Below the pieces are notes generated by a model that saw only the letters and a list, made by a program, of their open reading frames with translations, searched no databases and was not told the origin of the DNA. A stretch of DNA of 42,220 nt from Alphaproteobacteria bacterium. GTDB taxonomy: Bacteria; Pseudomonadota; Alphaproteobacteria; Rhodospirillales; 2-02-FULL-58-16. The position numbers and the translations under genes are program-made. Positions within the stretch are counted from its first letter, which is position 1. Each line of letters opens with the position of its first letter. The stretch spans positions 1 through 42,220 of the forward strand of contig JAJRSS010000291.1 in the NCBI GenBank assembly GCA_024278615.1, read 5' to 3'. Of the stretch, positions 1 through 42,220 are shown one piece after another.

Positions 1-2192
1 CTTTCCGGATAGATGCCCACGTCCCGGGGCAGGGCCAACTGATGCAGGGCGAACTGCAAATCGATGTCCGCCATGGGAACGGTCTTGGCAATCGAGGCCC
101 TTTTTGGCCGAACCTTGTTCTTGTCCTCGCCTGTTACTTCGCCCAGTTGGACGTAACGGCCATAGGGACCGGCGCGCAAGGTCACCATAAGGCCGGTGTC
201 CGGGTCGACGCCCAGTTCCACCGGACCGGAAGCAACGGCGATTTCCACCGGATCGGCGCTGTTATCCACCACCAGCGGGCGGGTATAGCGGCAATCGGGA
301 TAATCGGAACAACCGATGAAGGCGCCGAACTTGCCCACCTTCAGGCTCAGTTTACCACCGGCGCAGGAGGGGCAGGCCCGGGGATCGCGGCCGTTTCCTT
401 CGTCATGGAAGAAGTGGGGGCCCAGAAGTTCGTTCAGGGCGTCCAGGACCTCCCGCACACGCAACTCCTTGGTTTCGTCGATAGCGGCGCTGAACTGCTG
501 CCAGAAATCCCGGAGTACCTTTTTCCATTCCACCCGCCCGCCGGAGATGTCGTCCAGTTTTTCTTCCAGGTCGGCGGTGAAATCATATTCCACGTAACGG
601 CCGAAAAAGCTGGAAAGGAACGCGGTGACCAGCCTGCCCCGGTCTTCGGGGACGAAGCGGCGGTTTTCCAGCACGACATAATCGCGGTCCTGAAGCACGG
701 ACAGGATGGAGGCATAGGTGGAAGGCCGGCCGATGCCCAATTCCTCCATCCGTTTGACCAGGCTGGCTTCCGAATAGCGGGGCAGCGGCTGGGTGAAATG
801 CTGTTCCGGATCGACGCCGGTGCGCCTGACTTCAGTGCCCGGCTTGAGGTCGGGCAGGATGCGGTCCCGTTCGTCGCCGCGCCGTTCCCGGTCGATGTTG
901 TCGCCGCCTTCCCGGTAGAGGGTAAAAAACCCGTCGAAGGCGACCACCGAACCGGTGGCGCGCAGGACGGTGGCGCCATCGCCGGATCGGACATCCATGG
1001 CCACCCGGTCGAGGACCGCCGATTCCATCTGGCAGGCGACGGTCCGTTTCCAGATCAGCTCGTAAAGTTTACGTTCGTCCTCTCCCAGGTGCTTGGCCAC
1101 GTCTTCCGGGCGCCGGGCCGGATCCGTCGGCCGGATGGCTTCGTGGGCTTCCTGGGCGTTCTTGGCCTTGGTTTTGTAAACCCGGGGTTCAGCCGGCAGA
1201 TAGCGGGCGCCGTATTGGCTTTTGATCAGGTTGCGGCAGGCATCGACGGCTTCGCCGGCCAGGGTCACGCCGTCGGTCCGCATGTAGGTGATCAGGCCCA
1301 CGGTTTCCCCATTTATGGCCACGCCCTCATACAGTTTCTGGGCCACCTGCATGGTCCGCTTGGCGGCGAAATACAGCTTGCGGGCCGCTTCCTGTTGCAA
1401 AGTGGAAGTAATGAAGGGTGGCGCCGGGTGGCGCTTGGTCTTTTTCCTTTCCACCTCGGCGACGGTGAATTGGGCGGCCTCGATGGTCGCCACGGCGGCC
1501 TTGGCGGCGGTTTCGTCGGCGATGGAGAACTTGTCCAGCCGGTCGCCATTCAGGTGGGTCAGATTGGCGTGGAAGGATTCGCCGCCCTTTGCCGCCAGGG
1601 TGGCGCGTATGGTCCAATATTCCTGGGGGCGGAAAAGTTCGATCTCCGTTTCCCGTTCGCAGATGAGGCGAAGCGCCACCGACTGCACCCGCCCCGCCGA
1701 ACGGCTGCCCGGCAGTTTGCGCCACAGCACCGGCGACAGGTTGAAGCCGACCAGGTAGTCCAGCGCCCGGCGCGCCAGGTAGGCGTCCACCAGTTCGTGG
1801 TCTACCTCGCGGGGGTGGTTGAAGGCTTCCAGGATGGCGCTTTTGGTGATCTCGTTAAAGACCACCCGCTTGACCTCGACGCCGTTCAGCTTGTTCCCCT
1901 TTTTCAGAACCTCGCAAACGTGCCAGGCGATGGCTTCGCCTTCCCGGTCCGGGTCCGTCGCCAGATACAGGTGGTCGGCGTTCTTCACCGCCTTGGAGAT
2001 TTCCGACAGGTGTTTTTTGGCCCGGGAGTCCACCTCCCAGTCCATTTCGAAATCCTCGTCGGGACGGACGCTGCCGTTCTTGGAAGGCAGGTCGCGGATA
2101 TGGCCATAGCTGGCCAGTACCTTGTAATCCCGGCCCAGGTACTTGTTGATGGTTTTCGCCTTGGCCGGCGATTCGACAACAACGACTTTCAT
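1..2192 (-). CDS. topA: DNA topoisomerase I (partial, 3' end beyond left edge)
   Basis: Type IA topoisomerase, which relaxes negative supercoils by cutting one DNA strand through a 5'-phosphotyrosine link. About 730 residues are present and the C-terminus lies off the left edge; alphaproteobacterial TopA is usually about 850-900 residues. The start at 2192 gives the classic N-terminus MKVVVVESPAKAKTINKYLG (TOPRIM), followed by the acidic TDPDREGEAIAWH motif. The active-site tyrosine is in ITYMRTDG at about residue 303. A topoisomerase zinc finger (CPSC, then CSDYPDC) lies near residues 607-640, with further zinc-ribbon-like sequence after it. dprA lies 66 bp upstream on the same strand, as is common in alphaproteobacteria. 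The long plus-strand reading frame across this region is only a GC-driven shadow. Confidence 0.97.
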   Translation of the reverse strand, partial: MKVVVVESPAKAKTINKYLGRDYKVLASYGHIRDLPSKNGSVRPDEDFEMDWEVDSRAKKHLSEISKAVKNADHLYLATDPDREGEAIAWHVCEVLKKGNKLNGVEVKRVVFNEITKSAILEAFNHPREVDHELVDAYLARRALDYLVGFNLSPVLWRKLPGSRSAGRVQSVALRLICERETEIELFRPQEYWTIRATLAAKGGESFHANLTHLNGDRLDKFSIADETAAKAAVATIEAAQFTVAEVERKKTKRHPAPPFITSTLQQEAARKLYFAAKRTMQVAQKLYEGVAINGETVGLITYMRTDGVTLAGEAVDACRNLIKSQYGARYLPAEPRVYKTKAKNAQEAHEAIRPTDPARRPEDVAKHLGEDERKLYELIWKRTVACQMESAVLDRVAMDVRSGDGATVLRATGSVVAFDGFFTLYREGGDNIDRERRGDERDRILPDLKPGTEVRRTGVDPEQHFTQPLPRYSEASLVKRMEELGIGRPSTYASILSVLQDRDYVVLENRRFVPEDRGRLVTAFLSSFFGRYVEYDFTADLEEKLDDISGGRVEWKKVLRDFWQQFSAAIDETKELRVREVLDALNELLGPHFFHDEGNGRDPRACPSCAGGKLSLKVGKFGAFIGCSDYPDCRYTRPLVVDNSADPVEIAVASGPVELGVDPDTGLMVTLRAGPYGRYVQLGEVTGEDKNKVRPKRASIAKTVPMADIDLQFALHQLALPRDVGIYPE

Positions 2193-2258
2193 GAAATCCC
2201 GTTATTTACCCACTTAAGAAATTTGGCCCGCTCGTAAAGCATGGCCCATTTATGAAGA

Positions 2259-3386
2259 TTAACTCACCAGTGAAACCCGGTTGCCCGGATGGCGCTCCAA
2301 CCGGCCCGCCAATTCAAGTTCCAGCAGGACCATGGACACCGCAGCAGGGGACATTTGGCAGGCACGAATGATTTCGTCAACCGTAACCGGGGAAAAGTTA
2401 AGACTTTCCTCCACCACCGTCCGCCCGGTTTCGATCTCGGACGGGCTGGACGGCGTGGGGGTAACTCTTTGAAAATCAAACAAATTCGGCTCAGCCAGGG
2501 GCCGATCCCACAGACCGTCCAGAATTTGCATCACGTCCTCGGCCGATTGGACCAGGGCGGCGCCGTGGCGAATCAGGCCGTTGGTGCCCTGGGCGCGGGG
2601 GTCTTGCGGGGCACCGGGAACGGCGAAAACCTCCCTGCCCTGCTCCAGCGCCATGCGGGCGGTGATCAGGGTTCCCGAGCGCACGCTGGCTTCGACCACC
2701 ACCACGCCCCGGGAAATGCCCGAAATCAGGCGGTTTCGGCGGGGGAAATGGCGAGCCTGGGGCTGGGTTCCGGCGGCAACCTCGCTGATCAGGGCGCCCC
2801 GGGCCTTGATCTCTTGGTAAAGATCCGAGTTTTCCTTGGGATAAATCACGTCGACGCCGCCACCCAGCACCGCCACCGTTCCCGTCGCCAGGGCCCCTTC
2901 GTGGGCCTTGGCGTCAATGCCCCGGGCCATGCCGGAGACCACCATCAGCCCGGCGGAACCCAGGTCGGCGGCCACCTGGCGGGCGAAGCGCCGGCCGTTG
3001 ACCGAGGCGTTGCGGGCCCCGACCATGGCCACCGCCCGCTTGGCCAGCAGGTGGGCGTGCCCCAGCAGGCCGATCAGGGGCGGCGCATCTTCGATGTGGG
3101 CCAGCAGGGGCGGATAGTCGGGCTCGCCGCGGGCGATCAGGCGGGCGCCCAGGGCGTCGGCGGCCTCCATTTCCTTTTCCACGGCGGACCGGGAGCAGAC
3201 CCGGACGCCCCGGGACCGGCCGCCCAACCGGGCCAATTGGGGAAGGTCTTCGAGCGCGGCGGCGGCGGAACCGAAGCGTTCCAGCAGTTTGTAAAAGGTG
3301 ATCGGGCCGACATTTTCGCTGCGGATCAATTGCAGCCAGTCCAGCCTTTCAGCCTGCGAGAGTTGGCGGGTTGCGGGTTCGCTCAT
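2259..3386 (-). CDS. dprA: DNA-processing protein DprA
   Basis: DprA/Smf binds incoming single-stranded DNA during natural transformation and loads RecA; the gene is also widely kept in species not known to be competent. At 375 residues it has the full three-part layout. A helix-hairpin-helix/SAM-like N-terminus occupies about residues 10-70. An extended Rossmann fold follows, with GARNASVNGRRFA, VVSGMARGIDAKAHEGAL, AVLGGGVDVIYP, FPRRNRLISGIS and SGTLITA, the standard DprA signature string. A winged-helix C-terminus (about 315-375) includes VDEIIRACQMSPAAVSMVL. The ATG at 3386 is the natural start. It sits between plsY (54 bp upstream) and topA (66 bp downstream) on the same strand and is probably co-transcribed with them. 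Nothing looks damaged. Confidence 0.96.
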   Translation of the reverse strand: MSEPATRQLSQAERLDWLQLIRSENVGPITFYKLLERFGSAAAALEDLPQLARLGGRSRGVRVCSRSAVEKEMEAADALGARLIARGEPDYPPLLAHIEDAPPLIGLLGHAHLLAKRAVAMVGARNASVNGRRFARQVAADLGSAGLMVVSGMARGIDAKAHEGALATGTVAVLGGGVDVIYPKENSDLYQEIKARGALISEVAAGTQPQARHFPRRNRLISGISRGVVVVEASVRSGTLITARMALEQGREVFAVPGAPQDPRAQGTNGLIRHGAALVQSAEDVMQILDGLWDRPLAEPNLFDFQRVTPTPSSPSEIETGRTVVEESLNFSPVTVDEIIRACQMSPAAVSMVLLELELAGRLERHPGNRVSLVS

Positions 3387-3440
3387 GGCGGGGGACAGTG
3401 CGCGAAGGCGAAGCGCACCGTCAAGGGTGATGGCGGAAAC

Positions 3441-4064
3441 TTATTCCTTCTTGAAGCTGATCCTGGATTCCTCGCCGCGAACGATGCGGCCGATGTTGGC
3501 CCGGTGGCGGACAAAGGAAAGCGCCGCCAGGGCGGCAGCCAGCCATGCCTGGTGGGGGCCGTCCAGGTAAAAGGCGTAAACCGGCGCCGCCGCCAGGGAG
3601 ATGAGCGCCGCCAGCGACGACATGCGTAACAGGACCGCCGCCGCCAGCCAGGTCAGGCAGGCGCCCACCCCCACCGGCCACATGACGGCCAGCAACACGC
3701 CCAGGGTGGTGGCCACCCCCTTGCCGCCCTTGAAGCCCAGCCAGAGGGGGAAGTTGTGGCCCAGCACCGCCGCGCCGCCGGCGATCAGGCCCGGGTCTTC
3801 GCCCATCAACATGCCCACCGCCAAGGCCGCCACGCCGCCCTTGCCCGCATCCAAAAGCAGGGTCGCCGCCGCCAGGGGCTTGTTGCCGGTGCGCAGCACG
3901 TTGGTGGCGCCGATGTTGCCCGAGCCGATCCGGCGCACGTCGCCCAGCCCGGCCAGCCGCGTCAGCACCAACCCGAAAGGCACCGACCCCAACAGGTATC
4001 CCGCCGCCGCCGCCATCAGGTAAACGAGATACAGGCTCCCTGCGCCTTCCGCCGCGCCACCCAT
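3441..4064 (-). CDS. plsY: Glycerol-3-phosphate acyltransferase PlsY
   Basis: Inner-membrane acyltransferase that moves the acyl group from acyl-phosphate to glycerol-3-phosphate, the first step of phospholipid synthesis. The 207 residues match the family length. All three PlsY motifs are visible: SGNIGATN at residues 48-55, GGKGVATT at 113-120 (the glycerol-3-phosphate loop), and HRANI at 187-191 in the last cytoplasmic segment. Hydrophobic stretches near 12-37, 63-87, 92-110, 122-147 and 150-185 fit the multi-pass topology. The start codon lies only 3 bp after the pyrC stop codon, so it is almost certainly translated from the pyrB-pyrC message. Confidence 0.96.
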   Translation of the reverse strand: MGGAAEGAGSLYLVYLMAAAAGYLLGSVPFGLVLTRLAGLGDVRRIGSGNIGATNVLRTGNKPLAAATLLLDAGKGGVAALAVGMLMGEDPGLIAGGAAVLGHNFPLWLGFKGGKGVATTLGVLLAVMWPVGVGACLTWLAAAVLLRMSSLAALISLAAAPVYAFYLDGPHQAWLAAALAALSFVRHRANIGRIVRGEESRISFKKE

Positions 4065-4067
4065 GGG

Positions 4068-5417
4068 TCAGGTGCCCGCGCCGGCGGCTTGGCGCTCGAA
4101 AACCGTGCGGCCGTCGATCACCGTGCGCAGCACCCTGCCCTGCACCGGCCGGCCATCGAAAGGCGTGTTTTTGGACTTGCTGAGCAGGCGGTCGCCGTCC
4201 ACCTTCCACCCGCGGTCGGGATCGAACACCACCAGGTCCGCCGCCGCGCCCTTTTCCAGCCGCCCGGCGGGCAGGTCCAGCAACGCCGCCGGCTGGTGGG
4301 TAAGGCGTCCGATCACGTCCAGCAGGCTCATGTGGCCGTTGTGGTAGAGCTCCAGGGATACGCACAACAGGGTTTCCAGGCCAATGCCGCCGAAGGCGGC
4401 CTGGGCGAAGGGCAATCGTTTGGCGTCTTCGTCCTGGGGCGCGTGGTCCGAGGCGATGGCGTCGATGGCGCCGTCCCCGAGGCCGTCGACCACCGCCTGG
4501 CGGTCGCTTTCGGCACGCAACGGCGGCGACAACTTGGTGAAGGTGCGGTAATCGCCGACGGCGGTTTCGTTGAGGGCGAAATAGGGTGGCGCCGTATCAC
4601 AGGTGATGCTCAGCCCCCGGGCCTTGGCCTTGCGCACCGCTTCGATGGCGGCCGCCGTCGACAGGTGGGCGAAGTGAAGCCGGCCCCGGGTCATTTCGGC
4701 CAGGCGGATGTCCCGTTCGACGATGATGATTTCCGCTTCCCGGGGAATGCCGGTCAGCCCCAGGCGGGTCGCCGTCTCGCCTGAATTCATCGACCCCATC
4801 CCGGCCAGGCTGGGTTCTTCCGGATGCTGGATGATCAAAAGATTGAAGGTGCCGGCATAGCTCAACGCCTTGCTCATCACCCGGGCATTGGCGACCGCCC
4901 GGTCGCCATCGGTGAAGGCGACGGCGCCGGATTCCGCCAGCATGCCCAATTCGGCCATTTCCTCGCCCTTCAGCCCCTTGGTCACGGCGCCGTAGGGATG
5001 AACCTTGGTCAGACCCACCTTGCGCGCCCGGCGGGCGATGAATTCCACCACCGACATGTCGTCCAGAACCGGATCGGTGTTGGGCAGGCAAACCATGGTG
5101 GAAATGCCCCCCGCCGTGGCCGAGCGGCCGGCCGAGGCCAGCGTTTCCTTGTGCTCCTCGCCCGGTTCGCGAAGCTGTGCCCGCATGTCCACCAGCCCCG
5201 GCGCCAGGCAATGGCCGCCGCAGTCCACCACCTGAACCCCGTCGGGCGCACCGTCGCTGAACAGGCCGGCGCCCACATCGGAAATGATCTCGCCGTCGGT
5301 GAGCAGGCCGCCCCGGGCGTCCACTTGAACGTCCAGGCCGCTTGCCGGGTCAAGCAGCCGGGCATTGACGTAAGCCACGCTGGCTGGCGGTGCCCCCGGT
5401 TTTCCCGCGCCCCCCAT
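4068..5417 (-). CDS. pyrC: Dihydroorotase-like protein PyrC, probably catalytically inactive
   Basis: Class I dihydroorotase fold (amidohydrolase superfamily), next to pyrB in the pyrimidine pathway. The metal-binding HxH of active enzymes (DxHxHxREPG) is replaced by DMRAQLREPG at about residue 77, and the later His-rich segment reads CDTAPPYFALNE instead of carrying HH. Only the SDHAP motif and the general fold remain. Such PyrC-prime or PyrX proteins are known to support aspartate carbamoyltransferase assembly without catalysis, and that role is inferred here. The start at 5417 is preferred over the upstream ATG at 5438: its ATG overlaps the pyrB stop as TGATG, and a GGAGGG ribosome-binding sequence lies about 9 bases ahead. 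The longer form would be 456 residues; this one is 449. Confidence 0.9.
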   Translation of the reverse strand: MGGAGKPGAPPASVAYVNARLLDPASGLDVQVDARGGLLTDGEIISDVGAGLFSDGAPDGVQVVDCGGHCLAPGLVDMRAQLREPGEEHKETLASAGRSATAGGISTMVCLPNTDPVLDDMSVVEFIARRARKVGLTKVHPYGAVTKGLKGEEMAELGMLAESGAVAFTDGDRAVANARVMSKALSYAGTFNLLIIQHPEEPSLAGMGSMNSGETATRLGLTGIPREAEIIIVERDIRLAEMTRGRLHFAHLSTAAAIEAVRKAKARGLSITCDTAPPYFALNETAVGDYRTFTKLSPPLRAESDRQAVVDGLGDGAIDAIASDHAPQDEDAKRLPFAQAAFGGIGLETLLCVSLELYHNGHMSLLDVIGRLTHQPAALLDLPAGRLEKGAAADLVVFDPDRGWKVDGDRLLSKSKNTPFDGRPVQGRVLRTVIDGRTVFERQAAGAGT

Positions 5418-6385
5418 CAGTCCGCTCCCTCCACCCATGCCGGCAGGTTGAGGGCCAGCACCTCCAGGCAGGCCATGCGCACGGCGACACCCATTTCCAC
5501 CTGTTCGCGGATGGCGCTGCGGCCGATGTCGTCGGCCACTTCCGAATCGATTTCGACGCCCCGGTTCATGGGGCCGGGATGCATGATCAGGGCGTCGGGC
5601 TTGGCGCTGGCCAGTTTTTCGTAATCCAGCCCGAAGAAATGGAAGTATTCGCGGATGGACGGGAAATAGTTGGTATGCATGCGCTCGCTCTGCAGGCGCA
5701 GCATCATCACGATGTCGCAGTCTTTCAGTCCTTCCTTCATGTCGTTGAACACTTCCACGCCCATGCGTTCGACCGCCGGCGGAATCAGGGTGCGGGGCGC
5801 GATCAGGCGAATGCGGGCGCCCATGGTGTTGAGCAAATAGATGTTGGACCGCGCCACCCGCGAATGCAGCACGTCGCCGCAGATGGCCACCCGCAACCCG
5901 GCCAGCCGGCCCTTGCGGCGGCGGATGGTCAGGGCGTCCAACAGCGCCTGGGTGGGGTGTTCGTGGCTGCCGTCGCCGCCGTTGATGACGGCGCAGTTGA
6001 CCTTTTCCGACAGCAGCTTGACGCCGCCGGAATCGGGATGGCGCACCACCAGCACGTCCGGGTGCATGGCGTTCAGGGTCATGGCCGTGTCGATGAGGGT
6101 CTCGCCCTTCTTGATCGAACTGGTGGACACGGACATATTGATTACGTCGCCGCCCAAGCGCTTTCCGGCCAGTTCAAAAGAGGTGCGGGTACGGGTGGAG
6201 GATTCGAAAAACAGGTTGATGATGGTCCGCCCCACCAACACCGCCTTTTTCTTGTCGGCGAGGCGGTTCTGGGCCACGTAGGTTTCGGCGCGGTCCAGAA
6301 GCAGGGTGATTTCGTCGGGAGAAAGGCCTTCGATGCCAAGCAGGTGGCGGTGGGCAAAAGTCAGCTCGGGGGCAAGACCGGTCAT
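5417..6385 (-). CDS. pyrB: Aspartate carbamoyltransferase catalytic subunit
   Basis: Joins carbamoyl phosphate and aspartate, the committed step of pyrimidine synthesis in the cytoplasm. The 322 residues match the family. The carbamoyl-phosphate loop SSTRTRTSF is at residues 62-70. The lid segment [14 protein letters not shown] spans 87-100 and carries the catalytic Ser and Lys. HPTQALLD is at 143-150, [10 protein letters not shown] near 171-180, and the aspartate-binding [11 protein letters not shown] at 269-279. The stop codon overlaps the start of the dihydroorotase-like partner by one base, so the two subunits are translationally coupled. No PyrI regulatory subunit is present, consistent with the PyrB-PyrC type of complex. 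Confidence 0.97.
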
Positions 6386-6443
6386 TAAAAAGGCACTATA
6401 CGGCCGCCCCCCTGAATGAGCAAGACGGGAAGCCGTCGCGGAA

Positions 6444-6863
6444 TCATCCCCCGGCGCCGTTCATGGCGTCCAGCGCGCCTTGCAGGATGTAGGCGGCGGC
6501 CATCTTGTCGACCACTTCCGCCCGGCGCTTGCGGCTCATGTCGGCGTCTTTGACCAGCACGCGCTCCACCGCCGCCGTGGACAGGCGTTCGTCCCAAAAG
6601 GCGATGGGCAATTCCATGTGCTCCAGCAGGTTTCGGGCGAACTGGCGTACCGACTGGCAGCGGGGACCTTCGCTGCCGTCCATGCTGACCGGCAGGCCGA
6701 TGACCAGCCCGCCCACGTCTTGTTCCGCCATGACGGATTTCAGGGCTTCAACATCGTCCTTGAACTTCTTCCGCCGGTGGGTGCGATAGGGGGTCGCCAC
6801 CATGCGGCCGACATCGGACAGGGCCAGACCGATGGTTTTCGACCCCATATCCAGCCCCAGCAA
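6444..6863 (-). CDS. ruvX: Putative Holliday junction resolvase RuvX/YqgF
   Basis: RNase H-like nuclease family, with proposed roles in 16S rRNA 5'-end processing and possibly Holliday-junction resolution. At 139 residues it is slightly short because the start is tight. An in-frame TAA lies 5 codons upstream, so translation must begin at the TTG at 6863 or later, which gives [17 protein letters not shown]. The conserved acidic residue in [32 protein letters not shown] and the C-terminal [12 protein letters not shown] are all present. An AGGG-type ribosome-binding sequence lies just ahead of the TTG. The gene lies 58 bp upstream of pyrB on the same strand and is divergent from the exported SH3 protein gene. 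Confidence 0.92.
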
Positions 6864-7055
6864 CCGGCTTTCCCTTTAAAGCCGCGACTTCAGTTCCTGG
6901 AGGGTGCCTACTGCCATGACCGGCGGCACCTTAATGCCCTCCAAGGCGCGGGTCCAGAGGGCGCGGGTCCGGCCGGGGACGGCCCGAAATCCCGGTGGCA
7001 AGACCCTCCCCCGGCGACTATCCTTAACCTGGCCCGGAATCGTGAGCGGGAAACA

Positions 7056-7961
7056 ATGGTTCGAACGGCAATTGAAACCTTGGAGACGGCGGCGACTCTC
7101 CATCCACCGGCGGGCCGGTGGGCCAAGCGGGGCATTGTTGGCGCCGCCTGGAGAAGTTGCGGACTATTGCTGGGCACCGGCCTTTTCCTTGCCGTTCCGG
7201 TTTTTGCCCCGCTTACCTTTGTTTCATCAGTTCTCGTTTCTTCGGCTTGGGCCCAGGAAACCTTCATGGGCGTGGAAATCAATCCCCGCCCCGGCCCTTA
7301 CCTGGTGATGAAGGATGTCAACGTCCGCGCCAAGCCGAAGACAACCTCCAAACGGGTAGGCAAGCTGAAGAAGGGTGACCGGGTCCAAGGCGTCGGCCAG
7401 GCGGTCAAGGGCACCTGGATCGGCGTGCAACGGGACGGCACGGACCTGGGCTTTGTCTATTCGCCCATTCTCATGCCCCTCATCGACGGGGTGCTGAAAC
7501 AGAACCTGACCGGCATGGCGCTGACCGGCGATGGCACGTCCTGCCGCTATACGGTAACTTTCGAAGGCATGGGCGAGGTGCAGGGCGCGCTGTTCCAAAC
7601 CGCCGATTACGAGATCGAATTTCAATGCCTGTACAACGGCCGTTACTACAGTTTCACCGCCCCCATGTTCATCACCGAAGCGCCCTATCAGTTGTCGGCC
7701 CAGAACCCGGTCTATCAGATCAGCATTGACATCCTGGAAGTGGAGGAAGGCTATGACGAGGTCTTTTCCACCGCGTTCCTGTACCGCCTGCTCAAGGATC
7801 GGGTGGTCTATGACGGCGCCTCCCTAAAAGGGTACGCCCGCACCCTCGAGGTCAAGGAAAAACCGGCGGCATCCGTCGCCGAAGCCCTCGCCGGCGCCGT
7901 CGAGATGGCGGTGGCGGCGTGGAACGAAAAGGTGTGGGAGGCCCTGGCCAAGGGCGATTAG
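7056..7961 (+). CDS. Exported SH3-domain protein of unknown function
   Basis: A 301-residue protein. The ATG at 7056 follows a purine-rich GCGGGAAAC and gives a long N-region, a hydrophobic core (about 36-60) and a signal-peptidase site near AWA-QE (residues 65-69). The mature protein begins with a bacterial SH3 domain (about 82-137; VNVRAKPKTTSKRVGKLKKG, then WIGVQRDG, then LGFVYS), a fold often used to bind peptidoglycan or cell-surface peptides. The remaining 160 residues are predicted mixed alpha/beta with two cysteines (in SCRYTV and FQCLYNG) that could form a disulfide in the periplasm. The reading frame stays open upstream to 6480, but that part is antisense to ruvX and lacks protein character. 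The specific role is unknown. Confidence 0.85.
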   Translation: MVRTAIETLETAATLHPPAGRWAKRGIVGAAWRSCGLLLGTGLFLAVPVFAPLTFVSSVLVSSAWAQETFMGVEINPRPGPYLVMKDVNVRAKPKTTSKRVGKLKKGDRVQGVGQAVKGTWIGVQRDGTDLGFVYSPILMPLIDGVLKQNLTGMALTGDGTSCRYTVTFEGMGEVQGALFQTADYEIEFQCLYNGRYYSFTAPMFITEAPYQLSAQNPVYQISIDILEVEEGYDEVFSTAFLYRLLKDRVVYDGASLKGYARTLEVKEKPAASVAEALAGAVEMAVAAWNEKVWEALAKGD

Positions 7962-8095
7962 GCCAGGTTAGGCCAGGGCGGATCAGGCGCCTGCCTTCCG
8001 GACGGGTTGGCGGTCCCCGGCTTGCGCGTCACCGGGGCCGGTGATAGGTTCCGCGCCTGTTCAACCGGCCAGAACCGGCCCCCGGATTTAATGAC

Positions 8096-8383
8096 ATGTC
8101 CCTGGATACAGAAACCGTCCGCGCCATCGCCCGCCTGGCCCGCATCCGGGTCCCCGGCGACGCCCAGGACGAACTGGCGAACGAGCTTTCCAACATCCTG
8201 GGTTGGGTGGAACAGTTGGCGGAAGTGGATACGGACGGGGTTGCGCCGATGACTTCCGTCGCCGACATGACCTGGCCCCGCCGCGATGATACGGTCACCG
8301 ACGGCGACTGCCGGGCAAAGGTTCTGGCCAACGCGCCGGAACGGCACGACGGCTTTTACACCGTGCCCAAGGTGGTCGAATGA
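8096..8383 (+). CDS. gatC: Asp/Glu-tRNA amidotransferase subunit C
   Basis: The small GatC subunit wraps around GatA and GatB in the enzyme that converts Glu-tRNA(Gln) and Asp-tRNA(Asn) to the amide forms. The 95 residues match the family. The sequence starts with [17 protein letters not shown] and has the central helix [26 protein letters not shown]. It ends with the extended GatA-binding tail, in which [20 protein letters not shown] closely matches the family ending. The last codons overlap the gatA start as ATGA, the first of two such overlaps in this operon. Confidence 0.97.
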
Positions 8384-9855
8384 CCATGCTCACCGGCCTT
8401 ACCATCGCCCAGGCCCGGGACGGGCTGGACAAGGGCGATTTTTCCGCCGAGGAACTGGCCGGCGCCCATATCGAGGCGGTGGAAAGGGTTCGCCACCTCA
8501 ACGCCTTCATCACCGAAACCCCGGAACTGGCGCTGGACGCCGCCCGGGCTTCGGACGCCCGCCGGGCGGCGGGCGGAGCGCTGGGCGCCATGGATGGTAT
8601 CCCCATCGCCATCAAGGATTTGTTTTGCACGGAAGGCGTATTGACCACCGCCGGATCGCACATCCTGGACGGCTTTGTCCCCCCTTATGAGTCGACGGTC
8701 ACCGCCAACCTGAAGGCCGGGGGGGCGGTGATGCTGGGCAAGACCAACCTGGATGAATTCGCCATGGGCTCGTCCAACATGACCAGTTACTACGGCCCGG
8801 TCATCAACCCGTGGAAAGCCGCCGACGGCAAGCACCGGGTCCCCGGCGGTTCGTCGGGGGGCTCGGCGGCGGCCGTCGCGGCGCGGGCGGCGCTGGGCGC
8901 CATCGGCACCGATACGGGCGGATCCATCCGCCAGCCCGGCGCCTTTACCGGCACCGTCGGCATGAAACCCACCTATGGCCGCTGTTCCCGCTGGGGGGTG
9001 GTCGCCTTTGCTTCCAGCCTGGACCAGCCCGGCCCCATGACCCGCACGGTCAGGGACGCCGCCATCATGCTCCAGGCCATGGCCGGCTTTGATGCCAAGG
9101 ATTCCACTTCGGCGCCCCGGGACCTGCCCGATTTCGAAGGCGCGCTGGCAAGCGGCGTCAAGGGCATGCGCATCGGCATCCCCAATGAATACCGCATGGA
9201 CGGCACGCCCAAGGAGGTCGAGAACCTTTGGCGCAAGGGCATCCAGTGGTTCAAGGATATGGGCGCCGAAACCGTTGACGTGTCCCTGCCCCACACCAAA
9301 TACGCCTTGCCCACATATTATATCGTCGCCCCGGCGGAGGCGTCGTCCAACCTGGCCCGGTACGACGGCGTGCGCTATGGCCTGCGCGTTCCTGGCGACA
9401 GCCTGGACGACCAGTACGAGTTGACCCGGGCCGAAGGTTTCGGCGACGAGGTGCGCCGCCGGGTAATGATCGGCACCTATGTTCTGTCCGCCGGCTACTA
9501 TGACGCCTATTACCTGAAGGCGCAGAAGGTGCGTACCCTGATCGCCCAGGATTTCCGCAACGCTTTCGAAGACGTTGACGTTTTGCTGACGCCGACGACG
9601 CCGTCCGCCGCCTTCGTCATCGGCGAGAAGATGGACGACCCCATCGCCATGTACCTGAACGACATCTTCACCGTGCCCGCGTCCATGGCCGGCCTGCCCG
9701 CCATATCGGTGCCCGCCGGACTGTCGCGCGATGGCCTGCCCCTGGGCCTGCACCTGATCGCCCCGGCTTTCGACGAGATAACCCTGTTCCGCGCCGCGGC
9801 GGCCCTGGAAGAAGCGGCGGACTTCACCGCCCGGCCCGGAGAAACCGGCGAATGA
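8380..9855 (+). CDS. gatA: Asp/Glu-tRNA amidotransferase subunit A
   Basis: Amidase subunit that hydrolyses glutamine and sends ammonia through a tunnel to GatB. 491 residues, normal length. The amidase-signature Ser-cisSer-Lys triad is visible: Lys79 (in IAIKDLFCT), Ser158 (in VPGGSSGGS) and Ser182 (in [11 protein letters not shown]), with the expected 24-residue spacing between the serines. [11 protein letters not shown] and the glutamine-binding segment [22 protein letters not shown] are intact. The start overlaps gatC by 4 bases and the stop overlaps gatB by 4 bases, so the three subunits are translationally coupled. Confidence 0.97.
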
Positions 9856-11309
9856 CCTACATCATCGAAGGCCAAACAGGGGATTGGGAAGTGGTCGTCG
9901 GCCTGGAAGTTCACGCCCAGATCGCCTCCAAGGCCAAGCTGTTTTCCGGCTCGGCGACCGAATTCGGCGCCCGGCCCAACACCCAGGTTTCCCTGGTCGA
10001 CGCCGCCATGCCCGGCATGCTGCCGGTGATCAACGAATATTGCGTCGAACAGGCGGTGAAGACCGGCCTGGGGCTGAAGGCGCGGATCAACCTGGAAAGC
10101 GTGTTCGAACGAAAAAATTATTTCTACGCCGACCTGCCCCAGGGCTATCAGATTTCCCAATACCTTAAACCCGTCGTCGGCGAAGGGGTGGTGGTGATCG
10201 CCCTGCCCGGCGCCGCCCCCCGGGAAGTGGGCATCGAACGCCTGCACATGGAACAGGACGCCGGCAAGTCCCTGCACGACCAGGACCCCCGGCGCACCTA
10301 TGTGGACCTCAACCGGTCGGGCGTGGCGCTGATGGAGATCGTTTCCAAACCCGACCTGCGCTCGCCCGAAGAGGCCGGCTTTTTCGTCCGCAAGATACGG
10401 TCCATCGTCCGCTACCTGGGCACGTGTGACGGCAACATGGAACAAGGATCCATGCGCGCCGACGTCAATGTTTCCGTGCGCAAGGTGGGCGAGACCGGAT
10501 ACCGCACCCGGGCCGAGATCAAGAACGTCAATTCCATACGCTTTATTATGGAAACTATCGAGCACGAAGCGGAACGCCAGGTGGAGGTGTATGAAACCGG
10601 CGGTGAAGTTGTGCAGGAAACCCGGCTTTACGACGCCGACCTGGGCCTGACCCGGTCTATGCGGGCGAAGGAGTTCGCCCATGACTACCGCTATTTCCCC
10701 GACCCGGACCTGTTGCCCCTGGTGCTGAGCCAGGAATACGTCGACACCATCGCCGCCACCCTGCCCGAATTGCCCGACGACAAGAATGCGCGGTTCATTT
10801 CCGATTATGGCCTTTCACCCTATGACGCCGGCGTGCTGGTGGCGGAAAGGGAAACGGCGGAATATTTCGAAACCGTAGCCCGCGGCCGGGACGCCAAGCA
10901 GGCGGCCAACTGGGTCACCGGCAACCTGTTCGGGGCGCTGAACAAGAAAGGCTTGACCATTACGGCCAGCCCGGTGAGCGCCGAAAACCTGGGCGCGCTT
11001 TTGGACCTGATGGCCGACGACACCATTTCGGGCCGCATCGCCAAGGACGTGTTCGAACAAATGATGGATACCGGCAAGGCCCCGGGCGCCATCGTCGAGG
11101 AAAAGGGCCTGAAGCAAATTACCGACACGGGTCCCATCGAGGAAGCGGTGGACCGGGTGATCGCCGGCAACCCGGACCAGGCGCGGCAATACCGCGACGG
11201 CAACGGAAAAACCCTCGGCTGGTTCATGGGCCAGGTGATGAAGGCGACGGGCGGCAAGGCCAACCCGAAGCTGGTCAACCAAATCCTGCGGGCCAAGCTG
11301 AGGGAATGA
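9852..11309 (+). CDS. gatB: Asp/Glu-tRNA amidotransferase subunit B
   Basis: Kinase and transamidase subunit: it phosphorylates the side chain of the misacylated tRNA and replaces the phosphate with ammonia from GatA. 485 residues. The N-terminal cradle includes [12 protein letters not shown], the conserved [24 protein letters not shown] and [13 protein letters not shown]. The helical and YqeY-like tRNA-binding tail covers about residues 330-485 ([11 protein letters not shown], ..., [17 protein letters not shown]). It overlaps gatA by an ATGA. A genome carrying GatCAB usually lacks glutaminyl- and/or asparaginyl-tRNA synthetase, so at least one of these tRNAs is probably charged by the indirect route here. 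Confidence 0.97.
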
Positions 11310-11628
11310 TTTTTCCGGCTTTTCGGGGTCTCGCCCCGGTCTCCACTCTCCTGGTTTTCGATATCATGCCGATAGGCGCCGTTCCCCGCCGGGACAAGAA
11401 CGTAGATGTGGCGGGACCGCGGCAACCGATCGCCGAAGGCGCCGCCCGCGTGGCGGTCATGATTTCAAATTACGGCGGGCATACCCAGGCTCACACCATC
11501 ACGCCGGGCCTCAAGGCCTGGATTGAAGCGGGCAGGCCATGGGTCAAGGCGGAATTTGCGCGAACGCCATCGCCCACTATCCACCGGCGCTCCGGCGGCG
11601 CTATGGGTTTAACGTATCAGGCGCCCGG
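11310..11628. other. Intergenic stretch after gatB, no gene seen
   Basis: About 320 bases between gatB and the small minus-strand DRR-rich gene. Short open frames exist on both strands, but they are arginine/proline-rich shadows without ribosome-binding sites or recognisable motifs. No convincing hairpin followed by a T-run was found for gatB termination. Confidence 0.5.
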
Positions 11629-11835
11629 TCAGCGCCGCCGATCGTATCCGCTGCGGCGGTCGCCGGCCCGGCGCCGGTTATGGACCATGGGATATTCCCA
11701 TGCGTCCATGTAGTCGCGGCGGTCAACGCAATAACGCCGATCCATGCCGTTGCGCCGGTCTTCTCCAGCCCTCTCGGGATTGGATGTGGCGTAGGCTGAT
11801 TCCGCCAAGGAACTATATCGCGGTCCGCTGGTCAT
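11629..11835 (-). CDS. Small DRR-repeat hypothetical protein
   Basis: A 68-residue protein with a regular pattern: EDRRNGMDRR, CVDRRDYMD, then HNRRRAGDRRSGYDRRR. The DRR triplet recurs at short spacing, giving a strongly basic, highly charged tail. The minus-strand ATG at 11835 has a good purine-rich leader (GGGAGACGGGGAAAG directly ahead), which is unusual for a spurious frame in this gene-poor stretch. Similar short proteins with repeated DRR-x-G-x-DRR occur in many proteobacteria; their role is not known to me. It may be a nucleic-acid or phospholipid binder, but that is only a guess from charge. It stands alone, convergent with gatB. Confidence 0.55.
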   Translation of the reverse strand: MTSGPRYSSLAESAYATSNPERAGEDRRNGMDRRYCVDRRDYMDAWEYPMVHNRRRAGDRRSGYDRRR

Positions 11836-12258
11836 CTTTCCCCGTCTCCCGCGTCAATAATCTTGGATGCCCGATCTTGGCTGAAAACCGTTAAGATTCA
11901 CTGAGTCCCCGTCCCTGCCGGCCTTTTCATTGAGATTTTATGTACTTAATTCTCCCTCATGGTCCTTGGTTCCTTGGACGTTGGGACCATTGTCCGCAAA
12001 TGGGGTTAACGGCTTTAACGCCGCCCCAGGGGCGCGGAAAAATTTGGCCGGCTCGGTTCATTTCACTCAGATATAAGCGTATCGACTGCGGAAAGCCGGA
12101 ATTACCGGCGGCGGTCAGCGCCCGAGCGGCGCTTCGGGCCGGAGCACCGGCCATGGGCGGCAAGGCACTTTCAACTGTTGACACCTTCCGCCAATCCGCC
12201 GGATGGCGCCGCCGGACCCAGCCTTCATGCATCCGCACTATTCGATTCAGCGCCCAGT

Positions 12259-12288
12259 ATATATGAAAACGACATATATGAAAACGAC
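12259..12288. repeat. 15-bp tandem direct repeat (2 copies)
   Basis: Two perfect head-to-tail copies of ATATATGAAAACGAC in the AT-rich island. They may be paired operator half-sites or a simple replication-slippage duplication; no gene start follows within 400 bp. Confidence 0.8.
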
Positions 12289-12658
12289 CCGTCAACATTG
12301 AAAAAAACTATAAAAAATATTCATCCGCTAGTTCTTGCCCGTGGCGGCGCCTCGTTGACCAACGCCAAGGGCCATCTTGGGCCTTGTGCCTTCCGCTATG
12401 CCGTACTGTCCGCCCACCTCCAATGAAGACCAACAAAAGGATCGGGGATGACTCCATCTCCTCCAACGGCTAAAAACCCTTGGCTTTTTCAGTGCCGGCC
12501 GAAAACGGCGTGGGCATCGTGGAACACCTCCGGCCATTGACCCGGGCCCGCGATGACCCCCATAACAATGCCGCCGGGTTTCAGGCGCTGGCCACCAACA
12601 TCCACGACGACCTGATGGGAAACCACCGTGTTGCCGTGAACGCTCATAAGTTTCGGGC

Positions 12659-12682
12659 GCCTGACGGACAGCCTGACGGACA
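12659..12682. repeat. 12-bp tandem direct repeat (2 copies)
   Basis: Two perfect copies of GCCTGACGGACA end 18 bp before the start codon of the YfcG-type gene, just ahead of its GAAGGAAAC ribosome-binding sequence. They therefore lie in the probable 5' leader of that gene. Confidence 0.8.
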
Positions 12683-12700
12683 GATTGAAGGAAACATCGA

Positions 12701-13330
12701 ATGATCGACCTGTACACCTGGGGAACGCCCAATGGGCGCAAGGTTTCCATCATGCTGGAAGAGGTGGGCCTCCCCTACACCGTTCATAAAGTCAATATCG
12801 GCGAGGAAGAACAATTCGCACCCGAATTCATCAAGATCAGCCCGTGGAGCAAGATTCCCGCTATCGTCGATCCGGACGGCCCCGGCGGCGAGCCTATCTC
12901 GCTCATGGAATCCGGCGCCATCCTCATCTATCTGGCCGAAAAAACCGAAAGCTCCCTGCTTCCCACCGAACCCCGGGCCCGGTATTCGGTATTGCAATGG
13001 TTGATGTTGCAAATAGGCGGCGTCGGCCCCCTGTTCGGACAGGCCCATCATTTCCTCAAGTTCGCCAAGCATGACGTGCCCTACGGCAAGGCGCGCTACA
13101 AGGGCGAAACCCTGCGCCTCTATGGGGTTCTGGACGTGCGCCTGGAAGAGTCCGCCTTCCTCGCCGGCGACGACCTTTCCATCGCCGACATCGCCACCTA
13201 TCCCTGGGTTGCCCGCCACGAATGGCACCAGGCGGACCTGGACGAGTATCCCAGCGTCAAGCGGTGGTTCAACGTGCTTACCATGCGGCCCACGTTCGAA
13301 GCAGGCATGAAAGTGCCATTTCTCAACTAG
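12701..13330 (+). CDS. yfcG: YfcG-type glutathione S-transferase / disulfide-bond oxidoreductase
   Basis: Cytosolic nu-class glutathione transferase-like protein; the E. coli homologue YfcG reduces disulfides with glutathione rather than conjugating electrophiles. 209 residues. The N-terminal thioredoxin-like half has the family opening IDLYTWGTPNGRKVSIMLEE (the Thr-Pro-Asn loop replaces a catalytic Cys), then ISPWSKIPAIVDPDG with the cis-proline and LMESGAILIYLAEK, which binds the gamma-glutamyl end of glutathione. The all-helical C-terminal half contains the N-capping segment LSIADIATYPW. The start has GAAGGAAAC ahead of it. The ybaK-like gene follows 39 bp downstream. Confidence 0.9.
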   Translation: MIDLYTWGTPNGRKVSIMLEEVGLPYTVHKVNIGEEEQFAPEFIKISPWSKIPAIVDPDGPGGEPISLMESGAILIYLAEKTESSLLPTEPRARYSVLQWLMLQIGGVGPLFGQAHHFLKFAKHDVPYGKARYKGETLRLYGVLDVRLEESAFLAGDDLSIADIATYPWVARHEWHQADLDEYPSVKRWFNVLTMRPTFEAGMKVPFLN

Positions 13331-13369
13331 GAGGCATCAATCAGCCCCCCTCCAACAGACAAGAAAACC

Positions 13370-13879
13370 ATGGGCCTTTTGGACAATGCCTCGGTCAGAC
13401 GGGTGCGCGACGCCCTGGCCGCCGCCGACGCCCGGGGCCAGATCATGGAACTGAACCAGACCGCCCGCACCGCCCAGGACGCGGCGAACGCCATTGGCGT
13501 GGAACTGGGCGCCATCGTCAAATCCCTGGTATTCATCATTGGCGGCCGCCCGGTGATGGCCCTGATTTCCGGCGACCGCCGCTGCCGCGCCGAAGCGCTG
13601 GGACCGGCCCTTGGCCTGGAAGGCAAGATCCGGCGGGCCGACGCGGACGGGGTCCGGGAAGCCACCGGTTTCGCCATCGGCGGCGTGGCGCCCATCGGCC
13701 TCGTTTCGAAGGGAATGACCCGAAGCCTGCCCATGGCCATGGACCAGTCACTGGCCCGGTTCCCCATCGTCTACGCCGCCGCCGGCCACCCCCATTGCGT
13801 TTTTCCCACCGAACCCGGGGAGTTGGGGCGGCTTACCGGCGCCGTGGTCTCCGGCGGCATTTCCGAGCCCCTGGGATAG
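13370..13879 (+). CDS. ybaK: YbaK/ProX-type aminoacyl-tRNA deacylase
   Basis: Trans-editing family that removes wrong amino acids from tRNA (Cys- or Ala-tRNA(Pro), depending on subgroup). 169 residues from the ATG. Family features are the conserved lysine in GAIVKSLVFII (about residue 46), the segment ALISGDRRC, FAIGGVAPIGL, and the C-terminal VYAAAGHPHCVFPTEPGEL. The subgroup cannot be fixed by eye; the length fits single-domain YbaK/YeaK proteins. The start is uncertain. The ATG at 13370 has a weak leader, whereas a perfect AGGAGG at 13329-13334 sits 5 bases before an in-frame ATC (13340), which would add SPPPTDKKT to the N-terminus. Confidence 0.88.
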   Translation: MGLLDNASVRRVRDALAAADARGQIMELNQTARTAQDAANAIGVELGAIVKSLVFIIGGRPVMALISGDRRCRAEALGPALGLEGKIRRADADGVREATGFAIGGVAPIGLVSKGMTRSLPMAMDQSLARFPIVYAAAGHPHCVFPTEPGELGRLTGAVVSGGISEPLG

Positions 13880-13990
13880 CTCCTGGCCTGGGTAAACTCC
13901 CCGAATGACGGCGGCGCCGATTGACAGGTTTTCGGGAGGCCGGTAGAACACAGGCCCGGCAGCGAAGTTCCGCCATCGCGCGCGAAAAAA

Positions 13991-14081
13991 GGATGGGTGG
14001 CCGAGTGGCTGAAGGCGCTGGTTTGCTAAATCAGTATGCGGGAATACCGTATCGTGGGTTCGAATCCCACCCCATCCGCCA
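13991..14081 (+). tRNA. tRNA-Ser (anticodon GCU)
   Basis: The full cloverleaf can be folded. The acceptor stem GGATGGG (13991-13997) pairs with CCCATCC (14071-14077). The anticodon arm CTGGT-TTGCTAA-ATCAG carries GCT. A long variable arm typical of serine tRNAs follows (TATGCGGGAATACCGTATC). The T-arm GTGGG-TTCGAAT-CCCAC spans 14054-14070. The discriminator G is followed by an encoded CCA. It reads AGC and AGU serine codons. A short T-run (ATTTTTCTCG) directly after the CCA may end transcription. Confidence 0.97.
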
Positions 14082-14123
14082 TTTTTCTCGCCATTATCTA
14101 TTCAAAACAGATCCTTCAGCGAT

Positions 14124-14717
14124 CTATGATTCCCATCCCTTTGGCAACTTGTGAGCGATGCCTTTGTGGCAATCGATACATGTTTCGCCCGTCTCCAAAG
14201 ACTTCTTGTGTTTTTTACGCGCTGGACGCACCTGGTCCTCCAGTTTCATGGAAGCCGAGTCATGACAGTTTCGGCACTCACGGGAATCGGTGGCCTTCAT
14301 TTCCGCCCATACGTTTTTCGCCATATAGAGGCGTTGAGCTTCGAACTTCTCCGGCGTATCGATGGTCCCCAGGAAAGAGTGAAGAAGTTCATTGGTCGCC
14401 TTGATTTTGCGGACGAATTTATGTTGCCACTCCTTGGGGACATGACAATCGGAGCAAACGGCCCGCACCCCGGACGTATTGGAATAATGAATCGTTTCCT
14501 TCAGTTCCTGATAAACGTTATCTCTCATTTCATGACAGGAAATGCAGAAGGACTCGGTATTGGAATACGCCATGGCCCAGTTGTAACCACCCCAAAACAC
14601 GACACCGGCAACAAATCCGACGATGGTCAATGCTCCAAAAGAAAACTTGGTGCTAGGGCGCCAAAAAACCGTCCATAGGCGCTTGATGATGCCTGGATTT
14701 TTTTTATCGTCGGCCAT
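14124..14717 (-). CDS. NapC/NirT-family tetraheme cytochrome c (membrane quinol dehydrogenase)
   Basis: Membrane-anchored periplasmic cytochrome of the NapC/NirT/CymA family, which oxidises quinol and passes electrons to periplasmic partners. 197 residues: one N-terminal membrane helix (about 25-48), then four CXXCH haem sites at C58-H62 (CISCH), C88-H92 (CSDCH), C148-H152 (CRNCH) and C180-H184 (CIDCH). The spacing and the segment NTESFCISCHEMRDNVYQELKET fit NapC-type proteins, and the C-terminus ends GIAHKLPKGW as in the family. It lies downstream of the haem-binding cytochrome gene at 14902, with a strong hairpin in between. Given the neighbours it may be the quinol entry point for the cytochrome pathway; no nitrate reductase genes are nearby. 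Confidence 0.93.
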   Translation of the reverse strand: MADDKKNPGIIKRLWTVFWRPSTKFSFGALTIVGFVAGVVFWGGYNWAMAYSNTESFCISCHEMRDNVYQELKETIHYSNTSGVRAVCSDCHVPKEWQHKFVRKIKATNELLHSFLGTIDTPEKFEAQRLYMAKNVWAEMKATDSRECRNCHDSASMKLEDQVRPARKKHKKSLETGETCIDCHKGIAHKLPKGWES

Positions 14718-14853
14718 TTCGTTTCTCCCTCATTAATTTATTGGTACCGCCACACTTTCTGGCCGCATTTAGTTAAATGCTATCTCGTGTGGCTGCTTTT
14801 TTTCCGCAAAGACGTCATTCCCAAATCGAATCACAAAGGGGGGCAATGCGAAC

Positions 14854-14882
14854 ACCCGGCCGGCATGATTTGCCGGCCGGGT
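14854..14882 (-). terminator. Strong 12-bp hairpin, likely terminator of the 14902 cytochrome gene
   Basis: A perfect inverted repeat: 14854-14865 pairs with 14871-14882 around a 5-base loop (TGATT), with the core CCCGGCCGGC. It lies 20 bp past the minus-strand stop at 14902. The following T-rich tract is weak, so it may only reduce read-through into the NapC-type gene. Confidence 0.6.
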
Positions 14883-14901
14883 TTCGTTTCTTGTCCGCCC
14901 C

Positions 14902-15897
14902 TTATTTGACGCTTACCGCCGAGATATCCGCATCAACACCAATTCCCAGGGCAAACGGGAAGCTGGTGTAATGGAACCGGTCCTTGACCTTGCCATCGTG
15001 GATCGCGAAACCGACGGAGTACACGCTGCCCACCTTCAGAATCTTGTCGTCTTCGGGGTGGCCCGTATCGAGCTTGCGCTGGATAACCACCGTGTAGACA
15101 CCATCTTTCAGTTCACCAGTGCTCTTGCCCGCGTCGCCGATCGAAGACTTGGCGTCCCCGTTACGATATTCCAGCACATACCCGTCCTTGGTCTGGGGCT
15201 TGCCATCTTTAAAGCGCCAATACATCAGGTCAAGGAAACCGCCGCTGGCCTTAATCTTGGCGATTTCATCGGCGGACTTGGTCTTGTCCCAACTTGATTC
15301 TTCATCGGTACGCGAAGCGGCCAGGTATTTGCGGATATCCTTTTTCTTCATGCCGCCATCACCAAACAGGGGATGCGCCTTGACCTTGTCCTCACTGACG
15401 GCCTCGGGGTTGCTGTTCATGCCGTCGTGGCATGTCAGCCAGCATCCTTGGGCCGCGAAATTGGGCACTTTGCCATCATCCAGCATGACGGCCACGCGAA
15501 CCGGCCCATCGGATTGGGTTTCCCATTTGAATCTCAAGTAGAGATTTTCGCCGTCCTGGGCGGCCTGAACGGCCACTTCAATAAACCCGTTTATACCTTC
15601 GGCCGGATTGGGTTCCAGGGGGTGGTCGCCCTCGATAATCGCATCTCCCATGTCTTGCTCGTCATCTTCATGGCAATCGAGACACGCGGCGCCCTTTGGC
15701 ACCTTTCTGTTCCCCTTCTTATGCTCCTTGCTTAAAAGCCAATTGTAAGAGGACTGGCCGGGATAAAATAAACTGATCGTCTTTTCCGGAACCTCAGACC
15801 AATCGGCAGGCGGCCCGGCCACAGCCGCGCCGGAAAGACCAAAAGCGGAAATCAACACCGCGGCACCGAGGGTACGAAAACCCAATGAAGTTGACAT
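14902..15897 (-). CDS. Periplasmic di-heme cytochrome c with ethylbenzene-dehydrogenase-like haem domain
   Basis: A 331-residue protein with a clear signal peptide (cleavage near AAVA-GPP, residue 27). It carries one CXXCH (CLDCH, C72-H76) and one unusual CX3CH (CWLTCH, C152-H157). The beta-rich region after residue 105 (LYLRFKWETQSDGPVRVAVMLDDG, ..., AQGCWLTCHDGM, ..., LDLMYWRFKDG, ..., SVGFAIHDG, ..., RFHYTSFPF) fits the cytochrome c-552/DMSO-reductase-like haem-binding domain related to the gamma subunit of ethylbenzene dehydrogenase. This is a family-level call from the pattern. AGGAG lies about 12 bases ahead of the ATG. With the NapC-type partner downstream it probably takes electrons from the quinol pool in the periplasm. 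An FNR-like box lies 270 bp upstream. The terminal acceptor is unknown. Confidence 0.82.
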   Translation of the reverse strand: MSTSLGFRTLGAAVLISAFGLSGAAVAGPPADWSEVPEKTISLFYPGQSSYNWLLSKEHKKGNRKVPKGAACLDCHEDDEQDMGDAIIEGDHPLEPNPAEGINGFIEVAVQAAQDGENLYLRFKWETQSDGPVRVAVMLDDGKVPNFAAQGCWLTCHDGMNSNPEAVSEDKVKAHPLFGDGGMKKKDIRKYLAASRTDEESSWDKTKSADEIAKIKASGGFLDLMYWRFKDGKPQTKDGYVLEYRNGDAKSSIGDAGKSTGELKDGVYTVVIQRKLDTGHPEDDKILKVGSVYSVGFAIHDGKVKDRFHYTSFPFALGIGVDADISAVSVK

Positions 15898-16165
15898 TTC
15901 GAAAGCTCCTATCCAACTCTACGTTTTTTGACGAGGCTGCGCCGGTTACCCTATATTCCACAGGGTCCCGGCACCCGTTTTGATATTACTTCCCTTGTTT
16001 TCGCCATCATTCGGCCCTGAAAATGCGGCTTATTGTCTGCTGGCAATCGCGGCGATTCATGAAACGGGTATCATTTTTCAGGCGCAAGTCCTGATTTTGT
16101 CGTACGATTTTCACCTTACGATCGAATTGCAGGCGCGACAATGCGCCCCGGAAATCCAGCGGTGA

Positions 16166-16179
16166 ATGATCTAAGTCAA
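16166..16179. promoter_or_regulatory. FNR/FixK-like box in the divergent cytochrome/NHL intergenic region
   Basis: ATGATCTAAGTCAA matches the FNR-family consensus TTGAT-N4-ATCAA at 8 of 10 positions. It sits in the 500-bp gap (15898-16400) between the divergent di-heme cytochrome and NHL lipoprotein genes. A weak minus-strand hexamer (CATTGT, 16138-16143) is centred 32 bp away, so it could serve the minus-strand gene. Confidence 0.5.
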
Positions 16180-16253
16180 GTTTGCGCTTTTGGGGTATAG
16201 GCAATTTTTTTCCCCGCATCGGACCTCTCCTCATGCCGATGCTAATTCGTGTT

Positions 16254-16295
16254 TTGACACAAATCAAATACTGTTACGAATTATAAAGGTAGAGT
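16254..16295 (+). promoter_or_regulatory. FNR-like box plus -10 element before the first NHL lipoprotein
   Basis: TTGACACAAATCAA (16254-16267) matches TTGAT-N4-ATCAA at 9 of 10 positions. A TAGAGT hexamer (16290-16295, 4 of 6 to TATAAT) is centred exactly 32 bp downstream of the box centre, the geometry of a class II FNR promoter. It would give a leader of about 100 bases to the ATG at 16401. Confidence 0.6.
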
Positions 16296-16400
16296 GAAGG
16301 AAGATAAGAGAATTCAACAACGGCCCTTGAAACGATTGGGGTATGTTGCCCTCGTTTTCGAAGCATGGGCCCATCCGTTCAAAGAGTGGAGTTCAAGGAT

Positions 16401-17492
16401 ATGTCTGACGTTTTGAACGCGCCGAAGTCATGGCGATTCCTGTCCGTGGTTGTCGCCCTTGCTGTCTCCGCCGGCGGCCTCTCCGGGTGCGCCGCTCCAG
16501 GCAAGGCGCCGGAGGAACCCAAGAATCTGGTATGGCCTTCCCCGCCCAGTCAGCCGAGGCTGAAATACGTCAGGAGCCTGAGTTCGGAAAAAAGACTGAA
16601 AGAGGGGACCGATCAGGGCAGCGCCATCAAGGACCTTCTGCTTGGCAAGAAAAAGGGCCCCGACGAAGGCATCAGTCTGGCCAAACCCTACGGCGTTCAC
16701 GCCGACCGGGAGGGCCGGGTCCTTGTGGCCGATACCCTGCTGCATAGGCTCGTCGTTTTCGACCTGAAGAAAAATGTAGTGTCCGAGTGGGGAGGCAGCG
16801 GCAAGGGCCGATTGATCACGCCCATCGGCGTCACCTCCGACAGTTTGGGACGGGTCTATGTTACCGATTCAACGGACCAGCGGGTGGTTGTCTACGACCG
16901 GTCGGGAAAGTACCTTTACGCTTGGAATCCGAAGGAAGTGTTCGAACGGCCGACCGGCATCGCCATCGACGAGAAACGAGAGCGTATTTATGTTGTTGAT
17001 ACGAAAAAGCACCAGATTTTTGTCCTCAACATGCGCGGTGACTTGGTGTCCACCATTGGCGAAAAGGGCAACGAGCCTGGGCAATTCCTGTTTCCGGTCA
17101 ACCTGGCCGTGGGCGGCGACGGCAGGCTTTTCGTCGTCGACACGATGAACAACCGGGTCCAGATCCTGGACCCGGAGGGCAAGCCGGTCAAAGCATTCGG
17201 CAAAAACAGCGATGCGCCGGGGAACTTTGCCCGTCCCAAGGGCCTGGCCCTGGACCCGGACGGCAATATTTATGTGGCCGACGCGGCATTCAACAACTTC
17301 CAGATCTTCAACCAGGACGGAGAGGTCTTGCTCATCGTTGGCGAGGGGGGGCGCGGTCCAGGCCAGTTCCAGCTTCCCGCCGGCGCCTATATGGATGCCC
17401 AGGCCCGCCTCTACGTGGTCGATCAAATGAATTCCCGGGTTCAGATCTTCCAGTACCTGAGCGCCGATCCGGCGAAGAAACCGGCCTCCTGA
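16401..17492 (+). CDS. NHL-repeat beta-propeller lipoprotein (first copy)
   Basis: A 363-residue lipoprotein whose signal peptide ends in LSGC (Cys30). After a short LVWPSPPSQPRLKYVRS segment, six or so NHL repeats (about 95-355) follow, each with a version of GVxxDxxGRVYVxDTxNxRVxVFD, for example PVNLAVGGDGRLFVVDTMNN. This predicts a six-bladed propeller in the periplasm or on the outer membrane. NHL lipoproteins occur next to multiheme cytochrome clusters in other bacteria; the role is probably scaffolding or docking, not catalysis, and that is inferred. The ATG at 16401 is chosen because it starts a normal signal peptide and follows AAGGAT; an upstream ATG at 16365 is possible. It is a paralogue of the lipoprotein at 22784. 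Confidence 0.88.
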   Translation: MSDVLNAPKSWRFLSVVVALAVSAGGLSGCAAPGKAPEEPKNLVWPSPPSQPRLKYVRSLSSEKRLKEGTDQGSAIKDLLLGKKKGPDEGISLAKPYGVHADREGRVLVADTLLHRLVVFDLKKNVVSEWGGSGKGRLITPIGVTSDSLGRVYVTDSTDQRVVVYDRSGKYLYAWNPKEVFERPTGIAIDEKRERIYVVDTKKHQIFVLNMRGDLVSTIGEKGNEPGQFLFPVNLAVGGDGRLFVVDTMNNRVQILDPEGKPVKAFGKNSDAPGNFARPKGLALDPDGNIYVADAAFNNFQIFNQDGEVLLIVGEGGRGPGQFQLPAGAYMDAQARLYVVDQMNSRVQIFQYLSADPAKKPAS

Positions 17493-17550
17493 CCGCGGAT
17501 GGCGCACCCACGACCGGATAGGCTTCGTCATTAATATAAAAGACCCATGG

Positions 17551-17594
17551 CCATGCTTCGAGACGGGCCTTTCGGCCCTCCTCAGCATGAGGAG
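17551..17594. repeat. REP-like imperfect palindrome
   Basis: CATGCT pairs with AGCATG around an inner GGGCC-TTTC-GGCCC hairpin. The sequence resembles the interspersed palindromes common in alphaproteobacterial intergenic DNA. It is the first of three such elements in the 745-bp gap 17493-18237, which otherwise holds no gene. Confidence 0.6.
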
Positions 17595-17618
17595 TAAGTA
17601 TTTGATAACAAAAATTTT

Positions 17619-17665
17619 CCTTATCCTGAGCAGCCGCGAAGCGGCGTGTCGAAGAATGCTGCTAA
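17619..17665. repeat. REP-like palindrome, second element
   Basis: It contains the hairpin GCCGC-GAA-GCGGC, flanked by CTTATCCTGAG and GTGTCGAAGAATGC. It resembles the other half of the alphaproteobacterial interspersed palindrome at 17551, in inverted orientation. Confidence 0.6.
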
Positions 17666-17755
17666 TGAGTCGTCACCAGCGCTTCCTGGTATAAGAGTGT
17701 ATCCGGTAATGAACGTCGCGATTTCAAGGCGTTATGGCCTTGCCTAACCCTCCGG

Positions 17756-17784
17756 CCGTTATTCTCGCGAAAGCGGGAATCCAG
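17756..17784. repeat. Palindromic repeat of the CGCGAAAGCGGGAAT type
   Basis: The hairpin ATTCTCGC-GAAA-GCGGGAAT is followed by CCAG. This type of short palindrome is scattered through many proteobacterial intergenic regions. It is the third element in the same gap. Confidence 0.6.
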
Positions 17785-18096
17785 CTTTTCCCCGATTTTC
17801 CGGACTCCCGCTTTAGAGTGCGTGACGCAAGGGGTCGCGAGGCTGTTTCATGGCTCTTTGATTTTGCAAAACCTGCTTTCCGGACGGATACGAAGAGGAT
17901 TCGTTTGTCCGCGCCCTTTCGGTGAACCACCATGAATATGATGGACATGGACATGGTTTTAGCGGCCGAAATTTCTATCTCGCGGGCCATTGATTGGCCA
18001 GGTTTGCACCGAGAGTCTTGAGAAAGTATATATTTTCTATTTATTTTCAATATGTTACGTAAAATATTAAAAAAGTGTGTCGAAATTACTCCCAAA

Positions 18097-18138
18097 ATGA
18101 CTAGAGTCAATTTCCTATCTGGCTGAATGGACTAGAAT
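18097..18138 (+). promoter_or_regulatory. FNR-like box plus -10 element before the tetraheme cytochrome
   Basis: ATGACTAGAGTCAA (18097-18110) is a near-perfect dyad, 7 of 10 to the FNR consensus with the TGA/TCA cores intact. TAGAAT (18133-18138, 5 of 6 to TATAAT) is centred exactly 32 bp downstream, so the box would sit at -41.5. The leader to the ATG at 18238 would be about 93 bases. Confidence 0.6.
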
Positions 18139-18237
18139 TCGCCTATGTCAAATCATGTTTAGGCCCGAGTTCTTCAAGAGGTAGGGGCGTTAGGAACCGA
18201 CCAGCCGATAGCAATCGGGACGCAAAGGAGTAGGAAA

Positions 18238-18834
18238 ATGAAAAAGCTAAATTATTTAATGGCGGTGATGTTGGCGGCCGCCCTGTTCGGTTTCAGCAGC
18301 AGCGCCAATGCGCAACTTGCAAATCACGATCTTTCAACGGGCACCCAAAGTCCTTGTGTCGGTTGCCATACCCCGCACGAATCAGTTTCTAGCCTGATAC
18401 CGTTGTGGAACCATGAAACGACGACGGGGCCCTTCACGATGTACAGCAGCGATACCTTGGACGGCGCCATCGCCGGCTCGCCGCAAGGCTCATCCCTGGC
18501 GTGCCTCTCCTGCCACGACGGTACGGTGGGCGTAGATAATTTCGGCGGCACCACCGGTACCGCAGTCATGGGTGGCGGTACGGAGGGAGGCAAGGTGATC
18601 GGTACAAATCTGACCAATGACCACCCCATTTCCCTCACTTTCGACAATGGGGCGGATGCGGCATTGCAGCTCATCGGTGCCGTGCAAGCGTCCTCGCTGG
18701 TGCTTTTCGGCGCTGGCAATGACCAGGTTGAATGCGCAACCTGCCACAACGTGCACGAAAAATTGTCCGCTACGGGAAATAAGTACTTGCGGATCGCAGG
18801 GTCTACCCTGTGTGGAACCTGCCACACCCAGTAA
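18238..18834 (+). CDS. Tetraheme c-type cytochrome, paired-CXXCH family
   Basis: A 198-residue exported cytochrome with a signal peptide (cleavage near ANA-QL, residues 23-26). Four CXXCH sites: C40-H44 (CVGCH, in CVGCHTPHESVSSLIPLWN), C89-H93 (CLSCHDGT), C166-H170 (CATCHNVHEK) and C192-H196 (CGTCH at the very end). The HTPH, DHPIS and CHDGT segments also appear in the first part of the large cytochrome at 23791, so the two are related. A strong AAGGAG ribosome-binding sequence precedes the ATG, in keeping with high expression. Probably a soluble periplasmic or surface electron carrier. It is followed by a hairpin terminator, so it is likely a single-gene transcript. Confidence 0.93.
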   Translation: MKKLNYLMAVMLAAALFGFSSSANAQLANHDLSTGTQSPCVGCHTPHESVSSLIPLWNHETTTGPFTMYSSDTLDGAIAGSPQGSSLACLSCHDGTVGVDNFGGTTGTAVMGGGTEGGKVIGTNLTNDHPISLTFDNGADAALQLIGAVQASSLVLFGAGNDQVECATCHNVHEKLSATGNKYLRIAGSTLCGTCHTQ

Positions 18835-18879
18835 CCCCCGTATGGCATGCCATAACGAAAGCATGGCGTAACAAAAAAG

Positions 18880-18912
18880 GGGCGGCAAGTGGTCAATCAC
18901 TTGCCGCCCTTC
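18880..18912. terminator. Intrinsic terminator after the tetraheme cytochrome
   Basis: The 12-bp perfect stem GGGCGGCAAGTG / CACTTGCCGCCC (18880-18891 with 18898-18909) has a 6-base loop. A-rich sequence lies before it and T-rich sequence after it, so it could work in both directions. Confidence 0.8.
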
Positions 18913-19406
18913 GTGGTTTTGATCACCCCTTATTGAACTGATCGACCGCTGACTTTTTTTACCATTAAACGTCCACCGCCCGGACAGGGAAGAACCGGCG
19001 GTTTTAACGGAAACCGAGATCACCGCAGCCAAGGCGGGGCGGCAAAACAGACCCGGTGTGGCCGGTTAACGCCGCTCCCCACAACCGCCCGCCTGTCACG
19101 GGGGCCGAACGAAATTGCGCAGGGAAAAGAACAGACGATGGCCGAGCACTCTTCCCAGGACAACTCCTAACCGGTAAAAAAAGCGAGTCGCATTGTTCAA
19201 TTCGGCTGGACCACGGGATTCGGCCAAGGTATCATCACCGGGCGGAACAGAGAATTTACGAATAGTGCTAAGCTCTTAGCAGGTCGGGCCATGACAAAAT
19301 TGAGGCTGGTGATTCTCCAAAGGATTAACCTCAACCGTTCTTGTCAATGGAAGGGTGACGCCGGACGTACTCGCATCCTGGCGACCCGTGGATTGGGGCA
19401 AGAAAA
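18913..19406. other. Intergenic stretch before the triheme lipoprotein, no gene seen
   Basis: About 490 bases. Several short frames cross it, but none has a ribosome-binding sequence or protein-like composition. The promoter of the 19407-25617 gene run probably lies here, yet no FNR-like dyad or clear -35/-10 pair stands out. Confidence 0.4.
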
Positions 19407-20081
19407 ATGAAAGTCGTTCCCGCCGTTAAAAGCCTGTTCGCCCTTTGTGGTTTGCTGTTCATCGTTTCGTGCAGTGAACAGGGCCTCGCCCTCTTTTTCG
19501 ACATTCCCCAACCGACGCCCGAAGAACGGGCGGAGGAAGCAAGGATCCAAGCCGAAGCCAAGGCTATGGCCGAGGCCAAGGTAGCCAAGATGATGGCCGG
19601 CGGCACCCTTGACGGCCAAAGCGGGACAACCGGCGAAACGGCCGCCGCCGCTGAGGTTGAAGAAGAAGAAAGACCTGAAATCGAAAAAGCGGCGACCTGG
19701 AAACAAGCGAAGGGTTTTTTCCCCATGGACCGTGAAGGCCGCAAGGGCCGGCCCGATTGGACCGAAGCCGTGCGTCAGGGAATCATCCGGCCCCGCGAGT
19801 CCGTGGATGGCGTCAAGAAGCCGGCGCGGTTCATCTTCAAATACGATTTTTTTATCCCCACCGAAGAGCCGGGCTTCGAAGCTTATTTCCCCCACTCCAC
19901 CCACACGGAATGGATTGACTGCGCGAGCTGCCACCCAAAGATTTTTCCCGTACGGGGCGCCAAGATGACGAAAAAGGAAATGAAGAAGGGAAAGTACTGC
20001 GGCGTTTGCCACAGGAAAAAGAACGGCACCGCGTTCTGGCTTAAGGCTTGTGACCGCTGCCACCTTTTGGCCAAGGATTGA
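19407..20081 (+). CDS. Triheme c-type cytochrome lipoprotein
   Basis: A 224-residue protein with a lipoprotein signal (FIVSC, Cys22). A Glu/Ala-rich coil-prone segment (about 34-95) follows, then a C-terminal cytochrome c7/c3-like domain with three haem sites: C172-H176 (CASCH), C198-H202 (CGVCH) and C215-H219 (CDRCH). FPHSTHTEWIDCASC supplies histidines suited to bis-His ligation. The N-terminal coil looks like a tether that holds the haem domain away from the membrane. The next gene encodes a related triheme domain 8 bp downstream, so these two are tandem duplicates. The likely job is carrying electrons across the periplasm to the outer-membrane barrel; this is inferred from context. Confidence 0.88.
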   Translation: MKVVPAVKSLFALCGLLFIVSCSEQGLALFFDIPQPTPEERAEEARIQAEAKAMAEAKVAKMMAGGTLDGQSGTTGETAAAAEVEEEERPEIEKAATWKQAKGFFPMDREGRKGRPDWTEAVRQGIIRPRESVDGVKKPARFIFKYDFFIPTEEPGFEAYFPHSTHTEWIDCASCHPKIFPVRGAKMTKKEMKKGKYCGVCHRKKNGTAFWLKACDRCHLLAKD

Positions 20082-20089
20082 GTGCCGGG

Positions 20090-20581
20090 ATGATGCTTCG
20101 AATATTTTTTCTCGCCATTGCGTTCCTTGTCTCCGTTCAAGGTGTGGGACTGGCGAAATCCGACAAGGTGCCCGGTAATGTGATTATCGAAAGAATTGGC
20201 GAGGGAGAAAAGACCTACAACCAGGCCACGTTTCCCCACTGGATACATGCCATCAGGTACCGGTGTTTCGCCTGCCATCCGGCGCCATTCAAAATGGTGA
20301 AGTTCAAGCTGGAAAAAGGCACCCTCAAGCAGGACCGCCCACCTTTCGTGCTCCCGGTCGAGCAGAAAGCACCGGACAAGGATGACGCAAAAACAGAGGA
20401 AGACAAAAAGGGTAAAGGAAAAGCCAAGAAGGCGAAAGCAGGATCGAAGAAAGGCACCGCGGGTAAAGTCAAGGCCACACAGGGGCGAATGCATGGAGAA
20501 GAAAGCTGTGGGCTTTGCCATAACGGCAAAACCGCCTTCAAGGTTGAGTTCAAGACCTGTTCCCGATGCCATTTGGAATGA
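20090..20581 (+). CDS. Periplasmic triheme c-type cytochrome with Lys-rich insert
   Basis: 163 residues from the ATG at 20090, with a signal peptide to about residue 22 (VGLA-KSD). Three haem sites: C59-H63 (CFACH), C140-H144 (CGLCH) and C157-H161 (CSRCH). FPHWIHAIRYRCFACH matches the FPHSTHTEWIDCASCH segment of the upstream gene, so they are paralogues. An insert rich in Lys, Asp and Gly (about 95-130) separates the first haem from the others and may bind acidic partners or the membrane. A longer version from the TTG at 20078 is possible but would overlap the previous stop codon and has no advantage. Confidence 0.85.
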   Translation: MMLRIFFLAIAFLVSVQGVGLAKSDKVPGNVIIERIGEGEKTYNQATFPHWIHAIRYRCFACHPAPFKMVKFKLEKGTLKQDRPPFVLPVEQKAPDKDDAKTEEDKKGKGKAKKAKAGSKKGTAGKVKATQGRMHGEESCGLCHNGKTAFKVEFKTCSRCHLE

Positions 20582-20768
20582 TCATTGCAGGAAGCCGGGC
20601 AACAATCATACCTAAGTAGGGAAAGAAATTTGGATCGGTTCCGTGTCCGGCAATTTTTCTTTGTAAGGTGAAATCTTAAGTTGATCCGAGTTCGAGGCTT
20701 GCAGGGGATTCAACCATTGACCTTAGGTTGCCGATTTTCAAAAAGCGAGCGTCCACGGATATATTGGG

Positions 20769-22784
20769 ATGAAAACTTCTGCCCCGATCGGATGTGCCGT
20801 CTTGGCTGTCACCCTTTTTGGTGCGGCGGCGAACGCGTTGGCGGCCGATTGGGCTGTTTTCGAACCCTGGTTCGACCTGGATCCATGGGTTCATTTGGAA
20901 CCGAAGGATTGGGAGCTGACACTCGGCTTTGAAGGCTTCAATCGTTCGGGAGATACCGGGAAAAAGTCTGACTTTGAATTCGAAGAGTCACTTCTCATGG
21001 ACCAGGACGGATACATTCTCGACCCCAAAATCGCGACGTTTTCCTTGAGCAGCAGAGTTGCCTTGGAACAGGGAAGGTATAGCGAACCCAACTCGGGGAC
21101 GGTTGGTGAAACTAGCGGTACCCGCTTTGGTTTGTTCACTGACTATGACGCGAGGATAAGCCTTCTGCATGGCACATTGATTCCGCTGACGATTACCGGC
21201 CAGGCCACCCTTGATTCAGGGTCGCTGGACGGCGAGCTTGGGCGAAGGACGGAATTTACGAACCAGACCAACGATGTAACGGTTCTGTACAGGAACCCAT
21301 ACTTTCCTTCTTCCATTTCATATTCAGAAATATACGTGGATGAGTTGTCTTCCTCCGGTTTGAGCAGCGCCGAAAACCTGGAAGACAGCATACTGCGCAG
21401 GCTTCGGTTCAACGGACGAAGCAGCAAACTGAACCTTCAATTGAGCCAGGACTGGTTCAACGATCTGACCGATGCCACTACCCAGCAAGAGGATTACGCC
21501 AAAACCGAAGGCAGCGCATTTCATACCTTTTACTGGGGAAAGGGAAGCAGCCTGAATTCCTTTTTGCGGTACCAAGACAGAACCGGTTACAGTCCGAATA
21601 GAACTCTAAGCATCAGTGAATCGGCCACTTTGCGACACAGTTCCAAACTTCAGAGTTCATTCGACTACAGTTTTTCAAATGAGAAATATACAACAAAGAC
21701 GATCACCAATTCTGGTGCGGCCGAGGTCGTTCATCACCTCTATGACAACCTGACATCCACCCTCCGTCTTTCCGGTTCCAACGAAGACTCAGAAGCCAGC
21801 GATGAGAAGGAATACGACGCCAGGGTCGATTTCGATTACCGAAAAAATATTTTGTGGAACGGAAAGCTGACGCTCGGCGTTGGCGGCGGCTATGGCGTCA
21901 CCGACCGGAAAACAACCGAGGGCCTGCTTGAAGTGGTCGACGAATCCCACGTCGTTCCCATCGGCAGGATCGTTTCGTTGGAACGGCAATTCGTTGAAAC
22001 GACGACAATCGTTGTCACCAATCTGGCGGGAAACATTACCTATACCCTTGGGGTGGATTATACCTTTCAGGCGGCCGGTGATAACCACACCGAGCTGAAT
22101 ATCCTTCCCGCCGGGCTGATCATCGTCGGACAAACCATCCTGGTCGATTACAAGGTTCAACCGTTACCGACGCAGAAATTTTCGCGTCTGCCCTACAGCT
22201 TCAATGCAGGGTTGGATTTCGGATGGATTTTTGTTTACCAGAGGATAAATGGTGAACAGCAGAGCCTTATCTCCGGCCGGGACGCGGATTCGATAAACAA
22301 CAGTATTAATACAACAACGGGCGTTGAGTTCAGGTGGAATGGGTTCGGTGGGCGCGCGACTTTCGTGGCCGAAAAAACCCGTATCGATACGGGTAGTTTT
22401 AGAACGGATTCCTTCGATTTCAGGCAGACCTTTGAATACGCCATTGCATCCGATGCCACTTTTAATGCCAATACGAGTGAGAGTTTCATCACATCCGTCG
22501 ATAGGGAAATTACTGTATACTCTGGAAACGCGACGGTGAATTGGCGGCCCCTGCGGGGCATGACCATCCGGCCCGAGGCGAGCATATGGAAAAGAAAGTC
22601 AGAAGAGTCTTCCACGAGCCTGATCGCGGATACTGACGATACCTACGCCAGCGCGGGATTGTCCGTTCGCTGGCTTATCCGCTCGGTTGACCTGGACATG
22701 CGCTACACGCACAATCGCCGTTCTGGGTCCAGCTCCAATACGAAAGAGCATCGCCTAATGCTTACCGTTTCGAGAAAGTTCTGA
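20769..22784 (+). CDS. Outer-membrane beta-barrel protein (porin of a porin-cytochrome-like conduit)
   Basis: A 671-residue protein with a signal peptide (cleavage near ALA-ADW, residue 26). The rest is a long run of alternating polar/hydrophobic segments with aromatic ends (for example ITGQATLDSG, NVTVLYRN-like strands, FDYSFSNEKY, VDFDYRKNILW), and the protein ends LMLTVSRKF with the C-terminal phenylalanine typical of BAM-inserted barrels. It contains no CXXCH and only one Cys, in the signal peptide. I do not recognise an exact family. It sits between small periplasmic cytochromes and a large multiheme cytochrome, as the barrel does in porin-cytochrome conduits, and its size suits a pore able to sheath a cytochrome. 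The stop codon overlaps the next gene as TGATG. Confidence 0.82.
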   Translation: MKTSAPIGCAVLAVTLFGAAANALAADWAVFEPWFDLDPWVHLEPKDWELTLGFEGFNRSGDTGKKSDFEFEESLLMDQDGYILDPKIATFSLSSRVALEQGRYSEPNSGTVGETSGTRFGLFTDYDARISLLHGTLIPLTITGQATLDSGSLDGELGRRTEFTNQTNDVTVLYRNPYFPSSISYSEIYVDELSSSGLSSAENLEDSILRRLRFNGRSSKLNLQLSQDWFNDLTDATTQQEDYAKTEGSAFHTFYWGKGSSLNSFLRYQDRTGYSPNRTLSISESATLRHSSKLQSSFDYSFSNEKYTTKTITNSGAAEVVHHLYDNLTSTLRLSGSNEDSEASDEKEYDARVDFDYRKNILWNGKLTLGVGGGYGVTDRKTTEGLLEVVDESHVVPIGRIVSLERQFVETTTIVVTNLAGNITYTLGVDYTFQAAGDNHTELNILPAGLIIVGQTILVDYKVQPLPTQKFSRLPYSFNAGLDFGWIFVYQRINGEQQSLISGRDADSINNSINTTTGVEFRWNGFGGRATFVAEKTRIDTGSFRTDSFDFRQTFEYAIASDATFNANTSESFITSVDREITVYSGNATVNWRPLRGMTIRPEASIWKRKSEESSTSLIADTDDTYASAGLSVRWLIRSVDLDMRYTHNRRSGSSSNTKEHRLMLTVSRKF

Positions 22785-23791
22785 TGATCCGGTTTTGGCC
22801 TATTCTGCTTTTCGCGGTTCTGGTCGCGTGCGCGCCCGGCGAGAAAAAAGTTCGCCACGTCTACCCGCCAGAGGAAACTTTGCTCTGGCCCCCGCCTCCA
22901 CAGGAAGCAAGGATCAGATACCTGTACGCCTTCCATGAACCGGCGGACCTGGGCTTTCAACAGTCGTTCATTGAAGGCTTGTGGAAATTTCTGGCCGGGG
23001 AAGCGTTGCGGGGAATGGTCCGGCCATACGCCATCGCCGCCCAAGGCGATTCGGTCGCCATCGCCGATCCCGGCCTCGGCGTTCTGCACCTCTATAATAT
23101 GAAGGAAAAGACCTACAAGAGGATCGAAAAGGTAGCAGGCGAAAAGATCGTCTCGCCGGTCGGCGTGGCCATGGGTCCCGACCGGATTTATTTCGTCGAT
23201 TCCACGTTGGAAAAGATCTTTATTCTTGACCGCGATGGAACTTACCGGCGCACGGTTACCGGGCTCAAGCGTCCGACCGGAGTTGCGTATCATCGCGAAA
23301 CGGGCCGCCTTTACGTGGCCGATACCCTTGACCACCGGATTTCCGTTTTTAATGCCGAGGGAAATCCCCTTTTCAATTTTGGAGCAAGGGGGGGCGAGCC
23401 AGGTAAGTTCAACTATCCCACTCACATCACTTTGTCTGGAAGCACGCTTTATGTGAACGACACCATGAATTTCCGGGTTCAGACCTTTGACCTGGATGGC
23501 AAGTTCCTGTCCTCCTTCGGCAAGATCGGTGATGGCTCGGGATTCTTCGCCCAACCGAAAGGGGTGGGCGTGGATGCCGAAGGGCATGTGTACGTGGTCG
23601 ACGCCCTGTTCAATCGCATTCAAATTTTCGATCCTTCCGGTGTTTTCTTATTGGCCTTTGGCGCGCAGGGTAAACGCGCCGGCGAATTCTGGCTGCCGGC
23701 CGGTGTCTTTATCGACAATAACAAAATTTTTGTCGCCGATTCCTACAACCAGCGAGTCCAGGTGTTCGAATTTCTGGAGACGAAATCGTAA
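22784..23791 (+). CDS. NHL-repeat beta-propeller lipoprotein (second copy)
   Basis: 335 residues with a lipobox LVAC (Cys16). The segment LLWPPPPQEARIRYLYAF copies the LVWPSPPSQPRLKYVRS of the first NHL lipoprotein, so both come from one duplication. About six NHL repeats cover residues 80-330, for example PTGVAYHRETGRLYVADTLD and QPKGVGVDAEGHVYVVDALF. It overlaps the barrel stop codon by one base and its own stop codon overlaps the large cytochrome start by one base, so barrel, propeller and cytochrome are translated as a coupled unit. This argues for a stoichiometric complex at the outer membrane. Confidence 0.88.
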   Translation: MIRFWPILLFAVLVACAPGEKKVRHVYPPEETLLWPPPPQEARIRYLYAFHEPADLGFQQSFIEGLWKFLAGEALRGMVRPYAIAAQGDSVAIADPGLGVLHLYNMKEKTYKRIEKVAGEKIVSPVGVAMGPDRIYFVDSTLEKIFILDRDGTYRRTVTGLKRPTGVAYHRETGRLYVADTLDHRISVFNAEGNPLFNFGARGGEPGKFNYPTHITLSGSTLYVNDTMNFRVQTFDLDGKFLSSFGKIGDGSGFFAQPKGVGVDAEGHVYVVDALFNRIQIFDPSGVFLLAFGAQGKRAGEFWLPAGVFIDNNKIFVADSYNQRVQVFEFLETKS

Positions 23792-25035
23792 TGCGCCGCC
23801 TTTTTTTCATTCTTGTCCTTCTTCTCTGGTCCGTCCCGGCACTGGCTTCAGACATCCAGAACACGGTGCACAACCTGTCCACTTCGGGGCCGGGCCCGTT
23901 CAAAAGCCTGACCGTCGACCAGGTATGCGTGTTCTGCCACACACCGCACAACGCCTCGCCGCTGGCGCCCCTGTGGAACCGGCAGATGTCGGGGCAGGTC
24001 TACCTGGAATACGGCAGCTCAACTTTGGACGCCTCCCCCGGACAACCGACGGGCCAATCGCGTTTATGCCTCGCTTGTCACGATGGCACCGTAGCCTTGG
24101 GGGCACTGCTCAATCAGCCGAGCGGGCAAACCAACGACTTGTTGAGCACCCTGTTGACGGGAAGAGGTAATTTGGGGACCGACCTCGGCGACGATCATCC
24201 CATATCGTTCCTGTACGACGGCGGTTTGGCGGTGAAGGACCAGCAGTTGGCCCATCCGGCGGGCATCGGCCTTCCCCTCGAAAACAATGAATTGCAGTGC
24301 ACCACGTGCCACGAACCCCACGACAACAGCCTGGCGCCTTTCCTGCGCAAATCGGTCATGAACAGTCAGCTTTGCGTGACCTGCCATCAAAAGGCCGATG
24401 GCGCCTGGAACTGGAACAACTCATCGCACGCGACGTCCTCGGCGACGGCAAGCGGCGGAACGTCCCCCTGGGATGACAGGAAACCGGAATGGCGGGGGAC
24501 CACCGTTGCCCAGAACGGCTGCCTTAACTGCCATACCCCCCACAATGCGGCGACCCCTTCGTGGTTGCTCAAGTCGCAGGAGGAAGCCACCTGTTACGCC
24601 TGCCACAACGGCACCGTGGCGGCGACCAATATTCAAAGCGAGGCCACCAAACCCTACCGTCACCCGGTCGAGACAACACCCAATCCGGATCACGATTCGC
24701 CCCTGGTTGAAAAACCTTTGACCATGAACCTTCATGCCGAATGTTCGGACTGTCACAATCCCCATGGCGTGAAATCGGCATTGCCGATGATTTCCTTTAA
24801 TCCCGCCAGCCCCATGAACGGCCAACATACGACCGCGCCGGCGGCCAACGCCGTGATCGCGGGTGTGCCGGGCATCGACAGCGGCGGGGCGGTAAAGGCA
24901 AATATCGATAATCAATATGAGCTTTGTTTCAAGTGCCATGGTGTACCGGGAAAGAGCGCTTGTGGCACCGGCCGTTGCTCTACGGCCACGAGTTTCTCCA
25001 TGGTCCGGGCGGATGGCGAATATAATATCCGCTAA
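23791..25035 (+). CDS. Large multiheme c-type cytochrome, N-terminal part (8 haems), ended by an in-frame TAA
   Basis: 414 residues before the stop codon at 25033. The signal peptide is cleaved near ALA-SDI (residue 19). Eight CXXCH sites: C46 (CVFCHTPH), C93 (CLACHDGT), C170 (CTTCHEPHD), C195 (CVTCH), C244 (CLNCHTPH), C268 (CYACHNGT), C319 (CSDCHNPHG) and C379 (CFKCH). These are doubled-CXXCH family repeats with CHxPH pairs. The first two sites resemble the tetraheme protein at 18238. The same frame stays open past the TAA to 25617 with four more haem motifs and clear family continuity, so this is the front part of a 12-haem cytochrome. Either the gene carries a nonsense mutation, the stop is read through, or the base is a sequencing error. 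Confidence 0.88.
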   Translation: MRRLFFILVLLLWSVPALASDIQNTVHNLSTSGPGPFKSLTVDQVCVFCHTPHNASPLAPLWNRQMSGQVYLEYGSSTLDASPGQPTGQSRLCLACHDGTVALGALLNQPSGQTNDLLSTLLTGRGNLGTDLGDDHPISFLYDGGLAVKDQQLAHPAGIGLPLENNELQCTTCHEPHDNSLAPFLRKSVMNSQLCVTCHQKADGAWNWNNSSHATSSATASGGTSPWDDRKPEWRGTTVAQNGCLNCHTPHNAATPSWLLKSQEEATCYACHNGTVAATNIQSEATKPYRHPVETTPNPDHDSPLVEKPLTMNLHAECSDCHNPHGVKSALPMISFNPASPMNGQHTTAPAANAVIAGVPGIDSGGAVKANIDNQYELCFKCHGVPGKSACGTGRCSTATSFSMVRADGEYNIR

Positions 25036-25617
25036 AAGGTCAGCAGCAGCAGCCCCGGACTGGTTTCCTACCATCCCATCGATATCAATAATCCCAGCAA
25101 CAATTCGGAAGTGCCCAGCCTGCGGTCCGACATTCCCCTTAACCGATCGACCAGCCGTATCTATTGCACCGACTGCCACAGCAGCAATACCGCCTCCGCG
25201 GCGGGCGGAACCGGCCCCGACGGCCCCCATGGCTCCACGAACCCGGCGATGCTGACCCAGAGCTACAGCCTCGATCCATCAACCCCTTACAGTTCATCAA
25301 ACTATCAACTGTGTTACAAGTGTCATAGCGAATCAAAAATTCTGTCGGACGCCAGTGGCTTCCCCCACAAAAAGCACCTTAAATCTAAAAAAATGCACAG
25401 TAATAAAGAGTTTTCCTGTTCGGCCTGTCATGACCCGCATGGTTCAAAAAAATCGAAATACCTGATCAATTTCATGGTGAGCTCCAATTTCGGCGGTAAC
25501 GACGACATCACGCCGATCAGTGGAGAGAGCGAACCCCGCTGGCAGGATGACGGCCTGTACAAGGGCCGTTGTTACCTCGTCTGCCACGGCGAGACCCACA
25601 ATCCGGAGACGTATTAG
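25036..25617 (+). pseudogene. Distal part of the interrupted 12-haem cytochrome (4 haem motifs)
   Basis: Continues the frame of the 23791 gene directly after the TAA at 25033-25035, with no frameshift. The text KVSSSSPGLVSYHPIDINN joins naturally to the preceding RADGEYNIR, and the first in-frame ATG (25111) lies 25 codons into this text. Haem motifs are CTDCH, CYKCH, CSACHDPHG and a C-terminal CX3CH, CYLVCHGETH. An independent product from the ATG at 25111 would lack a signal peptide, and c-type haem is attached only outside the cytoplasm, so a separate functional protein is unlikely. One base change (for example GAA to TAA) would explain the break. Confidence 0.8.
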
Positions 25618-25777
25618 GGCCTGTGGAGCGTGCGTCATGTCGAGCCGAGTACGGCGAGGACGATTTCGGTAGCCCTATGCATGCCGGAGAAGGCATTCCA
25701 CGGTAGAGAAAAGCTCCATGGTTTCCGCCATGGATTGAAAAAATGGGAAGGATGGCTTCCCGGAACCGATCCCGAAC

Positions 25778-25819
25778 ATGATCTTGGTCAAGGATTAGTC
25801 CGGCGATAAAGGATATCAC
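25778..25819 (+). promoter_or_regulatory. FNR-like box plus -10 element before the nfn-kor operon
   Basis: ATGATCTTGGTCAA (25778-25791) matches the FNR consensus at 8 of 10 positions and closely resembles the box at 16166. TATCAC (25814-25819) is centred exactly 32 bp downstream. Transcription would start near 25826, about 50 bases before the nfnA start. Confidence 0.6.
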
Positions 25820-25875
25820 TATCTTCAATAGGTTAAAGGCATAGGGATGCGCTGAAAACGCGCAACAAGTTTCGC

Positions 25876-26847
25876 ATGAGCCACGATTTCCTGCATGAGG
25901 TGGCCGAACCGGCACGGCAGGTACGTGAAGGGTCCCGCTTCGAGGTGGTGGGGCGGGAGGATTTCTCCGAATCCACCTTCCTCCTCCGGATTCACTATCC
26001 CCTGTTGGCCAAGGCCGCCAAGCCCGGCCAATTCGTTATCGTCATGTCCCAGGAACATGGCGAGCGCATACCGCTGACCATCGCCGATTTCGATCCAGAT
26101 TCGGGCATCGTCACCCTGGTCATCCAGGCGGTCGGAAAAACCACCATGGAGATGCAGCAAAACTGCCAGGTCGGGGCTGAGCTTTTCAGCCTCGTGGGCC
26201 CGATGGGGGTTCCCAGCCATATCGGTGATGCCGCCAAGGTCATTTGCGTCGGAGGCGGATTGGGCGTGGCGCCCGTTTTCCCCCATGCGCGCGCCTTCAA
26301 ACAAAATGGCGCCTATGTCATCGGCGTTGTCGGGTTCAGAACCCGGCAATTGGTCTTCTGGGAGGACAAGTTCCGGAACTATTGCGACGAATTCATAATC
26401 TGCACGGATGACGGGTCGGCGGGAATCAAGGGGCTGGTCACCGATGGGATCAAGGTGGCCATGGACAAGCACCCCGACATAGATGAGGTCATCGCCATAG
26501 GCCCGCCGGTCATGATGAGGGCATGCGCGGAAACAACACGCCCCCACAAGCTGAAAACCACCGTCAGCCTGAATCCGGTCATGGTCGACGGTACGGGAAT
26601 GTGCGGCGGCTGCCGGGTAAAGGTCGGCGAAAAAATGATGTTTGCCTGCGTTGACGGCCCTGACTTCGATGGCCATCAGGTGGATTTCGACGACCTCGCG
26701 AACCGGCTGCGCCGATTTTCGGAGGAGGAAAAAATCGCCGCCGAGAGATGGTCTAAATCCTGCCGTGCGGTGAAAGCCACACATGGTCCGCACCCCGGTG
26801 AAACCGGGCCTCGGCCTCAGGGTGAAGGAGAACCCACAGCCGGATAG
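25876..26847 (+). CDS. NfnA/SudB-like FAD/NAD(P)-binding subunit with [2Fe-2S] cluster
   Basis: Ferredoxin-NADP reductase-type subunit of the NfnAB/SudAB family, which transfers electrons between ferredoxin and NAD(P)H; the same fold is used by sulfide dehydrogenase and dihydroorotate dehydrogenase K subunits. 323 residues. FAD domain: AKPGQFVIVM, then RIPLTIADFD. NAD domain: VICVGGGLGVAPVFPHARA. The C-terminal cluster loop GTGMCGGCRVKVGEKMMFACVDGPDFDGH gives the usual Cys-x2-Cys-x11-Cys pattern with Asp as the probable fourth ligand. Compared with typical relatives it has about 20 extra residues at the N-terminus and a 50-residue tail. The ribosome-binding sequence is weak. It is first in the operon with its flavoprotein partner and the Kor genes. 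Confidence 0.88.
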   Translation: MSHDFLHEVAEPARQVREGSRFEVVGREDFSESTFLLRIHYPLLAKAAKPGQFVIVMSQEHGERIPLTIADFDPDSGIVTLVIQAVGKTTMEMQQNCQVGAELFSLVGPMGVPSHIGDAAKVICVGGGLGVAPVFPHARAFKQNGAYVIGVVGFRTRQLVFWEDKFRNYCDEFIICTDDGSAGIKGLVTDGIKVAMDKHPDIDEVIAIGPPVMMRACAETTRPHKLKTTVSLNPVMVDGTGMCGGCRVKVGEKMMFACVDGPDFDGHQVDFDDLANRLRRFSEEEKIAAERWSKSCRAVKATHGPHPGETGPRPQGEGEPTAG

Positions 26848-26883
26848 CCGTTTCTTGCCGTGAATTTTCGGGACCATGGGATA

Positions 26884-28389
26884 ATGAAAACGAAGAAGAC
26901 CATAAGAAACATTCCGCAGGAACGGACCCCCATCGGGGTACAGGATCCGAAGGAACGGGCGGGGAATTTTGACGAGGTTGCGCTTGGATACGGACTGGAA
27001 GACACGCTGAACGAAAGCGAGCGCTGCCTCATGTGCCCGTCGGCCGCGTGTATCGCCGGCTGTCCGGTGGGAATAGATATTCCCGGTTTCATCCAGAAGA
27101 TGATCGATAGGGACTTTCGCGGCGCCTACGATATCGTCAGCGAGTCCAATTTACTGCCGGCCATCTGTGGCCGCGTCTGCCCGCAGGAGGACCAGTGCGA
27201 AGGCGTCTGCCCCGTGGGCGATACCCTGGAACCGGTCGCGATCGGACGCCTGGAGCGCTGGATCGGCGATCTGGCGATTGAAAAAAAATGGGAAAACACG
27301 CCCTACCGCGAAGCAAACGGCTTTAAGATCGGCATCGTAGGCTCCGGTCCCGGCGGCATGGCCTGCGCCGCCGACATGGCCAAGGCGGGGTGCGACGTCA
27401 CGGTCTATGAGGCATTTCAAAAACCGGGCGGCGTTTTGAGGTACGGCATTCCCGAATTCCGCCTGCCCGACGCCGTGATCAACGCCGAGGTCGAAAGCCT
27501 GGCCAGGCTGGGCGTCAGGATCGAATGTGACACGCTGGTGGGGCGCCTGTTCACGATTGAACAGATGCTCGACGAAATGGGTTTCGACGCCGTGTTCGTC
27601 GGCACCGGGGCCGGCTCGCCGAGGTTCATGGGCATCCCGGGCGAATCCCTGAATGGCGTTGTTTCCGCCAACGAGCTTTTGACCCGCTGCAACCTCATGC
27701 ACGCCGGAGAGTTCCCCGATTACGACACGCCCCTGCATCTCGGCAAGCGCGTCGCCGTGATCGGCGCCGGTAATACGGCCATGGACGCCATGAGAGTGTC
27801 CCTAAGACTGGGCGCCGAGCAGGTCTTCTGCGTTTACCGCCGGACCAAGGCTGAAAGCCCCGCAAGGGTGGAGGAGATCGGCCATGCGGAGGAAGAAGGC
27901 ATTGATTTCCAATGGTTGACCGCCCCTGTCGAAATTCTCGACGACGGCGAGGGAAACGTCCGCGGCATGCGCTGCGTCCGCATGGAACTGGGCGAGCCGG
28001 ATGATTCCGGCAGGCGGCGCCCCGTCCCCATCGAGGGCAGCGAGTACGAATTCGAGGCGGACATGGTCGTCTATGCGATTGGGACAACGGCCAATCCGAT
28101 CATCGGCCAGACCTGCAAGCTCAAACTCAACCAGTGGGGCTACATCGAGGTCGACGATGATCTTGCGACTTCCATGGCTGGTGTCTTCGCCGGTGGCGAT
28201 ATCGTAACCGGCGGCTCGACCGTGATCCTGGCCATGGGAGCAGGGCGCAAGGCGGCGCGCAGCATGAAAGCGTACCTTGGGATACGTGATACCGATGTCA
28301 TTTACTTACCGGAACCGGAGAGAAGCAAAGGCAGGCTTTTCGGAATCGAGGTCGAGGAGAAGAATTTCTCGCGCCTCCGAATTGCCTAG
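26884..28389 (+). CDS. NfnB/SudA/GltD-like flavoprotein with two [4Fe-4S] clusters
   Basis: Large subunit of an NfnAB-type transhydrogenase or a glutamate-synthase small-chain-like protein. 501 residues from the ATG at 26884 (GGGA just ahead); the GTG at 26860 would add 8 residues but has no leader. The N-terminal cysteines (RCLMCPSAACIAGCPVGIDIP, then ICGRVCPQEDQCEGVCP) bind two [4Fe-4S] clusters. The FAD dinucleotide motif GIVGSGPGGMACAADMAKAG and the NADPH motif VAVIGAGNTAMDAMRVSLRLG follow, ending with VFAGGDIVTGGSTVILAMGAGRKAA. Paired with NfnA and followed by KorAB, it more likely links NADPH to ferredoxin than makes glutamate. Confidence 0.9.
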   Translation: MKTKKTIRNIPQERTPIGVQDPKERAGNFDEVALGYGLEDTLNESERCLMCPSAACIAGCPVGIDIPGFIQKMIDRDFRGAYDIVSESNLLPAICGRVCPQEDQCEGVCPVGDTLEPVAIGRLERWIGDLAIEKKWENTPYREANGFKIGIVGSGPGGMACAADMAKAGCDVTVYEAFQKPGGVLRYGIPEFRLPDAVINAEVESLARLGVRIECDTLVGRLFTIEQMLDEMGFDAVFVGTGAGSPRFMGIPGESLNGVVSANELLTRCNLMHAGEFPDYDTPLHLGKRVAVIGAGNTAMDAMRVSLRLGAEQVFCVYRRTKAESPARVEEIGHAEEEGIDFQWLTAPVEILDDGEGNVRGMRCVRMELGEPDDSGRRRPVPIEGSEYEFEADMVVYAIGTTANPIIGQTCKLKLNQWGYIEVDDDLATSMAGVFAGGDIVTGGSTVILAMGAGRKAARSMKAYLGIRDTDVIYLPEPERSKGRLFGIEVEEKNFSRLRIA

Positions 28390-28464
28390 TACCAACTTTC
28401 GCTGGTTCGTGAGCCGCGTCCGACGACACAACCAGCCGCGAAATCGGTACGGACTCAATAATTT

Positions 28465-28516
28465 GCCCCTGCTTTCAGGCTTCGCGCCTGTGGTGCGAAA
28501 CTCTGAAACCAGGGGC
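28465..28516 (+). other. 52-nt near-perfect hairpin between nfnB-like gene and korA
   Basis: GCCCCTG-c-TTTCAG (28465-28478) pairs with CTGAAA-c-CAGGGGC (28503-28516). Inside it, TTCGCGCC (28481-28488) pairs with GGTGCGAA (28492-28499). No T-run follows, so it is not a standard terminator. It ends 24 bases before korA and could be an RNA-processing or stability element that sets the korAB level. Confidence 0.6.
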
Positions 28517-28540
28517 TAAAACGAAGGGCAGGAAGCCGGA

Positions 28541-30511
28541 ATGAACGCAAGGCCCAGGGAAAATAAAAGCAGCCGCCCGGAGGCAAAACAGTCCCAGGCG
28601 GGAAAGGCAGCGCAAAATCGCGCGCCCACGCCCAGGCGCAAAGACCCGCCCTCGCCAAAGGGCAAACCGGCCGTCATCCTGGATGAGCATATCGTCGAGA
28701 TCGTCAGTGATTCCGGTGAAGGTGCGCAGCGGTGCGGCCAGGCATTTGGGTCGATCGCCGCACGGATGGGAAACGGGATCTGGACAGTCGAAATCATCCC
28801 GGCAGAAATCCAACCCCCGGCGCGCAGCATGGCCGGCACCAGCGGCAACCGTGTCCGCGTTTCCTCCCATCGCGTAACCAATGGGGGGGACGAGGCCAAT
28901 CTGGTCGTCGCCTTCAATGAACAGGTCTTGTTGAGCCGGGTGCGGGTGAATGAGCTTAAGCGCGGCTGTATCATTCTTCTGGAGGAAAAATGGAGGAGCG
29001 ACCCGGACCCCGATATTGCCGCGTCCTATGTACAGGTCTTTGACGAACTCTCGGCGGGAGATTTCTCGGTTTACGAAATACCCATGGAATTTGAATGCCT
29101 GAAGTACGTCGCCGATCCTCGGCGGGGCAAGAACATGTTTGTTCTGGGCATGCTTTGCAGCATCTACAGCCTGGACCTGGAAGCGGCCCGGCAACAGGTC
29201 TCCTTTATCTTCGCCAAGAAGAAGGACAAGATTGTCCAAGACAACATCAAGCTGCTGGAAGCCGGACACGAATGGGCCGAGGGCAATCTCGATATCAAGT
29301 TCCGAATTCCTTCAACGAAGGCGCAGGAGCCCCAGATTGTCGTCAACGGCAATATCTCGCTGGGTCTTGGCGTATTGGCGTCCGGCATGGAAGTCTGCGC
29401 CATGTACCCCATCACGCCGGCCACGTCCGTTTCACACTACTTGAGTGACGTATTCAGGAATGTCGGAGGCATGGTCCATCAGGCGGAGGATGAGATCGCC
29501 GCCTGCGCCTTCGCTATCGGTGCCTCCTACGCCGGGAAGTGCGCCGTGACGATTACTTCGGGCCCTGGCTTTGCCTTGAAACAGGAGACCATAGGTCTGG
29601 CGGTGATGGCGGAAATCCCGCTTGTGGTGGTAAATGTTCAGCGCGGCGGGCCGAGTACGGGCTTGCCGACGAAGGTGGAACAGGGGGACTTGTTGTTCGC
29701 CTGTTTCGGCGGTCACGGTGACACGCCCAAGGTCGTGATTGCCGCGGCAACCATAGAAGACTGCTTTTATTCGGTTATCACGGCACGCAAGATCGCCGAG
29801 ACGTTCAACACAGTGGTTGTGGTATTGACCGACGCCAGCCTGGCCACCGCTCAACAGCCCTTCCCCCGGCCCCGGTTTTCAGAAGAGTGGCTCTCTCCCC
29901 CGGCGGACCAAAGCGCCATCCCGGAAGGCGCCAAACCTTATGACTGGGATGACACGACGGGTCTGGCCCGCAGATTCATCCCGGGACAACCGAACGGTAT
30001 GCACTGCCTGACCGGCCTTGCCCATGACCGGATGAGTCGCGTGGCCTACGACCCCGCCATCAACCAGGAAGGCACACGAAGCCGCAGCCTAAAACTGGCG
30101 TCTCTGCAGAAAACGTTGAAGACACCACCGGTGTTTGGCGATGAAGAGGGAGACATGCTGGTCGTGGGTTGGGGCAGCACCAAGGGCGCCATAGAGGAAG
30201 CCATCGAGCGCCTGCGCGCCGAGGGTTTGAGCGTGTCTTCCCTGCATCTCAGGTTTCTTCAGCCCATGGCTTCGGGAATCGGCGACGTGATCAGCCGTTT
30301 CAACAAGGTCATGACCGTGGAAAACAACTGGTCCGACGACATCAATGACGAGATCATTGATGAGGAAAACCGCCGGTATTCGGAGCTTGCCTGGCTCCTT
30401 CGCGCGCGATACCTGGTCGATATCGATTGCTGGTCCGAGGTAAAGGGGCAGTCCCTCAAGCCTGGGGCCATTGCCCATGCCATTCGCGTGAGGCTGGAAG
30501 GAAAAGGGTGA
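28541..30511 (+). CDS. korA: 2-oxoacid:ferredoxin oxidoreductase, fused gamma-alpha subunit
   Basis: Alpha subunit of a two-subunit 2-oxoacid:acceptor oxidoreductase, most like 2-oxoglutarate:ferredoxin oxidoreductase, which interconverts 2-oxoglutarate and succinyl-CoA with ferredoxin. 656 residues. A basic, Pro-rich N-terminal extension (1-45) is followed by the gamma domain (about 48-240, GEGAQRCGQAFGSIAARMG). The pyrimidine-binding alpha domain comes next (from about 266; MYPITPATSVSHYL, QAEDEIAACAFAIGASYAG, TSGPGFALKQE, NVQRGGPSTGLPTKVEQGDL), then domain II (VGWGSTKGAIEEAIERLRAEG, VENNWSDDINDEI). The YPITP and GPSTGLPT signatures mark this family; substrate preference cannot be proved from them. 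A purine-rich GGCAGGAAG leader precedes the ATG. korB follows after 4 bp. Confidence 0.92.
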   Translation: MNARPRENKSSRPEAKQSQAGKAAQNRAPTPRRKDPPSPKGKPAVILDEHIVEIVSDSGEGAQRCGQAFGSIAARMGNGIWTVEIIPAEIQPPARSMAGTSGNRVRVSSHRVTNGGDEANLVVAFNEQVLLSRVRVNELKRGCIILLEEKWRSDPDPDIAASYVQVFDELSAGDFSVYEIPMEFECLKYVADPRRGKNMFVLGMLCSIYSLDLEAARQQVSFIFAKKKDKIVQDNIKLLEAGHEWAEGNLDIKFRIPSTKAQEPQIVVNGNISLGLGVLASGMEVCAMYPITPATSVSHYLSDVFRNVGGMVHQAEDEIAACAFAIGASYAGKCAVTITSGPGFALKQETIGLAVMAEIPLVVVNVQRGGPSTGLPTKVEQGDLLFACFGGHGDTPKVVIAAATIEDCFYSVITARKIAETFNTVVVVLTDASLATAQQPFPRPRFSEEWLSPPADQSAIPEGAKPYDWDDTTGLARRFIPGQPNGMHCLTGLAHDRMSRVAYDPAINQEGTRSRSLKLASLQKTLKTPPVFGDEEGDMLVVGWGSTKGAIEEAIERLRAEGLSVSSLHLRFLQPMASGIGDVISRFNKVMTVENNWSDDINDEIIDEENRRYSELAWLLRARYLVDIDCWSEVKGQSLKPGAIAHAIRVRLEGKG

Positions 30512-30515
30512 TCTT

Positions 30516-31511
30516 ATGACCACTTCTGCGACGCGCTGCCTGTTGAGGACGCTCGACGAGAATTACGCGCTCGAAGACTACCAAAGCGGCGTACCGCGGT
30601 GGTGCATCGGATGTGGCGACAATGCCATTCTCGCCGCTGTCCAGCGATTGTGCCGTGACGAGCAACTGCCGCCTGAAAAGACCGTATTCGTATCGGGGAT
30701 CGGCTGCTCCAGCCGGTTCCCGCACTACATGCATACCTACGGGTTCCACGGTCTGCATGGCCGCGCCTTTCCGGTCGCCGAAGGAATCAAATTGAAGCGT
30801 CCGGACCTTCATGTTTTCGTCGTTACCGGCGATGGTGATTGTTGCAGCATTGGCACCGCCCACTGGATCCACGCTATCCGGTACAACATGAACATGACGG
30901 TGTTGATGCATGACAACGGAATCTATGGCCTGACCAAGAATCAGGCGTCGCCGACATCTCCACAGGGCCTGAAGAGCAACACCACGCCCCGGGGGGCGCA
31001 TTTGGAGCCGATTAACCCGGTTAGCGTAAATCTCGGCATTCGAAACGTTTCGTTCGTCGCCCAGGCCGTGGATTGGATTCCGGAACTGCTGCACGACATC
31101 ATCGCCGCGGCGTACCATCACAAGGGTTTTTCGTTTGTTCGCGTGGTGCAACGGTGCCCCGAATACCTGCCGGACCGGTATGATCCCTGGGTCAAGAACC
31201 CGGACCGGATGCTGCTCCTCTCCCACGCGGACGGCATTCAGATCAGCCCCGAGCTGTCGAGAGTTTACCGGCACCAGGAAAAACATGATCCCGCCGACAG
31301 GAACCGGGCCCGGGAGATCGCATCGGTCAGCGACCCCATGCCGGTTGGCGTTCTCTACCGGAACCGGAATATGCCTTGTTACGAAGACCTTCGTGAGCCC
31401 GATAAACCGTATACGCCGAGCATGGTCGGGGCCGCGCTTAACCGGGAGTTTGATAAGTTCACCATATGGCCGGAGAACGGCGAGGACGGAGGGGCGGGAA
31501 AGCGAGGCTGA
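30516..31511 (+). CDS. korB: 2-oxoacid:ferredoxin oxidoreductase beta subunit
   Basis: TPP- and [4Fe-4S]-binding beta subunit partnering KorA. 331 residues. The cluster cysteines are C30 and C33 (RWCIGCGDN), C64 (GIGCSS) and C214 (VVQRCPEYLP). The TPP motif spans GDGDCCSIGTAHWIHAIRYN (105-124) through NGIYGLTKNQASPTSP (134-149), and the conserved loop HTYGFHGLHGRAFPVAEGIK is present. The N-terminus is slightly longer than in some KorB proteins, and a C-terminal tail (about 265-331) goes beyond the minimal fold. It is followed 67 bp later by the unusual PFOR-like/ferredoxin protein, on the same strand. Confidence 0.93.
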   Translation: MTTSATRCLLRTLDENYALEDYQSGVPRWCIGCGDNAILAAVQRLCRDEQLPPEKTVFVSGIGCSSRFPHYMHTYGFHGLHGRAFPVAEGIKLKRPDLHVFVVTGDGDCCSIGTAHWIHAIRYNMNMTVLMHDNGIYGLTKNQASPTSPQGLKSNTTPRGAHLEPINPVSVNLGIRNVSFVAQAVDWIPELLHDIIAAAYHHKGFSFVRVVQRCPEYLPDRYDPWVKNPDRMLLLSHADGIQISPELSRVYRHQEKHDPADRNRAREIASVSDPMPVGVLYRNRNMPCYEDLREPDKPYTPSMVGAALNREFDKFTIWPENGEDGGAGKRG

Positions 31512-31578
31512 CCGTTTACCGGCGGACCAAAGCAAGTGATGCCCGCGTTGAGCACGGAATAGTGGATTGGATGAATCT

Positions 31579-33833
31579 ATGTGCGCGAATCGTTTAGCAG
31601 TCACCACTCTTCACCTGACCGGCGAAAAGCCCCACGGTGACGCGGATGGATTTGGCCCCTTGGGCCTGCGTCCCGCCTTGTTCTCCGCCTTCATGGACCT
31701 TTCGCTGATTCGTTACGGCTATCCCCTGGTGCTGATTCATGGCGCCGGCGAAGACGATCTCGTGCTGCCCCTTACCGAGATCATGGACGGTATCCTTATC
31801 GAGATCGCGCCGCGAGGTATCGAAGGCGAGCGCATGAGGAGACACCTGCTCGGGCTCGAGAAGGAAATCCGCATCCTCGTGGCGGGTGGGCGCGCGGAAT
31901 CACTTACGCGGCTTTGGGATCGGGCGGCGGCGGCTTTGCTTTCCGGAACCGATGGCGAGCCGCGGAGGTCCCTCGCCAACAGCCTGGAGCAGGCGCGGGA
32001 AAATCTTCGCTACGATGGAGAGGTCGTTGACTGCCGCGAGGAAACGCCGGCCAGGGTGCTGAAGCATATCTGGTCCGTGGCGCAGAACAACAAGGACCGA
32101 AAGCTCAGAGAAACGATTGACACGCTTGCCCTGAAACTTTCCCATATCCTCCAGGCCGACTTCATGAAGACGGAAGAAGCAAAAAGCGCCGTCAACCTCA
32201 AGCACTCCTTCGGCGGCGCCTACGAGTCGGTTTTTTCCTTCGAGGAATTATCGCGCATCCTGCGGGCGAGGCCTTCGGAGGGCCCGTTACCGGAGAAACG
32301 GCGGCAACGGCTCCGTTCGGCCCTTTCCGTACTTCAGTCCTGGACTTTTTTCGCCGACCCGGGCACGGACGGCGAAGCCAACCGGCCGACGGATTCCCAG
32401 GCTTTCGTTCACGACGGTATCTTTTCCGCGCTGGAGGCTTATCGAGCCCGCCAGCCGGAAATGATCGATCTCATAAAGGCCATGTCCATAGCCGAGTTGG
32501 AAATCCAGAACAACTATCGGGAATCGAAACACGACGCGTTCTTTGACGAATTCGATGAGCAGTCGTTGGAACCCGAGGACCTGGCGTTGTTTCCCGGTTA
32601 TCTGGTCTGCCTGCAGGACGGCTCGCTGGAAGCCGCCGGTAAATCGGAACTTCTCGATGCCCTATCCTCGAGCTTGCCGATCAAGGTTCTGCTTCAAAAT
32701 CACGATATCCTGGACGGACCGGCCGCCGGGTCGAGCCAGGCGTCTTCCGGCATCAAGGGCCCGCAGCTCGCGGCCATGGCTGTAAGCTTGAACACCGCCT
32801 TTGTTCTGCAGGCAAGCAGTTCCCACCTCTACCCCTGCCGGGATTCGATCTTCAAGGGAATGGCCGGCGCCGGACCGGCCCTGTTCAACGTCTTTTCGGG
32901 CTCCACCGGCGATACCCCGGCCTCAACGGCCGGTTCATCTCACCTGCCCCCCTATCTGCTGGCTGCCGCGGCCGTGGAATCGCGGGCCTTCCCGGCGTTC
33001 GTGTATGACCCTGGCGCGGGCGAGGGTTGGTCGTCGCGATTGTCGGTTGGCGTCAACCCTCAGGCCGAAGTTGACTGGCCCGTTCACCACCTGAGCTATG
33101 AAGACGAGGGCCTGCAACGGCATACCGGTGAAGTCGCCTTCACCTATGTCGATTTCGCCGCCTGCGACCGGCGCAACGCCGGATGCCTGGCGCCAATCCC
33201 CCCGGCCAGGTGGAACGACGAAATGATCCCGGTCAACGAGTTCCTGGACCTGGAGGAAGACCAAGCAGAGGAAAAAATCCCCTACATCCTGATGATTGAC
33301 AACAACAACGTTCTCCACAGGCTGGTCGTCGAGGATAAGTTGATCCACGCCGCCCGGCGCTGCCGCGGGATGTGGCGAAACCTGCAGGAACTGGGCGGAA
33401 TCAATGAAGCCCGCGCCCAGGAAATGCTGGCCCGGGAAAAAGAAGTTTGGGAACGGGAAAAAGAGAAAGAGCTCGCCCAACTCAGGGAACAAACCCCATC
33501 GGCGCCGGACCAGCCTCCGTCCGCCGGGCAGGCGGCCGAGGTGGAGGAAACCGGGCCGCCCGAACCGGCGCCCGCGGCGGACGCGCCAGTGGACGAGCCC
33601 TATATTGAAACGCCCCGTTGCACCAGTTGCAATGAGTGCACGGACATAAACGACAGGATGTTCGCCTACGACGAAAACGTACAGGCCCGTATCGCGGACC
33701 CCGATGCCGGAACCTACCGGCAACTGGTGGAAGCCGCCGAAAACTGTCAGGTCGCCATCATTCACCCCGGAAAGCCGAGGAACCAGGACGAGCCCGGCCT
33801 GGAGGAGCTAGCCCTCCGGGCCGAGCCTTTCAA

Positions 33834-33837
<4 letters not shown>
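31579..33837 (+). CDS. Degenerate PFOR-beta-like protein with C-terminal ferredoxin-type Cys motif
   Basis: A 752-residue protein I cannot place in a named family. Residues about 340-510 read like the TPP-binding domain of pyruvate:ferredoxin oxidoreductase. [20 protein letters not shown] corresponds to the strand before the PFOR NTGGQ loop, [17 protein letters not shown] to its MTYGYVYVA segment, and [18 protein letters not shown] to the VKSGYWPLFRYDP segment. The GDG-type TPP motif is lost ([10 protein letters not shown]). A Glu/Pro-rich linker (about 610-675) leads to a ferredoxin-like end with C681, C684, C687 and C723 (CTSCNECT, then [14 protein letters not shown]). The N-terminal 330 residues are helical without known motifs. 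It follows korB and probably serves KorAB as an electron-carrying accessory subunit. The start is the ATG at 31579; a TTG at 31567 is possible. Confidence 0.8.
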
Positions 33838-35159
<1,322 letters not shown>

Positions 35160-35810
35160 GATACATTCCCTCTTTTGCGATGTGTGCACTCGTGCCCAGT
35201 CACCTGGAAGCGAAACAGCGCCGTCTCGGACGGTTTCCGGGCCGCTCGTTAAGGGGTCTTTTTTTCCTGTCGGCTTCTCCCAAAAACAATTTGGGGTTTT
35301 TGCTATTTTGCCGACATTTTGTGTTTATTCTCCGCCGGCCTCCCACGCGTTCTGCCGGCCGGCGCAATTATACAATCAACGGTGGGCCATCCTCTTGATA
35401 CAGGTCATGATGGGTGAGGATAGGACCCGTAGGGAAATCCGGGAACGTGTTCACCGACGATGATCGGCGGCGTCAAGGGATGGGACGGGTTCGCCTGCTC
35501 CCGGTTGGCGTCCCCAGGAAGGGTGGAACCGCGGCAACCTGAAGTCCGTGTGAAGCCGCTTTGGTGAACGGCGTTTCCCCAAAAAAGCCCTTTACCGAAT
35601 TCCGGTTGGCCCAAGATTCAGGAAAATTATCAAAAATGGCATCGTAGATTGTACATTTAGTCTCACGTGATTGACACTGCCTTGGACATGGCCTCAAAAT
35701 AGGCATTAAACATGGAAAGTGCGAAAACATCCTTTTTGACTCATCATTATCTTTACGGTCATTGAGCTTTGGTTCCCTATTTTTATGGCATCTGATTGAA
35801 CGGATTGCCC
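35160..35810. other. 650-bp divergent intergenic region between gltA and pentapeptide gene
   Basis: It holds the gltA promoter (35367-35408) and a GC hairpin (GCCGGCC / GGCCGGC, near 35335-35365). A copy of the 14-base T-box core AGGGTGGAACCGCG lies at 35520-35533. Open frames on the minus strand here (for example 35473-35868) look spurious. Confidence 0.5.
35367..35408 (-). promoter_or_regulatory. FNR-like box plus perfect TATAAT for gltA
   Basis: The box (35395-35408; plus-strand text TTGATACAGGTCAT) matches TTGAT-N4-ATCAA at 8 of 10 positions. On the minus strand a perfect TATAAT (35367-35372) is centred exactly 32 bp downstream of the box centre, the class II FNR arrangement. Transcription would start near 35360, giving a leader of about 200 bases. 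Confidence 0.65.
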
Positions 35811-37250
35811 ATGTCAAACGTTCATCACATTCGGAATCTGGGACAGGGTTCCGGCCAATGGAACGCATGGCGGGAAAAGGAACCGGACGTCAATCCTGAT
35901 CTGGCCCAGGCGGACCTCAAGGAGACGAACCTTGCGGGGATGGACTTGAACGGGACCATCCTCTCCCAGGCCAATCTCAAAAAATCCAACCTTAGCGGCA
36001 GCAACCTCCAAGACGCCAACCTGGCCGGCGCCAACCTGGAAGAAGTGAACCTGGCCGGCGCCAACCTGGAAGGCGCCAACATCGCCGGCGCCTACCTGTT
36101 GAATTCCAATCTCAGCGGTTGCAATCTGACGGGCGCCAATCTTTCGGGCGCCGGACTGGCCGGCGAGGTTGATCTTTCCGGCGCCAACCTGACGGGCGCC
36201 AACCTGGCCGGCGCCAGGCTGGTGGGAGCGAAATTGTCAGGCGCCAATTTCACCCGCGCCAATCTGGCCGGCGCCGATTTCAGGGAAGCCGACCTTTCGG
36301 GCTGCTGCCTGTCCGGTGCGGATACCAGCGGCGCCAAGTTTGAAGGCGCCGACCTCGGCGGCACCATCTTGCATGCCGCCGGCGAACGGTTTGGCGGCCA
36401 GGAAGAAGCCGGGAAAGCATCGGCTTGCGAGGATGAACCCTTCCACGAACCGGAACCCTTCCGGATTTCACCGGCGCCCGACTTTGAACCCGGCATTCCC
36501 GAACCCGTGCCGGTGGAGGCCGCGGAGCCGGAAAAGGTGCCGCCCCTTGAGGCGCCGGCAAAGGCGCCGGAGCACAACGCCGAGCCGGTGGATTCCTTTC
36601 CGCCCCTTGAAGACCTGCTTCCTGACGGGACGCTCCAAGAGCCGGAACCGCCGGCTGCGCCAAGACCGGTTGTATCTGAGCCTGTCCCCGCGGCGCCTGT
36701 AGCCCGGGGAAACGCCGAAGAAGGCAATTTCGTCTATCAGAATAAGGATTTGGCCATATTAGCGCTGTTCCCGCCGGACTTCGCCGGGCGCGGGACGGAC
36801 GAGAAACGGGACTTCCTCGAATTGTTTGCCCGCTACATCCAGCGCTATTTGCACGCGAGCGCGGCGGTGCCAATGACCACCATCGGCAACGCCATCCTTG
36901 GCGGTTTTGAAGACCCGAACCAGGCTTTACGGTGTGCCCAGGGTTACCTTGACGCCCTGAAAGGCATGAACGTGAGCGTTAGCGCCAGCATCAACATGGG
37001 CAGCGCCACTGTCCGCCGCGCTCGGGATTCCACGCTCGAGGAAATCGTCCCCAACTCCATCAGTCCCGGCGCCCGGCTGGAACCTATTTCCTGCCCCGGC
37101 GAGGTGCTGGTTCTCGAAGACCTGTATGCGCATCCCTCCACCGACAAGGACCGCTTCGAATTCACCAAGGTATCCCGGCGTTGGCAAAAAATAAGCGATA
37201 TTGACCATGAGGGTGTCAGTATCACCTGCTATCAGGTAAAATCCAGGTAG
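35811..37250 (+). CDS. Pentapeptide-repeat protein fused to a degenerate nucleotidyl-cyclase-like domain
   Basis: A 479-residue protein with no signal peptide, so probably cytoplasmic. Residues about 30-190 are near-perfect pentapeptide repeats of the A(D/N)LxG kind (NLAGANLEEVNLAGANLEGA), which form a right-handed quadrilateral beta-helix. A Pro/Glu-rich linker (about 190-305) leads to a class III cyclase homology domain (about 315-475; FARYIQRYLHASAAVPMTTIGNAILGGFEDPNQALRCAQ, ..., ISPGARLEPISCPGEVLVLEDLY). Where active cyclases have KxxGDGxxxxF, this has TTIGNAILGGF (356-366), so the metal-binding Asp is missing and the domain is probably a binding or dimerisation module. The ATG at 35811 is chosen. 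Partner and ligand are unknown. Confidence 0.85.
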   Translation: MSNVHHIRNLGQGSGQWNAWREKEPDVNPDLAQADLKETNLAGMDLNGTILSQANLKKSNLSGSNLQDANLAGANLEEVNLAGANLEGANIAGAYLLNSNLSGCNLTGANLSGAGLAGEVDLSGANLTGANLAGARLVGAKLSGANFTRANLAGADFREADLSGCCLSGADTSGAKFEGADLGGTILHAAGERFGGQEEAGKASACEDEPFHEPEPFRISPAPDFEPGIPEPVPVEAAEPEKVPPLEAPAKAPEHNAEPVDSFPPLEDLLPDGTLQEPEPPAAPRPVVSEPVPAAPVARGNAEEGNFVYQNKDLAILALFPPDFAGRGTDEKRDFLELFARYIQRYLHASAAVPMTTIGNAILGGFEDPNQALRCAQGYLDALKGMNVSVSASINMGSATVRRARDSTLEEIVPNSISPGARLEPISCPGEVLVLEDLYAHPSTDKDRFEFTKVSRRWQKISDIDHEGVSITCYQVKSR

Positions 37251-37437
37251 GCTCTGCCTGGGCCGTCCGCCCGGTTCAAATTCAGACCTTGCATTTCATG
37301 CCACAAATTCCTTGGCTCGCTCAAAATCCCTGCTGTTCAACCGCTTTACCCTGTTTTCCAGGCCGGTAAGGCTTGAGGGTAAACAAAATTCGACTCACAA
37401 CCAGGCCTTTGGCCTTGACTTGAAACTAAATGGTTAT

Positions 37438-37482
37438 TGATAATCTTTATCATTGATATTGCGTCTCATTATCATAATGAGA
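37438..37482 (+). promoter_or_regulatory. Two Fur boxes upstream of the ferric-iron transporter
   Basis: TGATAAT-C-TTTATCA (37438-37452) matches the Fur 7-1-7 dyad with one mismatch. TCTCATTAT-C-ATAATGAGA (37464-37482) is a perfect 9-1-9 palindrome with the ATTATCATAAT core. They lie about 180-220 bp before the fbpA start in an otherwise gene-free AT-rich stretch (37251-37659). Confidence 0.75.
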
Positions 37483-37659
37483 TAAAGATTCATTCAGATC
37501 CCGATCTTTCTATTCCTGACCGGCGGGATGATTGAAAATATCCCAAGAGAGAGTGGAGCGTTCAAAATACCGGGATCGTGTATGGATTTGTCGGGCCGAC
37601 CCGGCGATGGCGATACCAGCCCCGCCGTCGGGTATGGTGTAATGAGAAGGAAAACAGCG

Positions 37660-38712
37660 ATGAAGACCAAGTATTCTCCACGCGGTTTGTTTCTTGCTTT
37701 GATTCTGGGCGCGGCTTTGGCCGGGACTGCCTGGTGGGGCGCCGCGTCAGCGTCCGCGGCGGAAGTGAACCTTTATTCCGAACGGCAGAAGTTCCTTATC
37801 GGTCCCCTGCTCGAGGCCTTTACCAAGGAAACCGGGATCAAGGTCAATGTGGTTTACCTGAAGAAGGGAATGCTCGAACGGATCAGGGCGGAGGGCGCCA
37901 ACAGTCCCGCTGATCTGATCCTGACCTCGGACATCGGCAACCTTAACAACCACGTGGAAGCAGGCCTGCTTCAACCGGTCGCGTCGGCGATCCTGGAGGC
38001 CGCCATTCCCGCCCATTACCGCCACCCGGACGGGTTGTGGTTCGGGCTGACCACTCGGGCGCGGGTGATCTTCGCCCATAAAAAAAGGGTCAAGCCTGGC
38101 GAAATCAAAACCTACGAGGACTTGGCCGCGCCCCATATGAAAGGCCGGGTCTGCACCCGTTCGGGCAAGCATATCTATAATGTTTCCCTGCTGGCCTCGA
38201 TCATCGTCGCCAAAGGCGAAAAGGCTGCGGAGGAATGGGCCAGGGGCGTCAAGGCCAACCTGGCCCGCCGGCCCCAGGGCAATGACCGGGCCCAGGTGAA
38301 AGCGGTCTTCCAGGGAGAATGCGACGTTGCGCTGGGCAACACCTATTACATGGGAAAAATGGCGACCAACGACAAGGCCCCCGAACAAAAGGAATGGGCG
38401 GCGGCGGTGAACCTGATTTTCCCCAACCAGGACGGTCGGGGCACCCATGTCAACATCAGCGGCGCCGGAGTCACCAAGAGCGCCAGGAACAAGGCCAACG
38501 CCATCAAGCTGATCGAGTTCCTGGCCGGTGACAAGGCACAGAAAATCTATGCCGAGGGCAATTTCGAATATCCGGTAAAAGCAGGCGTCGCCCTGCATCC
38601 CCTGGTCGCCTCGTGGGGAACCTTCAAGGCCGATACGGCATCCCTGTCCGATGTGGCGAAGCAAAGGATATTGGCGACCAAAATCATGGACAGGGTTCGT
38701 TTCGACAACTAG
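37660..38712 (+). CDS. fbpA: Periplasmic Fe(III)-binding protein of an iron ABC transporter
   Basis: Substrate-binding protein of the FbpA/FutA/HitA family, which delivers ferric iron from the periplasm to the permease. 350 residues from the ATG at 37660 (AAGGAAAAC leader), with a signal peptide cleaved near ASA-AEV (residue 33). Mature start VNLYSERQKFLIGPLLEAFTK and later segments LILTSDIGNLNNHVEAGLL, FGLTTRARVIFAHKKRVKPGE and ALGNTYYMGKMA fit the family, including the Tyr-Tyr pair that binds iron in FbpA-type proteins. Two Fur boxes lie upstream, so expression should rise when iron is scarce. It is followed 13 bp later by the permease gene. Confidence 0.93.
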   Translation: MKTKYSPRGLFLALILGAALAGTAWWGAASASAAEVNLYSERQKFLIGPLLEAFTKETGIKVNVVYLKKGMLERIRAEGANSPADLILTSDIGNLNNHVEAGLLQPVASAILEAAIPAHYRHPDGLWFGLTTRARVIFAHKKRVKPGEIKTYEDLAAPHMKGRVCTRSGKHIYNVSLLASIIVAKGEKAAEEWARGVKANLARRPQGNDRAQVKAVFQGECDVALGNTYYMGKMATNDKAPEQKEWAAAVNLIFPNQDGRGTHVNISGAGVTKSARNKANAIKLIEFLAGDKAQKIYAEGNFEYPVKAGVALHPLVASWGTFKADTASLSDVAKQRILATKIMDRVRFDN

Positions 38713-38725
38713 GACTGAACCCGAC

Positions 38726-40435
38726 ATGACGACGGCAGGGGCGACGGTAAAGGCGGCCGAGGGCGCGACCAGGGCTTCCTGGCCGTGGCTCAATGGCTGG
38801 ACCATCGGTACCCTGGTCATTGCATCGATCGCCGTCACGCCCGTCGCCGCGGTCATCTTTATCGGCCTGGCACCCATCGGCGATATATGGGAACACCTGG
38901 TTTCCACGGTTCTCACTCTTTACATCAGCACCACGCTGATGCTGATGATCGGCGTCGGGGCCGGAACCCTGGTTATCGGCGTCGGCACCGCCTGGCTGGT
39001 CAGCATGTGCCGGTTTCCGGGCAAGCGCATGTTTGAATGGGCCCTGCTGCTGCCCATGGCCATGCCCGCCTATGTGATTGCCTATGTCTATACCGACATC
39101 CTGGAATACGCCGGCCCCATCCAGGGCCTGTTGCGCGAGACCTTCGATTGGACAACCAGGCGGGACTACTGGTTCCCCGAGGTCCGTTCCCTTGGCGGCG
39201 CTATCTCGATGATGACCCTGGTGTTTTATCCCTATGTCTACCTTCTGTCCCGGGCCGCCTTCATGGAACAGTCCATCTGCGTCCTGGAAGCCAGCCGGGT
39301 CCTGGGCCGGGGACCAGTGCGCAGTTTTTTTTCCGTCGCCCTGCCCCTGGCCAGGCCGGCCATCATCATCGGCGTTTCCATGGCGTTGATGGAAACCCTC
39401 AACGATTTCGGCACCGTCGATTTCTTCGCCGTCAGCAGCTTTACCCAGGGCATTTACGATGTGTGGTTGAACATGAACAGCGTCGCCGGCGCCGCCCGGC
39501 TGGCCAGCATCCTGTTGGTGTTCGTCATCGTCCTGGTGGGGTTGGAACGGTTTGCCCGGCGCAAACAACGATTTCACCATACCACCACAAGATACCGCGC
39601 CCTGCCCGGGTACCGGCTTGAAGGAACAAGGCGAATTCTGGCGATTCTGGCCTGCGCGCTGCCGGTGGTTCTGGGTTTCGTTCTGCCCTCCATGGTTCTG
39701 GGAGGATATTCCCTGATCTATTTTGAAACGGCCATGAACCCGGAATTCCTCGGCTATGCCTTAAACAGTTTAATGCTGTCCTCCCTGGCCGCCGTGCTGG
39801 CCGTCGTTATCGGCGTTTTCATGGCTTATGGGGTACGGCTTCGCAACGAACGGGTCTTGAAGGTCATGGTGCGGCTGGCCAGTCTCGGTTATGCGGTCCC
39901 CGGCGCGGTGCTGGCGGTGGGCGTGCTGGTTACCCTGGGCGCTATCGACAACGGCATTGACGGATTCATGCGCGATACCTTCGGCATCTCCACCGGGTTG
40001 CTGCTAAGCGGCTCCATTACGGCGGTGACCTTCGGCTACCTGGTCCGCTTCCTGGCCTTGTCCTTTGGCACCGTCGAGGCCAGCCTGGGGAAGATCACGC
40101 CCAGCATGGATGGCGCGGCGCGAAGCCTGGGCCACGGCGCCTTCAGCACCCTAAGGCGCGTCCACCTGCCATTGATCAGGGGCAGCATGCTGACCGCGGC
40201 CATGCTGGTCTTCGTCGATAGCATGAAAGAGCTGCCCTTGACGGTCATCTTGCGGCCTTTTAATTTTCACACCTTGGCGACATTCGTCCACCAATACGCG
40301 TCCGACGAACAACTGGGCGAAGCATCGCTGGCGGCGCTGTCCATTGTCGGCTTTGGTGTTTTGCCGGTGATCGTTCTCAGCATCGCCGTTGCCCGTTCCC
40401 GGCCGGGTCATCCGCACGGGGAACAGGCGTCATGA
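38726..40435 (+). CDS. fbpB: Ferric-iron ABC transporter permease (fused two-domain)
   Basis: 569 residues with about 12 membrane helices, two permease domains in one chain as in FbpB/AfuB. Each half has an EAA-like loop for the ATPase: EASRVLGRGPVRSFFSVALP near residues 190-210 and GAARSLGHGAFSTLRRVHLP near 460-480. The ATG at 38726 lies 13 bp after fbpA, and the stop codon overlaps fbpC by 4 bases (ATGA), so the three products are made together. Confidence 0.93.
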   Translation: MTTAGATVKAAEGATRASWPWLNGWTIGTLVIASIAVTPVAAVIFIGLAPIGDIWEHLVSTVLTLYISTTLMLMIGVGAGTLVIGVGTAWLVSMCRFPGKRMFEWALLLPMAMPAYVIAYVYTDILEYAGPIQGLLRETFDWTTRRDYWFPEVRSLGGAISMMTLVFYPYVYLLSRAAFMEQSICVLEASRVLGRGPVRSFFSVALPLARPAIIIGVSMALMETLNDFGTVDFFAVSSFTQGIYDVWLNMNSVAGAARLASILLVFVIVLVGLERFARRKQRFHHTTTRYRALPGYRLEGTRRILAILACALPVVLGFVLPSMVLGGYSLIYFETAMNPEFLGYALNSLMLSSLAAVLAVVIGVFMAYGVRLRNERVLKVMVRLASLGYAVPGAVLAVGVLVTLGAIDNGIDGFMRDTFGISTGLLLSGSITAVTFGYLVRFLALSFGTVEASLGKITPSMDGAARSLGHGAFSTLRRVHLPLIRGSMLTAAMLVFVDSMKELPLTVILRPFNFHTLATFVHQYASDEQLGEASLAALSIVGFGVLPVIVLSIAVARSRPGHPHGEQAS

Positions 40436-41541
40436 AGGGACTCCATATATTCGGCCTCAGCCATGCTTATGGCGACAACCGGGTTCTGGACAGTATCGGC
40501 CTGATGATCCCGGCGGGTGAGCTGGTCTGCCTTTTGGGTCCGTCGGGGTGCGGCAAGTCGACCCTGTTGCGCCTTTCGGCGGGCCTGGAAAAGGTTCAGC
40601 AGGGCACCATCGTCATCGACGGCGTCACCGTCGCTACCCCGGAGCTCCACGTTAATCCGGAAGACCGGCATGTCGGCCTGATGTTTCAGGACTATGCCCT
40701 GTTTCCCCATCTGAGCATTGCCGAAAACGTATCCTTTGGCCTGTTGGGCATGGACGCGGACAAGGCGCGGGCGCGGACCATGGACATGCTGGATCAGGTG
40801 GGGATGACCAAGCGCGCCGACAGTTACCCGCACATGCTGTCCGGCGGCCAGCAGCAGCGGGTGGCCCTGGCCCGGGCATTGGCGCCGGAACCCAACCTGC
40901 TGCTTCTGGACGAACCCTTTTCCGGTCTCGACACCAGCATGCGCCAGACCATCCGCGAGGAAACGCTGGGCGTGCTCAAGAACAGCGGCGTCGCCACCCT
41001 GATGGTCACTCACGACCCGGAAGAAGCCATGTTCATGGCCGACCGGATCAAGATCATCGGCTCGAACGGCCGCATCCTGCAGGCCGGCCGGCCCCATGAA
41101 ATCTACTATCACCCCAACCACGAGTTCGTCGCCAGGCTGTTCGGCGTGATGAACCGGTTCGAAGGCGTGGTCATCAACGGCCGGGTGGAAACGCCCTTGG
41201 GACCGGTGGCCACCGACCTTGCCGATGGCGTGGCGGTACAGGTTCTGGTCCGTCCGGAAGGGGTGATCCTGGAAAGCGGCGGCGGCGTGGCGGCGGAGAT
41301 CATATCCAATCACTTGCTGGGTCATGACAACATCGCCCGGGTGCGAATAGGAGGCGTTAGCGGGAAGGAGTTGTATGTCCGCGTCCACCGGACCTTCGAA
41401 GTCGAACTGAAAAAGAGCATCACGGTAAGTTTGGATCACGAATACGCCTTCGTCTTTCCCATTGAAGGAGAAGGGCAAACCCGCCCTTCGATCGCAACCC
41501 AAACCGCTGCCGCGGAATACCGGGCCGAGGTAGCCGAATGA
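40432..41541 (+). CDS. fbpC: Ferric-iron ABC transporter ATP-binding protein
   Basis: 369 residues. ABC motifs: Walker A GPSGCGKST (36-44), Q-loop MFQDYALFPH (84-93), signature LSGGQQQR (136-143), Walker B LLLLDEP (156-162) with D-loop SGLD, and the H-loop histidine in MVTHDPEEA. A C-terminal TOBE-like regulatory region (about 240-350; VLVRPEGVIL) is typical of the Fe(III)/spermidine/sulfate subfamily. It energises uptake of iron delivered by FbpA. The hemerythrin gene lies 130 bp downstream. Confidence 0.94.
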   Translation: MKGLHIFGLSHAYGDNRVLDSIGLMIPAGELVCLLGPSGCGKSTLLRLSAGLEKVQQGTIVIDGVTVATPELHVNPEDRHVGLMFQDYALFPHLSIAENVSFGLLGMDADKARARTMDMLDQVGMTKRADSYPHMLSGGQQQRVALARALAPEPNLLLLDEPFSGLDTSMRQTIREETLGVLKNSGVATLMVTHDPEEAMFMADRIKIIGSNGRILQAGRPHEIYYHPNHEFVARLFGVMNRFEGVVINGRVETPLGPVATDLADGVAVQVLVRPEGVILESGGGVAAEIISNHLLGHDNIARVRIGGVSGKELYVRVHRTFEVELKKSITVSLDHEYAFVFPIEGEGQTRPSIATQTAAAEYRAEVAE

Positions 41542-41671
41542 AACCCGTACTTTTGACGGTTGTTCGCCGAGGCCCGAATACGGGGTCGTCCGAAAACCGC
41601 CTTTCGGGTATAAATGACCGATCCGAACCAGCTTGTATTCACGAAAACTAAAAAATCGAGGACATGCTGAA

Positions 41672-42073
41672 ATGGTAGAATTTTCCGAAACCTTTGAGTT
41701 GGATTGCGGCGAATTGGACCAGGATCACCGGCGTCTCATCGAAATGCTCAACGAGATCGTCGCCATGCTTGATGACGGAAAGACCGGGGACTGCAAGAGC
41801 AAGGTGCAGGAGTTCGTCAACTTCTCGAAGGCGCATTTCCGCCGCGAGGAACGTTTTCTGGCCAAGGCCGGCTATCCGGGCCTTCAGGAGCACTGCGCCC
41901 ATCATATCCGCCTCAACAAAAAGATGGATCACATCCTGGAATTCGCCGATATGGCCGGCGTCAATGAAAAGGCGCGGGAAAGCCTGAAGAAGGAATTGGT
42001 GTTTTTCCTGATGGATGACGTGATTACCACCGATCTGGATTTCAAATCCTTCGTCGAGGATAAGCGACCCTAA
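41672..42073 (+). CDS. Bacteriohemerythrin with one altered iron ligand
   Basis: A 133-residue hemerythrin, a non-haem di-iron protein that binds O2 (and sometimes NO) in the cytoplasm. Ligand positions: His19 (DQDHRRL), His55 and Glu59 (HFRREE), His74 and His78 (HCAHH), and Asp121. The usual HxxxxD near the C-terminus reads DVITTD, so the His ligand is Asp116 here. This could tune or abolish O2 binding. The ATG at 41672 is used, with GAGG about 14 bases ahead; a TTG at 41633 would extend it by 13 residues. Confidence 0.9.
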   Translation: MVEFSETFELDCGELDQDHRRLIEMLNEIVAMLDDGKTGDCKSKVQEFVNFSKAHFRREERFLAKAGYPGLQEHCAHHIRLNKKMDHILEFADMAGVNEKARESLKKELVFFLMDDVITTDLDFKSFVEDKRP

Positions 42074-42108
42074 GTCGCCGGAAATTATTGCCGCCGTCCA
42101 ATGTAGGG

Positions 42109-42220
42109 TCAGATATCGAGAATCAGGGTTTCCCCAGGCTCGGCCCTGGACGAACAGATCATGATCGCCTTGTGCCGGGCCTTGTCTTCAGCGCTCAGGA
42201 AGCAGTCCCGGTGATCGGCC
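42109..42220 (-). CDS. C-terminal end of a plant-type [2Fe-2S] ferredoxin-domain oxidoreductase (partial)
   Basis: Only the last 36 codons are in the window; the gene runs off the right edge. The text ADHRDCFLSAEDKARHKAIM, followed by ICSSRA and ending ETLILDI, is the usual C-terminus of a plant-type ferredoxin domain, as in phthalate-dioxygenase-reductase or vanillate demethylase reductase proteins. The Cys in MICSSRA would be the last cluster ligand. The parent enzyme cannot be named from this fragment. Confidence 0.6.
   Translation of the reverse strand, partial: ADHRDCFLSAEDKARHKAIMICSSRAEPGETLILDI

Follow-up and report, generated by a model that had tools for sequence, protein, structure and literature searches.

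The genes between positions 14124 and 25617 of the window, the 42,220-nucleotide stretch of alphaproteobacterial DNA analysed here, are likely, judging from their sequences, to form a reduced Uet-type cluster for extracellular electron transfer that would work by the conduit mechanism proposed below. The features on which this assignment was built are the following.

14124-14717, minus strand: NapC/NirT (CymA-like) tetrahaem inner-membrane quinol dehydrogenase (PF03264, E 9e-75; 4 CXXCH)
16401-17492, plus strand: NHL beta-propeller lipoprotein, UetH/I-like (PF01436, E 5e-35, 4 repeats; lipobox LSGC)
18238-18834, plus strand: secreted tetrahaem cytochrome, UetA-like, of the OmcE family (four CXXCH, Sec signal, phmmer)
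18878-18911, plus strand: strong stem-loop directly 3′ of the tetrahaem gene (15-pair stem)
19407-20081, plus strand: trihaem cytochrome c7 lipoprotein, UetD/E/G-like (PF14522, E 3.5e-12; lipobox IVSC)
20078-20581, plus strand: periplasmic trihaem cytochrome c7, UetD/E/G-like (PF14522, E 5e-10; TIGR04257 over the cut-off)
20769-22784, plus strand: outer-membrane beta-barrel, UetC-like, 671 residues, C-terminal Phe (AlphaFold2, synteny)
22784-23791, plus strand: NHL beta-propeller lipoprotein, UetH/I-like, between the barrel and UetJ (PF01436, E 1e-20; lipobox LVAC)
23791-25035, plus strand: 5′ part of a UetJ-like multihaem cytochrome (a signal peptide and an OmcE-like tetrahaem domain, followed by four further CXXCH)
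25036-25617, plus strand: 3′ part of the UetJ-like cytochrome, in the same frame after the stop (3 CXXCH and one CX3CH)

The initial annotation had placed two NHL lipoproteins, a tetrahaem cytochrome, two trihaem cytochromes, a barrel and a 12-haem-motif cytochrome on one strand, and all of them were found where it had put them, the last as a doubled-CXXCH cytochrome from 23791. The one-base overlaps that it reported between the barrel and NHL genes (at 22784) and between the NHL and large cytochrome genes (at 23791) are real, and the barrel of 671 residues ending in Phe was confirmed. Its count of five multihaem cytochromes has to be lowered to four within the interval 16401-25617; the nearest fifth is the NapC/NirT tetrahaem protein, encoded on the opposite strand by a divergent neighbour outside that interval. 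This protein scored 283 bits against TIGR02161, under the cut-off of 310.6, and is a candidate connection from the conduit to the quinone pool. The first NHL gene has an alternative ATG at 16365. The trihaem lipoprotein also scores over the cut-off of TIGR04257 (nanowire_3heme), and the second trihaem gene starts with TTG and overlaps the first by 4 bases. Promoter matches at the cluster were at chance level only. A tRNA-Ser gene adjoins the cluster; an integration repeat of its end was sought and none was found.

Relationship to the Uet gene set and other conduits

Uet, the undecahaem electron transfer cluster, is described in PMC10734462 (citing Eddie et al. 2022) from Ca. Tenderia electrophaga and Gallionella, bacteria that oxidise cathodes and Fe(II). 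As listed there, the set consists of UetA (extracellular tetrahaem cytochrome), UetB (peptidylprolyl isomerase), UetC (outer-membrane barrel), the trihaem cytochromes UetD, UetE and UetG, UetF (TPR protein), the NHL proteins UetH and UetI, and UetJ with 11 or 12 motifs (PMC10734462). Common to the window and this description are the tetrahaem cytochrome, a barrel of large size, trihaem cytochromes and the pair of NHL proteins; the UetJ-like sequence of the window has 11 CXXCH in total, but divided 8 + 3 by a stop codon. It differs from it in having two trihaem cytochromes instead of three, a UetJ broken by TAA and an alphaproteobacterial host. No UetB isomerase was found in the cluster, and the rest of the genome gave partial parvulin matches only; no TPR match that could represent UetF was detected among the cluster proteins. 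Absence of UetB, UetF and the third trihaem cytochrome, together with the interruption of UetJ, speaks against reading the genes as a Uet conduit. Judged by gene content, haem counts and synteny, the cluster very probably represents the known Uet in reduced form. The initial annotation, which had compared Mtr, Pio and Omb/Oma/Omc and not Uet, held that the genes matched no known type exactly, a statement that fails in view of the match to the published Uet set. Homology and synteny give good support to its more general proposal, a conduit for extracellular electron transfer across the outer membrane: the barrel, NHL and cytochrome genes occur together in many phyla.

A syntenic set is present in a genome of the same family (G006), and this kinship is consistent with the alphaproteobacterial host named before. 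The barrels are 36% identical; the NHL protein encoded at 16401-17492 and the trihaem lipoprotein share 54% and 45% identity, respectively, with their counterparts in cluster L004 of that genome. The NapC/NirT protein had no match on the G006 cluster contigs searched.

The cluster would work like MtrAB, MtoAB and PioAB in combining a wide barrel, multihaem cytochromes and a CymA/NapC-type partner. It differs from them in that the genome has no MtrB_PioB member, the cluster has no MtrA-type decahaem cytochrome, and the barrel is unrelated by sequence. An HMM search for the MtrB/PioB barrel family, one part of the check that had been suggested, led to rejection of that identity, PF11854 being absent from the genome. 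The Omb/Oma/Omc and Ext systems of Geobacter likewise place a barrel with lipoprotein and periplasmic cytochromes. Two of their members, ExtC and ExtF, are lipoproteins with five haems (PMC6148476), and many Uet-related loci have a pentahaem gene next to the barrel. NHL proteins and an OmcE-like subunit are not described in those systems, which gene content sets apart from the cluster.

The in-frame stop in uetJ

Codon 415 of uetJ is TAA (25033-25035), with 8 CXXCH upstream and 3 CXXCH plus one CX3CH downstream in the same frame. The 12-haem-motif cytochrome of the initial annotation thus keeps its 12 motifs, as 11 CXXCH and one CX3CH, and loses its single open reading frame; the stop had been missed. 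The protein is homologous to its relatives over its whole length. Its 5′ and 3′ parts share 54% identity over 388 aa and 43% identity over 191 aa, respectively, with the UetJ of G006 (locus L109), which is intact. Exactly 11 CXXCH were counted in 77 of the 81 relatives examined, none interrupted except that of the window, and the CX3CH at the C-terminus is invariant across 69 sequences. Among 80 aligned homologues the stop occurs in the window only; Leu occupies the position in 64 of them. Outside the cluster, the genome has no other doubled-CXXCH cytochrome. Since UetJ is cut by this stop, the copy of the cluster in the genome as assembled may be impaired.

An assembly or sequencing error in a uetJ that is whole comes close to an even chance. 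The lesion is a lone one, a single substitution away from a Leu codon, and the half of UetJ that follows it is fully conserved; on the other hand, no second assembly, independent of this one, was found for the species. It is rather unlikely that the cluster is decaying in this lineage, with UetJ as a recent pseudogene and the absent genes as losses. Such decay would fit a TAA at a mostly Leu position, an interruption seen in no homologue, the absence of UetB and UetF, and a 3′ open reading frame that has no signal peptide (read from GTG 25111, it lacks any export signal). However, every other gene of the cluster is open and complete, the haem motifs past the stop are all kept in frame with no second lesion, the cluster of G006 is intact, and in a draft assembly of 329 contigs one substitution may be a sequence error. 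A recoded TAA was rejected as an explanation: no homologue shares this codon, and TAA is not known to encode selenocysteine or pyrrolysine.

Kinship of UetA and UetJ with the nanowire subunit OmcE

Both UetA and UetJ, the latter in residues 33-212, are homologues of OmcE, a Geobacter nanowire subunit. In phmmer searches UetA matched OmcE (7TFS) with E 9e-18 and 9YUQ with E 1.5e-20. Eight candidate haem-ligand His are kept in 93-100% of 67 UetA homologues, the N-terminal HDL His in 93%, and all eight are present in the window protein. The model of UetJ residues 33-212 superimposes on OmcE with Z 16.8 and rmsd 1.8 Å at 38% identity; the domain was also recognised with E 5e-41 by a profile that itself includes the UetJ of the window. 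UetA and this UetJ domain share with OmcE of Geobacter sulfurreducens (PDB 7TFS) the family, the predicted fold, four CXXCH and the His set. UetJ differs in extending C-terminally with seven more CXXCH and the CX3CH, a region that has no solved counterpart among the matches: for the C-terminal two thirds no clear solved fold was found, only weak structure-search rows with Z of 4 or less. In a phylum sample, only proteins of 806-835 aa with an OmcE-like N-terminus were recovered, in other genomes. The initial annotation had missed this relationship to OmcE nanowires, both for the tetrahaem cytochrome and for the large cytochrome in its first third. UetA is linked to OmcE filaments through its sequence; its polymerisation is a proposal, in which the N-terminal HDL His would be a candidate ligand for a haem of the neighbouring subunit.

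The stem-loop that follows uetA has a z of -3.8, and 0 of 200 shuffles were equally stable. Stems of at least 10 pairs lie 3′ of 29 of 67 uetA genes, compared with 3 of 75 barrel, 11 of 150 NHL and 9 of 78 uetJ genes. As a candidate attenuator or terminator, the hairpin would give rise to an excess of filament subunit.

The outer-membrane barrel

The AlphaFold2 model of the UetC-like protein (pLDDT 88.6, pTM 0.75) has about 28 strands and an inserted beta domain at residues 387-463. No sequence match was found in Pfam, NCBIfam or PDB, and a single-sequence query of the genome contigs found no relative; relatives were reached through the UetJ profile. An iterated profile then recognised the barrel in 79 of the 89 sequences searched (the window and overlapping loci included), and 60 of these 79 open reading frames end in Phe, which indicates that the barrel is a real family and not a chance open reading frame. 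Foldseek gave MtrB (6r2q) the top TM-score among its best 50 rows, 0.45-0.47, a value that for this model shows only a similar large barrel. The best 50 VIA-align rows (Z 14-20, rmsd 6-14 Å) begin with pilus ushers, followed by LptD and TonB-dependent receptors, and again show no more than that the model is a single barrel of large size. MtrB is absent from these 50 rows, which rules out nothing; that these rows are headed by ushers and LptD and not by MtrB is a point against the Uet-conduit reading. In the model, the pore is plausibly wide enough for a cytochrome.

We consider it doubtful that the barrel is mainly a secretion or assembly pore for an OmcE-like filament and not the sheath of a fixed cytochrome conduit. 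Pilus ushers, the top VIA-align rows, are secretion pores, UetA and the UetJ N-terminus belong to the OmcE family, and the hairpin 3′ of uetA suggests an excess of subunit. A comparable arrangement is the osc (omcS companion) operon of Geobacter, in which the gene for a filament-forming cytochrome adjoins genes with putative roles in secretion and folding. The operon is proposed to encode the proteins that fold and secrete OmcS nanowires (PMC13194489, PMC12977616), although OmcS is a hexahaem cytochrome and the filament candidate of the window is of the OmcE type. Against a secretion pore, periplasmic trihaem or pentahaem cytochromes adjoin the barrel as they do in conduits (pentahaem ones in many of the related loci), and the haem sites of UetJ go beyond the filament domain. 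That the barrel is an ordinary substrate porin with unrelated cytochromes as neighbours is highly improbable: it matches no Pfam or NCBIfam model, but it is syntenic with UetJ, NHL and UetA genes in dozens of genomes, its gene overlaps its neighbour, and it is far larger than general porins.

Proposed electron path

In the favoured Uet-type conduit, the NapC/CymA-like enzyme would exchange electrons with the quinone pool, and the two trihaem cytochromes, one soluble and one a lipoprotein, would bring them through the periplasm to the outer membrane, where the wide UetC-like barrel would be the opening. The NHL lipoproteins are putative assembly or scaffold factors, and UetJ would conduct electrons through the barrel or on top of it. 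The OmcE-like UetA, produced in excess, would polymerise outside into a haem filament. UetJ may be the junction of this filament with the barrel, since the first 180 residues of the mature protein are an OmcE-type domain. The genome is autotrophic, with form II RuBisCO and Calvin-cycle neighbours, DsrAB (dsrA) and a cbb3 oxidase (ccoN). For this reason inward flow, that is, uptake from Fe(II), minerals or partners, is favoured, with outward flow as the alternative.

A broader proposal, offered tentatively, is that Uet is an outer-membrane base station of OmcE-type nanowires, a module found in a dozen phyla and rarely acquired by Alphaproteobacteria. UetA would be the subunit, made in excess by way of the recurrent hairpin, and UetJ, with its OmcE-type domain and a C-terminal region of 7-8 haems, would be the adaptor that anchors the filament and couples it electrically to UetC. 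A 2025 review lists the anchoring of cytochrome nanowires in the cell envelope, and their electrical coupling to it, as an unresolved question (PMC12307469). With one gene that joins an OmcE-type filament domain to additional haems, next to a very wide barrel, the Uet module is a concrete and testable candidate for this anchoring, in an arrangement conserved across phyla, isolates included. The window itself is of narrower value: carriers among Alphaproteobacteria are rare, and this one has a reduced gene set in which UetJ is interrupted.

Distribution and synteny

At least 568 sites in GTDB genomes, from a dozen phyla, carry relatives of UetJ; a full-length UetJ was found in only 2 of the 317 genomes of the order to which the host belongs. 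Desulforhopalus sp. IMCC35007, Carboxylicivirga marina N1Y132 and Planctomycetales ZRK34 are carriers of environmental origin that are in culture. A plasmid search with the NHL protein recovered generic propellers only. In the stored flanks of 80 UetJ loci, on contigs that were cut, the barrel was found at 72, any NHL gene at 77, at least two NHL genes at 61 and UetA at 59; at 61 of the 80, the distance between UetJ and an NHL gene is no more than 250 bases.

Gene Content and Identity of the Cluster

The main features of the cytochrome region were as follows.

13991-14081, tRNA-Ser, exactly at the left boundary of the low-G+C stretch opening the cytochrome region
14124-14717, - strand, NapC/NirT-type tetrahaem quinol dehydrogenase
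16401-25617, + strand, in gene order: NHL lipoprotein, secreted tetrahaem cytochrome, trihaem lipoprotein, periplasmic trihaem cytochrome, 671-residue barrel, second NHL lipoprotein, large doubled-CXXCH cytochrome

The gene overlaps described in the initial annotation are real and its inference of extracellular electron transfer is well supported, but the interval 16401-25617 has four multihaem cytochromes and not five. A conduit type without an exact match had also been proposed. This claim is not supported: the gene set agrees with the undecahaem electron transfer (Uet) complex of Ca. Tenderia electrophaga, reported in Gallionella too (PMC10734462). The complex includes UetA (tetrahaem), UetB (isomerase), UetC (barrel), UetDEG (trihaems), UetHI (NHL proteins) and UetJ, with 11 or 12 motifs (PMC10734462). 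The window has the tetrahaem, the barrel, two trihaems, two NHL proteins and an interrupted UetJ-like cytochrome, but UetB, the TPR protein and one of the three trihaems are absent, and it was therefore filed as a reduced, Uet-type variant. Judged by gene content, haem counts and synteny rather than direct alignment with Tenderia, the cluster is very probably a reduced form of a known one in a rare alphaproteobacterial carrier. In the 2017 transcriptome of cathode-grown Tenderia, the three trihaem genes, located beside a TPR gene, were among the most highly expressed (PMC5371394); the locus numbering suggests that this TPR gene is UetF. The possibility that UetJ acts as an iron oxidase has been discussed for Leptothrix (PMC13386937).

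The largest cytochrome of the cluster is broken in this assembly. Codon 415 of the UetJ-like gene is TAA (25033-25035), with eight CXXCH motifs 5′ of it and three CXXCH plus one CX3CH 3′ of it in the same frame. The twelve motifs initially ascribed to a single large cytochrome are thus present, but the single open frame is not, the stop having been overlooked. Among 80 aligned homologues the stop is unique to the window, and 64 have Leu at this position.

Distribution and Synteny of UetJ Relatives

A search of GTDB genomes with a two-sequence UetJ profile yielded at least 568 relatives, the best 80 of which belonged to Nitrospirota, Thermodesulfobacteriota, Bacteroidota, Planctomycetota, Verrucomicrobiota, Calditrichota, Acidobacteriota, Gammaproteobacteria and others. 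Exactly 11 CXXCH motifs in one frame were found in 77 of the 81 UetJ examined. The C-terminal CX3CH is invariant in all 69 aligned UetJ, and the conserved His residues of this alignment are enough for twelve bis-His haems; these "undecahaem" proteins may therefore bind twelve haems.

The stored flanks of 80 loci contained the barrel in 72, at least one NHL gene in 77, at least two in 61, and UetA in 59, all lower bounds because many contigs end early. Likewise as a minimum, 61 of the 80 have an NHL gene no more than 250 bases away from UetJ. A pentahaem gene was found directly 5′ of the barrel in 37 loci; its place is taken by two trihaem genes in the window and in L004 (a locus of G006, a genome of the same family), and locus L077 also has a trihaem gene at this site. 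Some gammaproteobacterial UetJ carry Gly-rich C-terminal tails (GMGGMGG in L056, GGGGGMG in L028). Six ORFs of 806-871 residues from other proteobacteria (L100, L101, L110-L113) have an N-terminus resembling the OmcE-type domain of UetJ, and possibly represent a further family of OmcE-domain fusions.

Barrel and Candidate Filament Components

The barrel sequence had no match in Pfam, NCBIfam or PDB. Its model, built from 71 aligned homologues (mean pLDDT 88.6, pTM 0.75), shows about 28 long strands by our count, of which 17 precede and 11 follow a beta domain inserted at residues 387-463. Among 50 Foldseek matches listed, MtrB of 6r2q (the Mtr conduit barrel) had the highest TM-score (0.45-0.47), though not the best E-value; VIA-align ranked pilus ushers and LptD first. 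Together, these results point to a very wide outer-membrane barrel with its own sequence family.

The window UetA matches the subunit of the Geobacter sulfurreducens OmcE filament (7TFS, E 9e-18) and the 16-chain PDB entry 9YUQ (E 1.5e-20). Each of the eight relevant His, four proximal and four candidate distal, is found in 93-100% of 67 homologues, and the window copy retains them all. UetJ shares the OmcE-type domain (profile against OmcE, residues 14-213, E 5e-41). The AlphaFold2 model of an intact UetJ (G006, locus L005; pLDDT 91.4) superimposed on 7TFS with Z 16.8 and rmsd 1.8 Å over 178 residues; the other two thirds had no clear counterpart among solved structures. Since a haem of one OmcE subunit is ligated by a His of its neighbour (PMC9473688), a filament of UetA could be joined in this way to UetJ, whose free end is an OmcE-type domain. 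Just past uetA lies a strong hairpin (18878-18911, z -3.8). Across loci, downstream stems of at least 10 pairs were found after 29/67 uetA, 3/75 barrel, 11/150 NHL and 9/78 uetJ genes, as would be expected if the cell produced more UetA than the other proteins of the cluster. Taken as a whole, the Uet module seems to centre on an OmcE-type filament, and UetJ is a candidate for its anchor; we found no statement of this view in the accessible literature.

Genomic Setting and Possible Acquisition

The genome encodes a 460-residue RuBisCO, by our reading of the sequences of form II length and adjoined by aldolase, transketolase and epimerase genes; dsrA, a dsrB-like gene and ccoN are also present. 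It has no MtrB/PioB, and no doubled-CXXCH cytochrome outside the window cluster. A lithoautotrophic life with micro-oxic respiration would be in keeping with electron uptake, the direction proposed for Tenderia and Gallionella; related clusters are also found in Geobacteraceae and Desulfobacterota, where the flow may be outward. Adjoining the NapC-like gene, 14902-15897 (- strand) encodes a periplasmic protein with an ethylbenzene-dehydrogenase-type haem-binding domain (PF09459), one CXXCH and one CX3CH.

Full-length UetJ occurs in 2 of 317 genomes of the order, the second being G006 (contig JAJFIG010000209.1, titled Rhodospirillales bacterium OFTM194). There, two contigs, L004 and L109, apparently each hold part of a syntenic cluster with a 36% identical barrel and an intact UetJ, and L005 carries a second cluster. 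The UetJ tree pairs the window copy with L109 (support 99) and places L005 among Nitrospirota and Thermodesulfobacteriota, which suggests separate acquisitions. The G+C content of the cluster is 54.7%, versus 63.8% in the left flank and 59.2% in the right. A genomic island is only suggested, because no flanking repeat was found and the tRNA-Ser 3′ end is not repeated elsewhere in the window.

To the right, 25876-35189 encodes an NfnAB/SudBA-like pair, a KorAB-type 2-oxoacid:ferredoxin oxidoreductase, citrate synthase and a 756-residue protein with no Pfam match and a cysteine-rich, ferredoxin-like C-terminus; ferredoxin-linked carbon metabolism beside the conduit is possible. Then follow a protein that combines pentapeptide repeats, a long linker rich in Pro and Glu, and an additional C-terminal domain (35796-37250), a ferric-iron type ABC transporter (SBP_bac_6 binding protein, permease and ATPase; 37528-41541) and, at the right end, a hemerythrin-like protein (41633-42073).
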